A stretch of DNA of 64,000 nt, taken from positions 1 to 64,000 of the forward strand of contig NZ_JABAHY010000013.1 of NCBI RefSeq assembly GCF_012641515.1, in the 5' to 3' direction. Below the pieces are notes generated by a model. That model did not search any database. It saw nothing but the letters and a program-made list of their open reading frames with translations, and had not been told where the DNA came from. Each line of letters begins with the position of its first letter. Position 1 is the stretch's first letter. The position numbers and the translations under genes were made by a program. Source of the DNA: Nesterenkonia sedimenti (lineage in GTDB: Bacteria > Actinomycetota > Actinomycetes > Actinomycetales > Micrococcaceae). This document shows, one piece after another, positions 1 to 64,000 of the stretch.

Positions 1-123
1 CCCAGCGGGGTGGAAGACGAAGTCTGGTTCCACGAACTCGACGAACCAGGTGCCTACGACGGGGTCGCCACCGGCTGGGACGTTGGCCCACCACCTGACT
101 GGGCAGTAGACGATGCCGCCTAA
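1..123 (+). CDS. C-terminal end of an unknown protein (5' end outside window)
   Basis: Frame 1 is open from the first base and ends in TAA at 121-123, giving the last 40 residues of a protein. The tail is acidic and Trp/Pro-rich (it contains GWDVGPPPDW) and ends DDAA. No domain can be recognised from this much. It is followed by a hairpin at 150-172, which fits the end of a transcription unit. Codon use (third-position G/C) matches the genes that follow, so it is probably a real gene, but its function cannot be judged. Confidence 0.5.
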   Translation, partial: PSGVEDEVWFHELDEPGAYDGVATGWDVGPPPDWAVDDAA

Positions 124-149
124 CCCCTGCTTGCCCACCCTCCACCGCT

Positions 150-172
150 CGGCTCCCCCCTCAACGGAGCCG
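150..172. terminator. Hairpin after the upstream gene, terminator-like
   Basis: CGGCTCC (150-156) and GGAGCCG (166-172) are a perfect 7-bp inverted repeat with a 9-nt loop, 27 bp past the stop codon at 123. There is no T-run behind it, so it is not a classical intrinsic terminator. The rest of the gap up to 324 holds only the promoter element noted next. Confidence 0.3.
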
Positions 173-312
173 GGGATGGAGGAAGGCAGTGGTGGCCGGA
201 CGTGCCACAAGAACTTCACTACCTGGCCCCGGAAACGGACTGGCCGCTGTAGCTTGAAAATTCCATAGTGACCCCGAAATGGGCCGGTGTGATTCACCTG
301 GCGTTCACCCAG

Positions 313-318
313 TAGACT
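313..318 (+). promoter_or_regulatory. Candidate -10 element giving a leaderless transcript
   Basis: TAGACT fits the TAnnnT pattern of actinobacterial -10 elements and lies 6 nt before the ATG at 325. Transcription would then start at or next to the start codon. No Shine-Dalgarno sequence precedes that ATG, which agrees with a leaderless mRNA. It would be the promoter of the small membrane gene and probably of purF-purM. Confidence 0.35.
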
Positions 319-324
319 GGTGAT

Positions 325-606
325 ATGCCTTCTTCGACGCAGCGCCGTCAGGTGAGCGTTCGCACCACCCCCAAACTCGTTCCGTTCTTGGTAGGTGCCC
401 TCGCACTTGCCTTCACTGTGGCCGTCATCGTGGTCTATACGACTCCACAGGACCCCAATTACGGCACCGGTGCCTCGATCGGTTACATGACTTTCATCTT
501 CACCATGCCGGCACTGGCCCTGGCCGCCACCGCATGGTTGATACTGGAAAAGGTTCTGCGCAAACGGCGCACCACCTATGACATCGAACCGCTAGGAGAG
601 CGCTGA
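325..606 (+). CDS. Small two-helix membrane protein upstream of purF
   Basis: 93 residues. A basic N-terminus (about 1-16) is followed by a hydrophobic helix at about 17-38, a short polar loop, a second helix at about 52-74, and a strongly basic patch KVLRKRRTT, so both ends are predicted to be cytoplasmic. It stops 2 bp before the purF start and is surely co-transcribed with purF-purM. I do not recognise a named family. Small two-TM proteins of this shape are common next to housekeeping genes in actinobacteria. The start is the ATG directly behind a -10-like box. A role in purine synthesis is not implied by the sequence. Confidence 0.75.
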   Translation: MPSSTQRRQVSVRTTPKLVPFLVGALALAFTVAVIVVYTTPQDPNYGTGASIGYMTFIFTMPALALAATAWLILEKVLRKRRTTYDIEPLGER

Positions 607-608
607 GT

Positions 609-2192
609 ATGGCCCGTGGTGACGGACGCCTGAACCATAACCTCCTGGATGAGGATCCACTCCCGCAGGATGAATGCGGCGTATTCGGAGTTTGGGCGCC
701 CGGCGAGGAGGTCGCCAAGCTCAGCTTCTACGGGCTCTTCGCCCTCCAGCACCGCGGACAGGAATCCGCCGGTATCGCCGCAAGCGACGGCAACCACATC
801 CAGGTCTACAAGGACGTGGGGCTCGTCTCCCAGGTCTTCGACGAAGCCACACTCAACGCGCTGCGCGGACATATTGCCGTCGGCCACTGCCGGTACTCAA
901 CCACCGGTGGCAACCAGTGGTCCAATGCCCAGCCCACCCTCGGTGACACCCCGCATGGGACCGTCGCACTGGGCCATAACGGCAACCTCACCAATTCCGC
1001 GGACCTCCACGAGCAGATCGTCGCCCGCCACGGTGCAGCCAAATTCGGCGAACTCGCCCAGGGCAACACCACCGACACCGCGCTTGTCACCGCACTGCTG
1101 AAGGACCAGCCCGGAAACTCCCTGGAAGAACAGGCCCTGGCCCTGCTGCCCACCCTCAAAGGCGCGTTCTGCCTGGTGTTCATGGACGAGAACACCCTCT
1201 ACGCCGCCCGCGACCCCCAGGGCGTACGCCCCCTGGTCCTGGGCCGGCTCAACAGCGGATGGGTAGTCGCCTCCGAACAGTCCGCACTGGCCACCGTGGG
1301 TGCCTCCATCATTCGGGAAGTCGAACCCGGAGAGTTCATCGCTATCGACGCCGACGGCGTCCGCTCCCACCAGTTCGCTGAATCGGCACCGGCCCGCTGC
1401 GTCTTCGAATACGTCTACCTCGCCCGGCCTGATGCCAATATCAACGGCCGAAGCGTCTACGAATCCCGCGTGGAGATGGGCCGGCAGCTGGCCCGGGAAG
1501 ACACCCACGACGCCGATATCGTCATCCCCGTTCCCGAATCCGGCACCCCAGCAGCAGTCGGCTACGCAGAAGCCTCCGGACTGCCCTTCGCCCAAGGATT
1601 CATCAAGAACGCCTATGTGGGACGAACCTTCATCCAGCCCAGCCAGACGCTGCGTCAGCTGGGCATCCGGCTGAAGCTCAACGTCCAGGAGCATGTGGTT
1701 GCCGGGAAGAAAGTCGTCGTCGTCGATGACTCCATCGTCCGCGGTAACACCCAGCGAGCCATTGTGCGGATGCTCAAGGAGGCCGGTGCCGCGGAGGTCC
1801 ACGTGAAGATCTCCTCCCCGCCGATCAAATGGCCCTGCTTCTATGGCATCGACTTCGCCACCCGTGCCGAGCTCATCGCCAACGGAGCGACCATCGATGA
1901 GATCACCCAAGCTGTGGGGGCTGACTCCCTGGCCTATATCTCCGAAGAGGGCATGATCGCCGCCACCGGACAGCCCCGCTCCAGCCTGTGCACCGCCTGC
2001 TTCTCCGGGGAATACCCCATTGAACTGCCCCCGGCGGATAAGCGCGGCAAACTGCTGCTCGAGCAGCCCTCCCTGCCGGGGATGCCGCAGCGACGCCCCC
2101 AGACCGGCTGCGAGCCCGGCCCCGATGCCGAGTTCGAGCTGGACTCCGATTGGGATGAAGAAACCCCACTGCGCGAGGAGGTCCTCCAGTGA
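609..2192 (+). CDS. purF: Amidophosphoribosyltransferase
   Basis: 527 residues. The enzyme makes 5-phosphoribosylamine from PRPP and glutamine, the first committed step of purine synthesis. The N-terminal Ntn glutaminase domain has its nucleophile at Cys23 (DECGVFG), so a 22-residue propeptide is expected to be removed. The C-terminal phosphoribosyltransferase domain has the PRPP loop VVVVDDSIVRGNT near 367-380. Cysteines in WPCFYGID and in CTACFSGEYP (about 460) match the iron-sulfur ligands of the Bacillus-type, oxygen-labile enzymes. The last ~35 residues are an acidic tail. Its TGA overlaps the purM GTG by 4 bp, so the two are translationally coupled. Confidence 0.97.
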   Translation: MARGDGRLNHNLLDEDPLPQDECGVFGVWAPGEEVAKLSFYGLFALQHRGQESAGIAASDGNHIQVYKDVGLVSQVFDEATLNALRGHIAVGHCRYSTTGGNQWSNAQPTLGDTPHGTVALGHNGNLTNSADLHEQIVARHGAAKFGELAQGNTTDTALVTALLKDQPGNSLEEQALALLPTLKGAFCLVFMDENTLYAARDPQGVRPLVLGRLNSGWVVASEQSALATVGASIIREVEPGEFIAIDADGVRSHQFAESAPARCVFEYVYLARPDANINGRSVYESRVEMGRQLAREDTHDADIVIPVPESGTPAAVGYAEASGLPFAQGFIKNAYVGRTFIQPSQTLRQLGIRLKLNVQEHVVAGKKVVVVDDSIVRGNTQRAIVRMLKEAGAAEVHVKISSPPIKWPCFYGIDFATRAELIANGATIDEITQAVGADSLAYISEEGMIAATGQPRSSLCTACFSGEYPIELPPADKRGKLLLEQPSLPGMPQRRPQTGCEPGPDAEFELDSDWDEETPLREEVLQ

Positions 2193-3382
2193 GCAAGGCC
2201 GGTGCCGGAGCCCCGGAGAACCAGACCGCGGAAAACTCCGCTCCGATCACCTACGCCTCCTCCGGTGTGGACACCGAGGCCGGTGACCGCGCCGTGGAGC
2301 TGATGAAGGCTCATATCGAGGCCACCCACACCCCACAGGTAGTAGGCGGCTTCGGCGGGTTCGCCGGACTCTACGACGCCTCCGAGCTGAAGCGGCTGCC
2401 CCGGCCCCTGCTGGCCACCTCCACCGACGGTGTCGGCACCAAAGTGGCCATCGCTCAGGCGATGGATATCCACGACACCATCGGATACGACCTGGTCGGC
2501 ATGGTCGTCGACGACATTGTGGTCGCCGGCGCCAAGCCCCTTTTCATGACCGACTACATCGCCTGCGGGAAGGTGGAACCGGCACGTATCGCCGCCATCG
2601 TCTCCGGAATCGCCAAGGCCACCGCCGAGGCGCAGACCGCCCTAGTCGGCGGGGAAACCGCAGAACACCCGGGACTGCTGGGTGAGCATGAGTACGACGT
2701 CGCAGGTGCCGCAACCGGTGTGGTCGACGCCAGCGCAGTTCTGGGCCCCGAGCGGGTCAAAGCCGGTGACGTGATCATCGGTATGGCCTCCTCCGGCATC
2801 CACTCCAACGGCTACTCACTGGTCCGCCGGATTGTTCGGGAAGCAGGCTGGGCCTTCAGTCGGGAAGTCCCCGAATTCGGCCGGACCCTCGGGGAGGAAC
2901 TGTTGGAGCCCACCAAGCTCTACACCGCCCCCTGCCTGGATCTGGTGCAGAGCTTCAACGGGGATCCTGCAGAGACCGAGATCTCCCCCGATGCGCCCAT
3001 CCGCGGGTTCAGCCACGTCACCGGCGGTGGCATGGCCGCGAACCTCGCCCGAGTGCTGCCCGCGGGCCTCATGGCCACAGTCGACCGGTCCACCTGGTCC
3101 TGGCCGTCAGTATTCAAGGTCATGGCAGACCTCGGCCGCGTCCCGCAGGCTGACCTCGAACGCACCCTCAACCTCGGTGTCGGCATGATCGCCGTGGTCG
3201 CCCCGGAGAAGGCCGATGCCGCGGTGGCTCACCTCAACAGCGCCGGGCAGAAAGCGTGGATCATGGGTGAGGTCAGCGAATACACACCGGAGGATGTCGC
3301 CGAGGCCGGGCAGGACTTCGTCCAGGGCGCCAAAGGCGTCGACGGCGGCGGCGTACTTCTCACCGGCAGCTACCACGACTGA
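2189..3382 (+). CDS. purM: Phosphoribosylformylglycinamidine cyclo-ligase (AIR synthetase)
   Basis: 397 residues. It closes the imidazole ring, converting FGAM and ATP to AIR in step five of purine synthesis. Recognisable segments in order are GGFGGFAGLYD, the metal/ATP segment STDGVGTKV, VDDIVVAGAKPLFMTDY, GGETAEHPG and the C-terminal SHVTGGGM. The protein is about 50 residues longer than typical PurM, mostly an N-terminal polar extension and a Gly-rich tail. The GTG start at 2189 lies inside the purF stop (GTGA overlap). The gene ends 41 bp from the convergent lipoprotein gene. Confidence 0.96.
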   Translation: MSKAGAGAPENQTAENSAPITYASSGVDTEAGDRAVELMKAHIEATHTPQVVGGFGGFAGLYDASELKRLPRPLLATSTDGVGTKVAIAQAMDIHDTIGYDLVGMVVDDIVVAGAKPLFMTDYIACGKVEPARIAAIVSGIAKATAEAQTALVGGETAEHPGLLGEHEYDVAGAATGVVDASAVLGPERVKAGDVIIGMASSGIHSNGYSLVRRIVREAGWAFSREVPEFGRTLGEELLEPTKLYTAPCLDLVQSFNGDPAETEISPDAPIRGFSHVTGGGMAANLARVLPAGLMATVDRSTWSWPSVFKVMADLGRVPQADLERTLNLGVGMIAVVAPEKADAAVAHLNSAGQKAWIMGEVSEYTPEDVAEAGQDFVQGAKGVDGGGVLLTGSYHD

Positions 3383-3423
3383 GCCCAGCCGTCCCGTAGG
3401 TCAGGGCCGGGCAGGCTCACACC

Positions 3424-4569
3424 TCAGTCCTCAACACCTACGGCTTCAGCCCAGGCATCCACCAAAGCGGGCCCCGCCTCACCGAGTGGACCCACCACAT
3501 ACTCCAACTGTTCATCGGAGAGCGGCTCAGCGTCCTCCACTGCGGTCAGCACCTCATCCACGGTGGAAGCCATATCCCCGGTGGTGGTGAGGTAGTCCGG
3601 GATATCCAATTCGGGGTCCACTGTCCCCACCAGCGGGGTGCCCACCGCGGCGATCCTCGGGAACACGCTGCCGGGGATTCCCACGGCCACCTCAGCCCGG
3701 GCTGATGCCTCTACCGAACCTTCCTCGGCGATCTCGAACTCATCCCAGAGGGATTCGTCCTCACGGGGGTGCAGGCCCACCAGGATCTCGTAGCCCTCCT
3801 CATCCAGGGCATGGGCTGCATCCAGCAGCAGTTCTGCCCCCGGTGCGGCGCCGCCGGTCTCATCGGGGTGGGTGACACTGGTCAGGATCAGCACGGTGTC
3901 CGCCTCAGGCTCCCACTCAGGGGTCTCATCCATTTCAGGAACCCCCACCACCTCGATTTCTTCCTCCTCCACACCGAGGTAGACGGCGAAGGTCTCCTGT
4001 TCGGCATAGGAACTGGCCGTCACCCCAATGAGCCGGTCACGGATCTCCTCAGCATGTGGGGCCTCCTCCGGACGGAGATAGGCGGTGCTGCTGGCCATCA
4101 GCGGGAGATCCTCGAAGGCCTCGGCGACCTCTGCCGGCCACTCCTCAGCGCCGTTAACCACCAAGAGGTCATAGTCCTCAGGGTCAGCCTCATTCAGTGG
4201 GACGGAAGGGACCGAGGCCTCCTCATCCACTTCAGACATATCCGGCACGATGAGCTCAATAGTTCCGCCGCGTGCCTCAACATCATCGGCCACATGCTCT
4301 ACGTGATAAGCACCCCAGGGCTCATTGGTGGCCACGGCAACCCGGAGCCCTTCCCCCTCATCACCCTCGTCAACCTCGTCGTCGCTACCCTCATCCTCAG
4401 CAGCCTCATCAGAATCAGCGGTCTCCTCCGTTGAGGCCTCCGCAGTGTTCTCCTCCTCGGTGGTCTGATCAGCCCCGTCATCGCAGGCTGTCAACAGCAG
4501 AAGCAGGGTCGGCAGGGTGATCAGAGTCGGGATCTGTGTCGAAAGGCGCTTAGTTGAGGTCATGAGCAT
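3424..4569 (-). CDS. Very acidic lipoprotein with a glycosyltransferase-like C-terminal region
   Basis: 381 residues. A basic start and hydrophobic stretch end in the lipobox LTAC, so a diacylglyceryl-cysteine lipoprotein on the outer face of the membrane is predicted. Residues about 33-75 are almost entirely Glu, Asp, Ser and Thr, a flexible acidic stalk. The remainder has alternating hydrophobic strands and segments (VLILTSVTHPDE, EILVGLHPRED, VAVGIPGSVFPRIAAVGTPLVG) that resemble the GT-B fold of UDP-GlcNAc 2-epimerase-like proteins. That likeness is pattern-based and catalytic residues cannot be assigned. An alternative ATG at 4563 has better spacing to an AGGA. It is monocistronic and divergent from the nucleoside hydrolase gene. 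Confidence 0.75.
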   Translation of the reverse strand: MLMTSTKRLSTQIPTLITLPTLLLLLTACDDGADQTTEEENTAEASTEETADSDEAAEDEGSDDEVDEGDEGEGLRVAVATNEPWGAYHVEHVADDVEARGGTIELIVPDMSEVDEEASVPSVPLNEADPEDYDLLVVNGAEEWPAEVAEAFEDLPLMASSTAYLRPEEAPHAEEIRDRLIGVTASSYAEQETFAVYLGVEEEEIEVVGVPEMDETPEWEPEADTVLILTSVTHPDETGGAAPGAELLLDAAHALDEEGYEILVGLHPREDESLWDEFEIAEEGSVEASARAEVAVGIPGSVFPRIAAVGTPLVGTVDPELDIPDYLTTTGDMASTVDEVLTAVEDAEPLSDEQLEYVVGPLGEAGPALVDAWAEAVGVED

Positions 4570-4674
4570 TGATCCTGGTCCAGTTGTATGAACCGGATAT
4601 GAACCAGTTCCAAGCGAAGTGTGAACACCCAGCCCCTGGTCAGCCCCAGCCGGAGGCCTTCTGCGGGGACCAGG

Positions 4675-4680
4675 CAGAAT
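4675..4680 (+). promoter_or_regulatory. Candidate -10 element, leaderless start of the nucleoside hydrolase
   Basis: CAGAAT (preceded by GG) ends 8 nt before the ATG at 4689. The same GGCAGAAT-N8-ATG arrangement is found before galK (55370). No Shine-Dalgarno sequence precedes either ATG. This favours the ATG at 4689 over the GTG at 4686. Confidence 0.3.
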
Positions 4681-4688
4681 AGTGGGTG

Positions 4689-5708
4689 ATGATTCCGCTT
4701 TTTCTGGACTGTGATCCCGGTATCGACGACGCCGTCGCCATCAGCTATCTGCTGTGTCAGGAGGATGTCGACGTCGTCGGTATTGCTGCCACCGGTGGGA
4801 ATGTGCCCACCGGTCAGACAGTGCGCAATGCCCTGGGCTGGCTGGAACTGGCAGGGCGCAGGGATATCCCCGTACATCCCGGGGCCGAGGTTCCGCTCAA
4901 ACAGCTCCAGGAGGGTGGGCTGCCGCTCTACGCCGATGACACGCACGGGCCCCAGGGCGCCGGGCACGCCCAACTGCCCGAGCCCCAAACCGCAGCCTCC
5001 CCGATCCCCTCAGCTGAGGCATGGGTCCAGGCCGCAAAGGCCCACCCCGGGGAACTGATCGGGGTCCTGACCGGCCCCTCCACCAACCTCGCCCTGGCCC
5101 TGCAACAGGAGCCGGAGCTGCCGCGGCTGATCAAACGACTCTTCGTCATGGGTGGGGCCTTCAACTACCGGGGGAATACAAAACCCACCACAGAGTGGAA
5201 TATCGACCACGATCCCGAGGCTGCCCGGGAGGTCTTCGCGGCCTTCGGTGTGGCCGAGCACCTGCCGCTGATCGGCCCCATTGAGGCCACCGAGGCCGTG
5301 GTCATGACACCAGATCGACTGAGCCGGACCCTCAGCGGGGCGCCCCGGGACCAGTGGCACCAGCTTCTGGAGCAGCTGGGTGAGGCCCTGCGGTTCTACT
5401 TCGAGTTCCACGAGTTCGACGGTCACGGCTACCTCGCCCAGATCCACGATCCCTTTGTGCTCGCGGTGGCCCTGGAATGGGCCCGAGGGAGGCGCCCCGG
5501 GAGCCTGCCCTGGTGTGAGACGGCCGTCACCGCAGTGGATGTGGAGACCACCGGAACTCTGACGCGCGGGGAGACTGTGGCAGACTGGCTTGGCCGTTGG
5601 GGACGCCAACCCAATGCCGAGCTCATCCGGCGGATCGACGCCGAGAGCTTCCTGAATCACCTAGAGACCACCTTGATGAGAGGACCCGAGTATGTCCGAA
5701 CCCGATAA
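4689..5708 (+). CDS. Nucleoside hydrolase (IunH family)
   Basis: 339 residues. Enzymes of this family cut the N-glycosidic bond of nucleosides to ribose and free base. The N-terminal calcium-binding signature is DCDPGIDDA, the substrate region contains EWNIDHDPEAA, and the late HDPF motif carries the conserved His-Asp pair. The length is usual (310-340). No signal peptide is present, so it is cytoplasmic. The 3' end overlaps the next gene by 17 bp, tying it to the YhhQ/ECF transport genes. Family members differ in substrate (purine, pyrimidine, and queuosine for QueK in Clostridioides difficile). The transporter context makes a modified base worth considering, but the sequence alone does not decide. 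Confidence 0.9.
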   Translation: MIPLFLDCDPGIDDAVAISYLLCQEDVDVVGIAATGGNVPTGQTVRNALGWLELAGRRDIPVHPGAEVPLKQLQEGGLPLYADDTHGPQGAGHAQLPEPQTAASPIPSAEAWVQAAKAHPGELIGVLTGPSTNLALALQQEPELPRLIKRLFVMGGAFNYRGNTKPTTEWNIDHDPEAAREVFAAFGVAEHLPLIGPIEATEAVVMTPDRLSRTLSGAPRDQWHQLLEQLGEALRFYFEFHEFDGHGYLAQIHDPFVLAVALEWARGRRPGSLPWCETAVTAVDVETTGTLTRGETVADWLGRWGRQPNAELIRRIDAESFLNHLETTLMRGPEYVRTR

Positions 5709-6459
5709 CGGATCTGGGCAGGGGTCCGCGCCAGCCGCGGCCCCCGGAGAAACCCCGAAAGTTCGTTTTGCCAGTACCGGCAGCCAGTACTTCGCAGTGC
5801 TGGTCTCCCTTCTTGCCGCCTTCTACCTGATCTCCAATATCGCCGCCACCAAACAGATGGACTTCGGCGGTTGGGTGGTCGACGGCGGTGTCTTCCTCTT
5901 CCCGCTGACCTATCTCATCGGCGGGATCATTTCAGAGGTCTACGGATTCAAAGCCGCCATGCGCGCGGTGCTCATCGGATTCGCGGTCATGGTTATCGGC
6001 GCCATCGTCTTCGGCCTGGTGACCATCTCCCCGGCAGTCAGCGACTCCCATAACCAGGAGGCCTTCGAGGTGCTCTTCGGCTGGGACGGGGTCTATATCC
6101 GGATCCTGGTGGCCTCCCTGATCGGTTTTCTGCTGGGCCAACTGCTGAACTCTGTGGTGATCGTGCAGATCAAGCGCCGCTTCGGTGAATCCAATCTCTG
6201 GGCGCGGATCATGTCATCGACAGTCTTCGGCCAGGTGGTCGATACCTTCATCTTCGGGCTCATCGCCTTCACCACCTTCCCGATGTTTCTCAACGCAGTA
6301 CCGGGGGTGGATCTGTTCCCGATGATGACCTGGTCAGCATTCGCCAGCTACTTCCTCTTCGGCGTGCTCTACAAATGTCTCGTAGAGTTCGCCCTCTTCC
6401 CCGTCACCTACACCGTGGTGCGGATGCTGAAGAAGCGCGAACCCAGCTACCGGCACTGA
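5692..6459 (+). CDS. YhhQ/VUT-family transporter, predicted queuosine-precursor importer
   Basis: 255 residues with about six or seven membrane helices after a soluble N-terminal tail. The motifs SNIAATKQMDFGGWVVDGGVF, FPLTYLIGGIISEVYGF and VFGQVVDTFIF are typical of the YhhQ (COG1738, DUF165) family. E. coli YhhQ imports the queuosine precursors preQ0/preQ1, and the same general role is inferred here. The first ~23 residues are an unusual Gly/Ser/Pro/Ala tail whose coding DNA is nearly duplicated at the start of the next gene. It starts inside the nucleoside hydrolase gene and is followed 43 bp later by the ECF S component. Confidence 0.88.
   Translation: MSEPDNGSGQGSAPAAAPGETPKVRFASTGSQYFAVLVSLLAAFYLISNIAATKQMDFGGWVVDGGVFLFPLTYLIGGIISEVYGFKAAMRAVLIGFAVMVIGAIVFGLVTISPAVSDSHNQEAFEVLFGWDGVYIRILVASLIGFLLGQLLNSVVIVQIKRRFGESNLWARIMSSTVFGQVVDTFIFGLIAFTTFPMFLNAVPGVDLFPMMTWSAFASYFLFGVLYKCLVEFALFPVTYTVVRMLKKREPSYRH
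5713..5757 (+). repeat. 45-bp in-frame repeat, copy 1 (N-terminal tail of YhhQ)
   Basis: This stretch matches 6524-6568 at 42 of 45 positions and is read in the same frame in both genes. It encodes SGQGSAPAAAPGETP here and SGQGSAAAAAPGKTP in copy 2. The proteins are otherwise unrelated, so the tail was copied from one gene to the other. Confidence 0.9.
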
Positions 6460-6502
6460 ATCACCCGCTCGGAAACCACCCCAAGAAGGAGAACACCCCC
6501 TG

Positions 6503-7336
6503 ATGACAACCCCTGAACACGCCTCTGGGCAGGGGTCCGCGGCAGCCGCGGCCCCCGGAAAAACCCCCAATAAGATTCCCGCCCCGTGGTGGACCAATGC
6601 AGTCATTGCCGCCGGCGCCCTCGTCATCATCGCCACCTACATCGTGGTGCTGATGACCCAACCGGCCACCCTGGGCGAAGACTTCGGCTTCACGACCCTA
6701 TGGGTGATGCTGGGATACCTCGCTGGCGGCATCCTGATCCTGATCGGCACCCTGCCGCGGATTCCGCGCAGCATTCTGGGCCTGATCCCGCTGGCCATCG
6801 CCATCAACATCACCACCGGTCAGATCGTGGGCACGATGACGGCCATCCCCCTCTATCTCGACGCCCTGGGCTCAGTGGTGATCGGCATTCTCGCGGGGCC
6901 CGCCGCCGGGGCACTGACCGGTGTGCTGACCAATGTTGTGTGGGGTGTGACCATCAACCCCACCGTTATCGCATTCACCGCCGGGGCCGCGTTCATCGGT
7001 GCCGCAGCCGGTTGGGCAGCCCAGCTGAAAGCCTTCCGGGCCATCTGGTGGGCAGTTCTGGCCGGAGCAGTAGCCGGTATTCCCGCCGGTGCACTGGGAG
7101 CGCCGGTGGCAGCCTTCGTCTTCGGCGGCGGCCTCGGCGTCGGCACCGGTGGTGTCGTGGCCACCCTCCAGGCAGCGGGACTGGAGATGTTCTACGCCAC
7201 CACAGTCCAATCGCTGCTGTCGGATATCGGCGATAAAGCCATCATCTTCGCCCTGGCCTTTGTGATCCTATGGGCGCTGCCCAAACGGCTGCTGCGGCGC
7301 TATCCCTTCACCCGGCATTCCGTCCTCCGGCACTGA
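6503..7336 (+). CDS. ECF transporter S component (substrate-binding membrane subunit)
   Basis: 277 residues with roughly seven hydrophobic segments after a 25-residue Ala/Gly/Pro tail. The segment LYLDALGSVVIGILAGPAAGALTGVLTNVVWG is typical of S components that embed the substrate in the membrane. Typical S components have about 180-220 residues, so this one is long. The ATG has a good AAGGAG 9 nt upstream. T and A components follow directly, so it is a dedicated (group I) ECF system. The substrate is not evident. By context with the nucleoside hydrolase and YhhQ it may be a nucleoside, base or queuine-like compound. Confidence 0.85.
   Translation: MTTPEHASGQGSAAAAAPGKTPNKIPAPWWTNAVIAAGALVIIATYIVVLMTQPATLGEDFGFTTLWVMLGYLAGGILILIGTLPRIPRSILGLIPLAIAINITTGQIVGTMTAIPLYLDALGSVVIGILAGPAAGALTGVLTNVVWGVTINPTVIAFTAGAAFIGAAAGWAAQLKAFRAIWWAVLAGAVAGIPAGALGAPVAAFVFGGGLGVGTGGVVATLQAAGLEMFYATTVQSLLSDIGDKAIIFALAFVILWALPKRLLRRYPFTRHSVLRH
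6524..6568 (+). repeat. 45-bp in-frame repeat, copy 2 (N-terminal tail of the S component)
   Basis: Partner of 5713-5757, 811 bp apart, same orientation and reading frame, with three substitutions. Two of these change the residue (Pro to Ala, Glu to Lys) and one is silent. Confidence 0.9.
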
Positions 7337-7353
7337 GCAGAGGTTTATCCGCA

Positions 7354-8190
7354 TTGTCCGGCGCTGAACCTGCTCGGGTCACCTGGCAGCAGCCGAACCA
7401 GTTGACCGGCGGTCTGCACCCAGCCACTGAACTCGTGCTGCTGGGCTGTGGGCTGCTACTGGTCTACGGGGTGCCGTCCCCGGTGGTTCCGGCTGCGCTG
7501 TTGGTCATCGCCGGGCTGGCCGCTGCCTTCTCACCAAGAGTGGGGTTCGGCCGCTGGCTGCTGACACTGACCTTTCTGGCCGGTCCCATGCTGGTGATGG
7601 TCGGCATCATCCAGGGGCTGTTCTACCCCGGTGCGGATGTGACCGTGCTCTGGGAATGGGGACCGGCGGCCGTGACCGTGGAGGGTCTCTCCGTCGCAGC
7701 CCAGCTGTGGCTGCGAGTAGCGGCAATGATCGGGCTCTGCGCGCTCTTCGGTTTCGCCACCGATGCTTCCCGGGTTTTTGACGGGATGATCGCCCTGCGA
7801 GCGCCCCTGACCTTGGCCTATATCTGTTCGACGGCGATGAGTCTGATTCCGCTGCTGGGGGCTCAGATTCACCAGGGGCTGCAGGCTCGGGCGGCCCGGG
7901 GCTGGCCCACTGACCGGTTGATCACGCGTATGCGGTTACTGCCGGGGATTCTCACCTCGGTGATCATCACCTCCCTGACGCAATTGGATCAGCGCCATGA
8001 TGCTCTGGCCCAGCGTGGATTCGGCAGCAGTCGCCGGCCGACCCCCGCCCGGTCCTATCCCAATGGGACATTACAGCGAGTGGCTCGCTGGGTGGCACCT
8101 ATGCTTGTTGTGCTCCTGGTGGCCGCGGCGCTGGTGGATATGCTGCCGCTGCCCAGCGCCAGGGAGATTCTGGAGGTGCTCGGTGTCTGA
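7354..8190 (+). CDS. ECF transporter T component (energy-coupling membrane protein)
   Basis: 278 residues from the TTG at 7354, chosen because AGAGG lies about 10 nt upstream and it follows the S-component stop (7336). The frame is open further up (to 7270) inside the S gene. It has several membrane helices, then the cytoplasmic coupling region with the two characteristic Arg-Gly motifs, QARAARGW and ALAQRGFG, separated by about 35 residues. These helices contact the ATPase grooves in EcfT/CbiQ proteins. The 3' end overlaps the ATPase start by 8 bp. Confidence 0.88.
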   Translation: MSGAEPARVTWQQPNQLTGGLHPATELVLLGCGLLLVYGVPSPVVPAALLVIAGLAAAFSPRVGFGRWLLTLTFLAGPMLVMVGIIQGLFYPGADVTVLWEWGPAAVTVEGLSVAAQLWLRVAAMIGLCALFGFATDASRVFDGMIALRAPLTLAYICSTAMSLIPLLGAQIHQGLQARAARGWPTDRLITRMRLLPGILTSVIITSLTQLDQRHDALAQRGFGSSRRPTPARSYPNGTLQRVARWVAPMLVVLLVAAALVDMLPLPSAREILEVLGV

Positions 8191-9667
8191 TCCTCAGAGG
8201 GAAGTTTTGCTGGAGTTCGACGAGGTCGGCTTCTCCTTTGACGACCAAGACTTCACCGGCGCCAGCCACCCCGTGTTGGCAGGGGTGGATCTTCTCCTGC
8301 GTCGGGGGGATTTCCTGGCCGTCTTAGGTCCCCAGTCGGCGGGAGCATCAACGCTCTGTCGGCTGGCCGCCGGTCTGCTCACCGTTGAGGGGCAGACCAC
8401 CGGCCAGATCACCCGCGGTGGTTCGGTGGCGATGCTCGGTGATGACCCCGAGGCGCAGCTGAGCGGTATGACCAGCTTCGCCGCCGATGAGATTCGCCTT
8501 CCTGCGCGCCTACACGGCATCGAACTGCAGGAGGCCGACGGGCGGGCCGAGCAGGCCGCTCGGGCGCTGGGGATTACCCACCTGGGAGCTCGGCGCCTGG
8601 AGACGCTCTCCGGGGGTGAGCGACAGCTGACTGCCCTGGCTTCCCTGATGGCCCTGCAGCCGGATCTTCTGATCCTGGACCAGCCTGCCCTTGCCCTGGA
8701 CGCCCCGGCCCGGTCCCGCCTGGTGCAGGCACTTCAGGAGCATTGTGCTGCGGGTGGGGCGGTTCTGGTCACCTCCCACCAATACGACGACGTCGCGGCC
8801 GCTGCTGATGAGTTCCTCACCATTGATCAGGGGGTCACCTCGGCGAATTTCCCCGTGGAAAGTCTCCCCCAGCATGGCGTATGGCAGCCCAGAGCCGGGG
8901 TGGCGGGAACTCCAAGCACTGCCGACCCGGAATCCTCGGAGGGCTCCGGGGCGTTCCCTGGTGCTGCCGCTGGTTCCCCGGTGCTGGAAGTCGCTGATCT
9001 CACTGTCTCCTTCTCTGGGAGGAGGGTGCTGGACGCAGCGCAGCTGAGTCTCAGTCCCGGGGAGACCATGGCTGTGCTGGGTCCGAATGGTTCAGGGAAG
9101 TCCACGCTGCTGCGCACGATTGCTGGTCTGCACAGGGCTCCCAATGCCCGAGGCTGGTTCCGATCCCGGCGCGGGCGCAGTAGTGGTTCGGCACTTGAAG
9201 TCTCCGGAAGTATCCGCCTGACCGGCCAGGAGATCTCGGAGCTGCCGGCTCATCATCGGGTTCCCCAACTTGCCTGGGTCGGGCAGGATCCCGGGGTTCA
9301 GCTCTCGGCGCCAACTGTGGTCAAAGAGCTTCAGCGTGCGCTGGTGGAAGAGCCTAGCCCCAAGCAGGTGGAGGAGGTCTTGGCGATCACGGGACTTACC
9401 GGACTGGAGACCGAGCATCCCTATGACCTCTCCCCCTCGCAGCGAAAGGACCTGGTGATCGCTACCGCCCTGCTGCTGCAACCGGCTGTACTGCTCCTGG
9501 ATGAGCCGACCCTGGGCAGGGATGCGTCTGCGATGGATCAGTTGAACCGGATGGTGGACAGCTTTACCGGTGCCGGCGGGGCGGTGCTCCTGACCACCCA
9601 TGACCATGTCTGGGCGGGGCATATTGCCCAGAAGGTTCAGGCCATCGACATCACTTCCACCAACTGA
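8183..9667 (+). CDS. ECF transporter fused double ATPase with one degenerate site
   Basis: 494 residues from the GTG at 8183 (GGAGG at 8173-8177). Two ABC nucleotide-binding domains are joined by a Ser/Pro/Gly linker near 245-270. NBD1 has a broken Walker A (GPQSAGAST, Lys replaced by Ala55), Walker B ending LILDQ (catalytic Glu replaced by Gln167) and an intact LSGGE signature (142-146). NBD2 has an intact Walker A (GPNGSGKST, Lys306), intact LLLDEP (Glu441) and a degenerate signature LSPSQ (416-420). In an ABC sandwich this pairs the good halves into one active site and the poor halves into one dead site. It energises the S and T components just upstream. Confidence 0.9.
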   Translation: MSDPQREVLLEFDEVGFSFDDQDFTGASHPVLAGVDLLLRRGDFLAVLGPQSAGASTLCRLAAGLLTVEGQTTGQITRGGSVAMLGDDPEAQLSGMTSFAADEIRLPARLHGIELQEADGRAEQAARALGITHLGARRLETLSGGERQLTALASLMALQPDLLILDQPALALDAPARSRLVQALQEHCAAGGAVLVTSHQYDDVAAAADEFLTIDQGVTSANFPVESLPQHGVWQPRAGVAGTPSTADPESSEGSGAFPGAAAGSPVLEVADLTVSFSGRRVLDAAQLSLSPGETMAVLGPNGSGKSTLLRTIAGLHRAPNARGWFRSRRGRSSGSALEVSGSIRLTGQEISELPAHHRVPQLAWVGQDPGVQLSAPTVVKELQRALVEEPSPKQVEEVLAITGLTGLETEHPYDLSPSQRKDLVIATALLLQPAVLLLDEPTLGRDASAMDQLNRMVDSFTGAGGAVLLTTHDHVWAGHIAQKVQAIDITSTN

Positions 9668-9898
9668 AGTCACGTGGATCCCCATGCAAAAGCTGAGTGA
9701 AAAATCCTGGCCGCGGACCCTGAAAACCTGAGGCTGGTGCTTCAGCATCTTGACGGGGATCCAGGGGTACCGAGCACCTCAGGACAGGTGTGAACAGCGG
9801 GTGAACTGTGAGCCTGCGCACGGGCAATGCCCAGTGTTGATTCTTACGTTCGCGGTGTCTATGAAATTCCCTCGCACACTGAAGGGGATGACCCACTG

Positions 9899-10290
9899 AT
9901 GTCTGAGAAACTCAGCCGCCGTCACGCACTTGGCCTCACTGCCGCCGGAACCACAGCCGCCCTACTGGGCGGGATCAGCATGGCAGCTCCAGCCTCCGCG
10001 AACGACCGAACCACGGGACTGGATACCTACGCTTTGACGATGCACTTACCCGCGCCAGCGATGGCACCACAGTGATCCTGCATATCTGGCATGGTGCTCT
10101 CCCAGGGATCACTGGTGCCTATGGCCACTACCTGGTGGCTAAGGGCACCGCCTCCGGAGGCTATATTGCCACCTCGGACCCAGACCAGCCGGACCTGGGG
10201 ATCTATGGGTATACGAGGTCCGAGCTCCAAGCCGCTATGAACCCAAACTTCGATAATCAGCGAGCTCTCATTATCTGGTACAACAGCTGA
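9899..10290 (+). pseudogene. Relic of an exported peptidase C39-like protein
   Basis: The ATG at 9899 opens a twin-arginine-type signal (LSRRHALGLTAAG, then a hydrophobic stretch ending APASAND). That frame stops at 10073-10075. The continuation lies in another frame from about 10021 (GYLRFDDALTRASDG) to the TGA at 10288-10290. The second part (GHYLVAKGT, then SDPDQPDLGIYGYTRSELQ) resembles the His-containing C-terminal half of peptidase-C39-like proteins. The Cys-containing half that should lie between signal and His region is missing, so an internal deletion plus frameshift is likely. The 230 bp upstream (9668-9898) hold no gene. Confidence 0.6.
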
Positions 10291-10301
10291 GCTTGAGTGG
10301 G

Positions 10302-10844
10302 CTAGGGGTTTTCCTCTGTAGGCCCTAGCTGCATGATCTGCTCCACCAGCCTGGCCCGGACCTCGGGGGTGAGGTGATTGGCGGTCATCGCCTCGTAGAA
10401 CCACATACCGTCGGCGGCCAGTTTTGCCAGGAAACCACGGATGGCGTCGTCGTCGGTGGTTTGGGGGGCTTTGGGCGCCCACCGGTCCGAGACTGCCTCC
10501 CAGTAGGCGTAGAGCTCTGGATCCTCTGATGCCTCAAGCTGGAGGATGAGCTCAGCACGCTCGGGGTTCTGCGAGGTATGGGTATAGGCGGCGAAACGCT
10601 GCGCCTCGGTGAGCTCCTCGGCCGGCGCTCCGGCCTCAGCCTCCATGGCCGCCTCCCATTGGTAGGCCACGTACTCATTCAGGGCGCGGAACAGCTCCTC
10701 CCGGGAGCTGAAGTGATAGAGCAGCCCGCCTTTGGTCAGCCCCGCCTCGGCCGCCACGGACTCATAGGAGACAGCCGTGACACCATCGCGTTGAACTACT
10801 CGTTTGGCGGCCTCCAGGGCCTGCTCCCGCTTCGATTCCCGCAT
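10302..10844 (-). CDS. TetR-family repressor of the adjacent efflux gene
   Basis: 180 residues from ATG 10844 (a GTG at 10850 is also possible; AGGGTGG precedes both). The N-terminal helix-turn-helix at about 15-55 reads SYESVAAEAGLTKGGLLYHF, classic for TetR. The remainder is a helical ligand domain rich in Glu and Ala, with EAMTANHLTPEVRARLVEQ at the end. It lies 12 bp behind the MFS gene in the same operon. The perfect inverted repeat in front of that operon (12466-12493) is the obvious operator, so autoregulation together with the pump, relieved by a pump substrate, is inferred. Confidence 0.88.
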   Translation of the reverse strand: MRESKREQALEAAKRVVQRDGVTAVSYESVAAEAGLTKGGLLYHFSSREELFRALNEYVAYQWEAAMEAEAGAPAEELTEAQRFAAYTHTSQNPERAELILQLEASEDPELYAYWEAVSDRWAPKAPQTTDDDAIRGFLAKLAADGMWFYEAMTANHLTPEVRARLVEQIMQLGPTEENP

Positions 10845-10856
10845 CAGCACACCACC

Positions 10857-12461
10857 CTAATGGTTATCCGGGAAGGCTTGGCTTTCGGTGCCGGGGGTGT
10901 AGCGGCGCAGCAGCCAGGCGCAGCCGATGGCGCCAAAGAGAACGACGACGCCGGTGGCCACCAGGACTGAGAGGTAAGCGGTATCGAAGGCCTCGGTGGC
11001 GGCGGCGACCACAGAGGCGTCGTCGGAGGTCAGCGCCACGGCCGGGGCCTGTCCCACCCATTCCTGGGACTCCGCCGGCAGGGTCAGCGCTCGGGAGTAG
11101 GCGAAGGTCAGCAGCGAGCCCATTGTCGCCACGGCCACCAGGCCACCGAATTCATAGGAGACCTCCTCCAGGGAGGCCGCCATTCCGGCCCGGTGCGGGG
11201 GAACATTGCCCATAATCGCACTGGAGGCCACCGACATCGAGGCACCCAGACCCACACCAGCCACGATGAGCCCAGTGATCAGCAGCGGCAGGGAGTCCTG
11301 TACTGCCGCGGCAATGCTGATTCCGGTGCCGATGGCCGCGGCACCGATACCGCCAGCGATCAGCACCAGCAGACCCACTCGGTGCAGCACCGCCCCGCCG
11401 AAGAGCGCAAAGGGCATCGATGCCAGGGCCAGTGCGGTGACCAAGAGCCCGGCCTCCAGGGGAGTGAAACCCTCCACCAGCTGATAGCGCTGGGTGATGA
11501 CCAGTTGCAGGCCCATAATCGCGAAGATAGAGGCTCCTGCGGCAACCACTCCCCCGCTGAATCCGCGGTTGCGGAAGACGGCGAAGTCCACCAGGGGTTC
11601 ATGGTCGCTGCGCATCAGGCGCAGTTGGCGGCGCACGAAGATCGTTACCGTGGCCGCACCCACCACAGTTGCGACCAGGGCAACTGGGAGGTTCAGCGGG
11701 GCCTCGGCCCAGGTCTTGATGGCCAGCACTGAGGCCGCCATGCCCACCAGAGCCTGAGCGGAGGAGACCGCGTCCCAACGCCGGTTGGGGTTGGTGAGGT
11801 TTCGCGGGCCGATGAGGATCATCAGCACACTCGCCAAGATCACGATCGGGATATTGACCAGGAACACTGATCCCCACCAGAACCATTCCAGCAGTGTCCC
11901 GGAGACTACCGGCCCGGCGGCCATACCAACTGTGGCCGTGGCGGCCCAGATGGCGATGGCGATATTGCGTTCGCGTTCGGCGGCGAAACTGATGCGGATC
12001 AGCGCCAGAGTCGCCGGCATCATCGCCGCAGCACCCACACCGAGCAGGAGGCGGCCGATGATCAGCACCTCCGGGCTCGGAGCGAAGGCCGCAGTCAGGG
12101 AGGCTGCACCGAAGATCACCAGCCCCACCTGAAACACGCGCTTATGCCCGAACCGATCCCCCAGCGCACCGGAGCCCAACAGGAGACCCGCCATGGTCAG
12201 GGGGTAGCCGTTGATGATCCAGAGCTGCTGAGAGCTGGAGGCCCCGAGATCCTGGCTGAGGATCGGCAGGGCCGTATAGAGGATGGTGTTGTCCAGGGCA
12301 ATCAGCAGCAGGGCGGAGGAGACGATGCCCAGCACTGTCCAACGTTGCCAACGGGACAGTGAGGTATCGGGGGCGGTGGTCTCCGCAGTGACCCCAGCAA
12401 GACGCAGTGCGCCGGTGTCAGTGTTTTCGGGGTCCCCGTGCAGCCTGCGGTTGACGATCAC
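10857..12461 (-). CDS. MFS multidrug efflux transporter, DHA2 (14-helix) type
   Basis: 534 residues from GTG 12461. Fourteen hydrophobic segments, motif A (GALGDRFGHKRVF) after helix 2 and the early DNTILYTALPILSQDLG segment (motif D1 position) place it in the QacA/EmrB-like DHA2 family of drug:proton antiporters. No Shine-Dalgarno is present. TAAAGT lies 6 nt before the GTG and fits a -10 element, so translation is probably leaderless. A TTG at 12467 is the alternative. The start overlaps the TetR operator. Expression is probably off until a toxic substrate binds the repressor. Confidence 0.88.
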   Translation of the reverse strand: MIVNRRLHGDPENTDTGALRLAGVTAETTAPDTSLSRWQRWTVLGIVSSALLLIALDNTILYTALPILSQDLGASSSQQLWIINGYPLTMAGLLLGSGALGDRFGHKRVFQVGLVIFGAASLTAAFAPSPEVLIIGRLLLGVGAAAMMPATLALIRISFAAERERNIAIAIWAATATVGMAAGPVVSGTLLEWFWWGSVFLVNIPIVILASVLMILIGPRNLTNPNRRWDAVSSAQALVGMAASVLAIKTWAEAPLNLPVALVATVVGAATVTIFVRRQLRLMRSDHEPLVDFAVFRNRGFSGGVVAAGASIFAIMGLQLVITQRYQLVEGFTPLEAGLLVTALALASMPFALFGGAVLHRVGLLVLIAGGIGAAAIGTGISIAAAVQDSLPLLITGLIVAGVGLGASMSVASSAIMGNVPPHRAGMAASLEEVSYEFGGLVAVATMGSLLTFAYSRALTLPAESQEWVGQAPAVALTSDDASVVAAATEAFDTAYLSVLVATGVVVLFGAIGCAWLLRRYTPGTESQAFPDNH

Positions 12462-12465
12462 AGCC

Positions 12466-12493
12466 AAACTTTACTATTCGTACGGTAAAGTTT
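12466..12493. promoter_or_regulatory. TetR operator over the efflux promoter
   Basis: AAACTTTAC (12466-12474) and GTAAAGTTT (12485-12493) form a perfect 9-bp inverted repeat with a 10-bp centre. It covers the presumed -10 (TAAAGT, minus strand, 12473-12468) of the MFS-TetR operon. Repressor binding here would block RNA polymerase directly. Confidence 0.7.
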
Positions 12494-12530
12494 GCGAGCT
12501 GTGACAGCCCGGACCGCCAGGAGGCCTCAG

Positions 12531-13469
12531 CTACCGGCGCTTGCGGATTTCGCTGATCAGTTGCGGGAGCACATGGTTGAGGTCGCCCACCACGCCGAAG
12601 TCGGTAATCTCAAAGACCGGGGCGTCCTCATCCTTATTGATCGCCACGATCCGCTCCGAGGTCTGCATGCCCGCCTTCTGCTGCACGGCCCCGGAGATGC
12701 CCACCGAGATGTAGAGCTGCGGGGAGACCGTAACACCGGTCTGGCCGATCTGCGCGGAGTGATCCATCCAGCCGGCATCGGTCACCTCACGGGAGGCCCC
12801 CAGTGCCGCACCGAGCTCATCGGCGAGTTCCTCGACCAAGCTGAGGTCGCCGTCGACACCGCGGCCTGCGGCCACCACAGTGCTGGCCTCGGTCAGTGCA
12901 GGCCGGCCGGTGCTGGGCACCTCGGTGGTCTCCAGAATCTCGACCAGCCCAGAGGCACTGACCGGCAGCTCCACCACCTCGGGGGCCTGGGCTACTGCAG
13001 GCAGGTCGGCGGAGGTCGTATTGGACTTCAGGGTGGCGATCAGTGGGGAGCCCTCACTGAGCTGGGCGGTAGTCCGCCAGGTGCCGGCCAACACGGTCTT
13101 GGTGGCCGCACCGGAGCCGGTCACCCCAGTTGCCCCGGTGATGAGTCCGGTGTCCAGGGCTGCTGCAGCCCGGGCCAGCGCGTCGACGGTATCCGGGGTG
13201 TCAGGTCCCAGGATGAGGTCAGCCTGCAGTTCCCCGGCGGCGGTCTGGACCAGCTCTGCCAGGGCGGGGTCCGGGGCGTGGATTGGTGTCTCGCCGGTGA
13301 GCACACCGGTGATGCCGCTGACGGCCAGCGGTTCGGCACCGTTGGCGGGCAGTTGACCGGTGACGATGACGACCTCGCTGCCCAGGGCTGTGCCATGGGC
13401 CAGCAGTTCGGCCTGGGCGCCGGTGAGCTGTTCGTCGACACGGTCGAAGACGATAAGTACCGAGGTCAC
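12531..13469 (-). CDS. etfA: Electron transfer flavoprotein, alpha subunit
   Basis: 312 residues. EtfA binds FAD and, with EtfB, passes electrons from acyl-CoA and other flavin dehydrogenases to ETF:quinone oxidoreductase. The C-terminal FAD domain shows QIGQTGVTVSPQLYISVGISGAVQQ in two conserved blocks, then MQTSERIVAINKD and DFGVVGDLNHVLPQL. The GTG start overlaps the etfB stop by 4 bp (GTGA), the usual etfB-etfA coupling. No dehydrogenase partner adjoins, so it probably serves several enzymes. Confidence 0.95.
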   Translation of the reverse strand: MTSVLIVFDRVDEQLTGAQAELLAHGTALGSEVVIVTGQLPANGAEPLAVSGITGVLTGETPIHAPDPALAELVQTAAGELQADLILGPDTPDTVDALARAAAALDTGLITGATGVTGSGAATKTVLAGTWRTTAQLSEGSPLIATLKSNTTSADLPAVAQAPEVVELPVSASGLVEILETTEVPSTGRPALTEASTVVAAGRGVDGDLSLVEELADELGAALGASREVTDAGWMDHSAQIGQTGVTVSPQLYISVGISGAVQQKAGMQTSERIVAINKDEDAPVFEITDFGVVGDLNHVLPQLISEIRKRR

Positions 13470-14284
13470 AGCAGACCCTCCTTTTCCAGGTAGTCAGCCA
13501 GCTGGGTGCCGGCGGTGCCGTCGTCGTGGATGATCTGGCCTGCCTCCCGCTCAGGGCGGGGTTCTGCGGCGATCAGGGAGATCTTCGACTGCACGGCGAT
13601 GGCAGTCAGCCCGAGGTCGGCCAGGCTCAGGGTGGTCACCGGTTTCTTCCGGGCCTTCATGATCGCTTTGAAGTTCGGGTACCGGGGCTCATTGGCCTGA
13701 TCGGTCACCGAGACCACTGCCGGTAGGCCAGCGGCGACCTTCTGCCGGGTATTGCCCGAGACCCGGTCGACGACGACGCGGTCACTTTCGACGGTGAGGC
13801 TTGTCGCCTGGGTGAGGGCGGCCAGTCCGCCCAGCCGCTGTGCCAGCTGGGCGGGGACCGCACCGGATTCGCCGTCCTCACTGGCCATACCGGTCAGCAC
13901 CAGCAGTTGGGAGTCGGCGTCGTGATTCTTGTGGATATGAGTGATGGCCCCGGCGAGTGCGGCGGAGGTCGCGTAGATATCGGCTGCGGCCAGTTGCTCG
14001 TCGTCGAGGTGGAAACCCTCATCGGCACCGATCTGCAGAGCCTTTTTCAGGGCGGTGGAGGCACCGTCGGGCCCCATGATCAGCGCGGTGACGCGGACTG
14101 TGGTCTCCGGGGCTGACTTCTCCAGGGCTTCACGGATCTGCAGGGCCGCCTCGATGGGGTATTCGTCCAGTTCTCCCAGGACACCCTCGGTGCGCTCCAC
14201 GCGGCGGTCCTCGCCGATGGTGCGTTCCAGTTGGGCGTCGGGCACCCATTTGACCAGGGTGAGGATATGCAGTGAACCCGGCAT
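13466..14284 (-). CDS. etfB: Electron transfer flavoprotein, beta subunit
   Basis: 272 residues. EtfB forms the AMP-binding half of the heterodimer. Diagnostic stretches are VKWVPDAQLERT near the start, LDEYPIEAALQIRE, the nucleotide segment LVLTGMASEDGESGAVPAQLAQRLG, and AVVSVTDQANEPRYPNFKAIMKARKKP, the conserved recognition region near 195-225. The ATG follows AAGGGA at a good distance. It is the first gene of the etfB-etfA pair and is divergent from the polyol-type dehydrogenase gene. Confidence 0.95.
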   Translation of the reverse strand: MPGSLHILTLVKWVPDAQLERTIGEDRRVERTEGVLGELDEYPIEAALQIREALEKSAPETTVRVTALIMGPDGASTALKKALQIGADEGFHLDDEQLAAADIYATSAALAGAITHIHKNHDADSQLLVLTGMASEDGESGAVPAQLAQRLGGLAALTQATSLTVESDRVVVDRVSGNTRQKVAAGLPAVVSVTDQANEPRYPNFKAIMKARKKPVTTLSLADLGLTAIAVQSKISLIAAEPRPEREAGQIIHDDGTAGTQLADYLEKEGLL

Positions 14285-14422
14285 GAATCCCTTCCGTTTT
14301 CGACAGTTCGCAGGCCTGATGGCGTGTGGTCAGTGCTGTCCCTCATGTTCCCATGAATTGGGGGTAACTGCCGCCTCCAGCGGGGGCAGAGTGAAGCAGA
14401 TCACCGGCGCAGTGGAGCCCGG

Positions 14423-14428
14423 TAGGAT
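14423..14428 (+). promoter_or_regulatory. Candidate -10 element, leaderless start
   Basis: TAGGAT fits TAnnnT and ends 7 nt before the ATG at 14436. No Shine-Dalgarno precedes that ATG. Confidence 0.35.
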
Positions 14429-14435
14429 CGCCGGT

Positions 14436-15464
14436 ATGAATCAAGGTGTTGATCTGGCCGCGGCTGTGAACCGCTGCGCGGTGCTGCGCGAACCCGGTGT
14501 TGTTGTCATTGAGGACCGGGAGGTGCCGCAACCTGGCCCCGGGCAGGTCGTGGTGGCCATTGGTGCGGTGGGCATCTGTGGTTCGGATGTGCACTATTAC
14601 GAGCACGGCAGGATCGGGGATTTCGTGCTGCGTGAGCCGATGGTGATCGGTCATGAGTCGGCCGGGACTGTGGTGGCAACCGGCGAGAACGTCGACCCAG
14701 CTCGGGTGGGGGAATTGGTGGCCTTGGAGCCGGGGGTGCCGTGTAAGAGCTGTGCCCAGTGCCTGGCCGGGCGGTATAACCTCTGCCCGGATATGCGGTT
14801 CTTCGCCACTCCCCCGGTGGATGGTTCGATTGCGACCTTTGTGGCCGTGGATGCTGGTTTCGCCCATCCTGCCGGTGAGGGTCTGAGCGCTGAGCAGGCG
14901 GCAATGGCGGAGCCGGTGGCTGTCGGTGTTTGGGCTGCCCGGAAGGCGCAGGTCAGTGTGGGAGATTCGGTGCTGATCACAGGTGCTGGCCCTGTGGGGC
15001 TCTTCGCTGCCCAGGTGGCGCGGGCCTTCGGGGCTTCTTCGGTGACGCTGACGGATCTCAGCGACTACCGGCTTGAGGTGGCCGCCGAGCTGGGCTTCGC
15101 CACCCGTCGGGCTGATGAGTCAGGCTCGGGACAGAACTTCGATGTGCTCTTGGAGTGTTCGGGTGCCGCCCCGGCGTTCCGCTCTGGGATGCGAGCGCTG
15201 GGTCCCAATGGGCGTGCGGTCGTCATCGGGATGGGTTCAGATGAACTGCCGCTGGAGGTTGCGGCCCTGCAGGGTAAGGAGCTGACCGTCCAGGGTGTCT
15301 TCCGGTACCGGAACTGCTACGCCGCTGCCCTTGAACTGCTGCGATCTGGCGCGGTGCAGACTGCCCCGGTGCTGACCCATCGCTTCGGCCTGGAGGAGAC
15401 TGAGGCCGCCCTGACCCTGGCCCGCCGGGAACCCGCCTCCCTGAAGGCTGTAGTCGTCCTTTAG
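14436..15464 (+). CDS. Zinc-dependent medium-chain dehydrogenase, sorbitol/xylitol dehydrogenase type
   Basis: 342 residues from ATG 14436; the frame is open upstream but overlaps etfB. Catalytic zinc ligands are visible as Cys and His in GICGSDVHYYEHG and IGHESAG, plus Glu in AMAEPVAV. A full structural zinc loop is present (PCKSCAQCLAGRYNLC). The NAD-binding Rossmann motif is ITGAGPVGLFAAQVA. GSDVHYYEHGRIGDFVL is characteristic of sorbitol/xylitol dehydrogenases, so a polyol substrate oxidised to a ketose is likely. It is monocistronic, flanked by convergent lldD2 and divergent etfB. Confidence 0.85.
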   Translation: MNQGVDLAAAVNRCAVLREPGVVVIEDREVPQPGPGQVVVAIGAVGICGSDVHYYEHGRIGDFVLREPMVIGHESAGTVVATGENVDPARVGELVALEPGVPCKSCAQCLAGRYNLCPDMRFFATPPVDGSIATFVAVDAGFAHPAGEGLSAEQAAMAEPVAVGVWAARKAQVSVGDSVLITGAGPVGLFAAQVARAFGASSVTLTDLSDYRLEVAAELGFATRRADESGSGQNFDVLLECSGAAPAFRSGMRALGPNGRAVVIGMGSDELPLEVAALQGKELTVQGVFRYRNCYAAALELLRSGAVQTAPVLTHRFGLEETEAALTLARREPASLKAVVVL

Positions 15465-15483
15465 TTAGCTGCGACTTCAGGAC

Positions 15484-16761
15484 TCAGCGGCCACGGGGAA
15501 CCAGCCGCTGCAGCTGGGTGACGTGGCGGGGTTCGAGTTCGGCAATACTGCTGACTTCCAGCAGTTTCATGGTGCGCACGATCTGGTCGGTGAGGATGTC
15601 GATGGCGCGGTCGACTCCGGCGCGTCCTCCAGCCATGAGTCCGTAGAGATATGCCCTGCCGATGAAGGTGAACTTCGCACCCATCGCGATGGAGGCGACG
15701 ATATCGGCGCCGTTCATGATGCCGGTGTCCAGGGCGATGTCGAGGTCATCGCCGAGTTCCCGGACCACCTCCGGCAGCAGGTGGAAGGGCACCGGGGCGC
15801 GATCCAGCTGCCGGCCGCCGTGATTCGACAGCACGATGCCGTCGACACCGAGGTCAGCGAGCTTTTTGGCATCCTCTACGGTCTGCACACCCTTGACCAC
15901 GAGTTTTCCGGGGAAAAGTTCACGAATTTCGTGGAGGTCCTCGAAGTTGATGGACGGGTCGAAGACTTTGGCAATGAGCTCGGAGAGCTGACCATCAGTC
16001 GAGCGGAAGGAGGCGAACTCCAAGGGTTCTGTGGTCAAGAAGTCGAACCACCACCAGGGGCGTGGCACCGCATTGGCGATGGTCTTCAGGGTCAACGCAG
16101 GCGGGATCGAGAAACCATTCCGCCTATCCCGCAGCCGGGCCCCGGCGATGGGGGTGTCCACCGTGAACAGCAGGGTGTCGAATCCGGCGGCTGCCGCCCG
16201 TTCAGTCAAGCCATAGGAGATGCTGCGGTCGTTCATCACATAGAGCTGGAAGAAGTTCCGCCCCTCGGGATTAGCGGCCTTGACGTCCTCAATGCTGGTG
16301 GTGCCCAGGGTGGAGAGACTGAAGGGGATGCCGGCTGCCCCGGCGGCACCGGCTCCGGCGACCTCCCCGAGAGAGTGCATCATCCGGGTGAAGCCGGTGG
16401 GGGCGATCCCGAAGGGCAGGGCGGAGGGACCGCCGAAGACCTCACAGGAGGTGTCCACCTCGGAGACATCACGCAGAATCGCCGGGTGGAACTCCACATC
16501 CTCGAAGGCCTGGCGGGCGCGGTCCAAAGAAACCTCGCCCTCGGCCGCGCCGTCCGTGTAGTCGAAGGCGGCCTTAGGGGTGCGGCGTTTGGCGATTCGC
16601 CTGAGGTCCTCGATGGTCAGAGCCGCCGAGAGGCGCCGACGGGAAGCGTTGAAGTCGAATTTCTTGAACTGCAGCAGCGGTGCGAGATCCTGAGGTTTCG
16701 GGATCCGACGTGCGACTTTTCTGCGCTGAGGCTGCTCATCCACTATTGGCTCACTTCCCAT
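15484..16761 (-). CDS. lldD2: FMN-dependent L-lactate dehydrogenase, LldD2 type, copy 1
   Basis: 425 residues. It is a quinone-linked flavoprotein of the alpha-hydroxyacid oxidase family, oxidising L-lactate to pyruvate at the membrane. Family markers are [43 protein letters not shown] and the catalytic His region [21 protein letters not shown], then [18 protein letters not shown] and [13 protein letters not shown]. The N-terminus ([19 protein letters not shown]) matches the mycobacterial LldD2 (Rv1872c) pattern. A second copy lies at 23704-24993. The hairpin GAGCCG-N8-CGGCTC (16774-16793) sits just upstream of the start. Mycofactocin-associated relatives make another alpha-hydroxyacid possible. 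Confidence 0.88.
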
Positions 16762-16839
16762 GACTCACTTGATGAGCCGCGGGGCCCCGGCTCACATTCT
16801 TATGTGATGCACATTACCGGAGGTTAGCGGTCGCGGCTG

Positions 16840-17787
16840 TCAGCGCAGGGCGGCCCAGGCGTCAGCCACCATATCGGTGATGCTGCGCTGCGGGGCCCAG
16901 CCCAACTCCTGCAGAGCCCGTTGACCTGAGGCCACCAGAACTGCCGGATCTCCGGGGCGGCGGGGATGCTCCACGGCGGGGATATCGATTCCGGTGACCT
17001 CGCGGACTGCGGTGATGACCTCACGGACAGTGGTACCCGTGCCAGTGCCGAGATTGTAAACGGCGTGGTTGCCCGGTTCCGCAGCTTTGAGCGCTCGGAG
17101 GTGGGCATCTGCGAGGTCCACCACGTGGATGTAATCGCGGATGGCGGTCCCATCCCGGGTGGGGTAATCGGTACCGAAGATCTTTGCCTCTCCGGCATCA
17201 CCGAGAGCCACTTTGAGCAGATTCGGGATGAGGTGGGTTTCGGGGTCGTGACGCTCACGCAGGCTTCCACTTGCTCCTGCGACATTGAAGTAGCGCAGGC
17301 TTACTGCCGCCATGCCGTGGGCAGCAGCCTCAGCGGTGAGCATATGGTCGATGGCCAGTTTGGATGCCCCATAGGGGTTAGTGGGCATCGCCGGGGTGTC
17401 CTCGGTGATCTGGCCTACCCCGGGTTCACCATAGACGGCGGCCGTGGAGGAGAAAACCATGCGCCTGACCCCTGCGCTGCGCATTGCGTCGATCAGCCCC
17501 AGGGTGGCCACGATATTGCCGTGCCAGTAGCGCTCGGGGTGGGTGACGGATTCTCCGACCAGGGATTTGGCAGCGAGGTGGATGACGGCGTCGAAGCTTG
17601 AATCCAGGATTTCCCCGGCTTCGGTGATCTCCCCCTGGTGCCAGGTTGCTCCGGAGAGCACCGAGTCCTGGTGGCCAGTGGTGAGATTGTCCAGGACCTC
17701 TACTGTGTGCCCTTCAGCCAGCAGACGGTCGGTGACTACGGACCCGATATATCCGGCGCCGCCGGTGACTAGAACCTTCACGGGCAC
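16840..17787 (-). CDS. galE: UDP-glucose 4-epimerase
   Basis: 315 residues. GalE interconverts UDP-glucose and UDP-galactose for galactose use and for galactan/arabinogalactan precursors in the wall. An extended SDR: NAD-binding GGAGYIG near residue 9-15, catalytic Ser in FSSTAAVYG, and YxxxK in NPYGASKLAID. RYFNVAGA and the GRDGTAIRDYIHVVDLADAH block are typical of GalE. Start GTG 17787 (GTG 17781 possible). It follows the AEC transporter gene by 19 bp. Galactokinase is 38 kb away. Confidence 0.92.
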   Translation of the reverse strand: MPVKVLVTGGAGYIGSVVTDRLLAEGHTVEVLDNLTTGHQDSVLSGATWHQGEITEAGEILDSSFDAVIHLAAKSLVGESVTHPERYWHGNIVATLGLIDAMRSAGVRRMVFSSTAAVYGEPGVGQITEDTPAMPTNPYGASKLAIDHMLTAEAAAHGMAAVSLRYFNVAGASGSLRERHDPETHLIPNLLKVALGDAGEAKIFGTDYPTRDGTAIRDYIHVVDLADAHLRALKAAEPGNHAVYNLGTGTGTTVREVITAVREVTGIDIPAVEHPRRPGDPAVLVASGQRALQELGWAPQRSITDMVADAWAALR

Positions 17788-17806
17788 TAGCTTAGAGCGC
17801 CCGGGC

Positions 17807-18748
17807 TCAGACTGCGATCAGCCAGGCGGCTAGCAGGGTCACCGGCAGGGCGAGTACCGAGGTGGAGACGATCACATCCTGCGGGACGATCACCGGCATC
17901 CGGTAGTGCAGGGAGAACAGCAGAACGTTCTGCGCGGTGGGAAGGGCGGCCATGGCCACCACGCCCAGGAGGTCGCTGCCTTGGAGCCCGAAGACCAGAC
18001 CGCCCAGCAACAGCGCAATACCGGGCATCACGAGGACTTTGCAGAAGGTGGCGACCAGACTGTCGGGCAGTTTGTCCCGGTTAGTGAAGGGACGCTGACG
18101 GTAGAGGGACATGCCGAAGATCAACAGCATCAGCGGAATCGAGGTCTCACCGATCATTTCCAGTGGATCCCAGATGACTGTGGGCAGGGTGATCCCGACC
18201 AGGGAGATTGTGGCCCCGATGAGCACACCGATAGTGGTGGGGTTGAAAACCGAGGCCAGGATCATCTTGGCCCGCGAACCGCCGGGTTCCTGGCTGGCGC
18301 GGCGTCGGGAGATCAGCCCGAAGATGGTCAGATACATCGGGGCCTGGACTAGCAGCTGGGCCAGGAGGAAGGCGACCACAGGTTCGGTATTGCCGACCAC
18401 GTAGAGGGCGACCGGTATACCGATATTGCCGATATTCGCGTACGAGGACGCCATCGCACCTACTGCGACATCCTCGGCTTTTCGGCTGGCCAGCAGGGCG
18501 TAGATGGTGAAACAGGCGGCAGTCAGCAGGGCGACCGCAAGCGCCAAGGGGGTGTAGAGTCCGGCAACTGCTTTGACGTCGGTGGTGGAGACGACCACCA
18601 CCATCAGGCAGGGGTTGGTCACGTAGTAGACCAGGGGGGTGATGCCTTTTTGGATGGTGATGGACATATCCCGGGCTAATGCAGCAATTGCCACCCCGAC
18701 TAGCGCCAGGACGGCCACCACACTGAATCCGAGGACGACTCCACCCAC
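17807..18748 (-). CDS. AEC-family (auxin efflux carrier type) transporter
   Basis: 313 residues, about ten membrane helices in two halves. The segments YYVTNPCLMVVVVSTTD, MASSYANIGNIGIPVALY and FSLHYRMPVIVPQDVIVSTSVLALPVTLL fit the AEC family. Bacterial members move dicarboxylates or other organic acids such as malate or malonate. It starts at GTG 18748, 50 bp behind the IclR regulator, on the same strand as the sugar-acid cluster. Since the GntP permease of that cluster is broken, this protein could be the acid carrier, but that is inference. Confidence 0.82.
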   Translation of the reverse strand: MGGVVLGFSVVAVLALVGVAIAALARDMSITIQKGITPLVYYVTNPCLMVVVVSTTDVKAVAGLYTPLALAVALLTAACFTIYALLASRKAEDVAVGAMASSYANIGNIGIPVALYVVGNTEPVVAFLLAQLLVQAPMYLTIFGLISRRRASQEPGGSRAKMILASVFNPTTIGVLIGATISLVGITLPTVIWDPLEMIGETSIPLMLLIFGMSLYRQRPFTNRDKLPDSLVATFCKVLVMPGIALLLGGLVFGLQGSDLLGVVAMAALPTAQNVLLFSLHYRMPVIVPQDVIVSTSVLALPVTLLAAWLIAV

Positions 18749-18798
18749 CCCAGCAGTGTATGCCTGCCCCGGGTCGCGACCCCGGGCCGGGTGCCCCT

Positions 18799-19542
18799 TT
18801 AGAGACCCATCTCACGTCGAATCATTGACCGCGCCTCTTGCAGCGCCGGGTAAAAGCTGTGAGGCCACGACTCATCCGTTCGTTGGGATGGCATGGTCAC
18901 ACTGAGGGCTGCTGCCACACCGGTTTCGGTTTCACTGACCAGGGGCACGGCCACGCAGCGACAACCTGCGATGAACTCCTCATCATCCACCGCGAATCCG
19001 AGGTGACGCACTCTGTCGACGATCCGCAGGATCTGATCAACATCGGTGACTGTGTTGTCAGTCAGACGGGGCAGAGCGACGGCGGAGAGCCGTCGGCCCA
19101 CCTCAGCATCGGAGAGTGTACTCAGCAATGCCTTTCCAATGCCTGTGGCATGGGCGTGCAGTCGCATACCGACTGAAGAGGCCATACGCATCGGATGTGG
19201 CGACTCCCGGATGGCGATATAGACATTCTCGATCCCTTCGAGCCTGGCCAGCTGAACAGTCTCCCCCAACCGGGCGACCAACATTCCCATCGCATCCGAG
19301 GCAGCTTCAACCAGCCCCCGGTGGCCGTCATAGGCATTGCCTATCTGCCATGCGTGCAGGCCCAGTTGGTAGCGTCGGTCTGCTTCTGAGTACTCCAACC
19401 ACCCAGAGTCGACCATGGTCTGGAGCAGCCCGTGGGCGCTGGCCTTGGGTATACCGAAGGCGACGACGTCTTGGAAACGCACCTGACCCATTTCGGCGAC
19501 GTAGTCCAGCAGCGCCAAAGTACGTTCAGCTGATTTCACCAT
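18799..19542 (-). CDS. IclR-family regulator of the sugar-acid cluster
   Basis: 247 residues. N-terminal winged helix (SAERTLALLDYVAE, then FGIPKASAHGLLQTMVDSGWL) and a C-terminal GAF-like effector domain (HATGIGKALLSTLSD, GFAVDDEEFIAGCRCVAVPL, AALSVTMPS). IclR proteins commonly sense a pathway intermediate and control adjacent catabolic genes as repressor or activator. It is the last gene of the run dehydrogenase, dehydratase, hydrolase, GntP remnant, IclR, starting 9 bp after the GntP stop. A GTTC-N8-GAAC site in front of the dehydrogenase gene (23575-23590) is the candidate target. Confidence 0.88.
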   Translation of the reverse strand: MVKSAERTLALLDYVAEMGQVRFQDVVAFGIPKASAHGLLQTMVDSGWLEYSEADRRYQLGLHAWQIGNAYDGHRGLVEAASDAMGMLVARLGETVQLARLEGIENVYIAIRESPHPMRMASSVGMRLHAHATGIGKALLSTLSDAEVGRRLSAVALPRLTDNTVTDVDQILRIVDRVRHLGFAVDDEEFIAGCRCVAVPLVSETETGVAAALSVTMPSQRTDESWPHSFYPALQEARSMIRREMGL

Positions 19543-19551
19543 GCTCTTAGG

Positions 19552-20257
19552 TTAAGCACCCATCGGCAGAAGCGTGGCACCGATCAGTGCCAGGATCAGC
19601 ACAAAGACCCCGGTGATGGACTGGGCCAAGGTGTATGTTTTCAGCCCGCCGGTCAGGGAGAGCCCTGGCAGTTTGGCGGTAACCCAGAAACCACTGTCGT
19701 TGATATGGCCCAGGGTCAGGGCTCCGGCGAGCATCATCGTTCCCGTTTCGAAACCCATGATGGAGCCTGCAGCCAGGGGGTTCGGTGTCGGCGGAACCAG
19801 GGTGTGCCACACCTGCGCCCAGGGCCACGGAACCTATCGCCAGTGGAAGAGGCTTGTTGGCTTCCTTGGCGATGGGAATCGCCAAGGGCACCAGGATGAC
19901 GAAGGTGACATCGTAGAAGACCGGAATGGACAGTAGGAAGGCGGCGACGGCGAGCCCGTACATGGAGAACCGCTGCGAGGTCAGTCCAACCACCGTACGC
20001 GCGATCACCTTCGCGCCACCGGAGTCCGAGAGGAGTTGGCCCAGGATGATACCGAAGCCCACGGAGAGGCCGATGCCGGCCATCAGGCCCCCGAACCCTT
20101 CTGTGGTCGCCTCTGCCAGCTCTGGCAATGGGACCTGGGTGGTCAGGCCCAGCAGGATGGTGCCGATGATCAACGACATGGCGGGGTGAAGTTTGATCTT
20201 GACTATGAGCAGAATGATGACGGCAATGCTCAGGGCTAGCCAGAGTAGATCAGTCAT
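19552..20257 (-). pseudogene. Broken GntP-family gluconate/sugar-acid permease
   Basis: ATG 20257 has GGAG 7 nt upstream. The first frame encodes normal GntP helices (LLWLALSIAV, FGIILGQLLSDSGGAKVIA, FYDVTFVILVPLAIPIAKEA) until about 19810, where the frame shifts. The next frame continues with HTLVPPTPNPLAAGS and then jumps to the far C-terminal motif LGHINDSGFWVTAKL and ends at 19552. GntP proteins have about 440-450 residues and these two motifs are normally some 200 residues apart. Only ~235 codons remain, so there is both an internal deletion and a frameshift. The flanking catabolic genes are intact, so uptake must now use another carrier. Confidence 0.85.
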
Positions 20258-20364
20258 TATGAGCTCCATTGCTCTGGTGGTCACTGCAAATGGGTGCAGT
20301 GGTCCCGCCGAGCGGCGTGGGGCCTCTCTCGACTATGAGGATTAGTAGGTGTGGTCAGATGCGC

Positions 20365-21237
20365 TCAGCCATGGACCACCGCCTCGTCCAGTTCCTGCCG
20401 TTGGGGCTGGCCCAGGCCATCGATGCCGATTTCCATGACATCGTCTGGTTTGAGGTAGTCGTATTTGCCGGAGATGGCCACGCCCTGGGGGGTTCCGGTG
20501 TTGATGAGGTCTCCGGGTTCGAGAACCATGTAATGGGATAGGTGGTGAACGACCTCTGGGACCGAGAAGATCATGTCCGAGGTGTTGGAGTCCTGGCGGC
20601 TTTCGCCGTTGATACGGGAGAAGAGACGGAGGTTATTGGCCTCAACTTCCTCGGCGGTTACCAGTTCCGGGCCGACCGGGTTGAAGGTCTCCGCGCATTT
20701 GCCCTTTGACCACTGACCACCGGACTGTTTGAGCTGATAGTTGCGTTCGGAAACGTCGTTGCTGATCACATACCCGGCGATGTGCTCTGCTGCTGCATCC
20801 GGCGAGGAGAGGTACCGGGCGCGCTTGCCGATGACGATGCCCAACTCAACCTCCCAGTCAACGGTCTCAGCCCCTGGTGGGATGACGACCTCATCGTAGG
20901 GGCCCACCACGGTGTTGGGATGTTTGAAGAAGATAATCGGAACCTCAGGTGGCGGGGATCCGGATTCGGCGGCGTGGGCAGCATAGTTCTGGCCGATACA
21001 AATCACTGCGGTGGGCCGGGCGATGGGTGCGCCGACTCGGAGCCTGTCCGCGTTCTCCAGCAGTGGAAGCTCGCCCTGGCCCAGGGCATTGTCCACCCGC
21101 CCAGCAGCCACGGCGGAGCCTTCGCTGAGAAAGTCTCCATTGATGTCCTCGGTGAGTGGACGGAGGTCGTAGTAGAGACCGTCGACGCTGGCAACAGGGA
21201 TTTCTTCTCCCACGGGGCCCAGTCGCATGAATCGCAT
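20365..21237 (-). CDS. FAH-family hydrolase, predicted 2,4-diketo-3-deoxy-L-rhamnonate/fuconate hydrolase
   Basis: 290 residues. The fumarylacetoacetase fold shows CIGQNYAAHAAESG, the metal-ligand segment VDWEVELGIVIGK (Glu-x-Glu), ISNDVSERNYQLK (Asp), WSKGKCAETFNPVGPEL, SDMIFSVPEVVHHLS and the terminal GDLINTGTPQGV. The QLK...GQWSKGK pattern is that of enzymes splitting 2,4-diketo-3-deoxy sugar acids (LRA6-like) to pyruvate and L-lactate. It lies 35 bp downstream of the dehydratase, in the position expected for the last step. Other FAH-type reactions cannot be excluded from sequence alone. Confidence 0.85.
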   Translation of the reverse strand: MRFMRLGPVGEEIPVASVDGLYYDLRPLTEDINGDFLSEGSAVAAGRVDNALGQGELPLLENADRLRVGAPIARPTAVICIGQNYAAHAAESGSPPPEVPIIFFKHPNTVVGPYDEVVIPPGAETVDWEVELGIVIGKRARYLSSPDAAAEHIAGYVISNDVSERNYQLKQSGGQWSKGKCAETFNPVGPELVTAEEVEANNLRLFSRINGESRQDSNTSDMIFSVPEVVHHLSHYMVLEPGDLINTGTPQGVAISGKYDYLKPDDVMEIGIDGLGQPQRQELDEAVVHG

Positions 21238-21272
21238 AGGGATGTGGTCCTTTCTTCAGTATTTGGGTGAAG

Positions 21273-22445
21273 TCAGTGGCTATAGGGGCGGATACGTTCG
21301 ACATCGGGGTTCAGTTCGACACCAAAACCTGGAGTGTCCGGAACTTTCAGCTTTCCGTTTTCGGGAACGGGTTCGTTCAGCAGCAGAGGGGAGAACATCG
21401 GCACGATCTCTTCTGCGGTTTCGTGCATCATGAGAAATTCGGAGAACGGACTGTTGGTCCGGGTGACCACGAAGTGGTACGAATACACCGAGGATCCGTG
21501 CGGGACCACCATGGTGCCGTGGGCATCGGCCATGGCGGAGATCTTCAGCAGCTCAGTGATACCCCCGCACCATCCGACATCGGGCTGGATGATGTCGACT
21601 TCGGTCTCCAGCAGCTGTCGGAAGCCCCATCGCGTTGCCTCGTGCTCTCCGGTGGTGATGAGCATGCCTTCCGGAGCCCGGCGCTTCAGTTCGGCGTATC
21701 CCCAATAGTCATCGGGGATCAGAGCCTCTTCCATCCACCTCAATCCATGCTCGGCTGCCCGGTGTGCCAGCCGAACGGAATAGTCCACATCCAGTGACAT
21801 CCAGCAGTCGTACATCAGCCAGAAGTCTTCACCGACACGTTCTCGCATATCGGCGAGTTTCTCGAGGTTCTTCCGCATTCCCTCTTCGCCTTCGGCTGGT
21901 CCGTGCTGCAGGGGCATTTTGCCGCCGATGAAACCCAGCTGCTGAGCGATATCGGGCCTTGCCCCGGTGGCATAGAAGGTCAACTCATCGCGCACTGGCC
22001 CGCCGAGCAGCGCGTAGACGGGTTCATCTCGGAGCTTTCCCAAGAGGTCATAGAGGGCGAGGTCCACTCCACTAATGGTGTTCAGAACTACTCCACGCCG
22101 ACCGTAGAAGAGGGTGGAGCGGTACATCTGGTCCCAGATGCGCTCGAGGTCGGTGACATATGCGCCTTCGAGGAATCGGGCCAGATGTTTCTCCACGATC
22201 CATGCGCCGATTTCACCCGCTGTGGTGACCGAGAAGCCGACTGTCCCATCATCGGCCTCAATCTCGACCACGAGGGTTCCGAGGACGTTGATACCGAAGC
22301 TCTGCCTGGACTGGCGGAATTCAGGGTAGGCCGACATCGGGGTAGCAATATGGTCATCGATCCAGTGATAGCCGGATTGGTCGTGGTAATCGGCGCCTTT
22401 GCCTCGGGTGGTGTAGGCGCGCACCTGTGCAATCTTGTGTTTCAC
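21273..22445 (-). CDS. rhmD: L-rhamnonate dehydratase
   Basis: 390 residues from GTG 22445, preceded by AAAGGA; the longer frame overlaps the upstream gene. It is an enolase-superfamily enzyme removing water from L-rhamnonate to give 2-keto-3-deoxy-L-rhamnonate. The N-terminus ([22 protein letters not shown], in two parts) and [15 protein letters not shown] match the RhmD family very closely. Metal ligands are seen in WLMYDCWMS (Asp), WMEEAL (Glu) and TTGEHEA (Glu). The catalytic dyad is in [11 protein letters not shown] (Asp) and [12 protein letters not shown] (His). Length equals E. coli RhmD (~400). L-lyxonate and L-mannonate are also accepted by relatives. Confidence 0.93.
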
Positions 22446-22461
22446 AGCGAGGGAATCCTTT

Positions 22462-23499
22462 TCAGTTCTGCTGATCTTCGTTGAGCATGACAAGTACTTT
22501 GCCGGGAGTGTCGCCGCCTTCGGCGAGGTGGGTGAACTCCTCCTGGGCTGCACTCATCGGCACTTTTCTCGAGATGAGTTGGGCTGCCTGTGGTGGTGCT
22601 TGGCCCATCCAGTCGGCAGCGTCACTGAAGTCCTGGGCTGTGTAGGTGAAGGAGCCGATGAGGCTGCGTTCTTCGGTGCTGATCTTGAACGCTTCGAGAC
22701 TGATCTTGGGGGCGCCCATTCCGACCAGGCAGATATTGGCCCCCAGCCGGGTCGCACTCAGTGCCAGTCGCAGGGTGGGATCGATGCCCACAGCGTCAAT
22801 GGCGAGATCCGCGGGGCCGGAGAAGTGCTCGATGATCTGCTCGGCGGCATCCTCAGCCGAGGCGTTGACAGCATGGGCTCCCAGCTGGGTGATCAGCTGC
22901 TGACGTGACTCCATGATCTCGGTGACCGCAATATTGGTCACTCCCGCCATCTGCAGCGCCAGGACAACCGACTGGCCGATGGGCCCGCCGCCCAGGACCA
23001 GAACGTTCATCCCGGGTTCTGCCTGGGCCCGGCGTACAGCATGTACCGCGACTGCCAGAGGTTCGATCAGCGCACCCAATTCGATAGGCATTGACTCCGG
23101 CAGGGCCACCACATTGCGGGCAGGAACAGTGATCTTCTGTGCGAATGCGGCGGTGATCTCCGGAGTCACACCGATGACTTTTTTCCCGGGGCTCATCTGC
23201 TCCTGGCCACGGTATTTCTCCAGGTCAGCCTCGGGGACAACCACCGGGTTGAAGGTCACGACTTGCCCGATACTGACGTCGACGACGCCGTCTCCTACGG
23301 CAGCCACCCGTCCGACTGACTCATGTCCCATGATCTGGCCGGGGAACCGCCGACCGTTCTCTCCGGTGAAGCCGTGGAAGTCCGAGCCACAGATACCGGT
23401 GGCCACTACCTCGATGAGTACCTCCCCGGAATCGACCGGGGGATCGGCCACCTCGACAACTTCCATACGGTGGTAGTCCTGCAGCTGTACAGCCTTCAT
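22462..23499 (-). CDS. Zinc-type medium-chain dehydrogenase, predicted 2-keto-3-deoxy-L-rhamnonate dehydrogenase
   Basis: 345 residues, ATG 23499 behind GAGGAG. Catalytic zinc ligands are Cys in [10 protein letters not shown], His in MGHESVG and Glu in LIEPLAVAV. The cofactor motif is [14 protein letters not shown]. The usual structural-zinc loop with four cysteines is replaced by a cysteine-free segment (about 95-125), which is unusual for this family. It is the first gene of the operon, overlapping nothing and 16 bp before rhmD. Its place between dehydratase and hydrolase suggests oxidation at C4 of the 2-keto-3-deoxy acid. That step is more often done by an SDR enzyme, so the substrate is inferred from context. 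Confidence 0.78.
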
Positions 23500-23574
23500 T
23501 CAGTCAGCTCCTCGCAAGCACTCGGGGCAGCCAGCTGGCTGCTCGGGGTCCCACACTGAGCCCAAAGGACTCAA

Positions 23575-23590
23575 GTTCGTATATGTGAAC
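23575..23590. promoter_or_regulatory. Candidate IclR operator upstream of the sugar-acid operon
   Basis: GTTCGTATATGTGAAC has GTTC/GAAC arms around an AT-rich centre (imperfect palindrome), about 75 bp upstream of the dehydrogenase ATG. IclR proteins often bind GTTC-type inverted repeats. The rest of the 204-bp gap (23500-23703) shows no gene. Confidence 0.35.
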
Positions 23591-23703
23591 CTGGGGTCAG
23601 AGTGGTGAATCGCGGGAAGTGTATGCGAGTGTCCTGAGTCACACAAGCCTGACAGGGAAACGAGTCACTCCATCAGATGACCGCCTCTACGAATTACGGG
23701 TGT

Positions 23704-24993
23704 TCAACTGTCGTGACGCCTTGGCGTCAGCCTTGCCAGCTGGGTGACATGCTTGGGTTCGAGCTCATCGAGAGTGCGGACTTCCAGGAGTTTCATCGTG
23801 CGCACAATCTGGTCGGTGAGGATCTGGATCATGCGGTCAACGCCCGGGCGACCACCGGCCATCAGGCCATAGAGATAGGCCCGGCCGACGAAGGTGAACT
23901 TCGCACCCATGGCGATGGAAGCCACAATATCGGCGCCGTTCATAATCCCGGTGTCCACGGCGACTTCCAAGTCCTGACCGACTTCGCGGACCACCTCCGG
24001 CAGCAGGTGGAAGGGCACTGGCGCCCGGTCCAGCTGCCGGCCGCCGTGGTTGGAGAGCACAACGCCGTCGACGCCGAGATCGGCCAACTTCTTGGCGTCC
24101 CCCACAGTCTGCACACCCTTGACCACCAGTTTCCCGGGGAAGAGTTCCCGGATGACTTTGAGGTCCTCGAAGTTGATCGAGGGGTCCATGGCCTTATCCA
24201 GCAGCTCGCCCACGGTCCCACCTGTGGAGCTCAGCGAAGCGAACTCCAGGGGCGGGGTGGTCAGGAAGTCGTACCACCACCAGGGCCGGGGGATGGCATT
24301 GGCGATGGTCTTCAGCGTCAGCGCCGGCGGAATCGAGAACCCATTGCGCTTATCCCGAAGCCGCGCACCCGCCACCGGAGTATCCACAGTGAAAAGCAGA
24401 GTGTCGAAACCGGCGGCAGCAGCTCGTTCAGTGAGGTCATAGGAGATCTGCCGGTCTTTCATCACATAGAGCTGGAAGAAGTTCCGGCCCCGGGGATTGG
24501 CGTCCCGGACATCCTCAATACTCGTGGTGCCCAAGGTGGAGAGGCTGAAGGGGATACCGGCAGCACCAGCGGCACCGGCTCCGGCAATCTCACCCTCGGT
24601 CTGCATGAGGCGCGTAAATCCTGTCGGCGCGATGCCGAAGGGAAGCGATGAGGGCCCGCCGAAGATCTCGCAGCTGGTGTCCACCTCTGAGACATCCCGC
24701 AGAATCGCCGGATGGAACTCCACATCCTCAAACGCCTGCCGCGCCCGTGCCAGGGAGAACTCACCTTCGGCCGCACCCTCGGTGTAGTCGAAAGCCGCCT
24801 TGGGGGTACGCCGTTTGGCGATCTTACGAAGGTCCTCGATGGTCAGCGCCGCTGAGAGCCGACGTCGGGAAGCATTGAAGTCGAACTTCTTGAACTGCAT
24901 CAGCGGTGCCAGATCGGCAGGTTTGGGCACTCGACGCTGCACCCGGCGTCGGGTCTCGTTCTCAGTGCTGTCGCGGCCAGGACGGTTAAACAT
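23704..24993 (-). CDS. lldD2: FMN-dependent L-lactate dehydrogenase, LldD2 type, copy 2
   Basis: 429 residues from ATG 24993, which has AGAGGAG 6 nt upstream; an open upstream frame reaches 25035. The protein is nearly collinear with copy 1 (15484-16761). The same blocks occur: [74 protein letters not shown]. Differences concentrate at both ends and near 270-285. It lies directly upstream of the rhamnonate operon, whose predicted end products are pyruvate and L-lactate, so it may be the lactate oxidase of that pathway. Separate transcription is likely because of the 204-bp gap. Confidence 0.88.
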
Positions 24994-25127
24994 GCATGCT
25001 CCTCTTTCGACGACTCCGGCGTCGTCAGCTCTCAACCTCGCGGCTAGTGGATGACCGGTTCACTGTGACCCCTGCCACCGAACGGGCGATCACAGGCTAA
25101 CTCAAACTCGGATCCAGCCGCAGCCGC

Positions 25128-25133
25128 TACGCT
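25128..25133 (+). promoter_or_regulatory. Candidate -10 element, leaderless start of the GNAT gene
   Basis: TACGCT ends 6 nt before the ATG at 25140, the same geometry as at 313 and 14423. No Shine-Dalgarno is present. Confidence 0.3.
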
Positions 25134-25139
25134 AGGTTC

Positions 25140-25856
25140 ATGACGGGACTTGATGCCCATACGGAGCAGATCATTATGCTCGCCTGGTCGCGGATTCTGG
25201 GGCTGGCCGATGGCGAGCTGGAGTCTGCATCCGGACAGGATCGAATCGAGGCAGCCAACGACGACGCCGCAGCGGTCAGCCTCGTCCAGCTCTTCGGACG
25301 CACCGTTCTCTACGGACCATCGACTGTCCTACGTGATGCGCGTGGCTACCAAGATGAAGAACTGGCCCTGGAATCACAGCTGCTGGCCCTAGCCCGGGCC
25401 CACTATCCCGGGGCACGAATGCTCGGTGAGGCCCATCTGCTCTACTGCGAGAATCCCCCTGAGGTGCAGGGATCCGATTCAGTGGCAGTCTCCTTCGACC
25501 CCAAGCATGCCCAGGAACTGGCCAGCCGCTCCCCTGCCGATGAAGTGGCCCGCTCGGGCCTGCAGGAGGCTGAGTGGACTGCCGCCCTGGTGCGCGAGGC
25601 CACCGGGGAGGTAATGGCTGCCGCCAGCCGGGAGGTCTGGCAGGAGGTACTGGGTCATATCGGAATCCTCACCCACCCCGAACGCCGCGGACTGGGCCTG
25701 GGCCGGTTCGCCGCAGCAGTGGCCGTGGAGGAGGCATTCACCGAGGGGTTGATCCCACAGTGGCGGGCAGCAGCTGAGGAACCGGCCTCCCTGCGCATGG
25801 CGATCAGCCTCGGCTTCACCCCAGCCGGTCAACAGACCACAGTCGCGCTGTCCTGA
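25140..25856 (+). CDS. GNAT-family N-acetyltransferase-like protein
   Basis: 238 residues. The C-terminal third carries the acetyl-CoA signature: HIGILTHPERRGLGLGRFAAAVAVEEAF resembles the R/Q-x-x-G-x-G/A loop with its following helix, and the late SLRMAISLGFTPAG is the typical substrate-side strand (SxxxxxxLGF). The N-terminal ~120 residues are less characteristic, as in two-domain GNAT proteins of actinobacteria. The substrate is unknown. The gene stands alone, divergent from lldD2 and convergent with the pirin gene. Its stop codon lies in the first unit of a tandem repeat. Confidence 0.75.
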   Translation: MTGLDAHTEQIIMLAWSRILGLADGELESASGQDRIEAANDDAAAVSLVQLFGRTVLYGPSTVLRDARGYQDEELALESQLLALARAHYPGARMLGEAHLLYCENPPEVQGSDSVAVSFDPKHAQELASRSPADEVARSGLQEAEWTAALVREATGEVMAAASREVWQEVLGHIGILTHPERRGLGLGRFAAAVAVEEAFTEGLIPQWRAAAEEPASLRMAISLGFTPAGQQTTVALS

Positions 25857-25907
25857 TCAAACCCGGCCCTGATCGAACCCAGCCCCGATCAAATCCAGCC
25901 CTGATCA
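25852..25907. repeat. 16-bp tandem repeat spanning the stop codons of two convergent genes
   Basis: Three full units of 16 bp (25852-25867, 25868-25883, 25884-25899; consensus CCTGATCAAACCCAGC) and about half of a fourth. Units 1 and 4 contain the palindrome TGATCA. Read on the plus strand it gives the GNAT stop in unit 1, and read on the minus strand it gives the pirin stop in unit 4. Confidence 0.85.
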
Positions 25908-27131
25908 GCCGCGGGGTTTCATCCTGGTGTTCGGCAGCGGTGGTGCTGGCAGCGGGGCCGACTGCCCCGGCGGGAAGTCACCGAACTGCGGGAAGGGTGT
26001 CCCATCGGGGTACTGCGTCCCGGCGAGCGCATCGCGGAGGTCACCGTGGACGGGATCACCGAGGGCGCCGTCGTCGACGTCGACTTCCTCCTGGGTGCCA
26101 TCGGGCTGGGAGGCGGTCTCCGTGGTGATCTGTGTAGCGGGGGCTCCGGCGATCTTCTTCTGCAGGGGCGAGTCCTCAGCCGGGGCCTCGAAACCCATTT
26201 CGGCCTGGTAGTTCGCCCGGTAGCCGGCGATCTCCTCGTGGCTGCGGCCCACGAAGTTCCACCACATCACAATCTGTTCACCCAGGGGCTCACCCCCGAT
26301 GAGCAGGGCCAGTACTGGTTCATCACCGGCCTCAATCCTCAGAGTCCGCGCCCCGGGGTCCACCACCGCAAGGTGATCCTGGGGCAGCCAGCAGCCGTTG
26401 AGACCGACATCCCCGGTGATGCGCAGCAGAGCATGCTCATGGTCGGCGGGCACATCGATCTCCAGGACCTGCCCCGGCTCCAATCGCAGCTCCGCCCCGG
26501 TCAGCGGGATATAAGTCTTCACCGGGGAGCGGTAGCCAAGCAATTCGCCGAGGAAGACTTTGGCCTCCCAACCCTGACCGCGCACCGGCTCCGGCCGGTG
26601 GGTGTCCAGACTGGGTTCGACGAACCGGTGCTCATCGGGGAAGGCGTACCAGAGCTGGGCTCCGTGCAGGACCTTGGTATCGAAGGTGGAGAACTCGGAG
26701 TGACTGATACCGCGACCGGCATTCATCATCGCGACCTCACCGGGACGCACGGTGGCCCAATTGCCGGCTGAGTCCATATGGTCAATCCGCCCGGAGAACA
26801 GCCAGGAGCAGGTGGCCAGCCCGGTATGGGGGTGCCGGGGCACACGCATGGGGGTGGCCTCGGTGAGGTCATCGGGCCCGTAGAAGTCCAGGAAGCACCA
26901 GGCCCCGACCAGGGAGCGGGCCCGCTGGGGCAGGGTGCGCCGGACGTTCATGGCCCGGGGTCCGCCGAGGGGAACCTCGCGGGGTTCGAGCAGTTCAACA
27001 CCGGATTCGGTCCGGGTGATCCCGGGGCTGAGCTCACCATTCTTCGGTGCGCTGGGCCCCGGGACCTCATCGGGGGTGTAGGGCCCGTTGATGCAGACCT
27101 GTTCTTTGGGCTGGGTCTCGGTGTTGCTCAT
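25905..27131 (-). CDS. Pirin-family protein with a long disordered C-terminus
   Basis: 408 residues, ATG 27131 with AGGAGG at good distance. A bicupin: metal ligands in RHPHTGLATCSWLF (HxH), in RIDHMDSAGN and in AGRGISHSE match pirin. Bacterial pirins can act as quercetin dioxygenase-like enzymes or redox/metabolic modulators; the role here is unknown. The usual ~290-residue fold is followed by about 110 residues rich in Pro, Asp and Gln without clear structure. The palindrome TTCAAATTTGAA lies 47 bp upstream and recurs before the flavin oxidoreductase operon, suggesting regulation by a redox- or quinone-type repressor. Confidence 0.88.
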   Translation of the reverse strand: MSNTETQPKEQVCINGPYTPDEVPGPSAPKNGELSPGITRTESGVELLEPREVPLGGPRAMNVRRTLPQRARSLVGAWCFLDFYGPDDLTEATPMRVPRHPHTGLATCSWLFSGRIDHMDSAGNWATVRPGEVAMMNAGRGISHSEFSTFDTKVLHGAQLWYAFPDEHRFVEPSLDTHRPEPVRGQGWEAKVFLGELLGYRSPVKTYIPLTGAELRLEPGQVLEIDVPADHEHALLRITGDVGLNGCWLPQDHLAVVDPGARTLRIEAGDEPVLALLIGGEPLGEQIVMWWNFVGRSHEEIAGYRANYQAEMGFEAPAEDSPLQKKIAGAPATQITTETASQPDGTQEEVDVDDGALGDPVHGDLRDALAGTQYPDGTPFPQFGDFPPGQSAPLPAPPLPNTRMKPRG

Positions 27132-27177
27132 GGCAGACCTCCTGGCTGCATCGCGGCACTCAGATCACAGCCAGTAT

Positions 27178-27189
27178 TTCAAATTTGAA
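27178..27189. promoter_or_regulatory. Perfect palindrome TTCAAATTTGAA upstream of pirin
   Basis: This AT-rich 12-bp palindrome stands in GC-rich DNA. On the minus strand AATACT follows immediately and may be the -10 of the pirin gene, which places the palindrome in the spacer between -35 and -10, a typical repressor position. The identical sequence occurs at 61532-61543. Confidence 0.6.
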
Positions 27190-27224
27190 CCAGTCTGCCT
27201 AGCCTGAGCTCCCACGACCAGATC

Positions 27225-28361
27225 TCACTGATCGGCGAATTGGTCGATACAGCTCAGCGTAGCGTCTTCAACACTGGGATCGGCCAGTTCCTCGAGGCTG
27301 GCGAGGTAGTCCTCGAGCACCTGGTAGGCGTTCTCGAGACCCTGGTCCTCAGCCATCTCAACCCAGGCCGACTGCAGGCTGTCCTCAGTTTCGGCCTCCC
27401 AGTTTGCGGTGACCTCCTCGTCCCAGCGGTCGAACCCTTCGAGATTCTCAGCCTCCAGCATGGGCGGGCACTGCTCGGCAGCCTGGTCGAAGAAGGCCTC
27501 GGCTCCGGCACCGGCGGCCAGCTCAGCGGCAACCTCGTCCACAACTTCCTGCAGATCCTCCGGCATGGACTCGTAGGTCTCCAGGTTCAGCCACATGCCA
27601 AAGGCGGAGTATTCGCCGAATCCGGGATCGGTCCAATACGGCAGCAGTTCATTGAGCTGGTAGTTGACCGGGAAGTCGATACTGGCGGCGATTGAGTCCA
27701 CGACCCCACGCTCAACACCCTCATAGGCCTCATTGGCCGGCAGGGAGACCACATTGACCCCCTCCCCTTCGAAGAGCTGGATCGCCAGCGGCCCGGAGGC
27801 TCGGGTGGAGAGACCGGAGAGATCCTCGGGGCTCTCCACCGGCTCATGGGTGCCGATCAGCATCCGGCCCACCGGCCAGGTCGCCAGGTGGTGAAGGTTG
27901 TTATTGGTCATCACTGCCACCGCGTCATCGTTCTCCCGGTGCAGATCGTGCAGGGCGTGGGTGATGCCCTGCCAATTCTGACCGATGAACGGGATGGAGA
28001 CCACTGAGGTGGAGGGGAAGTACTGCGGGGTGTAGTCGGGGATGGTCACCCCCAGATCTGCCCGTCCGTCACCGACGCAGTCAGCGATCTCGGTGGCGTC
28101 ACAGAGGGAATAGGCCTCAGTGCGTTCGATCTCGATGCGCCCTTCACTGCGTTCCTCGAGTTCATCAAGGTACCAGTCCTGAACGGCGGCATTGGCGGTT
28201 CCGTCGAGGGCGGAGGTCACCAGGGTCAGGGTGACCTCGCCTTCGGCCCCATTGCCCTCGCCCCCACCGACTACACCTTCGGAGCAGGCGGGGAGCAGGG
28301 CCAGGGCGCCGACGGCGGCGGTGGCGGCTAAGGCTTTGGAGCCTTTGGGAAATATAGACAT
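27225..28361 (-). CDS. dctP: TRAP transporter solute-binding lipoprotein (DctP type)
   Basis: 378 residues. A basic start, hydrophobic stretch and lipobox LLPAC give a lipid-anchored binding protein, the Gram-positive solution for a periplasmic receptor. Family features include the Arg-containing segment LSTRASGPLAIQLFEGEGVNVVSLP (two parts) around 185-210, which holds the carboxylate-binding Arg of DctP proteins, and VNYQLNELLPYWTDPGF. It probably binds an organic acid. It is the last gene of the unit dctQ, dctM, dctP, and 94 bp before pirin. Confidence 0.88.
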   Translation of the reverse strand: MSIFPKGSKALAATAAVGALALLPACSEGVVGGGEGNGAEGEVTLTLVTSALDGTANAAVQDWYLDELEERSEGRIEIERTEAYSLCDATEIADCVGDGRADLGVTIPDYTPQYFPSTSVVSIPFIGQNWQGITHALHDLHRENDDAVAVMTNNNLHHLATWPVGRMLIGTHEPVESPEDLSGLSTRASGPLAIQLFEGEGVNVVSLPANEAYEGVERGVVDSIAASIDFPVNYQLNELLPYWTDPGFGEYSAFGMWLNLETYESMPEDLQEVVDEVAAELAAGAGAEAFFDQAAEQCPPMLEAENLEGFDRWDEEVTANWEAETEDSLQSAWVEMAEDQGLENAYQVLEDYLASLEELADPSVEDATLSCIDQFADQ

Positions 28362-28389
28362 TGCGGGGTTCCTCTCATTGGTGGAGCAG

Positions 28390-29778
28390 CTAATTCATCA
28401 ACGACGGCAAGAACAGGGTGATACCGGGCACCAGGAACAGCACGGCGGTCACCAACAGATCCATGACCAGCAGCGGCATCACACCTTTGAACACGGTCTC
28501 CGAGCGCACCCGGGAGGTGCCTGCGATGACGAAGGTGATGATGCCCACCGGTGGGGTGACCATTCCGATTTCGATGAGTTTGACGATCATGATGCCCAGC
28601 CAGATCCCGTCGAAACCCAGCTCGGTGGCGATCGGATAGAGCAGCGGCACGGCCAGCACCAGGATCGACATCGACTCCAGGAACATGCCCAGGGGGATCA
28701 GCGCCAATAGCAGCAGGGCCATGATCAGCATGGGGTTCAGCGGTAGGTCAGTGACCCATTCGGTGACCGATTGAGTGACCCCCGCGGTGACCAGGAACGC
28801 GGAGAAGATCCCGGAACCGATGATGATGAAGAAAACCATCGACGTCGACTGCGCGGTATCCAGCAGGGAGTCTTTGAATGCGGTGAAGATCTGGCGCAGC
28901 CCGCTGCGGCGCTTCTCGATGATCAGAATCACCAGGGCGGTCAGCGCCCCGACGGCGGCACTTTCGGTGGAGGTGAAGATCCCGGAGTACATCCCACCCA
29001 TGACCACCAGGAAGATGATGACCACATGGACCAGTCCGCGCCAGGGCAACTCCCGCAGGTTGGTCGCTTTCTGCTCCAGTTCGCGGCGAGCCTCCTCCAC
29101 GGCGGCACCGAGGGGTTCGCCGTCGCTGTCGGTGTCCTGGTTGGTCTCCCGGCGGGCCAATTCGGTGCGGACCCGCCGCTGGCCGGCGATCATGATGTAG
29201 ATGATGTAGCTCAGTGCTGAGAGCAGTCCGGGGATGATCCCGGCGGCCAGCAGGGCGGCCACCGATTCGCGGGCCAGCACCGCGTAGAGGACCAGGAAGG
29301 TCGATGGCGGGATCATCACGCCCAGGGTTCCGGCGATGGCGACGATACCGGTGGCCAGACTGGAGGGGAACCCTGATGCTCGCATTTGGTTGACCGCCAG
29401 GCGGGAGACTGTCGCAGCAGTACCGATGGAGGATCCAGAGACCGCGGAGAACCCGGCACAGGCCATCACGGTCGCCACTCCGAGTCCCCCGGGTGCCCGC
29501 CGGGCGAAGTAATTGGCCACGGCGAAGACATTGGAGGCGATATTGGCCCGGACTGCGAACATGCCCATCAGGATGAACATGGGGATAATGGTCAGGGTGA
29601 AGCTTGCGGTATCGGCGAAGGGCACCGACCCCAGGGTGTTGCTGCTGTAGTCGGTCCCGCGCAGCAGCATCAGCCCGATTCCCCCGGAGAGCCCCAGGGA
29701 CAGGGCCACCGGCATCCGGATGCACAGCAGCGCGATCAGCAGCCCCAGGGTGATGAGGACGACGTGATAGATCTCCAT
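28390..29778 (-). CDS. dctM: TRAP transporter large permease (DctM)
   Basis: 462 residues with about twelve membrane helices. This subunit carries the sodium-coupled substrate path. Typical blocks are IRMPVALSLGLSGGIGLML, FSAVSGSSIGTAATVSRLAVNQMRA (two parts), GTLGVMIPPSTFLVLYAVLA and IEIGMVTPPVGIITFVIAGTS. An extra charged cytoplasmic loop (about 205-250, with REEL-like helices) is longer than usual. The start is 15 bp after dctQ. Confidence 0.92.
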   Translation of the reverse strand: MEIYHVVLITLGLLIALLCIRMPVALSLGLSGGIGLMLLRGTDYSSNTLGSVPFADTASFTLTIIPMFILMGMFAVRANIASNVFAVANYFARRAPGGLGVATVMACAGFSAVSGSSIGTAATVSRLAVNQMRASGFPSSLATGIVAIAGTLGVMIPPSTFLVLYAVLARESVAALLAAGIIPGLLSALSYIIYIMIAGQRRVRTELARRETNQDTDSDGEPLGAAVEEARRELEQKATNLRELPWRGLVHVVIIFLVVMGGMYSGIFTSTESAAVGALTALVILIIEKRRSGLRQIFTAFKDSLLDTAQSTSMVFFIIIGSGIFSAFLVTAGVTQSVTEWVTDLPLNPMLIMALLLLALIPLGMFLESMSILVLAVPLLYPIATELGFDGIWLGIMIVKLIEIGMVTPPVGIITFVIAGTSRVRSETVFKGVMPLLVMDLLVTAVLFLVPGITLFLPSLMN

Positions 29779-29793
29779 AGTGGTCCTTTCGCC

Positions 29794-30342
29794 TCAGAGA
29801 CCGGCGCGGTCGTCGATATGGGCCGCCGGGGTGCGGGGTTCAGCGCCCTCGATGGCCGCGGGCAGGATCTCCCGGCCGCGCACTGCCCGCAGCAGGTTGA
29901 TGACGCAGACCAGCAGGAAGGCCGCCAGCCCGATGACGATCACCCACCTCAACGGCCAGATCGGCCACTCCACCAGCCCCATACGGGTTTCGCTGCGGTC
30001 AGTGGAACTGACCGCCCGCTCATAGGTGGCGAAGGTCATCCAGGCGGTGAAACCGGTGGCCAGCAGCCACACCACCACCGTCAGGATCCGGTTGACCCCA
30101 TCGGGCAGCCGGTCGGTGACCAGAGAGACGGCCACATGCGCCCCGGAGGCTCCGGCCCAGGCCAACCCGAAGAACACGGCGACCACCAGGGCTGATTCGG
30201 AGAGCTCGACCATGGCCGGCATACTGCCGCCGGTGATGTAGCGGGTGGTGACATCGGTGACGATGGCAGCCATCAGCACCACGATGGCCAGGGCGGCCAC
30301 CACTCCCATGGCCCTGCTGATGACGACGACGAGGCGTTCCAT
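29794..30342 (-). CDS. dctQ: TRAP transporter small permease (DctQ)
   Basis: 182 residues, four membrane helices. Characteristic are VTTRYITGGSMPAMVELSE, FFGLAWAGASGAHVAVSLVTDRLP and the C-terminal FLLVCVINLLRAVRG. It pairs with DctM to form the membrane domain. It begins 14 bp after the dehydrogenase gene, so transport and enzyme genes form one operon. The last ~25 residues are soluble. Confidence 0.88.
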   Translation of the reverse strand: MERLVVVISRAMGVVAALAIVVLMAAIVTDVTTRYITGGSMPAMVELSESALVVAVFFGLAWAGASGAHVAVSLVTDRLPDGVNRILTVVVWLLATGFTAWMTFATYERAVSSTDRSETRMGLVEWPIWPLRWVIVIGLAAFLLVCVINLLRAVRGREILPAAIEGAEPRTPAAHIDDRAGL

Positions 30343-30356
30343 GGCTATCTGCTCAC

Positions 30357-31259
30357 TCAGTCCTGTTTCCAGTGGCGGTAGGCCTCGGTGTGGTCCACAT
30401 TGCCCAGGCTCTGCAGGGCGGTGTTGAACTGTTCGGCCACGGCATCGCAGACCGGCGCCCGGTGCCCGACGGCCTCTTGGAGGCTGCGGGCGATGCCGAT
30501 GTCTTTGGTGATCAGTGGCAGGGCGAAGCCGCTGGCATAGCGGCCCTGAACCACATGGGGTCCGAGCACATGGCTAGTGATGAAGCTCTGGCCGGTGGAG
30601 TCATTGAGCACATCGACCATCACCGCTGGGTCCAGGCCGAAGCGTTCTCCTGCGGTCAGCGCCTCGGAGGTGGCGGCCACTGCCGCACCCGCCACGAAGT
30701 TGTTCAGCGCTTTCATGGCATGGCCGGTGCCGAGTTTGCCGGTGCGGTAGATCGCCCGGCTCATCGCCTCAATCACTGGTGTGGCCCGGGTGGCGGCGTC
30801 GTCGTCATCTGCACCCATCATGATGGCCAGAGTTCCGTTGACGGCTCGTTCCCGGGCCCCGGAGACCGGGGCGTCGACGAGGTGGATGCCATGCTGGGCC
30901 AGGCTCCACCCGGTCTCCACTGTTTCGGTGGGGTCCGAGGAGCTCATATCCACTACGACAGTGCCGGGGTTCAGCGGGATGGCCAGCTCCCCGGTCTCGG
31001 TGAGCAGAACCGAGCGGACAATTCTGCTGGTGGGCAGCATCAGCACCAGCAGGGTGCAGGCCGAGAGCGCCTGGGACTCGGCGGCCGGGTGGGTCTGTTT
31101 ACCGGTCTGGGTCTTGATCTCCTCGGCCAGCTCAGCCGGGCGTTGGGGGTCGGCGTCGTGGAGGTAGAGCTCATAGCCGGCGGCGGCGATATTGGTGGCC
31201 ATGGGGCTGCCCATAGTGCCCAGGCCGATGAAGCCGACCGTTTCTGTCTGGGTGTTCAT
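30357..31259 (-). CDS. 3-Hydroxyisobutyrate dehydrogenase / tartronate-semialdehyde reductase family
   Basis: 300 residues. Beta-hydroxyacid dehydrogenase with NAD(P) motif FIGLGTMGSPMATNI, substrate loop VDAPVSGARERAVNGTLAIMMG, and the catalytic Lys segment GHAMKALNNF. The family reversibly oxidises beta-hydroxy acids to semialdehydes. Substrates include 3-hydroxyisobutyrate, tartronate semialdehyde, and sulfo- or threonate derivatives. ATGA overlap with the preceding gene (31256-31259) and tight spacing to the TRAP genes suggest it acts on the imported acid. The precise substrate cannot be read from sequence. Confidence 0.87.
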   Translation of the reverse strand: MNTQTETVGFIGLGTMGSPMATNIAAAGYELYLHDADPQRPAELAEEIKTQTGKQTHPAAESQALSACTLLVLMLPTSRIVRSVLLTETGELAIPLNPGTVVVDMSSSDPTETVETGWSLAQHGIHLVDAPVSGARERAVNGTLAIMMGADDDDAATRATPVIEAMSRAIYRTGKLGTGHAMKALNNFVAGAAVAATSEALTAGERFGLDPAVMVDVLNDSTGQSFITSHVLGPHVVQGRYASGFALPLITKDIGIARSLQEAVGHRAPVCDAVAEQFNTALQSLGNVDHTEAYRHWKQD

Positions 31260-31681
31260 ACGGTGGTCTTTCCGGTGGATTCCCCGTCGAGGTCCAGGGA
31301 GATGCCTTTTTCGGCGAAGACCTCCTCTAGGGCTTTGAGTCCGTCCACGGCGGCGGGAATGCCGCAGTAGAGGGTGGCGTGGACGGCGATTTCGCGCAGC
31401 TGCAGGGGTGTCACACCGTTGGCCAGGGCCCCACGGGCGTGGATGCGGGTCTCATGGGCCCGGCCGGTGGCTACCAGCATGGCGAAGGTGATCTTGCTGC
31501 GGTCGATTGTGGTGAGGTGGTCACGCTGCCAGATATCCCCGAAGCAGTTGCGGGTGACGAAGTCCTGGATCTTGTCGTTGAGATCAGTGGTGTGTTCGGT
31601 CTGGCCCTCGGCGCCCTCGGGTCCGAACATGTGGCGGCGCTGGGCGATGCCGACCTCGTACAGATCGTCCTTGATGACCAT
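31256..31681 (-). CDS. Carboxymuconolactone decarboxylase-family protein
   Basis: 141 residues from ATG 31681 (AAGGGA upstream); the frame is open to 31708. The fold is seen in IQDFVTRNCFGDIWQR, LDRSK-like TIDRSKITFAMLVATGRAHE, and LQLREIAVHATLYCGIPAAVDGLKAL (two parts). Members decarboxylate 4-carboxymuconolactone in the protocatechuate route or are AhpD-like; the AhpD CxxC pair is absent, since only single cysteines occur. It is the first gene of the TRAP operon. No other beta-ketoadipate gene is present, so a different small-acid role is quite possible. Confidence 0.82.
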   Translation of the reverse strand: MVIKDDLYEVGIAQRRHMFGPEGAEGQTEHTTDLNDKIQDFVTRNCFGDIWQRDHLTTIDRSKITFAMLVATGRAHETRIHARGALANGVTPLQLREIAVHATLYCGIPAAVDGLKALEEVFAEKGISLDLDGESTGKTTV

Positions 31682-31700
31682 GAGTGTGCGTTCCCTTCCA

Positions 31701-31714
31701 CGGCGCATGCGCCG
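31701..31714. promoter_or_regulatory. Perfect 14-bp palindrome before the TRAP operon
   Basis: CGGCGCATGCGCCG lies 20-33 bp upstream of the first start codon of the operon. It could be a regulator site or a 5' UTR hairpin. The remaining 31715-31862 contains no gene. Confidence 0.35.
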
Positions 31715-31862
31715 GATTGAATATGACTGCCATCACATTCTTGCCCGGGGTGGGCGGGAACGTCTTGTCATCAAGCGCACCTCAGCTGATCCAGGGGCGC
31801 ACAGCTTTGTTTCTCCAGGTCAGAAGAGGGTTCGATGGCGTCGCCCTCCGTTGCGAAGGGCT

Positions 31863-32846
31863 TTATTCGGCCAGATGCGCAGCCCGGTAGGTCCGTGGTG
31901 AGGCTCCGGTGTGGGCACGGAAGACTTTGCTGAAATGGCTGGCGTCGGTGAAGCCCCAGCGTTGGGCGATCTGCAGTACCGACAGTGATGCCTGGGCCGG
32001 ATCGGAGAGGTCCAGGCGGCATTTCTCCAGCCGGCGGGAGCGGATATATCCGGAGACGGTGATGTCCTCTTCGCTGAAGAGGTACTGAAGGTAGCGCACC
32101 GAGACGTAATGGGCTTTGGCCACGGTGGAGGCGCTGAGCTCGGGGTCGTAGAGGTGTTCGTCGATGTAGAGCTTGTAGGCACGGAGCTCCTCGCGGCGGG
32201 AGTGGCCCTCACCGCTGGAGTCCTCGGGCAGCTGGGCGTAGACAAAGGCTGCCAGCAAATCCAGGGTGGAGCGCAGCAGCCTGGCCCCGGTGACCCCGGA
32301 GAGCTCATCGAGGTGTTCTGCCACATGCTGCATAAACGGCGAGATCATCTGCCCGATCCCCTCGTCACCGGGCAGCCGCACCGCGGTGATCCGCCGGATC
32401 AGCGAGAGCGGGACATTGAGACTTTCCAGGGGGAATGCCATGACCATGCACCGCAGCGGCGCGGGAAATTCGAGGCTGTAGGGGCGGGAGGTCTCGTAGA
32501 TGGCGAGGTCCCCGGCGCGCAGTTCAGCATGCCGCTCCCCCTGGGTGAGGTAGCCGGTGCCCTGCATCTGCAGGCTGAGTTTGATGTAGGGTCGCTCGGT
32601 GCTGTCGATCAGCTCCGGGGCGCGGTGGACACGGTGGGGTTCGGCGATGATTTCACTCAGCGAGGCACCTTCGATGCTGCGCCAGGTGATAGTGCCGCTG
32701 AAGCTTCCCTCTGCGGAGACATTCACGGGCACCAGGCGGTTTCCGGCTGCGGCGCGCCACTCCTCGAGGGTGGTGGCCACCGCCCGGTTGACCGGGGCTT
32801 GCGCCGCTGGGCGTTCAAGCATGCTCTGTGTCATCTGCGCCTCCAT
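31863..32846 (-). CDS. AraC-family activator of the TRAP operon
   Basis: 327 residues. The C-terminal ~100 residues contain two helix-turn-helix units (LSASTVAKAHYVSVRYLQYLFSEE and QIAQRWGFTDASHFSKVFRAHTGASPRTYR, in the usual spacing). The N-terminal ~200 residues are a cupin-like AraC_binding_2 domain (TWRSIEGASLSEI, YIKLSLQMQGTGYLTQGE, LRAGDLAIYETSRPYSLEF), as in AraC-family activators of aromatic and alkane genes. It lies 181 bp upstream of the TRAP operon on the same strand and most likely activates it with the transported compound as ligand. ATG 32834 is an alternative start. Confidence 0.87.
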   Translation of the reverse strand: MEAQMTQSMLERPAAQAPVNRAVATTLEEWRAAAGNRLVPVNVSAEGSFSGTITWRSIEGASLSEIIAEPHRVHRAPELIDSTERPYIKLSLQMQGTGYLTQGERHAELRAGDLAIYETSRPYSLEFPAPLRCMVMAFPLESLNVPLSLIRRITAVRLPGDEGIGQMISPFMQHVAEHLDELSGVTGARLLRSTLDLLAAFVYAQLPEDSSGEGHSRREELRAYKLYIDEHLYDPELSASTVAKAHYVSVRYLQYLFSEEDITVSGYIRSRRLEKCRLDLSDPAQASLSVLQIAQRWGFTDASHFSKVFRAHTGASPRTYRAAHLAE

Positions 32847-32944
32847 CCGCTGTGATCCGAGTCACGGTGCTGATTGGTGAGTATACGCCTGCCAGCTCGG
32901 GGTCTACAGCGGCAGCGGAGGAGAACGACGACGACGGCTGGAAG

Positions 32945-33595
32945 CTAATCTGCGCGCCTGGCTTTGAACAGCGGCAGCAGCTGAGCCTCGAGCCGGGGTT
33001 TAGCGCGACCCCAAATGGACTCCGGCGGCACCTCCCTAGTGGGCGTCCGATCAATCTCATGCATATAGATCGCATGGCAGTTGCGAGCTACTGCCTCCCA
33101 AGAAATAGGCACATTGACAGTAAGTTCATGCTCGGTGGCCTCGTAGAGAATATTGGCGCATAGGCGGATGGTTCGATCTCCCTGCGCCAGATTGCGCCAT
33201 CTACTGGGATTGTCCTTATCAAACCCCGCACGCAGGTAGATGGCAGCGTTCTCGGGGTTCTTTATGTAGAAGTCACACCGCTGTTTATACATCTCCATGA
33301 TTCGCCGGAGGTAATAATCGGCATCCTTGGCCTCCGAGGGAGTACTCATGGTCAATTCAAGGTCGCGGGCTTCGATATGGGCTAACAACAAATCCATGCG
33401 ATCGCCGTAGACCATCAGCAGAAGCGCATCTTTGGAACCCACATAGCGAAAGAGGGTGGCACTGCCAACCCCGGCCTCAGCGGCGACCTCCTCCATGGTC
33501 ACGTCGCGGATGCTACTGCGCTCCAGTATCCGCTCTGCAGCTCGCTTGATTTTAAGCATCCGCGCCTGCTTCGAGGTCTCTCTGGCCGTGGCCAT
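32945..33595 (-). CDS. TetR-family regulator of the ketone-degradation operon
   Basis: 216 residues. HTH at about 20-60 (DVTMEEVAAEAGVGSATLFRYVGSKDALLLM); the helical ligand domain has TMSTPSEAKDADYYLRRIMEMYKQ. The gene is less GC-rich than its neighbours. It is divergent from the hydrolase/monooxygenase operon, and two perfect inverted repeats lie between them. Repression of both promoters until a ketone or ester ligand binds is the natural inference. No Shine-Dalgarno is obvious beyond AAGAA before ATG 33595. Confidence 0.87.
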   Translation of the reverse strand: MATARETSKQARMLKIKRAAERILERSSIRDVTMEEVAAEAGVGSATLFRYVGSKDALLLMVYGDRMDLLLAHIEARDLELTMSTPSEAKDADYYLRRIMEMYKQRCDFYIKNPENAAIYLRAGFDKDNPSRWRNLAQGDRTIRLCANILYEATEHELTVNVPISWEAVARNCHAIYMHEIDRTPTREVPPESIWGRAKPRLEAQLLPLFKARRAD

Positions 33596-33642
33596 ATTCT
33601 TCTCCTCACATCGGGGCGGGAAGCCGCCCCATATTCATAGCA

Positions 33643-33662
33643 TATGAGAGCTGTCTCTCATA
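33643..33662. promoter_or_regulatory. TetR operator candidate 1
   Basis: TATGAGAG-CTGT-CTCTCATA is a perfect inverted repeat with 8-bp arms, 48 bp upstream of the TetR start. Its position suits autorepression. Confidence 0.6.
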
Positions 33663-33724
33663 CCCGGGGAAGCGCCATTCCGACACAAAAAGCCCAGGTT
33701 TCCACAGAATAATCCTCGAGTGAC

Positions 33725-33753
33725 TTGACTCACATCCGATACATTCCTATGGT
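33725..33753 (+). promoter_or_regulatory. Promoter of the hydrolase/BVMO operon
   Basis: TTGACT (33725-33730), 17-bp spacer, TATGGT (33748-33753): a good sigma-70-type promoter in a region with no gene. An inverted repeat begins 12 bp downstream, where the transcript should start. Confidence 0.55.
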
Positions 33754-33764
33754 GTGGAACACAA

Positions 33765-33782
33765 TTGATAGTCAACTATCAA
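33765..33782. promoter_or_regulatory. Operator candidate 2, downstream of the -10
   Basis: TTGATAGT-CA-ACTATCAA, a perfect inverted repeat with 8-bp arms and 2-bp centre at the expected transcription start. The sequence differs from 33643-33662, so it may belong to a second regulator. Confidence 0.55.
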
Positions 33783-33856
33783 AATATCTGCAGCCAGATG
33801 AGGGCATGAGGCGCATGCCGATTCCTCCCCCAGGTAGTGACAGGAAAGGTACGGAG

Positions 33857-34609
33857 ATGACCAGTCGCACGATCGTTCTCGTTCCCGGCACGGAAGGATC
33901 CGCTGAAGAATCCTTTTCAGGCTTGAAACCCCTGCTGGAACGGGATCACAGCGTGCATCTCTTTGACTTCACCTCCCCTGATGGGCTGGAACCGGAACAG
34001 ACCCTGGCTGCCTATGTCGAGCAGCTGCATCAGCTCTTGGATTCCCTGGACGAAAATAAGGTCGATCTCCTGGGCTATTCGCTGGGTGCGCATATCGCTC
34101 TGCATGCGGCAAACCATGACTCCGTGGAGTCCCTGTGTCTGCTGGGTGGCTGGTTGAGAACTGATGCCCTGCAGCGCGAACGGCATGACCTCTGGTTGGA
34201 GCTCTACGACCATGACCCGCAGTTCGCTGGGCGGCTATCCCATCTCATGCAGTTCTCCCCTAAGTACCGCGCCTTTCTCTCCCAGCAGCAGACGGCAGTG
34301 ACGCTGACACCACTGGTTCCCCATGAGGAGATTCGGCGGCGAGTGGAGGTCAACCGCGTTCTGGATTCCACAGCTGCGGCCTCAGGCACGACCGTGCCGA
34401 CCCTGGTCATCACCGGCACCGAGGATCAGAAGGTTCCGGTCAGTCACGGACGGGAACTCTACGGAACTCTGCCGTCGTCGTCGTTGGTGGAAATCAACAG
34501 TGGTCACGCCATGCTCCGCGAGCGCTTAGGCCAGGTCTACGGGGCCTACAGCGATTTCCTGGCCGGGGCCACTGCGAACCGTTCACCAGTAGGCGCATTG
34601 GTGCCCTGA
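33857..34609 (+). CDS. Alpha/beta hydrolase, predicted ester/lactone hydrolase
   Basis: 250 residues from ATG 33857 (GGAAAGG and CGGAG upstream). Oxyanion region VLVPGTEGSAEES, nucleophile elbow LGYSLGAH (Ser), acid in ITGTEDQKVP (Asp), and His in INSGHAML complete the triad. No signal peptide, so it is cytoplasmic. It is the first gene of the operon, 30 bp before the Baeyer-Villiger monooxygenase, whose ester or lactone product it most likely hydrolyses. The longer upstream frame (33725) covers the promoter and operator and is rejected as the start. Confidence 0.85.
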   Translation: MTSRTIVLVPGTEGSAEESFSGLKPLLERDHSVHLFDFTSPDGLEPEQTLAAYVEQLHQLLDSLDENKVDLLGYSLGAHIALHAANHDSVESLCLLGGWLRTDALQRERHDLWLELYDHDPQFAGRLSHLMQFSPKYRAFLSQQQTAVTLTPLVPHEEIRRRVEVNRVLDSTAAASGTTVPTLVITGTEDQKVPVSHGRELYGTLPSSSLVEINSGHAMLRERLGQVYGAYSDFLAGATANRSPVGALVP

Positions 34610-34639
34610 TCCGGATGTACTGAACCCGAAAGGTCTTCT

Positions 34640-36136
34640 ATGAACTCCTCAACTGTCACAACACCGGTGCTCATCGTCGGAGCTGGCTTCTCCGGGATCG
34701 CCTTGGGCGCGATGCTCAAGCGCCGGGGTATCCATGACTTTCAGATCATCGACCGGGAGCAGGATTTCGGCGGCACCTGGTACAGCAATACTTATCCGGG
34801 TGCGGAATGCGATATTCAGTCTCATCTGTACTCCTTCTCCTTCCGACTCAATCCGGACTGGACCAAGACCTATGCCTCCCAGAGCGAGATCTTCGCCTAT
34901 CTGCGGAAGGTCGCTGAGGAGGAGGGTCTCTATCCACATGCTCGGTTCGGGCACTCCGTGGAACGCGCTGAATGGCAGCAGGACGAGGGTGTGTGGAGGG
35001 TTGAGACCGGCAGCCTGACCTTTGAGGCACAGCAGGTGGTCTTCGCTACTGGGCATCTTTCTGATCCGCGGGTTCCTGAGGTGCCGGGGTTGGAGAAGTT
35101 CTCGGGGAAGACATTCCATTCGGCCACCTGGGATCACGACTATGACCTCCGGGGTAAGAACGTTGCTGTGGTCGGCACGGGCGCCTCGGCGATTCAGGTG
35201 GTTCCGGCGATCGCCGATGAGGTCGGTTCCCTGAAGGTCTTTCAGCGCACTGCCCCGTATGTGATTCCGCGGTTGGACACTGTCTACACCGATGAACAGA
35301 AGCGGATGTTCGCCAAGGTTCCGGATTCGGCCAGAGATCTGCGGGAGTTCCTGTTCTGGTCCAATGAGATGCGGTTCCTGCAGCGGATGCTGGTGCCCTC
35401 CTATCTCCAGGAGGTCGAAAGTATCGCTGCTGGTCACCGGGAGAGGCAGATTGATGATCCGCAGCTGCTTCAGCGGGTCACCCCGGATTACACCATCGGC
35501 TGCAAACGCATCCTGCTGTCCAATACCTGGTATCCGGCCCTGCAGAAGGAGAATGTGGAGCTGGTTGACCATGCGGTGACCGCCTTCGGGGAGGATGCCG
35601 TGGTCGATGCCGCCGGTGGTGAGCATGAGGTGGACTGTGTGATCTTCTGCTCCGGGTTTGAGGCCGCGGAGCTGCCGATCGCAGCGAAGGTTCGCGGCAC
35701 TGACGGAACCTGGCTCAGTGATGTCTGGACCGAGGGCAGCGAGGCCTACGGGGGCATGGCCGTCAATGGGTTCCCGAATATGTTCCTGATGAACGGTCCG
35801 CATGTGGGCCTGGGGGCGGGGTCGGTCATTTTCATGATCGAGACTCAGGCGAAGTTCATCGCCGAGGCCGTGGAGCATTTTCAGCGGGAGGACCTGCGAG
35901 TCCTGGAGGTCCGGGCTGAGTCGCAGCAGGAGTTCATTGAGCATGTGGAGCGGCGTTCGGAGGGAACGGTCTGGACTGAAGGCAATTGCCAGTCCTGGTA
36001 TCTGGATGCTCGCAGCAACCGGCTGACCACGATCTGGCCAGATCAGATGAACCGCTACTACGCCGAGTTCGCCTCCTTCACACCAGGAGACTTTCACTGC
36101 GTAACCACACGAGACCTTCAAGCTCAGCCAGCCTGA
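34640..36136 (+). CDS. Baeyer-Villiger-type flavin monooxygenase
   Basis: 498 residues. Class B FAD/NADPH monooxygenase inserting oxygen next to a ketone carbonyl. First Rossmann motif VGAGFSGIALG (about 12-22), Baeyer-Villiger fingerprint FSGKTFHSATWD near 153-164 (FxGxxxHxxxW with Asp in the last position), second Rossmann motif VVGTGASAIQV near 178. DREQDFGGTWYSNTYPGAECDIQSHLY, in two parts, is the conserved FAD/substrate region. The C-terminus matches cyclohexanone or 4-hydroxyacetophenone type enzymes in length. Whether the natural substrate is cyclic or linear cannot be said. Confidence 0.92.
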   Translation: MNSSTVTTPVLIVGAGFSGIALGAMLKRRGIHDFQIIDREQDFGGTWYSNTYPGAECDIQSHLYSFSFRLNPDWTKTYASQSEIFAYLRKVAEEEGLYPHARFGHSVERAEWQQDEGVWRVETGSLTFEAQQVVFATGHLSDPRVPEVPGLEKFSGKTFHSATWDHDYDLRGKNVAVVGTGASAIQVVPAIADEVGSLKVFQRTAPYVIPRLDTVYTDEQKRMFAKVPDSARDLREFLFWSNEMRFLQRMLVPSYLQEVESIAAGHRERQIDDPQLLQRVTPDYTIGCKRILLSNTWYPALQKENVELVDHAVTAFGEDAVVDAAGGEHEVDCVIFCSGFEAAELPIAAKVRGTDGTWLSDVWTEGSEAYGGMAVNGFPNMFLMNGPHVGLGAGSVIFMIETQAKFIAEAVEHFQREDLRVLEVRAESQQEFIEHVERRSEGTVWTEGNCQSWYLDARSNRLTTIWPDQMNRYYAEFASFTPGDFHCVTTRDLQAQPA

Positions 36137-36180
36137 GAACTCAGCCCAAGCATCGCAATTTCTAAAGATTGGAACTACCG

Positions 36181-37161
36181 ATGAAACGGAAGACAGTTGA
36201 TAAGGCTCTCGTAACGATTGCTGCGGGAACCCTGGCACTTACTGCCTGCGGACCGGGAGAAGCATCCGCGGACGATTTTCCGGAAGAACCCATTGAAATC
36301 GTCGTCCCCTGGGGCGCCGGTGGCTCCTCTGATGTGGCCGTTAGGGCGTTCGCAGAAGCATATGAGGAAGCAAACGGTGACCAGATACTCGTAGTGAACC
36401 GTCCCGGCGGTGGCTCAGCCATCGGTGCGGCTGAGGCTGCCCGCGCGAATGCTGACGGATACACGATGCTGCACTCAACCGCCTCGACGTTTATCACCGT
36501 GCCCCTGCTTGAAGATGTCAACTACGGACCCGATGACTTCAAGTCAGTGATTAGCCTAGGAGACCAACCCGTCATCTTGGTCGCGAACCCTGATACCAAC
36601 TGGGAGTCTCTTGAGGACGTTCCCATGGACGAGGAGCTTGTTATCGCCACCACTTCCCCTGGCAATGTTCTTCACTTGATTGCATCGAACTTCGTGGACG
36701 AGGCCGGAGGCAGCAGCAGCCACCTCCCATTCGACTCATCGGGCGAAACCACCCAGGCAGTGGCCAACGGCAATGCGGATTTGGCAGCCGTAGAGGCCAA
36801 CATCGCCTTGCCACAGATTGAGGCCGGTGAGGTAACGGCACTGGCTGTCTCATCCAGCGAACCACTTGAAGAACTACCCGAGAGCGAAACCTTCTCGGCA
36901 CAGGGTTTTGAACGCTCCCATGACCGCTACTCGCGAATGGCGCTGTCAGTTCCAAGCGATACGCCTGACGAAATCATCCAAGCTCTGCAAGAAGGTGGTG
37001 CTGAAGCACTGGAGACGTCGACCTGGAACGACTACGCGGAGACAACCATGCTCCAGCCGCCAGCTTATGAAGGTGGTGATTTCATGGACAGCTACATTTC
37101 CAATGAGACCGACTGGACCCGAGAATCCATGGAACCAGCCGGACTCGAACCGCAGGAGTGA
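36181..37161 (+). CDS. tctC: Tripartite tricarboxylate transporter binding lipoprotein (TctC)
   Basis: 326 residues from ATG 36181. Lipobox LTAC after a short signal, so it is membrane-anchored outside. TctC hallmarks: IEIVVPWGAGGSSDVAVRAFAE (two parts), VNRPGGGSAIGAAEAARANADGYTML (two parts) and LPFDSSGETTQAVANGNADLA. These bind a carboxylate through two loops. The gene and the next two are visibly less GC-rich than the monooxygenase before and the SDR after. The operon order suggests it captures the carboxylated precursor of the ketone pathway. Confidence 0.9.
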   Translation: MKRKTVDKALVTIAAGTLALTACGPGEASADDFPEEPIEIVVPWGAGGSSDVAVRAFAEAYEEANGDQILVVNRPGGGSAIGAAEAARANADGYTMLHSTASTFITVPLLEDVNYGPDDFKSVISLGDQPVILVANPDTNWESLEDVPMDEELVIATTSPGNVLHLIASNFVDEAGGSSSHLPFDSSGETTQAVANGNADLAAVEANIALPQIEAGEVTALAVSSSEPLEELPESETFSAQGFERSHDRYSRMALSVPSDTPDEIIQALQEGGAEALETSTWNDYAETTMLQPPAYEGGDFMDSYISNETDWTRESMEPAGLEPQE

Positions 37162-37192
37162 CCTTGAACTGTTGTAGGGAGGGAGAGCTCTT

Positions 37193-37666
37193 GTGACTGC
37201 CACCGTAAACGGGATGAAGTCCCACATAACCTCCCAGTGGCCCAGCGTCCTGTGCTATTGCCTCATTTTGGGAGCCTTCGTCATCGCCAGTTTAAGTGCC
37301 CTATCACTTGGTCTGGGCAGTCTGGCATCTCCTGAAGCTGGGTTGTGGCCCTTTCTCACTGCAGCCCTCGGCTGCCTTCTGACGTTGGCTCTAGTGCTCA
37401 AAACCGTGGTCCGTCCTTCTAGTTCAGCTACAAAGAAGTTGTTCTCTGACGTGTCCTGGGGCCCTGTTGCAATCTTCATCGCCGCGATTTCTGGCTTTCT
37501 AGTCCTCTACCCCATCGTGGGATTCCTGATAGCCGGCATTCCCATGGCCTTTGTGCTGCTCAAGTACGCTTCTGGCGCCTCATGGGTGACGTCCATAGTC
37601 ACAGCGTGCATTGTCCCGGTCGCGCTGTACTTCACATTTACCGAGTTCCTCAACGTCCGCCTGTAA
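37193..37666 (+). CDS. tctB: Tripartite tricarboxylate transporter small membrane protein (TctB)
   Basis: 157 residues from GTG 37193 with AGGGAGGGAG upstream. Four membrane helices; LGSLASPEAGLWPFLTAALGCLL is typical of TctB, and the last two helices (FLVLYPIVGFLIAG, VALYFTFTEFLNVRL) end the protein. TctB is poorly conserved and is recognised mainly by its place between tctC and tctA. Confidence 0.85.
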   Translation: MTATVNGMKSHITSQWPSVLCYCLILGAFVIASLSALSLGLGSLASPEAGLWPFLTAALGCLLTLALVLKTVVRPSSSATKKLFSDVSWGPVAIFIAAISGFLVLYPIVGFLIAGIPMAFVLLKYASGASWVTSIVTACIVPVALYFTFTEFLNVRL

Positions 37667-37712
37667 CGGGCTTGGACATTCACTCAACCCACGCGATCCA
37701 AAAGGAGGAGAC

Positions 37713-39251
37713 GTGGAGTTCATCGACGGAGTTTTTGCGGGGTTCGAAGTCGCACTTACCCCCATGAACCTGCTCTATGTGACGCTGGGGGTCACCCTAG
37801 GGACTGTTTTCGGCCTCTTGCCTGGAATTGGTCCCACCGCAGCTGTGGCACTCTTACTGCCGCTGACCTTTACGATGGACCCCGCAGCAGGCGTCATCAT
37901 GCTGGCGGGGATCTATTACGGCAGCATGTACGGGGGCCGGATCCCCGCCATCCTTCTTCGCCTACCAGGCGACGCATCCTCGGTGATGACGACCCTCGAC
38001 GGATATCCCCTCACTCAGCAAGGCAGGGCCGGAGCGGCCCTTGGTATTACTGCCATCGGGTCATTCCTGGGCGGAACCTTCGCAATCTTGGGGCTGGCGC
38101 TGCTTGCCTCAACCCTCACCCAAGTCGCCAGAATGTTCGCGTCCCCAGAACTCTTTCTCCTCATGCTCTTCGGACTGGTCATGATTGTCATCATCGGTTC
38201 CGGGAAACTTCTCAAGAGCCTGATCATGGCCCTCATTGGCATAACCATTGCGTCGATCGGGATGGATCCCATCTCCGGTACGCAACGACTAACCTTCGGA
38301 TCTTACGAACTGGCTGCCGGCATCGGGATTGTTCCCCTAGCTATCGGACTCTTTGGTATCGGTGAAGTACTGAACAATATTTCTCGGAGAAACAGCGCCC
38401 CTCTCAAACCCCCTCGGATGAAGCGCATTATGCCTACATGGGCAGACTGGGTGACTTCTAGGATGGCTATTCTGCGGGCCTCTGTCCTGGGCTTCTTTGT
38501 AGGCGTCCTGCCCGGTGGGGGCGGGACAGTGTCGTCGGTTCTCGCATACGGCACAGAGAAGAAGCTGTCCAAGAACCCAGAGAAGTTCGGCAAAGGCGCC
38601 GTGGATGGTCTAGCGGCTACCGAAACCGCGGATAACGCGTCTTCCAACTCAGCGTTTGTCCCACTCTTGACCCTCGGGGTTCCCCCCAATCCTGTTCTAG
38701 CCCTGATCTTTGGCGCCCTACTGCTTCAGAACATCACCCCAGGTCCTCAACTTGTTGAAGACCACCCCGATGTTTTTTGGGGTGTGATTGCCTCGATGTT
38801 CATAGGCAACGTCATTCTCCTGGTGCTCAACCTTCCGATGATTCGGGTTTTCGTCTCAATCCTGCGAGTCCCCCAGGCAATCCTGGCCCCCGTCGTCGTC
38901 CTGATTGCCATCTGCGGGGTCTACGCGATCAACAACAGCATGTTCGACGTCCTTCTGATGCTGATTTTCGGAGCCGCGGGTTTCCTGATGAGGAGATTTG
39001 ACTTCGACCTGGCACCTCTCATTCTGGGGTTCATTCTCGGACCGATGCTCGAAGTTGAATGGCGCCGATCCATGATCATGTCAGGCGGATCTGTCGATAT
39101 CTTCTTTACTCGTGTCCCCTCTCTCACCATCCTGCTCCTGCTTGTCAGCGCAATTCTGATAGTGGCTATCGGGGCGTTCATACGCCGTCAACGTTCCGTC
39201 AATAGCAGTTCAGATGAGGGAACTGTCCCCACAAACAAGGAGGAAGTATGA
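37713..39251 (+). CDS. tctA: Tripartite tricarboxylate transporter large membrane protein (TctA)
   Basis: 512 residues from GTG 37713, behind AAAGGAGG. About twelve helices with the two TctA signature repeats: GTVFGLLPGIGPTAAVALLLP near the N-terminus and GFFVGVLPGGGGTVSSVLAYG in the middle. GGRIPAILLRLPGDASSVMTTLDGYPL (two parts) and NASSNSAFVPLLTLGVPPNP also fit. It forms the proton- or sodium-driven channel. The stop overlaps the SDR start (ATGA). Confidence 0.92.
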   Translation: MEFIDGVFAGFEVALTPMNLLYVTLGVTLGTVFGLLPGIGPTAAVALLLPLTFTMDPAAGVIMLAGIYYGSMYGGRIPAILLRLPGDASSVMTTLDGYPLTQQGRAGAALGITAIGSFLGGTFAILGLALLASTLTQVARMFASPELFLLMLFGLVMIVIIGSGKLLKSLIMALIGITIASIGMDPISGTQRLTFGSYELAAGIGIVPLAIGLFGIGEVLNNISRRNSAPLKPPRMKRIMPTWADWVTSRMAILRASVLGFFVGVLPGGGGTVSSVLAYGTEKKLSKNPEKFGKGAVDGLAATETADNASSNSAFVPLLTLGVPPNPVLALIFGALLLQNITPGPQLVEDHPDVFWGVIASMFIGNVILLVLNLPMIRVFVSILRVPQAILAPVVVLIAICGVYAINNSMFDVLLMLIFGAAGFLMRRFDFDLAPLILGFILGPMLEVEWRRSMIMSGGSVDIFFTRVPSLTILLLLVSAILIVAIGAFIRRQRSVNSSSDEGTVPTNKEEV

Positions 39252-39946
39252 CCGAGCGAGTGCTTATCACCGGTGGTGGTGCTGGAATCGGTGCGGCGGT
39301 GGCCGAGCGTTGCCGCGAGGAGGGTTACCAGCCGATTACTGTTGATCTGCGGGGCGGGGATATCACCGCTGATCTCTCTGATGAGGGTCAGACCCGGGCT
39401 GCGCTGAAGGAGGCGCTGGCTGATGGTCCGATTCACCGGCTGGTCAATAATGTCGGCGCCATTGATGTGGCTGCGGTGGAGGATGTCACCCTGGAGCAGT
39501 TGGACCGTGCGGTGCGGATCAACCTGCAGTCGGGGATCCTGGCCACCCAGGCGCTGGTACCGGGGATGAAGGAGCGCGGGTTCGGTCGCATCGTGAACAT
39601 CGCCTCTCGGGTGGTGCTGGGTAAGGAGGGCCGGACCACCTATTCGGCCACCAAGGCCGGAATAGTGGGGGCCACCCGCACCTGGGCTCTGGAACTGGGG
39701 CGGCACGGCATCACGGTCAACGCCATCGGCCCGGGCCCGATCCGCACCAAACTCTTCGACGATGCCAACCCACCTGGCGCCCCGGCCACCGAACGGATCA
39801 TCAACAATATTCCGGTCCAGCGGGTGGGCGAGCCTGAGGACATCGCGCATACGGTCGCCTATTTCCTAGATGCCCGGGGAGGATTCACCACCGGGCAGAT
39901 GATCTACGTCTGCGGCGGCCGCACCGTCGGCAACTCCGCGATCTGA
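39248..39946 (+). CDS. Short-chain dehydrogenase/reductase
   Basis: 232 residues. Classical SDR: cofactor motif TGGGAGIGAAVA, NNVGAI in place of NNAG, catalytic Ser in VNIASRVVLG and the TYSATKAG (YxxxK) pair, followed by NAIGPGPIRT. Asp in TVDLRGG at the end of beta-2 favours NAD. It is last in the operon and coupled to tctA by an ATGA overlap although its base composition is clearly more GC-rich. Oxidation of an imported hydroxy compound to the ketone used by the Baeyer-Villiger enzyme is the likely role. Confidence 0.87.
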   Translation: MTERVLITGGGAGIGAAVAERCREEGYQPITVDLRGGDITADLSDEGQTRAALKEALADGPIHRLVNNVGAIDVAAVEDVTLEQLDRAVRINLQSGILATQALVPGMKERGFGRIVNIASRVVLGKEGRTTYSATKAGIVGATRTWALELGRHGITVNAIGPGPIRTKLFDDANPPGAPATERIINNIPVQRVGEPEDIAHTVAYFLDARGGFTTGQMIYVCGGRTVGNSAI

Positions 39947-40022
39947 CCCCGACCTCAGCACAGCACCTAGGCCGCTTGCCCTTCCCATCGGATGCGCTCA
40001 TAGAGGCGCAGGTCCACCACTC

Positions 40023-40059
40023 TTACACTTCCAGTACCGGTGGAGTATAATTTTTATAC
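40023..40059 (+). promoter_or_regulatory. brnTA promoter with overlapping operator
   Basis: TTACAC (40023-40028), 17-bp spacer, and a perfect TATAAT (40046-40051). The palindrome GTATAA-TTT-TTATAC (40045-40059) covers the -10. BrnA-type antitoxins bind palindromes to shut their own promoter, so this is the likely operator. Confidence 0.6.
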
Positions 40060-40077
40060 ATTGAGAGGGGTCCGGCA

Positions 40078-40347
40078 GTGGAGTTTGAGTTCGATCCAGC
40101 AAAGAGCCGAGCGAATTGGGAAAAGCATGGCATCGACTTCAGTGAGGCGCAGCGACTGTGGGAACTTCCCATCGTTGAGGTTCGTCTCAACTACCCATTA
40201 GAGGAGCGTTGGTTGGTAGTGGGGAAGCTGGACCAGAAGTACTGGACCGCTGTCGTGACGCATCGAGAGTCTCGAGTGAGGCTCATATCTGTCAGGCGAT
40301 CCCGAGCAGAGGAGAAGAAGCTTCATGAGCAAGCAGTCAGCAGTTGA
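40078..40347 (+). CDS. brnT: BrnT-family ribonuclease toxin
   Basis: 89 residues from GTG 40078. The start FEFDPAKSRANWEKHGIDFSEA is the BrnT signature. Downstream RESRVRLISVRRSRAEEKKLHEQ is the conserved basic tail with the Arg residues used for RNA cleavage in this RelE-like fold. BrnT blocks translation by cutting mRNA until BrnA neutralises it. It overlaps brnA by 23 bp. Base composition is lower in GC than the chromosome around it, which fits a mobile module at the edge of the defence island. Confidence 0.88.
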   Translation: MEFEFDPAKSRANWEKHGIDFSEAQRLWELPIVEVRLNYPLEERWLVVGKLDQKYWTAVVTHRESRVRLISVRRSRAEEKKLHEQAVSS

Positions 40348-40573
40348 GGAATTTGACCGGAAGTTCGACGCCGGAGAGGACATCTCCGATTACGTGGATT
40401 GGTCAACCGCACGCCGGGTAGATCCGGAGCCGAAGCGCGTGAACGTGGATTTTCCGCAGTGGATGGTGGATTCGCTGGACAATGAGGCAAAGCGCCTCGG
40501 CGTCACTCGCCAGTCTGTGATCAAAGTATGGATTGCTGACCGCCTGGAAGAACGACGTCGGAGCGCCGCGTAG
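40325..40573 (+). CDS. brnA: BrnA-like antitoxin
   Basis: 82 residues, ATG inside the brnT 3' end. The C-terminal ribbon-helix-helix (KRVNVDFPQWMVDSLDNEAKRLGVTRQSVIKVWIADRL, in sequence order) is the CopG/BrnA DNA-binding fold. The N-terminal SAVEEFDRKFDAGEDISDYVDWS wraps the toxin in known pairs. It represses the promoter through the palindrome at 40045-40059 by family analogy. Confidence 0.85.
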   Translation: MSKQSAVEEFDRKFDAGEDISDYVDWSTARRVDPEPKRVNVDFPQWMVDSLDNEAKRLGVTRQSVIKVWIADRLEERRRSAA

Positions 40574-41216
40574 GTAACGACTCGCGGATAAAAGCCAGGC
40601 ACAAGCAGCGAGGAGAGACCCGGGGACACCAGAGTGGAACAGACCGGAGCATGGCCGGGACACCACCCCCTGCCCATCCTCAGCATGGCAGCGATTCACA
40701 ACTACCGCCGCCACTCAGAAACCGGGTCGGTGGATCGAGGCTAAGGACAGCGCTCTTCTCGATACTCGCGATCAGCTCTTCTACTCCGCCAAGCTGGCTA
40801 GCCCGGGTAGTAATCTCCTGGTAGAGACCGAGATTGCCCATCGGCTTCCTCTCGCTTTGCGATCCATCTTGTCGTCTTGATACCTGTCATCATAGACGTC
40901 GAGAGGTTGTCTAACCCGCTAGGGCCCGAAATCGCTGTGGCCCCGGAAGCGGTCTTGACCTTCCTGACACACACCCCTCAACCCTACGATTAGTGCCCCA
41001 CCCCAGAAACAAAAACCCCGAAATCACGCCGGTCCCGGCAGACGAAAACCCTCAACGAGCAAAAGTGGCACAAGTCAGGTCGTAGCCCGTTGCGGCCGCT
41101 CACTATCTTCCCATCTCAGAGGGGCATTCCTTCTATCACCCCACCTCCCTCAGCCTCTCCTCAGCGGTGGATCGATGTTTTGGTGGGGTCTGAATCCTCC
41201 GAAGCTCGAACGCGCT
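40574..41216. other. Gene-poor stretch with possible insertion-sequence relic
   Basis: This 643-bp interval between the toxin-antitoxin pair and the defence operon contains no convincing large gene. A 53-codon frame is listed separately (40680-40841). At 40991-41071, TAGTGCCCCACC and AAAAGTGGCAC flank about 60 bp. On the opposite strand these read as GTGGGGCACTA and GTGCCACTTTT, reminiscent of the repeated transposase-binding sites at IS481/IS21-type ends. No transposase remains and no target duplication was found, so the relic is only suspected. Confidence 0.3.
40680..40841 (-). CDS. Small protein candidate, 53 residues
   Basis: ATG at 40841 preceded by AGAGGA at good spacing, TGA at 40680-40682. 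The protein begins MGNLGLYQEITTRASQLGG and continues with an amphipathic helix (VEELIASIEKSAVL). The last ~18 residues are Ser/Gly/Pro-rich and look unstructured, as if an original C-terminus had been lost. No family is recognised. Evidence is the ribosome site, the helical N-terminal half and the lack of any competing gene. Confidence 0.35.
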   Translation of the reverse strand: MGNLGLYQEITTRASQLGGVEELIASIEKSAVLSLDPPTRFLSGGGSCESLPC

Positions 41217-43784
41217 CTAGTTCGTCCCCGAGGTTCGAAGGTGAGGGCCGATATAACCCACGTAGATTTTCCCTTCACTACTGCAGTCCAGATAATGCAG
41301 CCTCGGTGACTTGATGCCAATGGGATGCAGTCTGAAGTGGGCTTGCATATGCGCGTACCCAGATTCTGAGACCGTCCTAGGCACGGGCAGCAAACGCTCA
41401 TCGCCGTACTGGCTCATAGTGGTCTTGCTTTCACCAGCGGCGTGCCTCTTTGGCGAGACTGTCGTGTATTCGACTGAGGGACGGGTCTCCAGGTATGTCC
41501 TCATATCTCCCTGGAAGTCACCCTCTTTTTTCGCCCGCAGATAGTCGGCCAGCGTAAGCAGGCTCATCCATGCGGCTTGTACTGCTTGCCCCTGTGTATC
41601 GATCTCGTCGAGATCCGCGGTTAGGTCGTGATCTCCTGTGAAATACACACCAAGGGTCTCGAGCTCTGACATCATCTCAAGCAGCTCCCCAAAGTTGCCG
41701 GGAGCCTCATCCCTGGTGATAGAACTGTAGAGTTCGCTGTATGCAGCTTCACCTTCCCCGGCGTCAGCCAGCTGAGTTTGAAGCCACTGCACCTGCTTGC
41801 GGAGGTGCTGCGCGTCCTGCTCGACCTGAGCAATGTGCAAGACGCTGTCTCGTAAGTCATCGTGGGCGACATTCCGCTCTGCCTCTAAATTCGCAGCCCG
41901 TTTAGTATTCTCATGAAGGCGAACTTCAATCTCGGCTATTGCCTCCTCATTGGCCTCCACATAACGGTGAGCAAGGCTTTCCACGACGTCCTCTGAGAAG
42001 AGTTCAACTTCCAGCAGTTCCTTCAACACAGTGAGATGGCGAAGTTCATCTTGGGTGAAGCCGAACTCTTCATCTTCAGAATGTGCTGATTCGAGCCGCG
42101 CGAACTTCTGACGAGTCTCTTCGTTGCCTTGCGTCAGGCCCTGGAGTAGCCGTAGGTTCTCTGCCTCGGTGAAGGCAGATTGTGCTGCACGCACTTGGCG
42201 AGGTGCACCGCGCCGATTACCGATGCTGCGAGCTATGGTACTGAGCCGCCGGGCCACAGCCTCAGGTTCCAGCTGACTTAACCGCTCTGTTCCAAAGAAG
42301 CGGTGTCGGCGTGCATCGTTGGAATCGCCTAGATTGAGTGCGGGCTCGTAGGTTCTGATTGTCCACCGCCGAGGAGCAAAGCTTTCTCCCAAGCGCTCTT
42401 CCAATCGATCTGTCGCCTCAGGAGCCAGCACTACGAACTGCGCCAACCCCAAAGTCTTTCGCGCCCATTTCTCAGCCCGAGTCCGGAACTCCTCTTCAAT
42501 ACCGCTATCATCGGGAGCACTATCGGTCCCGGCCACGAATGCCGGCAATTGTCGGTTGGGGTCGACGAGGTACTCGTAGAGGCGATCAGCTGCCGCTGCA
42601 TCTTCGATGATGCGGAACTTGAGAGGTGAGTCAGACAGCGGACCTGGGGCCTCCAAGAGCTGCCGGACGAATCTCGGGGCCTGAGCAGGCTTGTCACCGT
42701 CGGACCAGATTTTGACCCACAGCCACGCTTCATCGGGCTCAAATCCGAACACGACATCTGTGTGGAAGTTCAGGTTCGGCTGCTTCTCCACCATTCGCAA
42801 TCGGTGAAAAGTGCTTCCGCTTGATTCCGTCGTCAGAGTGTCTGCGAAGCGGTCCTCCGATCGATGTGTGGCACTTTTGCCGAAGGTGAGGTCAGTTCTT
42901 TTCTCCTCAAGCCACTTGTTCATCACCTCAAGAACTTCAATACCAGCGGAAGCCGGGAAAGAGAGAAAAGTTCTGTAGGTAATAAACTCGTCCGCGTCCT
43001 TGGGCTTCACGCGTTCTTCACGGCGAGCCCGTCTAAAGACCGGCGTGCGGTAAGTGAGCCCGTCGCTGGGTCCACGTGAAGCGAGCAAGGCTGGCGTTGG
43101 AGCCCTGGGAGCAGTATCCCCAGCAGGAGGTGACTGCGTCCTTTCAGCCTGAGCCTGGCGTTTCTGCTCGAGTGCCCGATCCGCCTGTGCTCGGCGCTCT
43201 TCGATCAATGCTGGGTCATCAGGCAGTCCACGAAATGGGCGATCCCGGAATGACCGGAGCTTCTTCACTCCGGGGGTATCCGGCTGAGCCGCCGGGAGGT
43301 GATAAAGGAACAGGCTCACACGTCGAAGGACCGCTCGGCGAACATCTCGCTCCGAGGATTGTATGGCCTCATCAACATCCCGAAGCAGTTCGTTCAGCAG
43401 CTGATCAGAAGTCTTTTGTGGCTTCTTCGTTTTGTGAGGCGTGCTCTTACTTTGGTTGGACCGGTTAACGCGCTTCGAGCGGGGTGCAGTGCGAGGTGCA
43501 GACGGTTTCGGGGTGGCGTGCCGTTGCTCAGGACGCACGGGAGTAGGTTCGGGCCGCTTTTCTTCACGACGCTTTTTGGGGAGTTTCCCGTAGGGGTCGT
43601 TCGTGAACTTCTCGAAGAAGTTCCGCTCAGAGGCAGACAGCAACGGACCACTTGAACGTAGCGCTTCACGAGCCTTCGACGCAAGCTTGTCCGCCTCATC
43701 TCGTGTGCCGTTGACCTGCAGTGCCGACACCTTCTTGATTAGACCCGAGTAACGATCAACTCGGCGCACCATGCCATGTTTCAT
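41217..43784 (-). CDS. Unrecognised 855-residue coiled-coil protein, last gene of the defence operon
   Basis: ATG 43784 behind GAGAGGGG. In order: helical N-terminus (1-65), a very basic Pro/Lys/Arg-rich linker (about 70-130) suited to nucleic-acid contact, a helical segment with DQLLNELLRDVDEAI, a mixed alpha/beta core (about 265-560, with TYRTFLSFPASAGIEVL and WLWVKIWSDGD), a long coiled coil (about 580-690, with RLHENTKRAANLEAERN and VEQDAQHLRKQVQWLQ), and a small C-terminal domain ending KIYVGYIGPHL. That last motif resembles the end of RelE-like folds, but only as a pattern. GC content is near 50%, lower than most of the operon. It lies 54 bp after the DUF499 gene. It could be a specificity or structural subunit. 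Confidence 0.75.
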   Translation of the reverse strand: MKHGMVRRVDRYSGLIKKVSALQVNGTRDEADKLASKAREALRSSGPLLSASERNFFEKFTNDPYGKLPKKRREEKRPEPTPVRPEQRHATPKPSAPRTAPRSKRVNRSNQSKSTPHKTKKPQKTSDQLLNELLRDVDEAIQSSERDVRRAVLRRVSLFLYHLPAAQPDTPGVKKLRSFRDRPFRGLPDDPALIEERRAQADRALEQKRQAQAERTQSPPAGDTAPRAPTPALLASRGPSDGLTYRTPVFRRARREERVKPKDADEFITYRTFLSFPASAGIEVLEVMNKWLEEKRTDLTFGKSATHRSEDRFADTLTTESSGSTFHRLRMVEKQPNLNFHTDVVFGFEPDEAWLWVKIWSDGDKPAQAPRFVRQLLEAPGPLSDSPLKFRIIEDAAAADRLYEYLVDPNRQLPAFVAGTDSAPDDSGIEEEFRTRAEKWARKTLGLAQFVVLAPEATDRLEERLGESFAPRRWTIRTYEPALNLGDSNDARRHRFFGTERLSQLEPEAVARRLSTIARSIGNRRGAPRQVRAAQSAFTEAENLRLLQGLTQGNEETRQKFARLESAHSEDEEFGFTQDELRHLTVLKELLEVELFSEDVVESLAHRYVEANEEAIAEIEVRLHENTKRAANLEAERNVAHDDLRDSVLHIAQVEQDAQHLRKQVQWLQTQLADAGEGEAAYSELYSSITRDEAPGNFGELLEMMSELETLGVYFTGDHDLTADLDEIDTQGQAVQAAWMSLLTLADYLRAKKEGDFQGDMRTYLETRPSVEYTTVSPKRHAAGESKTTMSQYGDERLLPVPRTVSESGYAHMQAHFRLHPIGIKSPRLHYLDCSSEGKIYVGYIGPHLRTSGTN

Positions 43785-43838
43785 GTGGCGGCCCCTCTCA
43801 CCGACTGTTGCCCGTATCTGAACACATTTTGAGACCCC

Positions 43839-46800
43839 TCAGTGCTGTTCGAAGCCAGTGTTGTTGGGGTCGAATTTGAGGGTGCGAGCGTTCTCGCTGA
43901 TGGTTCGGACCTCGGACTCCTCGAAGCCAGCTTGCTTGCAAGCTTGAATGTCTATTGTGATCTCGAGTCCAGCCTCGGCGCCGGCCAGACGATCGATGAT
44001 TTCGCGAGTCACGTTGCTGATATCCCGTGCGTAGCGATCGGACGAGACTGTAACTGAACCGAAGAACCTGCGAGGTTTGGTATCTGTTTCGGGGGCTTTG
44101 ACTGCGAGAGATGGAGTCGCCTGTCCAGTGTCGACTCGGGATACGGCAGGCGTTTCAGTGGCGCCTGGAAGCTCATCAATGGTGCTTTGTAGGCGGTCAC
44201 CTTCAGCTTGACGTTGGGCACGCGAGTAGTCGACTAGAAGGGTGCTATCCGTGACCTGAATAGTGGAGCTATCACTCACTGGAGGAACAATTAGACCCTG
44301 GTATCGACCGGTATCAGGGTCTTTGCTTGTCGCAATAGCAAAGCGTTCACTATCTACGAGGATCGTACCGAGAGCCCGTTCGACAGCAGCGTCGAGAACT
44401 TCCCGACGCACCAATCGAGGCATGTAAATATAGCGAGTGAAATAGGCCCACAGTTCACCAACGGCCAGCTCAGCAGTTTGGTTCCAGATGTTTGACAACT
44501 CCTGGTGCAGCGTTGCTCCGAGGATCTCAGCGCCGAATTCGGTGACCAGGAGATCTTCACGGGCCAATTTCGCACTAACACGTTCGGACAGTGCACGCCC
44601 TCCGGAGTCGGGTACCCGGTCAGCGTTGGTCTCGAAGGGTCTGGTGGGGTCGTGCTGTTCCGGGTAGAGCGCCCACACGTAGGTTTCGCGGATCTTGTCG
44701 TTGACGGTCTGGTCCAGGTTGGTGACCTGCTCGGTAGCTTGCCGGTTCTGTTGGGCTGAGAGGTTCAAACCCTCGCTGCTGGCCTGGACCTTCTTCCACC
44801 CCAGGTACGTGCGAGTGACCGCTTCCAGGCCTTCGAGGTTGTTGGTGTCGGCCAGCAGGAAGACGAGGGTGTTGCGGTGGGTGCGCTGGCTGGCTCCTTT
44901 GGTCTCCACCGCGTTGCGGACCCACTGGTGGGCCTCTGAGTCTGCGCCGTCTTGTTTCCGTCGGGAGTAGCGGGGGTGGACGATGACCAGGCGGGTGTCC
45001 TCCAGGTCGGGGATGTCCGCGCTGGAGTCAGGGGCGATGTGTACCCGGTCGAAGTGCCCGCGGGTGCGTTCTTCTGCCCGGAGGCGGGCGGCGATTTCGT
45101 TCCACACGGTTTCCTCGTCTTCGCGCAGCCGCTCGGCGTAGTCCCGGGCGGTCTTGGCCACCGAGGGCTGGGTGTCGAACCAGTAGTGGCCCTGTTCTTC
45201 GTAGAAGTAGGTGGACCGCTGTGCCAGCTGGTCCAGGGCCGCCCCGAAATTGCCCAAAGTGTCGCCAGGGGCAGCGGTGCCCAGCCAGAGGTACTGCTTG
45301 TCCAGGCCTTTGCGTGTGCTCTTCACCCGGGGTGCGGCCCCCATGAAAATGGTGCGGGCCAGCCGCTGGGTGATGAACCGCTGCCCCAGGGTCGGGCGAG
45401 CCAGGTCAATCTGCTGGGCAGTGGAGGACGGGCCATCGATGTCAGAGTCAATGATCGGCTTCCACTGGTCCTCAAGGTACTGGGTCAGGTCGGTATTCAC
45501 CGTGGTGGTGTCCAGCGGGACATTGCCGGGCAGGATCAACGGTGAGGTGTCGTTGGACTTCCACAGTTCGTGCACGATGGATGAGACCAGCTTCAACACA
45601 CCACGAGTCCGTTGGAATCGCTCCAATGCAGACCAGTCCTCGTAGAGTCGATCCAGCAACTCAGGATGAATGGGATAAGAGGCACGAATACGCTTCTCGT
45701 ACTCATCATTCGGCGAAGCCGCCGCCCGCGGGAACAGTGCGGTGTTATTCCGGTACATAGTGGTGAAGGCCCGAGCAGTCGTGGCGATCTTCTTCAAACC
45801 CTCCCCGCCTACATCCTGAAACAGACGACGCCGCACAATCTCGAAAGACTCATCCTTGCTGGAGGGGCGCCACTGATCTGCCACCCGGCGGATCACATTC
45901 TGCAGCCGATCCAGAGCCATCTGGCCGTTGTTGCCGCCGACCTCGATATCAGCCCCAGCCCCTGCTGATCCGGTATCCGAGGCTGGAATGGAGACCACCA
46001 GCATGGCCCCGGGGATGGAGCGCACAATCTCAGTCAGCGACTGGGCGAAGGTGAACTGGGTCTCGAAGCTGCCGGCCGGCAGTACCTTGTCCCCCACCAG
46101 CTGCCGGGCGTAGGCGACCCACTCATCGATCAGGATCAGCGCCGGGCCATAGTGCTGCAGCAGGGTGCGCAGGGCCTCCCCAGGGTTGGTGCCAGCCTGA
46201 TCATGCTGGGCGATGATGTCATAGGCCTCCCGGCCACCGAGCTGCCAGGCCAACTCACCCCAGAGCGTGCGGACCTCGGTGCCGTCCTCCTTGACGGTGG
46301 GTGACCCGGCCTGGAGATAGGTGCCCACCAGTGCGACCCGCTTGACTCCCAGGCTGGTGAGGTCAGGCGAACCGACGGAGTCCACCAGGTCTTGGACTTC
46401 CTGAGGGAGCTTGTGCGCGGGAGTGCCGCTGAACAGGTGGTACAGCGCCAGCATGGAGTGGGTCTTGCCGCCGCCGAAGTTGGTCTGGAGGTTCACCACG
46501 GGGCTGGCGTTCTTATCGCCGCTGAGCCTGCGCACCGCCCGGGAAAGCAGGTCGTGGAGACCTTCGGTGAGGTAGGTGCGGGTGAAGAACTCCACCGGGT
46601 CCCCGTATTCGGGGCTGGTGGCTTCTCCGGTGCGGACCAGGTGCAGGTCGGCGGCGAACTCGCTGGCGGTGAATTCACCGCGGGCGACGTCGTCATGGGG
46701 CTGGATCACTTCACGCCAGGGCTGCAGCCCAGCCCCCGGATCTAGGGAGACCTGGGTCTTCTTCACCTGTTTGCGGGTTTGGTCTTCGAAGACCACACGT

Positions 46801-47222
46801 TGGAGATCATCGCGCAGCTTCTTGACGTCTTGTGCTGAGTCGACGGCGTCGGCCGCTGAAAGCAGCCGCACCATGGTGTCCAGGGCTCGGGCAGTGTCGT
46901 CGCCGGGGATGTTCTTCGCCTGCCCGTGGAAGAGGTCATTGCGCATGTCGCGCAGTTCCTGGGCGTAGCCCTGATGGGTACGGGAGAGCACGTCCTTGAA
47001 GTGGTAGCCCTGCTCGGTAATAGCCCGTAGCTGGACTTGGACGTCGTCCTTGGCGAACTCGAAGACGCGTCCGCCTTTGCGCTGGGCGATCTCCAGCGCC
47101 CACTTTGCCGGCCAGTCGGGACCGCCGAAGGCCTTGCTCATCACCTCATCGACCAGGTCATAGAGCCCCTCGGAGAGATGGTTGAAGCCTTTGAACAGGC
47201 GTTCTGCGTTGGTGATCGCCAT
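43839..47222 (-). CDS. DUF499 ATPase with N-terminal HEPN-like (Swt1-type) domain
   Basis: 1127 residues, ATG 47222 behind AGGGAA. Residues 1-135 form a helical domain with RNDLFH (Arg94-x4-His99), the catalytic signature of HEPN ribonucleases, in a Swt1-like setting. The ATPase part has Walker A NFGGGKTHSM (about 248-257) and Walker B ALILIDEW near 365. The C-terminal ~130 residues contain a small conserved alpha/beta unit (RRFFGSVTVSSDRYARDISNVTREI in two parts). DUF499 proteins occur in anti-phage islands next to DUF1156 methyltransferases. The 3' ~800 bp are clearly poorer in GC than the centre. The protein probably couples ATP use to sensing or RNA/DNA cleavage; this is inference. Confidence 0.85.
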   Translation of the reverse strand: MAITNAERLFKGFNHLSEGLYDLVDEVMSKAFGGPDWPAKWALEIAQRKGGRVFEFAKDDVQVQLRAITEQGYHFKDVLSRTHQGYAQELRDMRNDLFHGQAKNIPGDDTARALDTMVRLLSAADAVDSAQDVKKLRDDLQRVVFEDQTRKQVKKTQVSLDPGAGLQPWREVIQPHDDVARGEFTASEFAADLHLVRTGEATSPEYGDPVEFFTRTYLTEGLHDLLSRAVRRLSGDKNASPVVNLQTNFGGGKTHSMLALYHLFSGTPAHKLPQEVQDLVDSVGSPDLTSLGVKRVALVGTYLQAGSPTVKEDGTEVRTLWGELAWQLGGREAYDIIAQHDQAGTNPGEALRTLLQHYGPALILIDEWVAYARQLVGDKVLPAGSFETQFTFAQSLTEIVRSIPGAMLVVSIPASDTGSAGAGADIEVGGNNGQMALDRLQNVIRRVADQWRPSSKDESFEIVRRRLFQDVGGEGLKKIATTARAFTTMYRNNTALFPRAAASPNDEYEKRIRASYPIHPELLDRLYEDWSALERFQRTRGVLKLVSSIVHELWKSNDTSPLILPGNVPLDTTTVNTDLTQYLEDQWKPIIDSDIDGPSSTAQQIDLARPTLGQRFITQRLARTIFMGAAPRVKSTRKGLDKQYLWLGTAAPGDTLGNFGAALDQLAQRSTYFYEEQGHYWFDTQPSVAKTARDYAERLREDEETVWNEIAARLRAEERTRGHFDRVHIAPDSSADIPDLEDTRLVIVHPRYSRRKQDGADSEAHQWVRNAVETKGASQRTHRNTLVFLLADTNNLEGLEAVTRTYLGWKKVQASSEGLNLSAQQNRQATEQVTNLDQTVNDKIRETYVWALYPEQHDPTRPFETNADRVPDSGGRALSERVSAKLAREDLLVTEFGAEILGATLHQELSNIWNQTAELAVGELWAYFTRYIYMPRLVRREVLDAAVERALGTILVDSERFAIATSKDPDTGRYQGLIVPPVSDSSTIQVTDSTLLVDYSRAQRQAEGDRLQSTIDELPGATETPAVSRVDTGQATPSLAVKAPETDTKPRRFFGSVTVSSDRYARDISNVTREIIDRLAGAEAGLEITIDIQACKQAGFEESEVRTISENARTLKFDPNNTGFEQH

Positions 47223-47235
47223 AGTGGTTCCCTAC

Positions 47236-48309
47236 TTAGTCGTTGCTCTCATCGTGTGCGGTGGTGATCTGTGTACGAGCTAGGCGCTCTTGTGCTTGGT
47301 GATAGATCTGGGTGATCCGTTCCAGCAGCTCTTTCTTCGGAGGCAGCGCAGTCCAGTACTCGGCCACCATGATGCCGTCCTTGTGCAGTTCCAGGAGCTC
47401 GATCTGCTCTCGGCTGGCTTCAGTGCACAGGATCAGTCCCAAGGGTGTTTCTTCGCCCGGTTGACGTTCGTGCCGGTTCAGCCATTTGAGGTACAGGTCC
47501 ATCTGGCCCTTGTAGCTGGCTTTGAAGTGACCCAGCTTCAGCTCTACCGCGATCAGCCGTTTCAGCGGCCGAGAGAAGAAGAGGAGGTCGAGGTAAAAGT
47601 CGTCATTGCCGATGGGCATCCGCTTCTGCCGAGCAACGAACGCCCAGCCGTCTCCTGTTTCCAACAAGAAGCTCTGCATGTCCCGGGCAATGGCATCCTC
47701 GAGATCCTGCTCCGCATAGGCGTCTGGGAGTCCGAGGAAGTCCAGAAAGTAGGGATCGCGGAATGTGTCTGCGGGGACGACAGCGCTTCCGACGGTCTGT
47801 ACGTTGGCGATCTCTTTGCGCTCGTACCCCTGGCGGCCGATGAGGTCTCGCAGAGCGCGAACGCTGAGTCTCCCGGAGATTGCCTGTTGGGCATAGAAAT
47901 CGCGAGCTTGCGTGCTGGGCACTGCGATGAGAACGGTGAAATGGGTCCAGCTCAATTGTCGCCCCATTGATGCGACAATCTCGGGGTCGGGGTACACCTG
48001 CGAGAACTGGAGCATCCGATAGAGGTTCGCCCTCGTAAACCCGCGGCCGAACTTGTCTGTCAATTGTCGTGCCAGTGATGCGACAATCTCTTGATCGTAG
48101 CCCGCACGATTCTCGTGGAGGAGCTCGACGTCGATCAGCCGCCCGATGTGCCAGTGCATAAGAGTCAGGTGGAGGTTCGCCTGAGTAGCGACGGCACTGC
48201 GGGTCTGGTCAATGAGCGTGGAGACACGATCAAACAGCGTGCCGTCAAGGCTCTGAGCTGCCTCTACTGCATTCTGCAGCGGCGTCAGCTCTGTGTTCTC
48301 TCCGCTCAT
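47236..48309 (-). CDS. YhcG-type PDDEXK nuclease (DUF1016)
   Basis: 357 residues. The N-terminal DUF1016 helical/winged domain (NLHLTLMHWHIGRLI, RGFTRANLYRMLQFSQVYP, RQLSWTHFTVL) is followed by the nuclease core: YLDLLFFSRPL supplies the Asp and IAVELKLG the Glu-x-Lys of the PD-(D/E)xK centre; GLILCTEASREQIELL follows as in YhcG. YhcG proteins often sit inside restriction-modification loci, where a DNA-cutting role is suspected. Here it lies 6 bp after the methyltransferase and 13 bp before the DUF499 gene, firmly inside the operon. Two 30-bp repeats lie within the DUF1016 part. Confidence 0.88.
   Translation of the reverse strand: MSGENTELTPLQNAVEAAQSLDGTLFDRVSTLIDQTRSAVATQANLHLTLMHWHIGRLIDVELLHENRAGYDQEIVASLARQLTDKFGRGFTRANLYRMLQFSQVYPDPEIVASMGRQLSWTHFTVLIAVPSTQARDFYAQQAISGRLSVRALRDLIGRQGYERKEIANVQTVGSAVVPADTFRDPYFLDFLGLPDAYAEQDLEDAIARDMQSFLLETGDGWAFVARQKRMPIGNDDFYLDLLFFSRPLKRLIAVELKLGHFKASYKGQMDLYLKWLNRHERQPGEETPLGLILCTEASREQIELLELHKDGIMVAEYWTALPPKKELLERITQIYHQAQERLARTQITTAHDESND
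47953..47982. repeat. 30-bp repeat with internal hairpin, copy 1
   Basis: Matches 48061-48090 at 27 of 30 positions, same frame. Each copy contains ATTGTCG/CGACAAT arms, so each can form a hairpin. It encodes EIVASMGRQL on the minus strand. Confidence 0.8.
48061..48090. repeat. 30-bp repeat with internal hairpin, copy 2
   Basis: Partner of 47953-47982, 108 bp away, encoding EIVASLARQL. The two decapeptides sit 36 residues apart in the DUF1016 domain. Confidence 0.8.
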
Positions 48310-48315
48310 GACATA

Positions 48316-51150
48316 TCAATCCTCGTCGAAGTCGAAGGTTGGCTGCGAAGATGTGGGGCGCTGGGCTTCCAGACGCTGGGCCTGCTCAGTGACGTCGCCC
48401 CAGGAGCTGACCAGCCCGTTGAAGAGGATCGCGTCCTGGGTGTGATTCTTCTTCTCTGCCTCATGGAACAGCCAGAAGCCCAGTTCTTTGACCGCATCCA
48501 GGCTGAGACCGGCTTCGCTGACGTTAACCAACCTCTCCGCTACCTTGTCGGAGCCGTCTTTGGCCAGTGTGGCGGCCAGCCGCACGGTGGCTTCCCAGAC
48601 GCTGATGCGGTCATCGGTGGTGGCATCCCATTCACCTTCAAGTTCTGAGGGTGGCAGCAGGCGGGCCTTACCGCCCTTGGCTTCGAAGATGCCGCCGCGC
48701 TCCAGGGCCCCAATGTTGGTGTCTGAGGAGCGGGCGAGCTGGTCGGCCACGCCGGAACTCTCCCGTGTCCAGCCGTACTGCCGGTACCACTTCACCGCGA
48801 ACCGAGTATCGGGGTCGAAGTCCGACTCATGGTCCCCGATAACCTCATCGAGGGTGGCGTTGATCAGTTGCAACGCGTCCTTCACACTCATATCGGAGCC
48901 ATCAGCCTCGCGGACTCGTGAGTACCGGGAGAACACCGAGATTCCGGGGCCGATGGCGGCCTGTGCGAGGTCGACCGGTGCGATGGTGCCTTGAATCAGG
49001 GTGCGAAGGGCACTCGGGAGTTCGGCTTTCAGAGCACCGACGAATGCTCGCCGCGTAGTGCTCGGCGCACCCGCGGGTCGCGGGCGACAGGCCAAGACGA
49101 TTGAAGATGCCAGGGCATTCGCGTTGGAGCCGATCAGACGCCCTGTCATTTCCGTGCGCATAGGCCAGGTTGCTGTTATCTCCCAGCCTGAATCGATGAG
49201 CCCGTCCAACAGTGTGTGCCATCCTGTCGAGGAAGTGCCAGCATCGCGAGTGTCCTGCTGTTTATATGCGTAATAGACAGTGAGTGGAACATCTAAGTTG
49301 GCGCCGTGGCGAATGCGCGTAAAGACCTGATTGAACCCATCGATGAAGAACTCCTCTGCGCCAGCTCTACCGCCATGCCGGTAAGGGTTAGCGACCAGTT
49401 CCTCAGATTTTGGACTGAGCATGGTGCCGACAGTTTTGGAGTGGATCTCGAGGAGCGTGTGGCGAAGCCACACGTAAAAGAAATCTGATAGGTCGGAATA
49501 CCCAATGTTGTCGTAGTAGGGAGGGTCCGTAGAGACGACCACCCCGGGGTAATCTCGAGTCGAAGCGTCAGCTTGATCAATTTGGCTGGAACATTGAGCG
49601 GGAAGCCGATCTATAGCATCGGCCATGGCTGAAATCTGTGTAATGAAGCCGCCGGAGCGACCTGAGAAAACATTCGCTTCAGCGTAGTCCCAGACCATTG
49701 GAATGGCCTGACGGGAGAAAACGTTCCTAATTTTCTGTAGGCTGCTGTCCCATCCGCAAATTGAGGATGAAGAATTCGCTTCTCGACTTACCGCAAGCGC
49801 CATGTAAGTCGCGATAGCGTCTGCGTAGGCTTCGGCTTCAGTGCCGCCGTTCTCCAGGCGTTCGCCATGGTCCAGGCCAGCCGCGAGTGCGTCGTTCAGT
49901 GCGCGTTCCCGAGCCTCCTGCACGAGGTCGCTGAACGTAGTCAGCGCCACCAGCTGTCGATTTGTGAAGAGATCAGGCCATCTCGTCATGCCGTAGCGAT
50001 AGACGTTGATCCGCCCGGGCCAATCGAAAATTTCGCCATCTGGGACGTCAACGGGGGCAGGGACTTCTGCCACATTCTGTTGGTCGGTGGACGGAGAAAT
50101 ATAGAGACGGCCGCGGTTCCCTTCAGCCACGACAGCCATAAGCTGTGCTCCCATACGCCCAGCGCGGGATTCTGACCGAATGTAGTTGTAGTCAATCGGT
50201 GTGCCATCTGCAATCGATGTGGCACCTTTCCTCCCGATCGTTCCATCCGCATCGCCCTTTGGCCCCTCGGCGTCGTGTCTGACCTCGTAGCGAACCTGGC
50301 CATCTACGACCTTGGCGTCGATCCAAGCTTCCTTGCCCTTCTTTTTGCCGAGCCACCAGGAACGGACGAGGGGGACTTCAATGGGGTTCGCAGGGTTGGG
50401 ACTCTTCACGGTGCGGGCCCAGATCCAAGCAATCACGGTGTGCTCGGTACCGTCCGGGTGCTTCACCTTGGGATAAAGGTGACCGATGCGGCGCTGGGCT
50501 TCATCGCGCATCCACTGACCGTAGTAACGCACATCCTCGGCCAGCCCTTCGGCTCGCCGGTAGGAGCTTGACTCCTTATCCGGTGAGCCGGGGTGGATGG
50601 GCTGTTGGTCGGCAAACTTCGGGGGAATCTCGATGAGCGCCTTGTTGATCAGCACCGCCAGAGGGTTGAGATCACTGGCGTGTGCTTCCAACCCCAGGCG
50701 CTGCGCCTCCAGAGGGATGGCCCCGCCCCCGGCGAAGGGGTCCAGAACCGCGGGCAGTTCACCGTTGTTGGATTTGCGGATCTCCTCCCGCGCCTGTGCC
50801 AGCAGCTTCTCATCGTTGCTGTTCTCCCAGACCACCAGTTTCTCCATCAGCTCATGGAGTCGAGCGCGCTCGGCGTCCTGGGCTTCCTCAGTGGGGAACT
50901 CCTCAGGCCGGGCGGAGGGGTCATCGACCAGCTGGGCGAAGAGCACCGCGCGTGCTGCAGAAATCGGTCGTCGGGCCCAGTAGAGATGCACCATTAACGG
51001 GAGACCCTTGCGGATCGATTTCTTCTCTCGGGCCGCAGCGAAATTGATTGCCTCCAGAGGCAGCGAGACCTCGATGAGTTTCTTCTTCGGCGTGGTCGTC
51101 ACGTTCCTGCCTTCGTTGCTGGTGTGCTGGTCTGTTGGGGAGGTGGTCAC
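48316..51150 (-). CDS. DUF1156-type DNA methyltransferase
   Basis: 944 residues from GTG 51150, which overlaps the helicase TGA (GTGA). The N-terminal DUF1156 region (KKLIEVSLPLEAINFAAAREKKS in two parts, HLYWARRPISAARAVLFAQLVDDP) precedes the SAM-binding motif VLDPFAGGGAIPLEA near 137. The catalytic motif TDPPYYDNIGY (DPPY at 542-545) indicates an amino-methyltransferase acting on adenine N6 or cytosine N4. About 400 residues separate the two motifs, ample for a target-recognition region. The middle of the gene (about 49.0-50.3 kb) is near 50% GC while both ends are near 70%, as if that region had been exchanged. It probably marks host DNA so that the helicase/nuclease arm spares it. Confidence 0.88.
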   Translation of the reverse strand: MTTSPTDQHTSNEGRNVTTTPKKKLIEVSLPLEAINFAAAREKKSIRKGLPLMVHLYWARRPISAARAVLFAQLVDDPSARPEEFPTEEAQDAERARLHELMEKLVVWENSNDEKLLAQAREEIRKSNNGELPAVLDPFAGGGAIPLEAQRLGLEAHASDLNPLAVLINKALIEIPPKFADQQPIHPGSPDKESSSYRRAEGLAEDVRYYGQWMRDEAQRRIGHLYPKVKHPDGTEHTVIAWIWARTVKSPNPANPIEVPLVRSWWLGKKKGKEAWIDAKVVDGQVRYEVRHDAEGPKGDADGTIGRKGATSIADGTPIDYNYIRSESRAGRMGAQLMAVVAEGNRGRLYISPSTDQQNVAEVPAPVDVPDGEIFDWPGRINVYRYGMTRWPDLFTNRQLVALTTFSDLVQEARERALNDALAAGLDHGERLENGGTEAEAYADAIATYMALAVSREANSSSSICGWDSSLQKIRNVFSRQAIPMVWDYAEANVFSGRSGGFITQISAMADAIDRLPAQCSSQIDQADASTRDYPGVVVSTDPPYYDNIGYSDLSDFFYVWLRHTLLEIHSKTVGTMLSPKSEELVANPYRHGGRAGAEEFFIDGFNQVFTRIRHGANLDVPLTVYYAYKQQDTRDAGTSSTGWHTLLDGLIDSGWEITATWPMRTEMTGRLIGSNANALASSIVLACRPRPAGAPSTTRRAFVGALKAELPSALRTLIQGTIAPVDLAQAAIGPGISVFSRYSRVREADGSDMSVKDALQLINATLDEVIGDHESDFDPDTRFAVKWYRQYGWTRESSGVADQLARSSDTNIGALERGGIFEAKGGKARLLPPSELEGEWDATTDDRISVWEATVRLAATLAKDGSDKVAERLVNVSEAGLSLDAVKELGFWLFHEAEKKNHTQDAILFNGLVSSWGDVTEQAQRLEAQRPTSSQPTFDFDED

Positions 51151-54100
51151 TGTGGTGGTCCTCCCTTGGTCCAATAATCCTGCCACTCCTCGTTGATTGA
51201 ACGAGTGGTCGCCGCAGGCTCGAAGTGGTTGAAGGCGTCCAGTACATAGCGGAGCCTGTCATGTTGGGGACCGTCAGCGGAGACCTCCACCAGCGCTAGT
51301 CGGTGGCGCTCACCCTGGGTCTGGGCGAACGTGACCTCGTTGGCCGTGATCGTGAAAGTGTCTGAACCTTGGATGCGGCCTTTGACCTCGATGTAGTGGA
51401 CCCGACCACTGGCATCGGTGGAGCGGATGTCGTAGCCGGGGTTGTTCCGGGCCATCTCCTCCGGGTGTCTTCCCAGTGCGCGTTCTGCTGCCATAACGGC
51501 CTCGACAGCACGACGTTCGACCTCTTCGGTGTGGCGGGCGAAGGTCTGCGCCTCTCCTGAGTGCGCTGCAGCAATGACGTTACTGGGGACGATGAGTGCC
51601 GAGCCGCGGATCACCGCAGGTGCGGCAACCAGATGAGTGGCGGCGTCGAGCTCTTCAAGGCGCCTGTTAAGCCGGTCCTCCAGGTCTTGTGCTCGCTTGC
51701 GTGCCGTCTCGGCACGAATTCGCCCGATGTTGCCGTCACGTTCCTGGGTTTCGAGTCGCATGGATTCGCGGTCCCAGTAGTTGATCTCTGCCAGGAGCCT
51801 CTGGTTGACCTGCTCACGGGTGCGCGCAGTCTCGGCTTCCACTCGGATACGCAGCTCTTCCATTCGCGGCTGCAGGCCCTCACGGTAAGCCCAGGAACGG
51901 ATGGTCTTCTCATGGTTCTGTCGCATCCAATCGTTGCCCATGATCTGCGTGATTTGGTGCTGTTCGGCGTCGTCGGGCCTGTCGAAGTCCAGGTATGGCG
52001 GTGCTGAAGGAACCGTCACCGTACCGTCCTGCTCCAGGACGGGGTAGTCGAAATGGTGCGAGACCGGGCGCGAATCAGTGGCGGGCTGCTCGATGCGCTG
52101 CTCCACACTGAACATCAGTGCCGGTGCCGCAGCCTGGTTGGAGCGGCGGTCCACCAGAACAGTGCCCTGTCTGAGGACCTCGCCCAGGTCCTCAATAGTG
52201 GCCTCAATGGCTGCTTGAAGCAGCGGGTGTCCGGGGGCGATCAGCGCAGCCTGTTGCTGGCCCTCCGGATGAACGGCTGCCTGTTCGAAGGTGACCCGTT
52301 CGTACTTCTCGGCCACCGGCGCCCAGCGGTTGAGCCGACGCGCAGTATCGACAACTCGTTGAGGAACTTGGGTGATCTGGTACCGGTGCTGTTCCCGTCT
52401 GCGGATACGGCCACCCAGGCGGGTGAAGGCGGACATGAAAAACGCAGCGATGTACCCCGGCTGAAGACGCCGCTCACGGGCCTTCTCCATGCGAGCACGC
52501 ACTTCCTCCAGATCTATGGAGCTGAACATCTCTGCGTGCAGTGCCCGTTCCGCGACCATCTCTTCGAGGCCGTGGGCCACGCTGGTATCAATGATGCGTT
52601 CCAGCTGGGCCTTGGTCTCAGGCTGATCTCCATACCGGACGGCCTGGATCAGCAGGTCGCGCAGTGACTGTTCCTGGAATGCGTCTGACTCCCCGAGTAC
52701 GTTGAAGAGGTTGCCGTTGTACGCCTTGTCCATCTCAGCGATCTTGGTCAGAAGTCGGGCAAAGACGTCACCTTCGCGGGTGTCTTTGGCGACCATGTTC
52801 CACAGGTGACAAACCTCTCTCTGGCCAATTCGGTGGATGCGCCCGAAGCGCTGTTCGATCCTGTTGGGATTCCACGGCAGGTCATAGTTGACCATCAGAT
52901 GGGCTCGCTGCAGGTTCAGTCCCTCACCGGCGGCGTCGGTGGCAAGCAGCACCACAGCATCAGGGTTGTGAGTGAAGTGCTCCCGGGCAGCTTTGCGTTC
53001 CTCCCGGGGTGTTCCACCGTGGATGGTCAGGACTGCATCGGCCCGGCCGAGTTGTGCGGCGATTTTCTGGCGTAGGTAGTCCAAGGTGTCGCGGTGCTCG
53101 GTGAAGATGATGATCTTGCGGGCCTTGCCGGAGTCATTGTGGACCAACAGTTGCTCATCCAGGATGGCGCGCAGCTCTACCCATTTCTTGTCCTCGTCCT
53201 GGTGGCGGACCCGGCGTGCAGTGCGAATCAGATCTTCGAGGATGCTGATCTCTGCGCGCAACTCAGGAATGGTCTGGGCTGCGGTGGCGAGGTCGACCAC
53301 TTGGTCCATCTGTTCTTCGAACTCAGCGCGCTCCTCCTCGGTGGCTTCCTCATCGAGGTCTTCGAAGTCTTCAACGGAGAAGGACGGCAACTGATGGCTG
53401 GGTGTCGGTGGCGGGTAGGAGCGGCCAGTCTCGTGGAGTCGCTGCATCTCGCGCAGTCGGTCTTCAAGCCGGTGTTGGCGGCGTTCCAATGACTTCAGGA
53501 TCGCCTCGGGGCTCGATGCCAACCGCCTCTGAAGCACGGTGAGGGCGAATCCCACATTGTTGCCACGTTTCTTGTCGCCCTCTTGGGCGATCCGTTCAGC
53601 CCGGCCCATTTCAGTACGCACATAGTCGGTGACCTCTTCGTAGAGCTCCCGCTCGGCGTCGCTGAGGTCATAGTGGACTGTATAGGCACGGCGTTCGGGA
53701 AAGAGAGACTTGCCTTCGAAGGTCAGCAGGTCCTCTTTGACCATGCGACGCATAAGTCCATCAGTATTGGTGCGGTGAATCCCGTGTCGGAACTTGCCGG
53801 CGAACCTGTCACGGTCCAGCAGTGACATGAAAAGCTGAAAGTCCTCTTCCTTGCCGGCGTGGGGAGTCGCGGTCATCAGCAGGAAGTTGTGTGCGGTCTC
53901 AGAGAGCAGCTTGCCGAGTTTGAAGCGTTTGGTCTCCTCAACATCACCTGCCCAGGAAGAGTAGTGGGCTGACATTCGGTGTGCCTCGTCCACGATCGCC
54001 ACATCCCAGGAGACCTCGCCAAGCTGTTCGCGCAGATCCTCGTTGCGGGAGACCTGATCCATACGGACGATCAGATACGGGTGCTCGGCGAAGACATTGC

Positions 54101-54680
54101 GGCCATGTGCTGCATCGACCATGTGGCGATTGAAGACCTCGAAGTGCAGATCGAACTTCTGGGAGAGCTCCTCCCGCCATTGCTCCACCAGGCCACCGGG
54201 GGCGACCACGATCGCCCGTTCACAGTCCGACCGCAAGATCAGTTCCTTCAAGTACAAGCCGGCCATGATGGTCTTCCCTGCACCGGGATCATCAGCCAGC
54301 AGGAATCGCAGCGGAACCCGGGGCAGCAGCTCCTCATAGACTGCGCGGATCTGGTGGGGCAGAGGGTCAACGTCAGAGCTGTTGACTGCGGCCATCGGGT
54401 CATAGAGCGCGGCATACTTGATGCGCAGCGCCTCAGCGGCGAGACGGAATTCGTCTGGATCGGCGTCAAATGCTGGCGCGGTGTCCGGATCCGCTACTGC
54501 TTCAAGCTGTTCGGCTTCCTCCGGAGTGATGGCACGTTCGCCGCGGTTACCGTCGTCGTCCTTGTAGAAAATCTCCACGAGGGAGTCGTCGATGTGCTCG
54601 AGGCCGATCAGGGTCACACTCTTGCCAGGCATCAAGCCGCGAATCCGCTGACCCGGACGTAACGCGTCAAGGCCCATCAT
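51147..54680 (-). CDS. SNF2-type helicase with C-terminal DUF3883-like region, first gene of the defence operon
   Basis: 1177 residues, ATG 54680 behind GGGGAGG (a second ATG follows directly). Superfamily 2 motifs: Walker A ADDPGAGKTIMAGLYLKEL near 130, VDEAH near 231, LLMTATPHAGKEEDF, and in RecA domain 2 FTEHRDTLDYL, LLATDAAGEGLNLQRA and RFGRIHRIGQ, a RapA-like SNF2 set. Coiled coil around 410-470 and 930-980. The C-terminal NPGYDI...YIEVKGR near 1085-1105 fits the DUF3883 (PDDEXK-like) domain. It would translocate along DNA and remodel or help cleave unmodified DNA. The 160 bp upstream (54681-54840) contain the promoter region and no gene. Confidence 0.9.
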   Translation of the reverse strand: MMGLDALRPGQRIRGLMPGKSVTLIGLEHIDDSLVEIFYKDDDGNRGERAITPEEAEQLEAVADPDTAPAFDADPDEFRLAAEALRIKYAALYDPMAAVNSSDVDPLPHQIRAVYEELLPRVPLRFLLADDPGAGKTIMAGLYLKELILRSDCERAIVVAPGGLVEQWREELSQKFDLHFEVFNRHMVDAAHGRNVFAEHPYLIVRMDQVSRNEDLREQLGEVSWDVAIVDEAHRMSAHYSSWAGDVEETKRFKLGKLLSETAHNFLLMTATPHAGKEEDFQLFMSLLDRDRFAGKFRHGIHRTNTDGLMRRMVKEDLLTFEGKSLFPERRAYTVHYDLSDAERELYEEVTDYVRTEMGRAERIAQEGDKKRGNNVGFALTVLQRRLASSPEAILKSLERRQHRLEDRLREMQRLHETGRSYPPPTPSHQLPSFSVEDFEDLDEEATEEERAEFEEQMDQVVDLATAAQTIPELRAEISILEDLIRTARRVRHQDEDKKWVELRAILDEQLLVHNDSGKARKIIIFTEHRDTLDYLRQKIAAQLGRADAVLTIHGGTPREERKAAREHFTHNPDAVVLLATDAAGEGLNLQRAHLMVNYDLPWNPNRIEQRFGRIHRIGQREVCHLWNMVAKDTREGDVFARLLTKIAEMDKAYNGNLFNVLGESDAFQEQSLRDLLIQAVRYGDQPETKAQLERIIDTSVAHGLEEMVAERALHAEMFSSIDLEEVRARMEKARERRLQPGYIAAFFMSAFTRLGGRIRRREQHRYQITQVPQRVVDTARRLNRWAPVAEKYERVTFEQAAVHPEGQQQAALIAPGHPLLQAAIEATIEDLGEVLRQGTVLVDRRSNQAAAPALMFSVEQRIEQPATDSRPVSHHFDYPVLEQDGTVTVPSAPPYLDFDRPDDAEQHQITQIMGNDWMRQNHEKTIRSWAYREGLQPRMEELRIRVEAETARTREQVNQRLLAEINYWDRESMRLETQERDGNIGRIRAETARKRAQDLEDRLNRRLEELDAATHLVAAPAVIRGSALIVPSNVIAAAHSGEAQTFARHTEEVERRAVEAVMAAERALGRHPEEMARNNPGYDIRSTDASGRVHYIEVKGRIQGSDTFTITANEVTFAQTQGERHRLALVEVSADGPQHDRLRYVLDAFNHFEPAATTRSINEEWQDYWTKGGPPQ

Positions 54681-54840
54681 CCGACCTCCCCTCAGAGCTC
54701 CGGCGAGTGAATCTGTTTCCTCAGAGCCTACCGGCTGGGTCAGACATCACGTTCGACGCAGATGAGGCCCCACGCGCAGCGGTTAAAACCTGTTCCCTGC
54801 ACGCGGGGCCGCAAATGTGGCACAGAAGTGTTTACAGGCC

Positions 54841-55266
54841 TCAGTCCTGGGCGACCTTGACCTCGACATCGATGTTGCCGCGGGTGGCCTTGGAGTAGGG
54901 GCAGAAGTCGTGAGCCTTCTTGGCCAGCTCCTCCGCCTGTGCCTTCTCCAGGTTCGGCAGGACGACCTCAATGGTGGCTGCCAGGCCGAAGCCGCCGTCG
55001 TCGTCGGCCCCGATGCCGACCTTGACACCGATAGAAGCATCAGTGGTGTCATAGTCATCACCGGCGACCTTCTTCATTGCGCCCAGGAAGCAGGCAGCCC
55101 ACCCGGTGGCGAACAGCTGCTCGGGGTTCAGACCCTCACCGGAGCCGCCGAGCTCCTTCGGCGGAGCCAGGGTCACATCCAGTGCCCCATCCTTAGTCTT
55201 GGCCTGTCCCTCGCGGCCGCCGCCGGTGGCCAGAGCCTCCGCGGTGTACTTCACGTCTACTGCCAT
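54841..55266 (-). CDS. ohr: Organic hydroperoxide resistance protein (Ohr/OsmC family)
   Basis: 141 residues from ATG 55266 (GAGAGGAG 7 nt upstream). Thiol peroxidase reducing organic peroxides. The peroxidatic Cys is in GWAACFLGAM and the resolving Cys in DFCPYSKATRGN, the Ohr arrangement. VKYTAEALATGGGREG is typical of the N-terminus of Ohr. Cytoplasmic dimer by family. Monocistronic, separating the defence operon from galK. It marks the return to ordinary chromosome composition. Confidence 0.93.
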   Translation of the reverse strand: MAVDVKYTAEALATGGGREGQAKTKDGALDVTLAPPKELGGSGEGLNPEQLFATGWAACFLGAMKKVAGDDYDTTDASIGVKVGIGADDDGGFGLAATIEVVLPNLEKAQAEELAKKAHDFCPYSKATRGNIDVEVKVAQD

Positions 55267-55369
55267 GATGATGCTCCTCTCAGTCGGTTCCACCTATAGC
55301 CCACCATAGGTTTAGCGCACTGGCTAGGGGTGATCATTCAGCTGTGCGCACAGCACCGGCTGAGAGTGG

Positions 55370-55375
55370 CAGAAT
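55370..55375 (+). promoter_or_regulatory. Candidate -10 element, leaderless galK start
   Basis: CAGAAT preceded by GG and followed 8 nt later by the ATG at 55384, the same pattern as at 4675. No Shine-Dalgarno is visible. Confidence 0.3.
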
Positions 55376-55383
55376 TGGGGCCT

Positions 55384-56715
55384 ATGCGTGACAACTGCGC
55401 CCGCTGGCTGGGCCCCGGGGACCCCGAATCGCTATCCGCAGCATTGGCCACCCGGTTTACCCAGGTGTTTGAGCGGGAAGCTGAGGGGGTGTGGTTCGCC
55501 CCGGGACGGGCGAACCTCAACGGCGAACATATCGACTTCCACGGCGGCCGCTGTCTGCCCATGGCCCTGCGCCACGGCACCTATGTGGCGGCTGCTGCCC
55601 GTGAGGACGGGCTGCTTCGGGTCCGGACCCTGGACTCCCAGCTGGATTCCGGCATCATCGAAATCCACGACGACGCCGGCTCCCCTGCCGAGGCCAACTT
55701 CCCCTCCTGGACCACCTATGTCTGGGGTGTGCTGCAGTCCCTGCGGGAATGTGACCCCGAATATGACGAACTCCATCTGCGCTCCGGTTTCGGCGCTGAT
55801 GTGCTGATCCGTTCAACCCTGCCCATCGGTGCGGGGCTCTCCTCCTCGGCCTCCCTGGAATGTGCGGTTGCCCTGGCTCTTGTGGGCACCGGCTCGCCCC
55901 TGGGCGAGGAGCACGGCGGGGAGGACTTCACCCGGGCGCTGACTGATGAGCTGCGCGCCGTTCTGGCGCAGGTGTGCATCCGGGCGGAGACCGAGTACGT
56001 GGGCGCCGGCACCGGCGGGTTGGACCAGACTGCCTCCCTGCGTGGCGCTGCGGGGAAACTGGTCTCCCTGGACTGCCGGGACTTCACAGTAAAGCGCAGC
56101 GATATCTCCTTCCTGCTGCGCGACTACCGGTTCATCGCCGTGGAGACCGGCCAGCCCCATGAGCTGGCCGATGGTCGCTTCGCCGCCCGAAGGGCTGAGT
56201 CCGAGGCCGCTGCGGCACTCCTCGGCGTGAAGCAGCTGCGTGAGGCTCTCCCGGAGAAGCCGAAGAAACCCAATGTGGAACTGACCTTGGAGGAGTTCGA
56301 CCGCCTCGTGGATGAAGGCGGCGATCTCGGTGGTCACGATGCCGGCGCCTGCCGCCGGCGGCTGAAACATGCGCTGACCGAGATGCTGCGCAGCGAGAAG
56401 ATCCACAAACTCCTCTTCGGCGAGGCCCACGGCGTGGACGATACAGCCGAGATGATCGGTGACCTCATGGCCGGCGGGCACACCTCAATGCGCGACTACG
56501 CCGAGGTCAGCTTCGAGGTGGCCGACCGAATGGTGGAGACAGCGCTCTCAGCAGGTGCCACTGGTGCCCGACTGATCGGTGGCGGCTTCGGCGGCAGTGT
56601 GCTGCTGCTGGTGCGGAAGAACCGCGTGGATGCAGTCACCGCGGCGCTGACCAAGCTCTCCGAGCAGCTGCGTTTCCTCGACGCCGTGCCCTCGGCCCCA
56701 GCCCGAGCAGTCTGA
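55384..56715 (+). CDS. galK: Galactokinase
   Basis: 443 residues from ATG 55384. GHMP kinase phosphorylating galactose to galactose-1-phosphate in the Leloir pathway. The galactokinase signature appears as PGRANLNGEHIDFHGGRCLP (usual form GEHTDYNGG, so two substitutions in the sugar-binding loop). The ATP loop is IGAGLSSSASLE, and the third GHMP motif ARLIGGGFGGSVLLLV. A 30-residue insertion near 290-325 makes it longer than E. coli GalK (382). The altered sugar loop allows for a related sugar substrate. galE is at 16840, but no galT is in the window. Confidence 0.87.
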   Translation: MRDNCARWLGPGDPESLSAALATRFTQVFEREAEGVWFAPGRANLNGEHIDFHGGRCLPMALRHGTYVAAAAREDGLLRVRTLDSQLDSGIIEIHDDAGSPAEANFPSWTTYVWGVLQSLRECDPEYDELHLRSGFGADVLIRSTLPIGAGLSSSASLECAVALALVGTGSPLGEEHGGEDFTRALTDELRAVLAQVCIRAETEYVGAGTGGLDQTASLRGAAGKLVSLDCRDFTVKRSDISFLLRDYRFIAVETGQPHELADGRFAARRAESEAAAALLGVKQLREALPEKPKKPNVELTLEEFDRLVDEGGDLGGHDAGACRRRLKHALTEMLRSEKIHKLLFGEAHGVDDTAEMIGDLMAGGHTSMRDYAEVSFEVADRMVETALSAGATGARLIGGGFGGSVLLLVRKNRVDAVTAALTKLSEQLRFLDAVPSAPARAV

Positions 56716-56733
56716 CTGGGCCGACTGGACTGC

Positions 56734-57729
56734 CTAGCCCATGCTGTCAGCAGGCTGGGCGAGGTAGTCGACGATCTCCTCCCGGAAATCACCGAACCCT
56801 TTATAGGTGGCGAGATCCTCCGGAAGTTCTCGGAGGATGCTGGCCAGCTGATCCCGCCATTCCGGGATCTCACGGATCTCGGCCAGCGGCAGGATATAGG
56901 TGCGGATTGCGAATGCCACGGTCCCGGTCATGGGCAGGCGGACGAAATGCTGAAGTTCATTGCGAAGCTGCAGACTTCCCCAGTCCTCTTCCTCCACCAG
57001 TTGAGGGATCTCTGACTCCCACTCCCGGTAGGTCTCCAATGAGGTGTCCAGACGCTCGCCGCGGTGCTTGGAGGTCGACCAGTTCAGCCGGCGGTAGGCC
57101 TGACCCGGCTGCAGCTGACGCATGAAGATCTCAGCCCGCCGGGTCATACCTTCTGCAGTCATCCGGGGCACTGGCCCGTGGATCTCGGTCATCGACATCC
57201 CCACATTGAAGGAGACACTCCAGGAGGCTGCGAAGGTCACCAGTCCGGCATCGAAGAAGAGTTCTCCGTCCCGCTCGGTCAGCAGCACGAGGTCATCGGG
57301 GATTTCGCTGGCCAGAAAGGTCAGGGGGTCGGTGGGCAGGGACTCCTCCTGACCGAAGGTGAACGCCTGGTCAGTGCCCAGGAGGTCATTGCGCCAGTGG
57401 AAGTTCTTCCCCTCCTCCCCCAGGTGCATGGACTCGGGGTAGGCGGCTGCCATATCCCGCAAGTAGTAGAGCAGCAGATCCCAGCAGGCCATCTCCATAC
57501 CGGGCAGAACCCGCCGTCGCTCAGGGTGGGCAGCAATCACCTCACGGCGCTGTTGCATCAGCTGGGTGTAGTCACTGCCGCCGAGGTCCACAAGATGCTC
57601 TCCCCAACCGCCGGTCGCAGTGGTTCTGCGGACCCTGGCCGGTTCCACATTCACCGAATACCGGAAGTCTGTCTCCCCTTCGGCGAAGGGCCAGGGGAAC
57701 CCTTGGGCTCGTTCACTGAACTTCGTCAC
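56734..57729 (-). CDS. DUF3445 haem-dependent oxidative N-demethylase, alpha subunit
   Basis: 331 residues. DUF3445 proteins hold haem in a PAS-like fold and demethylate secondary amines (dimethylamine monooxygenase, HODM). The N-terminal FPWPFAEGETDFRYSVN, MEMACWDLLLYYLRDM, RNDLLGTDQAF, ASWSVSFNVGMSMTEIHGPVP and the C-terminal RLNWSTSKHRGERL and VAFAIRTYILPL are the conserved blocks. It is last in the operon and starts at a GTG overlapping the reductase stop (GTGA). Electrons should come from the reductase just upstream. Confidence 0.87.
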   Translation of the reverse strand: MTKFSERAQGFPWPFAEGETDFRYSVNVEPARVRRTTATGGWGEHLVDLGGSDYTQLMQQRREVIAAHPERRRVLPGMEMACWDLLLYYLRDMAAAYPESMHLGEEGKNFHWRNDLLGTDQAFTFGQEESLPTDPLTFLASEIPDDLVLLTERDGELFFDAGLVTFAASWSVSFNVGMSMTEIHGPVPRMTAEGMTRRAEIFMRQLQPGQAYRRLNWSTSKHRGERLDTSLETYREWESEIPQLVEEEDWGSLQLRNELQHFVRLPMTGTVAFAIRTYILPLAEIREIPEWRDQLASILRELPEDLATYKGFGDFREEIVDYLAQPADSMG

Positions 57730-58670
57730 AGCGCCACCTCCACATCAGTGCCACGGGAGACACAGACCATCAGGGAACCGCCGGCGGCCTTCTCCTCCTC
57801 AGTCAGGACGTAATCCCGGTGCTCGAGGCTGCCGGCACTGCGGACGCTGATCTGACATTGGCCGCACACCCCCTGGCGGCACATATTCGGAACGGAGTAA
57901 CCGGCTGACTCCAGGGTCTCCAGAATGCTGACTCCGACGGGGACCCTCAGGTCCTCCGGGCTCCCGCTGACCCGCAGGGCAAACTCCTCCCCCGGGTCCA
58001 GCTCCGGGGCCTCAAAGCGTTCCAGATGCAGCCGGTACTCCGGCCAGCCCGCTGCGGCGCCGATCTCCAGGAAACTCTCGAGCATGCTCATCGGCCCGCA
58101 GACATAGGCGTGGCTGCCCACCGGCTGATCGCTCATCCTGTCTCGCAGAGCCTTCCGGCAGTTCCCCGCCGAGGTCACCTCCGTGAGTCGAAAGCCGGCG
58201 GAGTGACAGATCTCGCGGAGCTGGTCGACATGGGCTGCCCGGTGTGGCTTATACGCGTAGATCACCTCGGCACTCTTCTGCAGGGCCGCCAGGGCCGAAG
58301 CATGGGAGAGCACGGGGGTGATGCCGATCCCGCCGGCCACCAGCAGGGCATGCTGCTGATTATGCACCGGGGCGAACATCGAAACCGGGCCCTCGGCGGT
58401 GATCTCCGAGCCAGGTGCCAGATGCTGGTGCAGCCAGGCGGAGCCGCCGTCGTCGTTTCTTTTGAGCACTGAAACGGTGTACCGACTGGGCATGATGCCG
58501 TCGCCGGTCAGGGAATAGGCGTTGCGGTGCTCCCCTGCGTGGAGGATGAGGTGGCTGCCGGGCTGGAAACCCATCAGGGCAGTGCCTTCGAGGGGTTCGA
58601 GGGTGATCTGCCTGATCTCGGGGCAGAGGCTGCGGACCTCGGTCACGCGGAGTCTGCGCTGGTCAGTCAT
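57726..58670 (-). CDS. Flavin/2Fe-2S oxidoreductase of the N-demethylase (VanB/PDR type)
   Basis: 314 residues. N-terminal flavin domain (RNAYSLTG), NAD-binding domain (LLVAGGIGITPVLSHASAL, HAYVCGPMSMLES) and C-terminal plant-type ferredoxin with Cys in MCRQGVCGQCQ and MVCVSRG. It matches phthalate dioxygenase reductase layout, FMN-NAD-2Fe2S in one chain. It is coupled by 4-bp overlaps to both neighbours, so it is the electron donor of the haem demethylase. ATG 58670. Confidence 0.9.
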   Translation of the reverse strand: MTDQRRLRVTEVRSLCPEIRQITLEPLEGTALMGFQPGSHLILHAGEHRNAYSLTGDGIMPSRYTVSVLKRNDDGGSAWLHQHLAPGSEITAEGPVSMFAPVHNQQHALLVAGGIGITPVLSHASALAALQKSAEVIYAYKPHRAAHVDQLREICHSAGFRLTEVTSAGNCRKALRDRMSDQPVGSHAYVCGPMSMLESFLEIGAAAGWPEYRLHLERFEAPELDPGEEFALRVSGSPEDLRVPVGVSILETLESAGYSVPNMCRQGVCGQCQISVRSAGSLEHRDYVLTEEEKAAGGSLMVCVSRGTDVEVAL

Positions 58671-59188
58671 CGGGTATCGACGCCCAGGAAGCTGCCGCGC
58701 TGTGAGGAGTAATGGGGTTTGATGGTCAGCACCCGGTGGCAGCCGGTGCAGTCTGTCCAGTCGAAGACTTCGGCATAGGCCCTCGAGGTTGTCTGGCAGT
58801 GTGGGCAGAACAGTGGGAGGTCCTCATAGGCGGTGGCGTATCTGGTGATCTCCCCGGTTTCTAAGCCGAGGGCTCTTGCTGTAGCCATGGCTTGGAGGAC
58901 GTCGTACTGTCCGCCGGCGATCATCAGCCGAACCCCGCAGCGGGCTTCGGCGAGCTTATCGGCAAGCTGATCGCGATCGAAGGCTGAAGCGTGGAATCTG
59001 AGCACTGGAGGGTCGAGATCGGTTCGGCGGAGTCCCGCTTCCCATTGCTGAACCACCGCTTCGGCTTCGGAGTCCCCGTAGCTGATCAGCAGGAATGAGG
59101 CACCGGTGAGGTCAGGATCGGGTGGCTGGTCAGCCCATTGAGGCAGGCTCCAGGTGCCCGAATCCACTGCTTCACGGACATTGCCCAT
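58667..59188 (-). CDS. DmmA-like subunit of dimethylamine monooxygenase
   Basis: 173 residues, ATG 59188 with AGGAG. A Rossmann-like N-terminal part (SFLLISYGDSEAEAVV, RLMIAGGQYDVLQAMATARALGL) ends in a zinc-ribbon or iron-sulfur-type unit with CPHC and CTGC, followed by KPHYSSQRGSFLGV. This combination is that of the DmmA family found beside DUF3445 proteins in Pseudomonas mendocina and others. The exact role of DmmA is not established; electron transfer or assembly is plausible. Confidence 0.8.
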   Translation of the reverse strand: MGNVREAVDSGTWSLPQWADQPPDPDLTGASFLLISYGDSEAEAVVQQWEAGLRRTDLDPPVLRFHASAFDRDQLADKLAEARCGVRLMIAGGQYDVLQAMATARALGLETGEITRYATAYEDLPLFCPHCQTTSRAYAEVFDWTDCTGCHRVLTIKPHYSSQRGSFLGVDTR

Positions 59189-59209
59189 CGATATGCTCCT
59201 GCGGGGTAC

Positions 59210-60349
59210 TCAGCGCTGTTCGGAATCCCGGGGGTAACGCTGGAATTCGCGTGAACCCTGGGTGAGCTTCTTGAGGTCGGCGTCATCGTCGAAATTTGAA
59301 CCGATTGCTCCGGCCACTGTACCCATCGAGGCCGAGAGCCAGGCGATCTCCACATAGTTGTAGAACTCGCCCTCCCCCACTGTCTGACTCATGAAGTCGG
59401 GGCTGATCAGCATCAAGCCCATCCCGATGATGGTGCAGAAGAGGCCGATGTAGACCAGACCCACACTCACGGTGAGGCTGGCCAGAGTTGAGGCGTTGTA
59501 CATAAAGGCCTCACGCCGGCCACCGACCTCCTTAGGCCGATCCCAGAGCCGGTTGGCCAGGATCAGCCACAGCACCATGATGGTGATGGCGATGACGCTG
59601 ATCGCCGCCAGGCGCCAGGCGGGCAGGAAAGTGGCCATCTCCCAGATTGTGGTGAAGAAGATGCCGAAGGCGCCGGTAGCCGCAGCTGCGGAGAAGACAC
59701 CGCTGAGTTTGCGTAGGGACCACAGCGGCTCGTTGGCGACCACCATGCCCAGGGTGGTCCAGAGCCGAGCGGGGAAGAAACGTGACGGGGTGGTGTAGAC
59801 CGTCTCGTGGCCTTCCTGGTCCTCCACCCGGGAGGTGAATCCACCCTTCTGGCGGGCCTCATCCACGGAGTCGTAGACCAGCGCGTCCACACAGCGGCGC
59901 AGTTCCCTGCGCAGGCAGCGGCGCATGAACACCGGCCCCAGGGTGGGCAGGGAGACGATTCCGAGCCGGTCGGCGAAGTGCAGCTCCGCACGTTTGGGGC
60001 TGCGCCCGGCCATCCGGGGGATCTCAGTGATCACCAGGGTGATGTCCGCCTCGTCCTCCTGCGCCCACTTCTGGACCGCATCGAGGTCGAGGGTTTCATC
60101 AGGGCGCAGCGGGATCAGCTCCTGCTTAAGGATGATGTCTGCGCCACGGCTCCAGCCCTCGGCCTCCTCTTTGAGCAGGCGACGCACCCACATGGAAGTG
60201 CGTCCGGGGTCGGAGTAGATGGCGATGGTGAGGTGTTCGGCGTCGTCGCTCCATTTGCCCTCGCCGTCCTGAACCGCATCCTCCCCGTGGACGTCCGGCG
60301 AGTGCTCACCATCGGTGACGGACTCCTGCCCCTGGTTCTGCTCAGACAT
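59210..60349 (-). CDS. Actinobacterial membrane protein of unknown function in the demethylase operon
   Basis: 379 residues. Acidic disordered N-terminus (1-37), a soluble alpha/beta domain (about 38-165: LTIAIYSDPGRTSMWVRRLL, ADITLVITEIPRMAGRSP), then a membrane part with four hydrophobic helices (about 225-335: FGIFFTTIWEMATF, LAAISVIAITIMVLWLILA, LTVSVGLVYIGLFCTIIG, and WLSASMGTVAGAIGS). No named family is recognised. It is 22 bp after the LLM gene and 21 bp before dmmA, so probably co-transcribed. GGAGG lies only 1 nt before ATG 60349, an unusually close ribosome site. Confidence 0.7.
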   Translation of the reverse strand: MSEQNQGQESVTDGEHSPDVHGEDAVQDGEGKWSDDAEHLTIAIYSDPGRTSMWVRRLLKEEAEGWSRGADIILKQELIPLRPDETLDLDAVQKWAQEDEADITLVITEIPRMAGRSPKRAELHFADRLGIVSLPTLGPVFMRRCLRRELRRCVDALVYDSVDEARQKGGFTSRVEDQEGHETVYTTPSRFFPARLWTTLGMVVANEPLWSLRKLSGVFSAAAATGAFGIFFTTIWEMATFLPAWRLAAISVIAITIMVLWLILANRLWDRPKEVGGRREAFMYNASTLASLTVSVGLVYIGLFCTIIGMGLMLISPDFMSQTVGEGEFYNYVEIAWLSASMGTVAGAIGSNFDDDADLKKLTQGSREFQRYPRDSEQR

Positions 60350-60371
60350 GCCTCCAGACTAGAGGCAGTGA

Positions 60372-61505
60372 CTAGGAGTTTTCTGAACCCTCACTCGGCG
60401 AATCCTCACTCTGCGAACCCTCGCCCAGGCGCTCCAGGACCAGGGGTTTGACCTTGCTGCCGTAGAGTTCGATGGCTTCCATCATGTGCTCATGAGCCAG
60501 GGAGCCGTTGCCGTACTTCAGGCCAAAGCGAGAGATCCGCAGGGCCTTCTGAGTGCGGACAATCTTCTCCGCCACAGTCTCCGGGGAGCCGACGAACAGC
60601 GCACCGTGGGTGATCTCTTGTTCGAACTGCTCACGCGAGGGGTAGCCATTGCCCCAGCCGCGTTCCTGACCGAGCTTGTACATAGACTCCGCCCAGGAGG
60701 GGTAGAAGATCTCTTGAGCCTTCTCATCGGTATCGGCCACGAAGCCGTGGGAGTGGCTGGCCACCCGCAGGTCCGGGGACTGGCCGAACTCTTCCAGGGC
60801 CCGGTAGTAGAGGTCCACGAAGGGGGCAAACCGCTGAGGCGCACCGCCGATGATGGCCAGCTCCAGCCCCACACCATGGCGGGCAGCGCGGACCACGGAG
60901 TTCGGCGTGCCGCCCACGGCGATCCAGGTGGGCAGGCCATTGTCGTGGTCAGTCTTGGGGAAGATTTCCTGCTGGCTCAGGCCTGCGCGGGTCTGTCCAT
61001 TCCACGTGACCTTGCCTTCGCTGCGGAGTTTCACAAAGAGGTCGACCTTCTCCTCGAAGAGCGTCTCGTAGTCAGAGAGGTCGTAGCCGAACAGAGGGTA
61101 GGACTCAATGAAGCTGCCGCGGCCCAGGGAGACCTCAGCACGGCCGCCGGTGAGTCCGTCGATGGTGGCGAAGCGCTGGTAGACCCGCACCGGATCATCG
61201 GAGCTGAGCACGGTGACCGCGGAGATCAGTTTGATGCGCTCGGTGGCGGCGCCGATGGCGCCGAGGACCACATCGGGGGCGGAGATGGCGTAGTCCGGCC
61301 GGTGGTGTTCACCAATACCGACTACGTCGATGCCGACCTGATCTGCCAGCTTCGCCTCCTCGACCACATTGCGCAGAACCTCCGGCTGGGAGAGTTCACG
61401 TTCGCCGTCTGGAGTTTTGGTGACATCGCCGAATGTGTGGATGCCGAACTCGAACTGGTCTGTGTGCTTCTCGGTGCTGATGCGCTGGCTGCTCATGCTT
61501 GTCAT
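60372..61505 (-). CDS. LLM-class (luciferase-like) flavin-dependent oxidoreductase
   Basis: 377 residues. TIM-barrel F420/FMN-type monooxygenase: FEFGIHTFGD, GIGEHHRPDYAISAPDVVLGAIG (two parts), AVTVLSSDDPVRVYQRFATIDGLTGGRAEVSLGRGSF (in order) and GTPNSVVRAARHG. HHR and the LGRGSF phosphate loop favour FMN. The tail holds a short repeat (GEGSQSEDSPSEGSENS). It is the first gene of the demethylase operon, with palindrome CTTCAAATTTGAAG 26-39 bp upstream. Substrate unknown. A start at ATG 61496 is equally possible. Confidence 0.85.
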   Translation of the reverse strand: MTSMSSQRISTEKHTDQFEFGIHTFGDVTKTPDGERELSQPEVLRNVVEEAKLADQVGIDVVGIGEHHRPDYAISAPDVVLGAIGAATERIKLISAVTVLSSDDPVRVYQRFATIDGLTGGRAEVSLGRGSFIESYPLFGYDLSDYETLFEEKVDLFVKLRSEGKVTWNGQTRAGLSQQEIFPKTDHDNGLPTWIAVGGTPNSVVRAARHGVGLELAIIGGAPQRFAPFVDLYYRALEEFGQSPDLRVASHSHGFVADTDEKAQEIFYPSWAESMYKLGQERGWGNGYPSREQFEQEITHGALFVGSPETVAEKIVRTQKALRISRFGLKYGNGSLAHEHMMEAIELYGSKVKPLVLERLGEGSQSEDSPSEGSENS

Positions 61506-61530
61506 AACCAGCCCGGAGCCAACATCATTC

Positions 61531-61544
61531 CTTCAAATTTGAAG
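61531..61544. promoter_or_regulatory. Perfect palindrome CTTCAAATTTGAAG before the demethylase operon
   Basis: Contains the same TTCAAATTTGAA as at 27178-27189. On the minus strand AATGAT follows within a few bases and may be a -10, giving the same arrangement as at the pirin gene. Confidence 0.6.
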
Positions 61545-61596
61545 AATCCTGCGGGCGTGTTCTCGCCGTCGCGTCCTGCTGGGGGTCACACGGGGT

Positions 61597-62490
61597 TCAG
61601 CCGAGATGGGCCGCTGCCCGCTTGACGGCTTCGGTAAGACGGTCCAGGGCTGGCGTCGTCGTAGTCCAATGCTGCCAGTGCAGCGGGACATCCTCAGGCC
61701 CGATCTCCTCAATAATGACCAGATCCCGATGTTGACCCTCGAGCACGCCGGCTGGCAGCATCGATTCGGGGATCATCCCCCAGCCCAGGCCGAAGCCGAC
61801 CGCGGAGTTATAGGCCTGCACCGAGGGCAACAGGTGGGTGACAGCGGGGGTGCTCACGCCCAGGCGCTGCAGGGCTGTGCGCTGCGTGTTGTCCCGGATG
61901 CTGAAATCGATCTGCGGCACCTGCGCCCAATCCACCTCCCCGGTCTCGCCCCGGTGGCGGTCCAGCAGTTCGGAACTGGCCACCGGCCAATAGCGGATGA
62001 TTCCCAAGGGTTCAGACCGGCAGCCGGAGACCGGCACGGGGCTTTCGGTCACCGCGGCGGTCACGGTGCCATTGCGCAGCAGTTCGTGCGTGTGCTCCTG
62101 ATCCTCGGCATGGGCGTGGATCTCCACATGGTCCCAGGTTGCGGCTTCCTGCAGAACCCGGATGAACCAGCTGGCCAGGGAGTCGGCGTTAACCGCGACC
62201 GAGAGCGTGATGGTCGGCCGGTAGTTGGGCGATGACCCGCGGAAGCCGAGACTTCGGCGCGCTTCATCTTCCAACAGTATGGTCTGCCGGGCGATGCGCA
62301 GCAGCTCCTCCCCGGAGGCAGTGGGTTTGACCGGGATGGTGCGGGTCAGCAGGACCTGGCCGACCTCTTTCTCCAAGGCTTTGATGCGTTGGGAGAATGC
62401 CGAACCCGAGATACGCAGGAGGTCGGCAGCGGCGTCGAAGGTTCCTTCATCCACCGCCAGGACGAAGGCCCGCAGATGGTCAGTGTTCAC
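61597..62490 (-). CDS. lysG: LysR-type regulator of lysine/arginine export (LysG/ArgP family)
   Basis: 297 residues from GTG 62490. HTH at about 4-60 (LRAFVLAVDEGTFDAAADLLRISGSAFSQRIKALEKEVG, in order). The HTH reads SGSAFSQRIKALE as in ArgP/LysG. The effector domain has VAVNADSLASWFIRVLQ and GFGLGWGMIPESML. LysG senses lysine, arginine or histidine and activates lysE in Corynebacterium. It is divergent from lysE with a perfect inverted repeat between them. Length agrees with C. glutamicum LysG (290). Confidence 0.9.
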   Translation of the reverse strand: MNTDHLRAFVLAVDEGTFDAAADLLRISGSAFSQRIKALEKEVGQVLLTRTIPVKPTASGEELLRIARQTILLEDEARRSLGFRGSSPNYRPTITLSVAVNADSLASWFIRVLQEAATWDHVEIHAHAEDQEHTHELLRNGTVTAAVTESPVPVSGCRSEPLGIIRYWPVASSELLDRHRGETGEVDWAQVPQIDFSIRDNTQRTALQRLGVSTPAVTHLLPSVQAYNSAVGFGLGWGMIPESMLPAGVLEGQHRDLVIIEEIGPEDVPLHWQHWTTTTPALDRLTEAVKRAAAHLG

Positions 62491-62566
62491 ATCGGCTCGC
62501 TTTCTGGGGTCGGCCTCCGGGGTGTGATCCCCGGGGCTGTGACTCTTCAGAAAGTGTATCTGAAGC

Positions 62567-62589
62567 AATCCTTCAGACAGTGAAGGATT
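62567..62589. promoter_or_regulatory. LysG operator between lysG and lysE
   Basis: AATCCTTCA-GACAG-TGAAGGATT is a perfect 9-bp inverted repeat with 5-bp centre (T-N11-A type, as bound by LysR proteins). A second repeat, CTTCAG-N9-CTGAAG (62545-62565), lies next to it, sharing the CTTCA core. The two sites probably serve as recognition and activation sites. Confidence 0.65.
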
Positions 62590-62631
62590 TTGCGCTGGAA
62601 CGGATGGGCCGAAATCCGCAGAATTGAGGGC

Positions 62632-63348
62632 ATGCTGACCGTGCTCCTGACTGGACTCCTGACGACTATGGCGTTGATCGTGGCCATTGGGCCGCAGGCT
62701 GCCTGGCTTCTGCGCCAGGGCCTGCGCCGCGACCGTGTTGCCCTGGCCGCCACCTGCTGCCTAATCGGCGATGTCCTGCTGATCATCGCCGGAACCGCAG
62801 GCGTGGGAGCACTGCTGGACTACGCGCCCTGGCTGCTGGATGCCATCCGCTGGATCGGTGTGGCCTATCTGACCTGGTTCGCCTACCGCTCCTTCCGCTC
62901 GGCCTTCAAGGTCAAGGAGGTCAACCTCGAGAAAGAGGCCGAGACCGCCGAAACCCTGCACGTGGCCATGACCTCCTCGATTCCGGTGGTGCCCAAAGAA
63001 GGAGAAGGCCCGACGACGACGACAACCCGCCAGAAGGTCCAGGTCACCAGCGTTTCGAAGATCTCGACTGTGGCGGCCACCGGGCTGACTCTGAGCATTC
63101 TGAACCCGCATGCCTGGGTGGACTCCCTGGTGGTGCTGGGCACTATGGCCAACAGCTTCGGGCCGGATAAATGGTGGTTCGCCGGTGGCGCGGTTCTGGC
63201 CTCGGTGATCTGGCTGACGCTGCTCTCCGGCGGCTCCGCCGCCCTGGCGAAGCTGCTGAACAAGCCGCGCACCTGGCAGATCATCGACGTCGTCGTCGGC
63301 ATCACCATGCTGGTAGTAGCCGGCTTCCTGGCAATCTCCGGGTTCTGA
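62632..63348 (+). CDS. lysE: L-lysine/L-arginine exporter
   Basis: 238 residues from ATG 62632; the frame is open to 62590 but that part overlaps the operator region. Five or six helices with the LysE-family start LTTMALIVAIGPQAAWLLRQGL, VALAATCCLIGDVLLIIAGTAGVG (two parts) and the reentrant NPHAWVDSLVVLG motif. A charged cytoplasmic loop (about 100-150) is as in C. glutamicum LysE (233 residues). It removes excess basic amino acids and is activated by LysG. Confidence 0.93.
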   Translation: MLTVLLTGLLTTMALIVAIGPQAAWLLRQGLRRDRVALAATCCLIGDVLLIIAGTAGVGALLDYAPWLLDAIRWIGVAYLTWFAYRSFRSAFKVKEVNLEKEAETAETLHVAMTSSIPVVPKEGEGPTTTTTRQKVQVTSVSKISTVAATGLTLSILNPHAWVDSLVVLGTMANSFGPDKWWFAGGAVLASVIWLTLLSGGSAALAKLLNKPRTWQIIDVVVGITMLVVAGFLAISGF

Positions 63349-63389
63349 GTTGGTCCCGCTGGTGGGTCCGTAAGCCAGCGCCTGAACCC

Positions 63390-64000
63390 CTAGTGGATCT
63401 CGGTGTCCTTCAGGATGGCGTGCGCAGCGTTATAGCCGGACATTCCGTGGGCCCCTCCGCCCGGCGGGGTTGAGGCCGAGCACATGTACACCCCGTCGAT
63501 CCCTGTGGTGTAGGGCTGCCTCGCGCTGGCCGGCCCGGCGAAGGTCTGCCCGAGCGTGCCGAGCCCCGCAGTGAGACTGCCGCCGATGAGGTTGGCGTTC
63601 CACTCCTCCAGTTCATTGGGACCCCAGACCCTCCGCTCCAGTACCGCATCCCGGAATTCGGGCGCGTAGCGGGAGATCTCATCCTCGATCATTTTGACCG
63701 TTCGCTGGGTGCCGGCGTCGTCGAGCCCATTGGGCACATGCGCATAGGCCCAGCTCACCGTACGGTGATCAGGAGTCCGGCTGCTGTCTGCCGCACTGGG
63801 CTGAGCCAACAGAACATAGGGCCGACCGGGCAGCACACCCTTATTGACGGCGGCCTCACTGGCGGTGATCTGGGCGGCGCTTCCACCAAGATGAACGGTA
63901 CCGGCCTCGGCCAACTGGGGGCTGCTCCACGGGATCGGCCCGTCAACGAGGTAATCGATCTTCACGGTCCCGGGCCCGTAATCCCAATGCCGCATGCGCC
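63390..64000 (-). CDS. Phytoene-desaturase-like FAD oxidoreductase, C-terminal part
   Basis: About 203 residues; the frame runs off the end of the window, so the N-terminal FAD-binding part is missing. The tail carries the family's end motif GIDGVYMCSASTPPGGGAHGMSGYNAAHAIL, in two parts, which closes the FAD pocket in COG1233-type enzymes. SWAYAHVPNG and ISRYAPEFRDAVLERRVW precede it. Such proteins oxidise carotenoids or other lipids, or are of unknown role. The hairpin CGCTGG-N12-CCAGCG between it and lysE may terminate transcription. Confidence 0.8.
   Translation of the reverse strand, partial: RMRHWDYGPGTVKIDYLVDGPIPWSSPQLAEAGTVHLGGSAAQITASEAAVNKGVLPGRPYVLLAQPSAADSSRTPDHRTVSWAYAHVPNGLDDAGTQRTVKMIEDEISRYAPEFRDAVLERRVWGPNELEEWNANLIGGSLTAGLGTLGQTFAGPASARQPYTTGIDGVYMCSASTPPGGGAHGMSGYNAAHAILKDTEIH

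Follow-up and report, generated by a model that had tools for sequence, protein, structure and literature searches.

A cluster of five genes in a 64,000-nucleotide stretch of Nesterenkonia sedimenti DNA (hereafter, the window) is probably a mosaic Hma system, that is, a type-1 DUF499-centred BREX-related (BR), restriction-modification-like system, in which HmaB would set the specificity, YhcG would be auxiliary, and an 855-residue protein would be cargo. The new observation is that HmaB appears to be swapped between Hma cassettes that are otherwise near-identical.

Operon layout and the Hma core

The ~13-kb cluster (positions 41,217 to 54,680) comprises five open reading frames, all on the minus strand and transcribed in the order HmaA, HmaB, YhcG, HmaC, and the 855-residue protein gene (Table 1). 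HmaA and HmaB overlap by 40 bp; the subsequent gaps are 6 bp (HmaB-YhcG), 13 bp (YhcG-HmaC) and 54 bp (HmaC to the last gene). These limits and spacings agree with the initial annotation, produced from the sequence alone, which had described five consecutive genes on one strand, overlapping or separated by at most 54 bp. Its domain calls hold in Pfam as well: SNF2/Helicase_C and NOV_C (DUF3883-like), DUF1156, DUF1016_N and YhcG_C, and HEPN_Swt1 and DUF499, with zero matches for the 855-residue protein that it had left unrecognised. The nucleotide composition is mildly unusual: the GC content is 0.598 in the operon versus 0.634 in window positions 1-36000 and 55001-64000 pooled, and is lowest in the 855-residue protein gene (0.568; other four genes, 0.584-0.616). 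Genes for a BrnT toxin and a CopG-type antitoxin adjoin the operon.

Table 1. Features of the operon (window coordinates)
Feature	Position	Strand	Basis
HmaA, SNF2-family helicase with C-terminal PD-(D/E)XK (NOV_C) domain	51147..54680	-	PADLOC PDLC00659 HmaA, 1344.5 bits, residues 1-1172 of 1177; Pfam
Predicted NOV_C nuclease domain of HmaA, IEVK motif	51264..51521	-	Pfam PF13020, residues 1054-1139
HmaB, DUF1156 amino-methyltransferase, DPPY motif	48316..51186	-	PADLOC PDLC00660 HmaB, 1094.8 bits, residues 33-941 of 956
Putative exchangeable HmaB body, approximately residues 100-700	49087..50889	-	Identity profiles and DNA mosaics; limits by eye, 50-residue bins
YhcG/DUF1016 PD-(D/E)XK nuclease (PADLOC PDC-S02)	47236..48309	-	Pfam PF17761, PF06250; PDLC04822, 375.7 bits; VELK at 255
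HmaC, Swt1-like HEPN fused to DUF499 AAA+ ATPase	43839..47222	-	PADLOC PDLC00662 HmaC, 883.6 bits, residues 166-1120 of 1127; PF18731, PF04465
HEPN domain of HmaC, RX4H motif (RNDLFH)	46854..47192	-	PF18731, residues 11-123
Variable segment in the C-terminal region of HmaC, approximately residues 951-1050	44073..44372	-	Mean identity 0.57 and 0.36 in two bins versus 0.70-0.92 in other bins
855-residue protein, 3' cargo gene	41217..43784	-	ORF; unmatched in Pfam and NCBIfam
Basic N-terminal extension of the 855-residue protein, residues 1-261	43002..43784	-	Alignments; 61 K+R versus 32 D+E in residues 1-262
C-terminal domain of the 855-residue protein, possible RelE/YoeB fold	41217..41723	-	Model pTM 0.69, mean pLDDT 62.4; VIA Z up to 5.8

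Judged by sequence, the core is an already named system: the combination of helicase, DUF1156 and DUF499 proteins has been designated Hma (PMC8565338) and also type-1 BR (PMC12839542). The initial annotation had overlooked this; the three proteins match the PADLOC Hma models nearly end to end, and HmaA, HmaB and HmaC lie side by side on one strand, with YhcG between the latter two. The single operon likewise encodes the type-1 BR complement, namely, a HEPN-fused DUF499 ATPase, a DUF1156 methyltransferase and an SNF2 helicase with a C-terminal PD-(D/E)XK nuclease domain. HmaA contains GAGKT at residue 133, DEAH at 231 and IEVK in its C-terminus, and HmaB contains DPPY at residue 554; in HmaC, RNDLFH occupies residues 94-99, of which R94, N95 and H99 are invariant among five aligned HmaC sequences.

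Pfam searches with the five proteins detected neither mark of type-2 BR, a standalone DUF3780 protein or an N-terminal HKD nuclease on the helicase, and PglZ, a mark of type-3 BR and BREX, was not found in the five proteins either (for YhcG and HmaA, among the PADLOC matches listed). Because DUF3780 marks type-2 BR according to PMC12839542, its absence, previously presented as an unusual trait, is expected for type 1. The same source reports HEPN in 1370 type-1 BR taxa and the helicase-fused nuclease in 1921. An N-terminal TUDOR domain in the helicase, an RRM at the HmaC C-terminus and a DUF499 ATPase that falls in the type-1 clade are further features of type 1. With HEPN and the fused nuclease both this common, YhcG is the sole extra recognised nuclease centre, and the claim that three such centres in one operon are uncommon is overstated. 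The general description, a modification-type defence operon joined by YhcG and an unrecognised protein, was borne out; compared with Hma and type-1 BR, the window operon adds YhcG between HmaB and HmaC and the 855-residue protein gene 3' of HmaC.

YhcG combines DUF1016_N with a YhcG PD-(D/E)XK domain, the composition of the PADLOC phage-defence candidate PDC-S02, and most of the protein matches that profile; what sets it apart from PDC-S02 is that it belongs to a recurrent cassette of four genes, in which it follows HmaB and precedes HmaC. This placement occurs in 14 of 71 Hma loci, 12 of which carry close relatives of the window's YhcG (49-68% identical), from at least four families, and across 13 loci the HmaC and YhcG distances are correlated (r 0.64; 14 of 2000 permutations as high). 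In 40 of the 71 loci, HmaB and HmaC are at most 60 bp apart, without YhcG. In an HmaC tree that covers relatives of the window HmaC only, YhcG is missing from 11 of the 24 loci that form the window's own clade and from 23 of the 38 that form the wider one; it is thus optional.

Probable exchange of HmaB between cassettes

Among eight cassettes (28 pairs), HmaA is 93.3-97.8% and HmaC 86.1-98.6% identical, compared with only 63.9-81.8% for HmaB. In near-identical cassettes, the HmaB body diverges and its C-terminus is conserved; in all six pairs profiled, DNA identity drops within HmaB to 49-55% in the lowest bin and recovers before HmaC. Across 20 loci, identity of the HmaB C-terminus follows that of the HmaC core (r +0.77), whereas identity of the body does not (r -0.40). 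The divergence of the body amid conserved HmaA and HmaC suggests that it is an exchangeable specificity module.

Comparable exchange is known for BREX PglX and type I HsdS, where the methyltransferase or specificity unit, which sets both mark and target, varies and the remaining parts stay. In Hma, by contrast, the swap would affect the body of HmaB and leave its conserved C-terminal part in place. We propose that the HmaA translocase-nuclease, the C-terminal part of HmaB and the HmaC HEPN-ATPase constitute a constant scaffold that probably scans DNA and destroys DNA without the host mark. HmaB would methylate adenines at its own motif, as its DPPY motif and the published reading indicate, and its body would consist of the methyltransferase and a target-recognition insert. 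As HmaA and HmaC show no change to match the apparent exchange of the body, mark and target are most likely both set by HmaB, in the manner of HsdS and PglX. YhcG, a putative PD-(D/E)XK nuclease, would be an auxiliary effector that travels with this scaffold. The variable HmaC tail could be an alternative specificity determinant; no covariation of this tail with the HmaB body was seen once the HmaC core was controlled for (partial r 0.06; 662 of 2000 permutations as high).

Within the literature searched, target choice in Hma/BR systems has so far been inferred, and the natural HmaB swaps provide ready pairs, such as the Microbacterium loci L068 and L101 with their near-identical cassettes and different HmaB bodies, for asking whether modification and restriction both take their specificity from a single methyltransferase. 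No earlier report of HmaB exchange was found in that literature, which included PMC12839542 and left bioRxiv and cited work on embedded defence outside its scope.

The 855-residue protein and the 3' slot

By its profile matches, the 855-residue protein appears to belong to a defence-island family distantly similar to HEC-07, a Hma-embedded candidate (HEC; PMC12111858 and PMC12988326), and to NsnC. The PADLOC matches are partial, covering residues 367-523 for HEC-07 (63.4 bits, 157 of 553 profile positions) and 731-853 for NsnC (about 100 of 316 positions); HEC-07 matches are likewise partial in the eight relatives scanned. What the window protein adds to both is the basic N-terminus of 261 residues, which was not seen in eight relatives aligned full length and gave no match in a plasmid search. 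Literature searches found no work joining HEC-07, NsnC and PADLOC, and for Nsn names, only unrelated work among the matches listed.

Members of the family repeatedly occur near Hma, in 2 of 80 loci (L077, convergent 3'; L070, divergent 5') and in genomes G434 (divergent 5') and G102 (upstream). No other same-strand member directly 3' of HmaC was found among the relatives, so the place of the window gene may reflect island clustering. Ten genomes of the order are positive for the family, eight of them outside the 11 HmaC-positive ones. One viral contig (L171) encodes a relative; phage records gave no match to the L077 homologue, two single-protein viral scans were empty, and a genome contig scan with the 855-residue protein as the sole query retrieved no relative.

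The protein is predicted to consist of an N-terminal part followed by a coiled coil and then by a C-terminal domain of 168 residues with conserved Arg and His; judging from structural modelling, this domain may be a RelE-fold RNase. The low-confidence model of this domain, built from 4 sequences and with pLDDT <50 at model residues 71-125, retrieved YoeB, RelE and ParE2 in VIA, where the top match reached Z 5.8 over 84 aligned residues (rmsd 3.1, target 87), and Foldseek gave a best E of 0.46. No match was obtained with hhalign against single E. coli YoeB, YafQ, RelE and HigB sequences, and no RelE-type Pfam family was listed up to E 10 across 19 family members. PDB sequence searches with the family (best E 0.04 and 0.007) turned up, for the most part, coiled coils, AcrIIC3 and short unrelated hits. 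A core model (residues 262-855, 4 sequences) was set aside (mean pLDDT 54.7, pTM 0.33), and because it was poor, its Foldseek matches (COXG-type chain with the best E, 0.0034, then START and others) were left unused.

In related Hma clusters, 15 of 19 scanned 3'-slot genes, hand-picked from 35, match PADLOC defence models, versus 1 of 10 control genes, all from one window. As related clusters use this slot for other defence genes, the 855-residue protein most likely acts separately, as a second line of defence, and its gene is presumably co-transcribed with the scaffold. The slot offers a positional route to defence genes, and the window's slot holds a candidate. A bolder idea, which we hold only tentatively and consider doubtful, is that Hma serves as a platform on which two sites are open to exchange: the HmaB body, which alone would program self-marking and attack, and a 3' socket for other defences (among them Shedu, Hachiman, Gabija and TIR types), occupied here by a new type of coiled-coil protein with a RelE/YoeB-fold RNase at its end, which would add a fourth nuclease layer.

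Alternative explanations

The tight one-strand spacing, with gaps of at most 54 bp, would fit an obligate five-subunit machine, a distinct new system with YhcG and the 855-residue protein as integral parts, but this is very unlikely. All five genes occur together in none of the 80 other Hma loci, several of which are incomplete; the five thus do not always travel together, and a new five-gene system was rejected on these grounds. The abundance of YhcG-less loci, the GC content of the 855-residue protein gene, below that of the other four, and the occurrence of its relatives in genomes without Hma all argue in the same direction. That YhcG and the 855-residue protein gene are random defence-island neighbours with no functional link is also unlikely. 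The operon does sit in a variable genomic region, as the initial annotation had proposed to check: about 27.7 kb separates the flanking pirin-like and OsmC or GalK genes here, compared with 0.2-5.6 kb in 8 of 9 congeneric stretches. This variability and the adjoining BrnT and CopG-type genes favour chance association; however, the fixed position of YhcG in 14 loci and distances that track HmaC make it a recurrent partner, a point that concerns YhcG and not the 855-residue protein gene. The latter's family is a repeated Hma neighbour, but the placement of the gene may be random.

As for the mosaic Hma system that we favour, the divergence of HmaB might instead reflect fast evolution under phage pressure, rather than module exchange; target-recognition domains are indeed said to diverge fast (PMC12839542). 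We consider this quite unlikely, given that the HmaB body tends to be less similar where the other parts are more similar (r -0.23 to -0.40), and that the bodies are closer in the distant loci L066 and L067 (0.72; HmaC core 0.87) than in L067 and L080 (0.59; HmaC core 0.98).

A known defence system with an extra nuclease and a cargo gene

All five minus-strand ORFs described in the initial annotation were confirmed, with spacings of -40 bp (HmaA/HmaB), 6 bp (HmaB/YhcG), 13 bp (YhcG/HmaC) and 54 bp (HmaC/855-aa gene). Taken as a whole, the operon is a known system accompanied by a recurrent extra nuclease, YhcG, and a cargo gene encoding an 855-aa protein. The name Hma was introduced in PMC8565338, and PMC12839542 handles the system as a DUF499-centred BREX-related (BR) system, with type 1 consisting of an ATPase, a methyltransferase and a helicase. 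Passages of the latter source report HEPN-ATPase fusions in 1370 taxa and nuclease-helicase fusions in 1921 taxa, use DUF3780 as the type-2 marker, and mention further nucleases nearby or inside some BR loci. Because both fusions are widespread and DUF3780 marks type 2, the three features originally singled out as odd (the HEPN domain, the helicase nuclease and the missing DUF3780 protein) are, on this account, type-1 norms. HmaB is described as an m5C enzyme in PMC8565338; its PADLOC model is labelled DNA-adenine methylase, and the DPPY motif at residue 554, judged from sequence, fits an amino-methyltransferase.

Features of the operon, its surroundings and selected other loci (L-numbers)
Feature	Position	Strand	Assignment or content
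Operon	window 41217-54680	-	
HmaA		-	PADLOC HmaA, 1344.5 bits, residues 1-1172
HmaB		-	PADLOC HmaB, 1094.8 bits, residues 33-941
YhcG (third gene)		-	PADLOC candidate PDC-S02
HmaC		-	PADLOC HmaC, 883.6 bits, residues 166-1120
Pirin-like gene	window 25905-27131		identity assigned by eye
Pirin-like to OsmC interval	window 27132-54840		also contains TRAP and TTT transporter genes
Toxin-antitoxin pair	window 40078-40573	+	BrnT ribonuclease-toxin gene, then CopG-type antitoxin gene
L058	2728-7087		HmaB interrupted by ~1.5 kb; the ORF of 484 aa inside it is, by eye, possibly a transposase
L070	1-3227		855-aa-family gene, GmrSD-type (DUF262) gene ~20 bp after it
L164	9023-12657		855-aa-family gene, GmrSD-type (DUF262) gene ~50 bp after it
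L170	3116-13700		HmaC and HmaB present, no HmaA found in the stretches examined; DNA cytosine methyltransferase-like ORF and 855-aa-family gene upstream

Profile searches detected HmaC in 11 of the 149 genomes of the order (E 1e-30; near full-length match in 8) and, at E 1e-60, in 17 of 178 phylum and 5 of 178 family genomes; with the window HmaC as the query, this genome was the only positive one among 30 of the genus. Using GalK as the marker, nine congeneric stretches from among 27 other genomes were compared. In eight, the pirin-like gene and OsmC are 0.2-5.6 kb apart (GalK replaces the missing OsmC in L180), and the ninth, L172, begins at a contig end ~1 kb from OsmC. The corresponding distance in the window is ~27.7 kb, which places the operon within a variable region at ~27.1-54.8 kb. 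The GC content of the operon is 0.598 vs 0.634 at window positions 1-36000 and 55001-64000 (HmaA 0.608, HmaB 0.597, YhcG 0.584, HmaC 0.616, 855-aa gene 0.568). The BrnT/CopG-type pair is located between the operon and TctA/SDR genes.

The five genes, initially presented as one set, do not always travel together: among the 80 of 317 loci retained in a scan by HmaC alignment, several of them incomplete, none shows the complete set. HmaB is seen upstream of HmaC in 71 of these loci on the available sequence; 14 of the 71 have YhcG in between, which in 12 shares 49-68% identity with the window YhcG and in the other two (L083 and L088) ~30%, and in 40 it is absent, with an HmaB-HmaC gap of at most 60 bp. 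L088 and L107 encode YhcG between HmaA and HmaB, in L076 the yhcG frame is irregular and HmaC runs into the contig end, and L082 contains HmaB only as a 141-aa fragment. In the HmaC tree, the 12 loci with the closer YhcG and the window, whose hosts are Micrococcaceae, Brevibacteriaceae, Propionibacteriaceae, Actinomycetaceae and unassigned genomes, fall inside a clade of 24 alongside 11 loci without YhcG; since the forks in this clade are unresolved, gains and losses of YhcG are uncountable. YhcG and HmaC distances are correlated (r 0.64, 13 loci; 14 of 2000 permutations as high). For eight of these hosts the end branches do not exceed 0.032, and such short branches across several families indicate transfer of the cassette between hosts.

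The variable body of HmaB

Among eight cassettes with YhcG (28 pairs), identity is 93.3-97.8% for HmaA and 86.1-98.6% for HmaC (compared over the available part only in L076), and 61.7-96.2% for YhcG and 63.9-81.8% for HmaB. The respective ranges for six loci without YhcG, five from Microbacteriaceae and one unassigned (15 pairs), are 92.9-96.8% (HmaA), 92.8-97.0% (HmaC) and 58.3-76.5% (HmaB). Divergence within HmaB is concentrated at residues ~100-700 (the body), with identity of 0.86-0.98 in the bins from 700 on (the C-terminus) in the eight cassettes with YhcG. Across 20 loci, including the window and excluding L076, identity of the body correlates with that of the HmaC core at r -0.40 and with HmaA at r -0.23, and identity of the C-terminus at r +0.77 and +0.69, respectively. 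In all six profiled pairs, DNA identity dips within HmaB, to 49-55% in the lowest bin, and rises again ahead of HmaC; L101 has an additional insert ahead of HmaB. Beyond HmaC, near-identity of the DNA continues for another 1-2 kb in L069/L099, L067/L080 and L068/L087, and the DNA is unrelated in L069/L071, L067/L102 and L101/L113. The variable tail of HmaC (residues ~951-1050), probably the hypervariable C-terminal region of PMC12839542, tracks the HmaC core (r 0.81) and shows no co-variation with the HmaB body (partial r 0.06). The proposed exchange within HmaB merits follow-up.

Most likely, HmaB would mark host DNA at a motif defined by its body, and a constant HmaA/HmaC machine would attack DNA without the mark; given that the HmaB body alone changes, the simplest reading is that HmaB would also steer the attack. 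YhcG would be an auxiliary nuclease belonging to the scaffold, and the 855-aa protein an independent second line of defence.

Other genes are also found inside Hma loci. L108 and L135 carry similar inserts of ~9.2 kb between HmaB and HmaC; the five ORFs in each resemble, by eye only, CRISPR type III-like genes. A recurring pair between HmaA and HmaB (L117, L127, L137, L140), an ATPase-like ORF of ~470 aa and one of ~210 aa, is possibly Septu, which has been reported embedded in Hma (PMC12255303).

The 3' slot and the 855-aa protein

Defining the slot gene as the first ORF of at least 90 aa starting at most 250 bp past HmaC, we found one on the same strand as HmaC in 35 of the 80 loci. PADLOC models matched 15 of 19 hand-picked slot genes (9/9 in the first batch, 6/10 in the second; no match for L073, L083, L119 and L139), several of these matches being partial, so that complete systems are not implied; in the control, 1 of 10 window genes (609-32846) matched, weakly (ShosT, 25.2 bits). 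The models matched are Shedu, Hachiman HamA, Thoeris-type TIR, Lamassu LmuA, PifA, HEC-05, PDC-S18, TmtA, PDC-S19 (L070, L114), Gabija-type GajA (L084, L088, L102) and MzaB (L100, L103). Six of the 16 unscanned slot genes (L069, L080, L099, L085, L101, L087) appear to duplicate scanned ones. This slot, too, merits follow-up.

The 855-aa protein has no match in Pfam or NCBIfam; two PADLOC models match it in part, HEC-07 at residues 367-523 (HEC, Hma-embedded candidate, PMC12111858, PMC12988326) and NsnC at 731-853. Its detected relatives are ORFs of ~420-743 aa, and its basic 261-residue N-terminus is missing from all eight relatives aligned full length. The family occurs in 10 of the 149 genomes of the order, two of which, this genome and G102, also belong to the 11 with HmaC. 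Of 27 HmaC-positive genomes, including several with distant HmaC, three (G000, G102, G434) have a member, each at most 10 kb from Hma; 2 of the 80 Hma loci, L070 and L077, also have one. The member is convergent 3' of Hma in L077, divergent 5' in L070 and G434, and upstream on the same strand in G102, where HmaA was not found in the stretches examined. Elsewhere, the family gene of L164 has BrxL, GmrSD and a DrmD-like helicase nearby; the neighbours are type I methyltransferase genes in L162 and L168, a type IV-type restriction helicase in L077 and a large PDC-S37-type protein in L163. No evident defence neighbour was seen in L161, where a helicase with partial matches adjoins, in L008, with housekeeping genes alongside, or, as judged without a profile scan, in L165-L167 and the plasmid loci L004-L007. 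Given these mixed neighbourhoods and the varied arrangement relative to Hma, the family is often, not always, found in defence islands, and its link to Hma is repeated, not fixed. L070 and L164, which share the family gene and GmrSD-type pair, are distant loci.

In the C-terminal domain of the protein, E, R, H, R, D and H are among the positions invariant across 19 sequences, the window protein included. A profile comparison of this domain with single toxins gave no match. The domain was modelled from four sequences (pTM 0.69; residues 71-125 at low confidence), and structural re-alignment against Foldseek's best 150 chains listed 27 entries: 25 of toxin-antitoxin type (YoeB, RelE, ParE2, HigB and others, one of them, HP0894, titled hypothetical protein) with Z of 5.8 to 3.5, where values below 8 may reflect a common arrangement, and Txp40 and HslU. 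An arginine in a late strand and a histidine near the C-terminus of the domain resemble R65 and H83 of YoeB. As a tentative lead, the model points to a possible toxin-like fold of the YoeB/RelE type.
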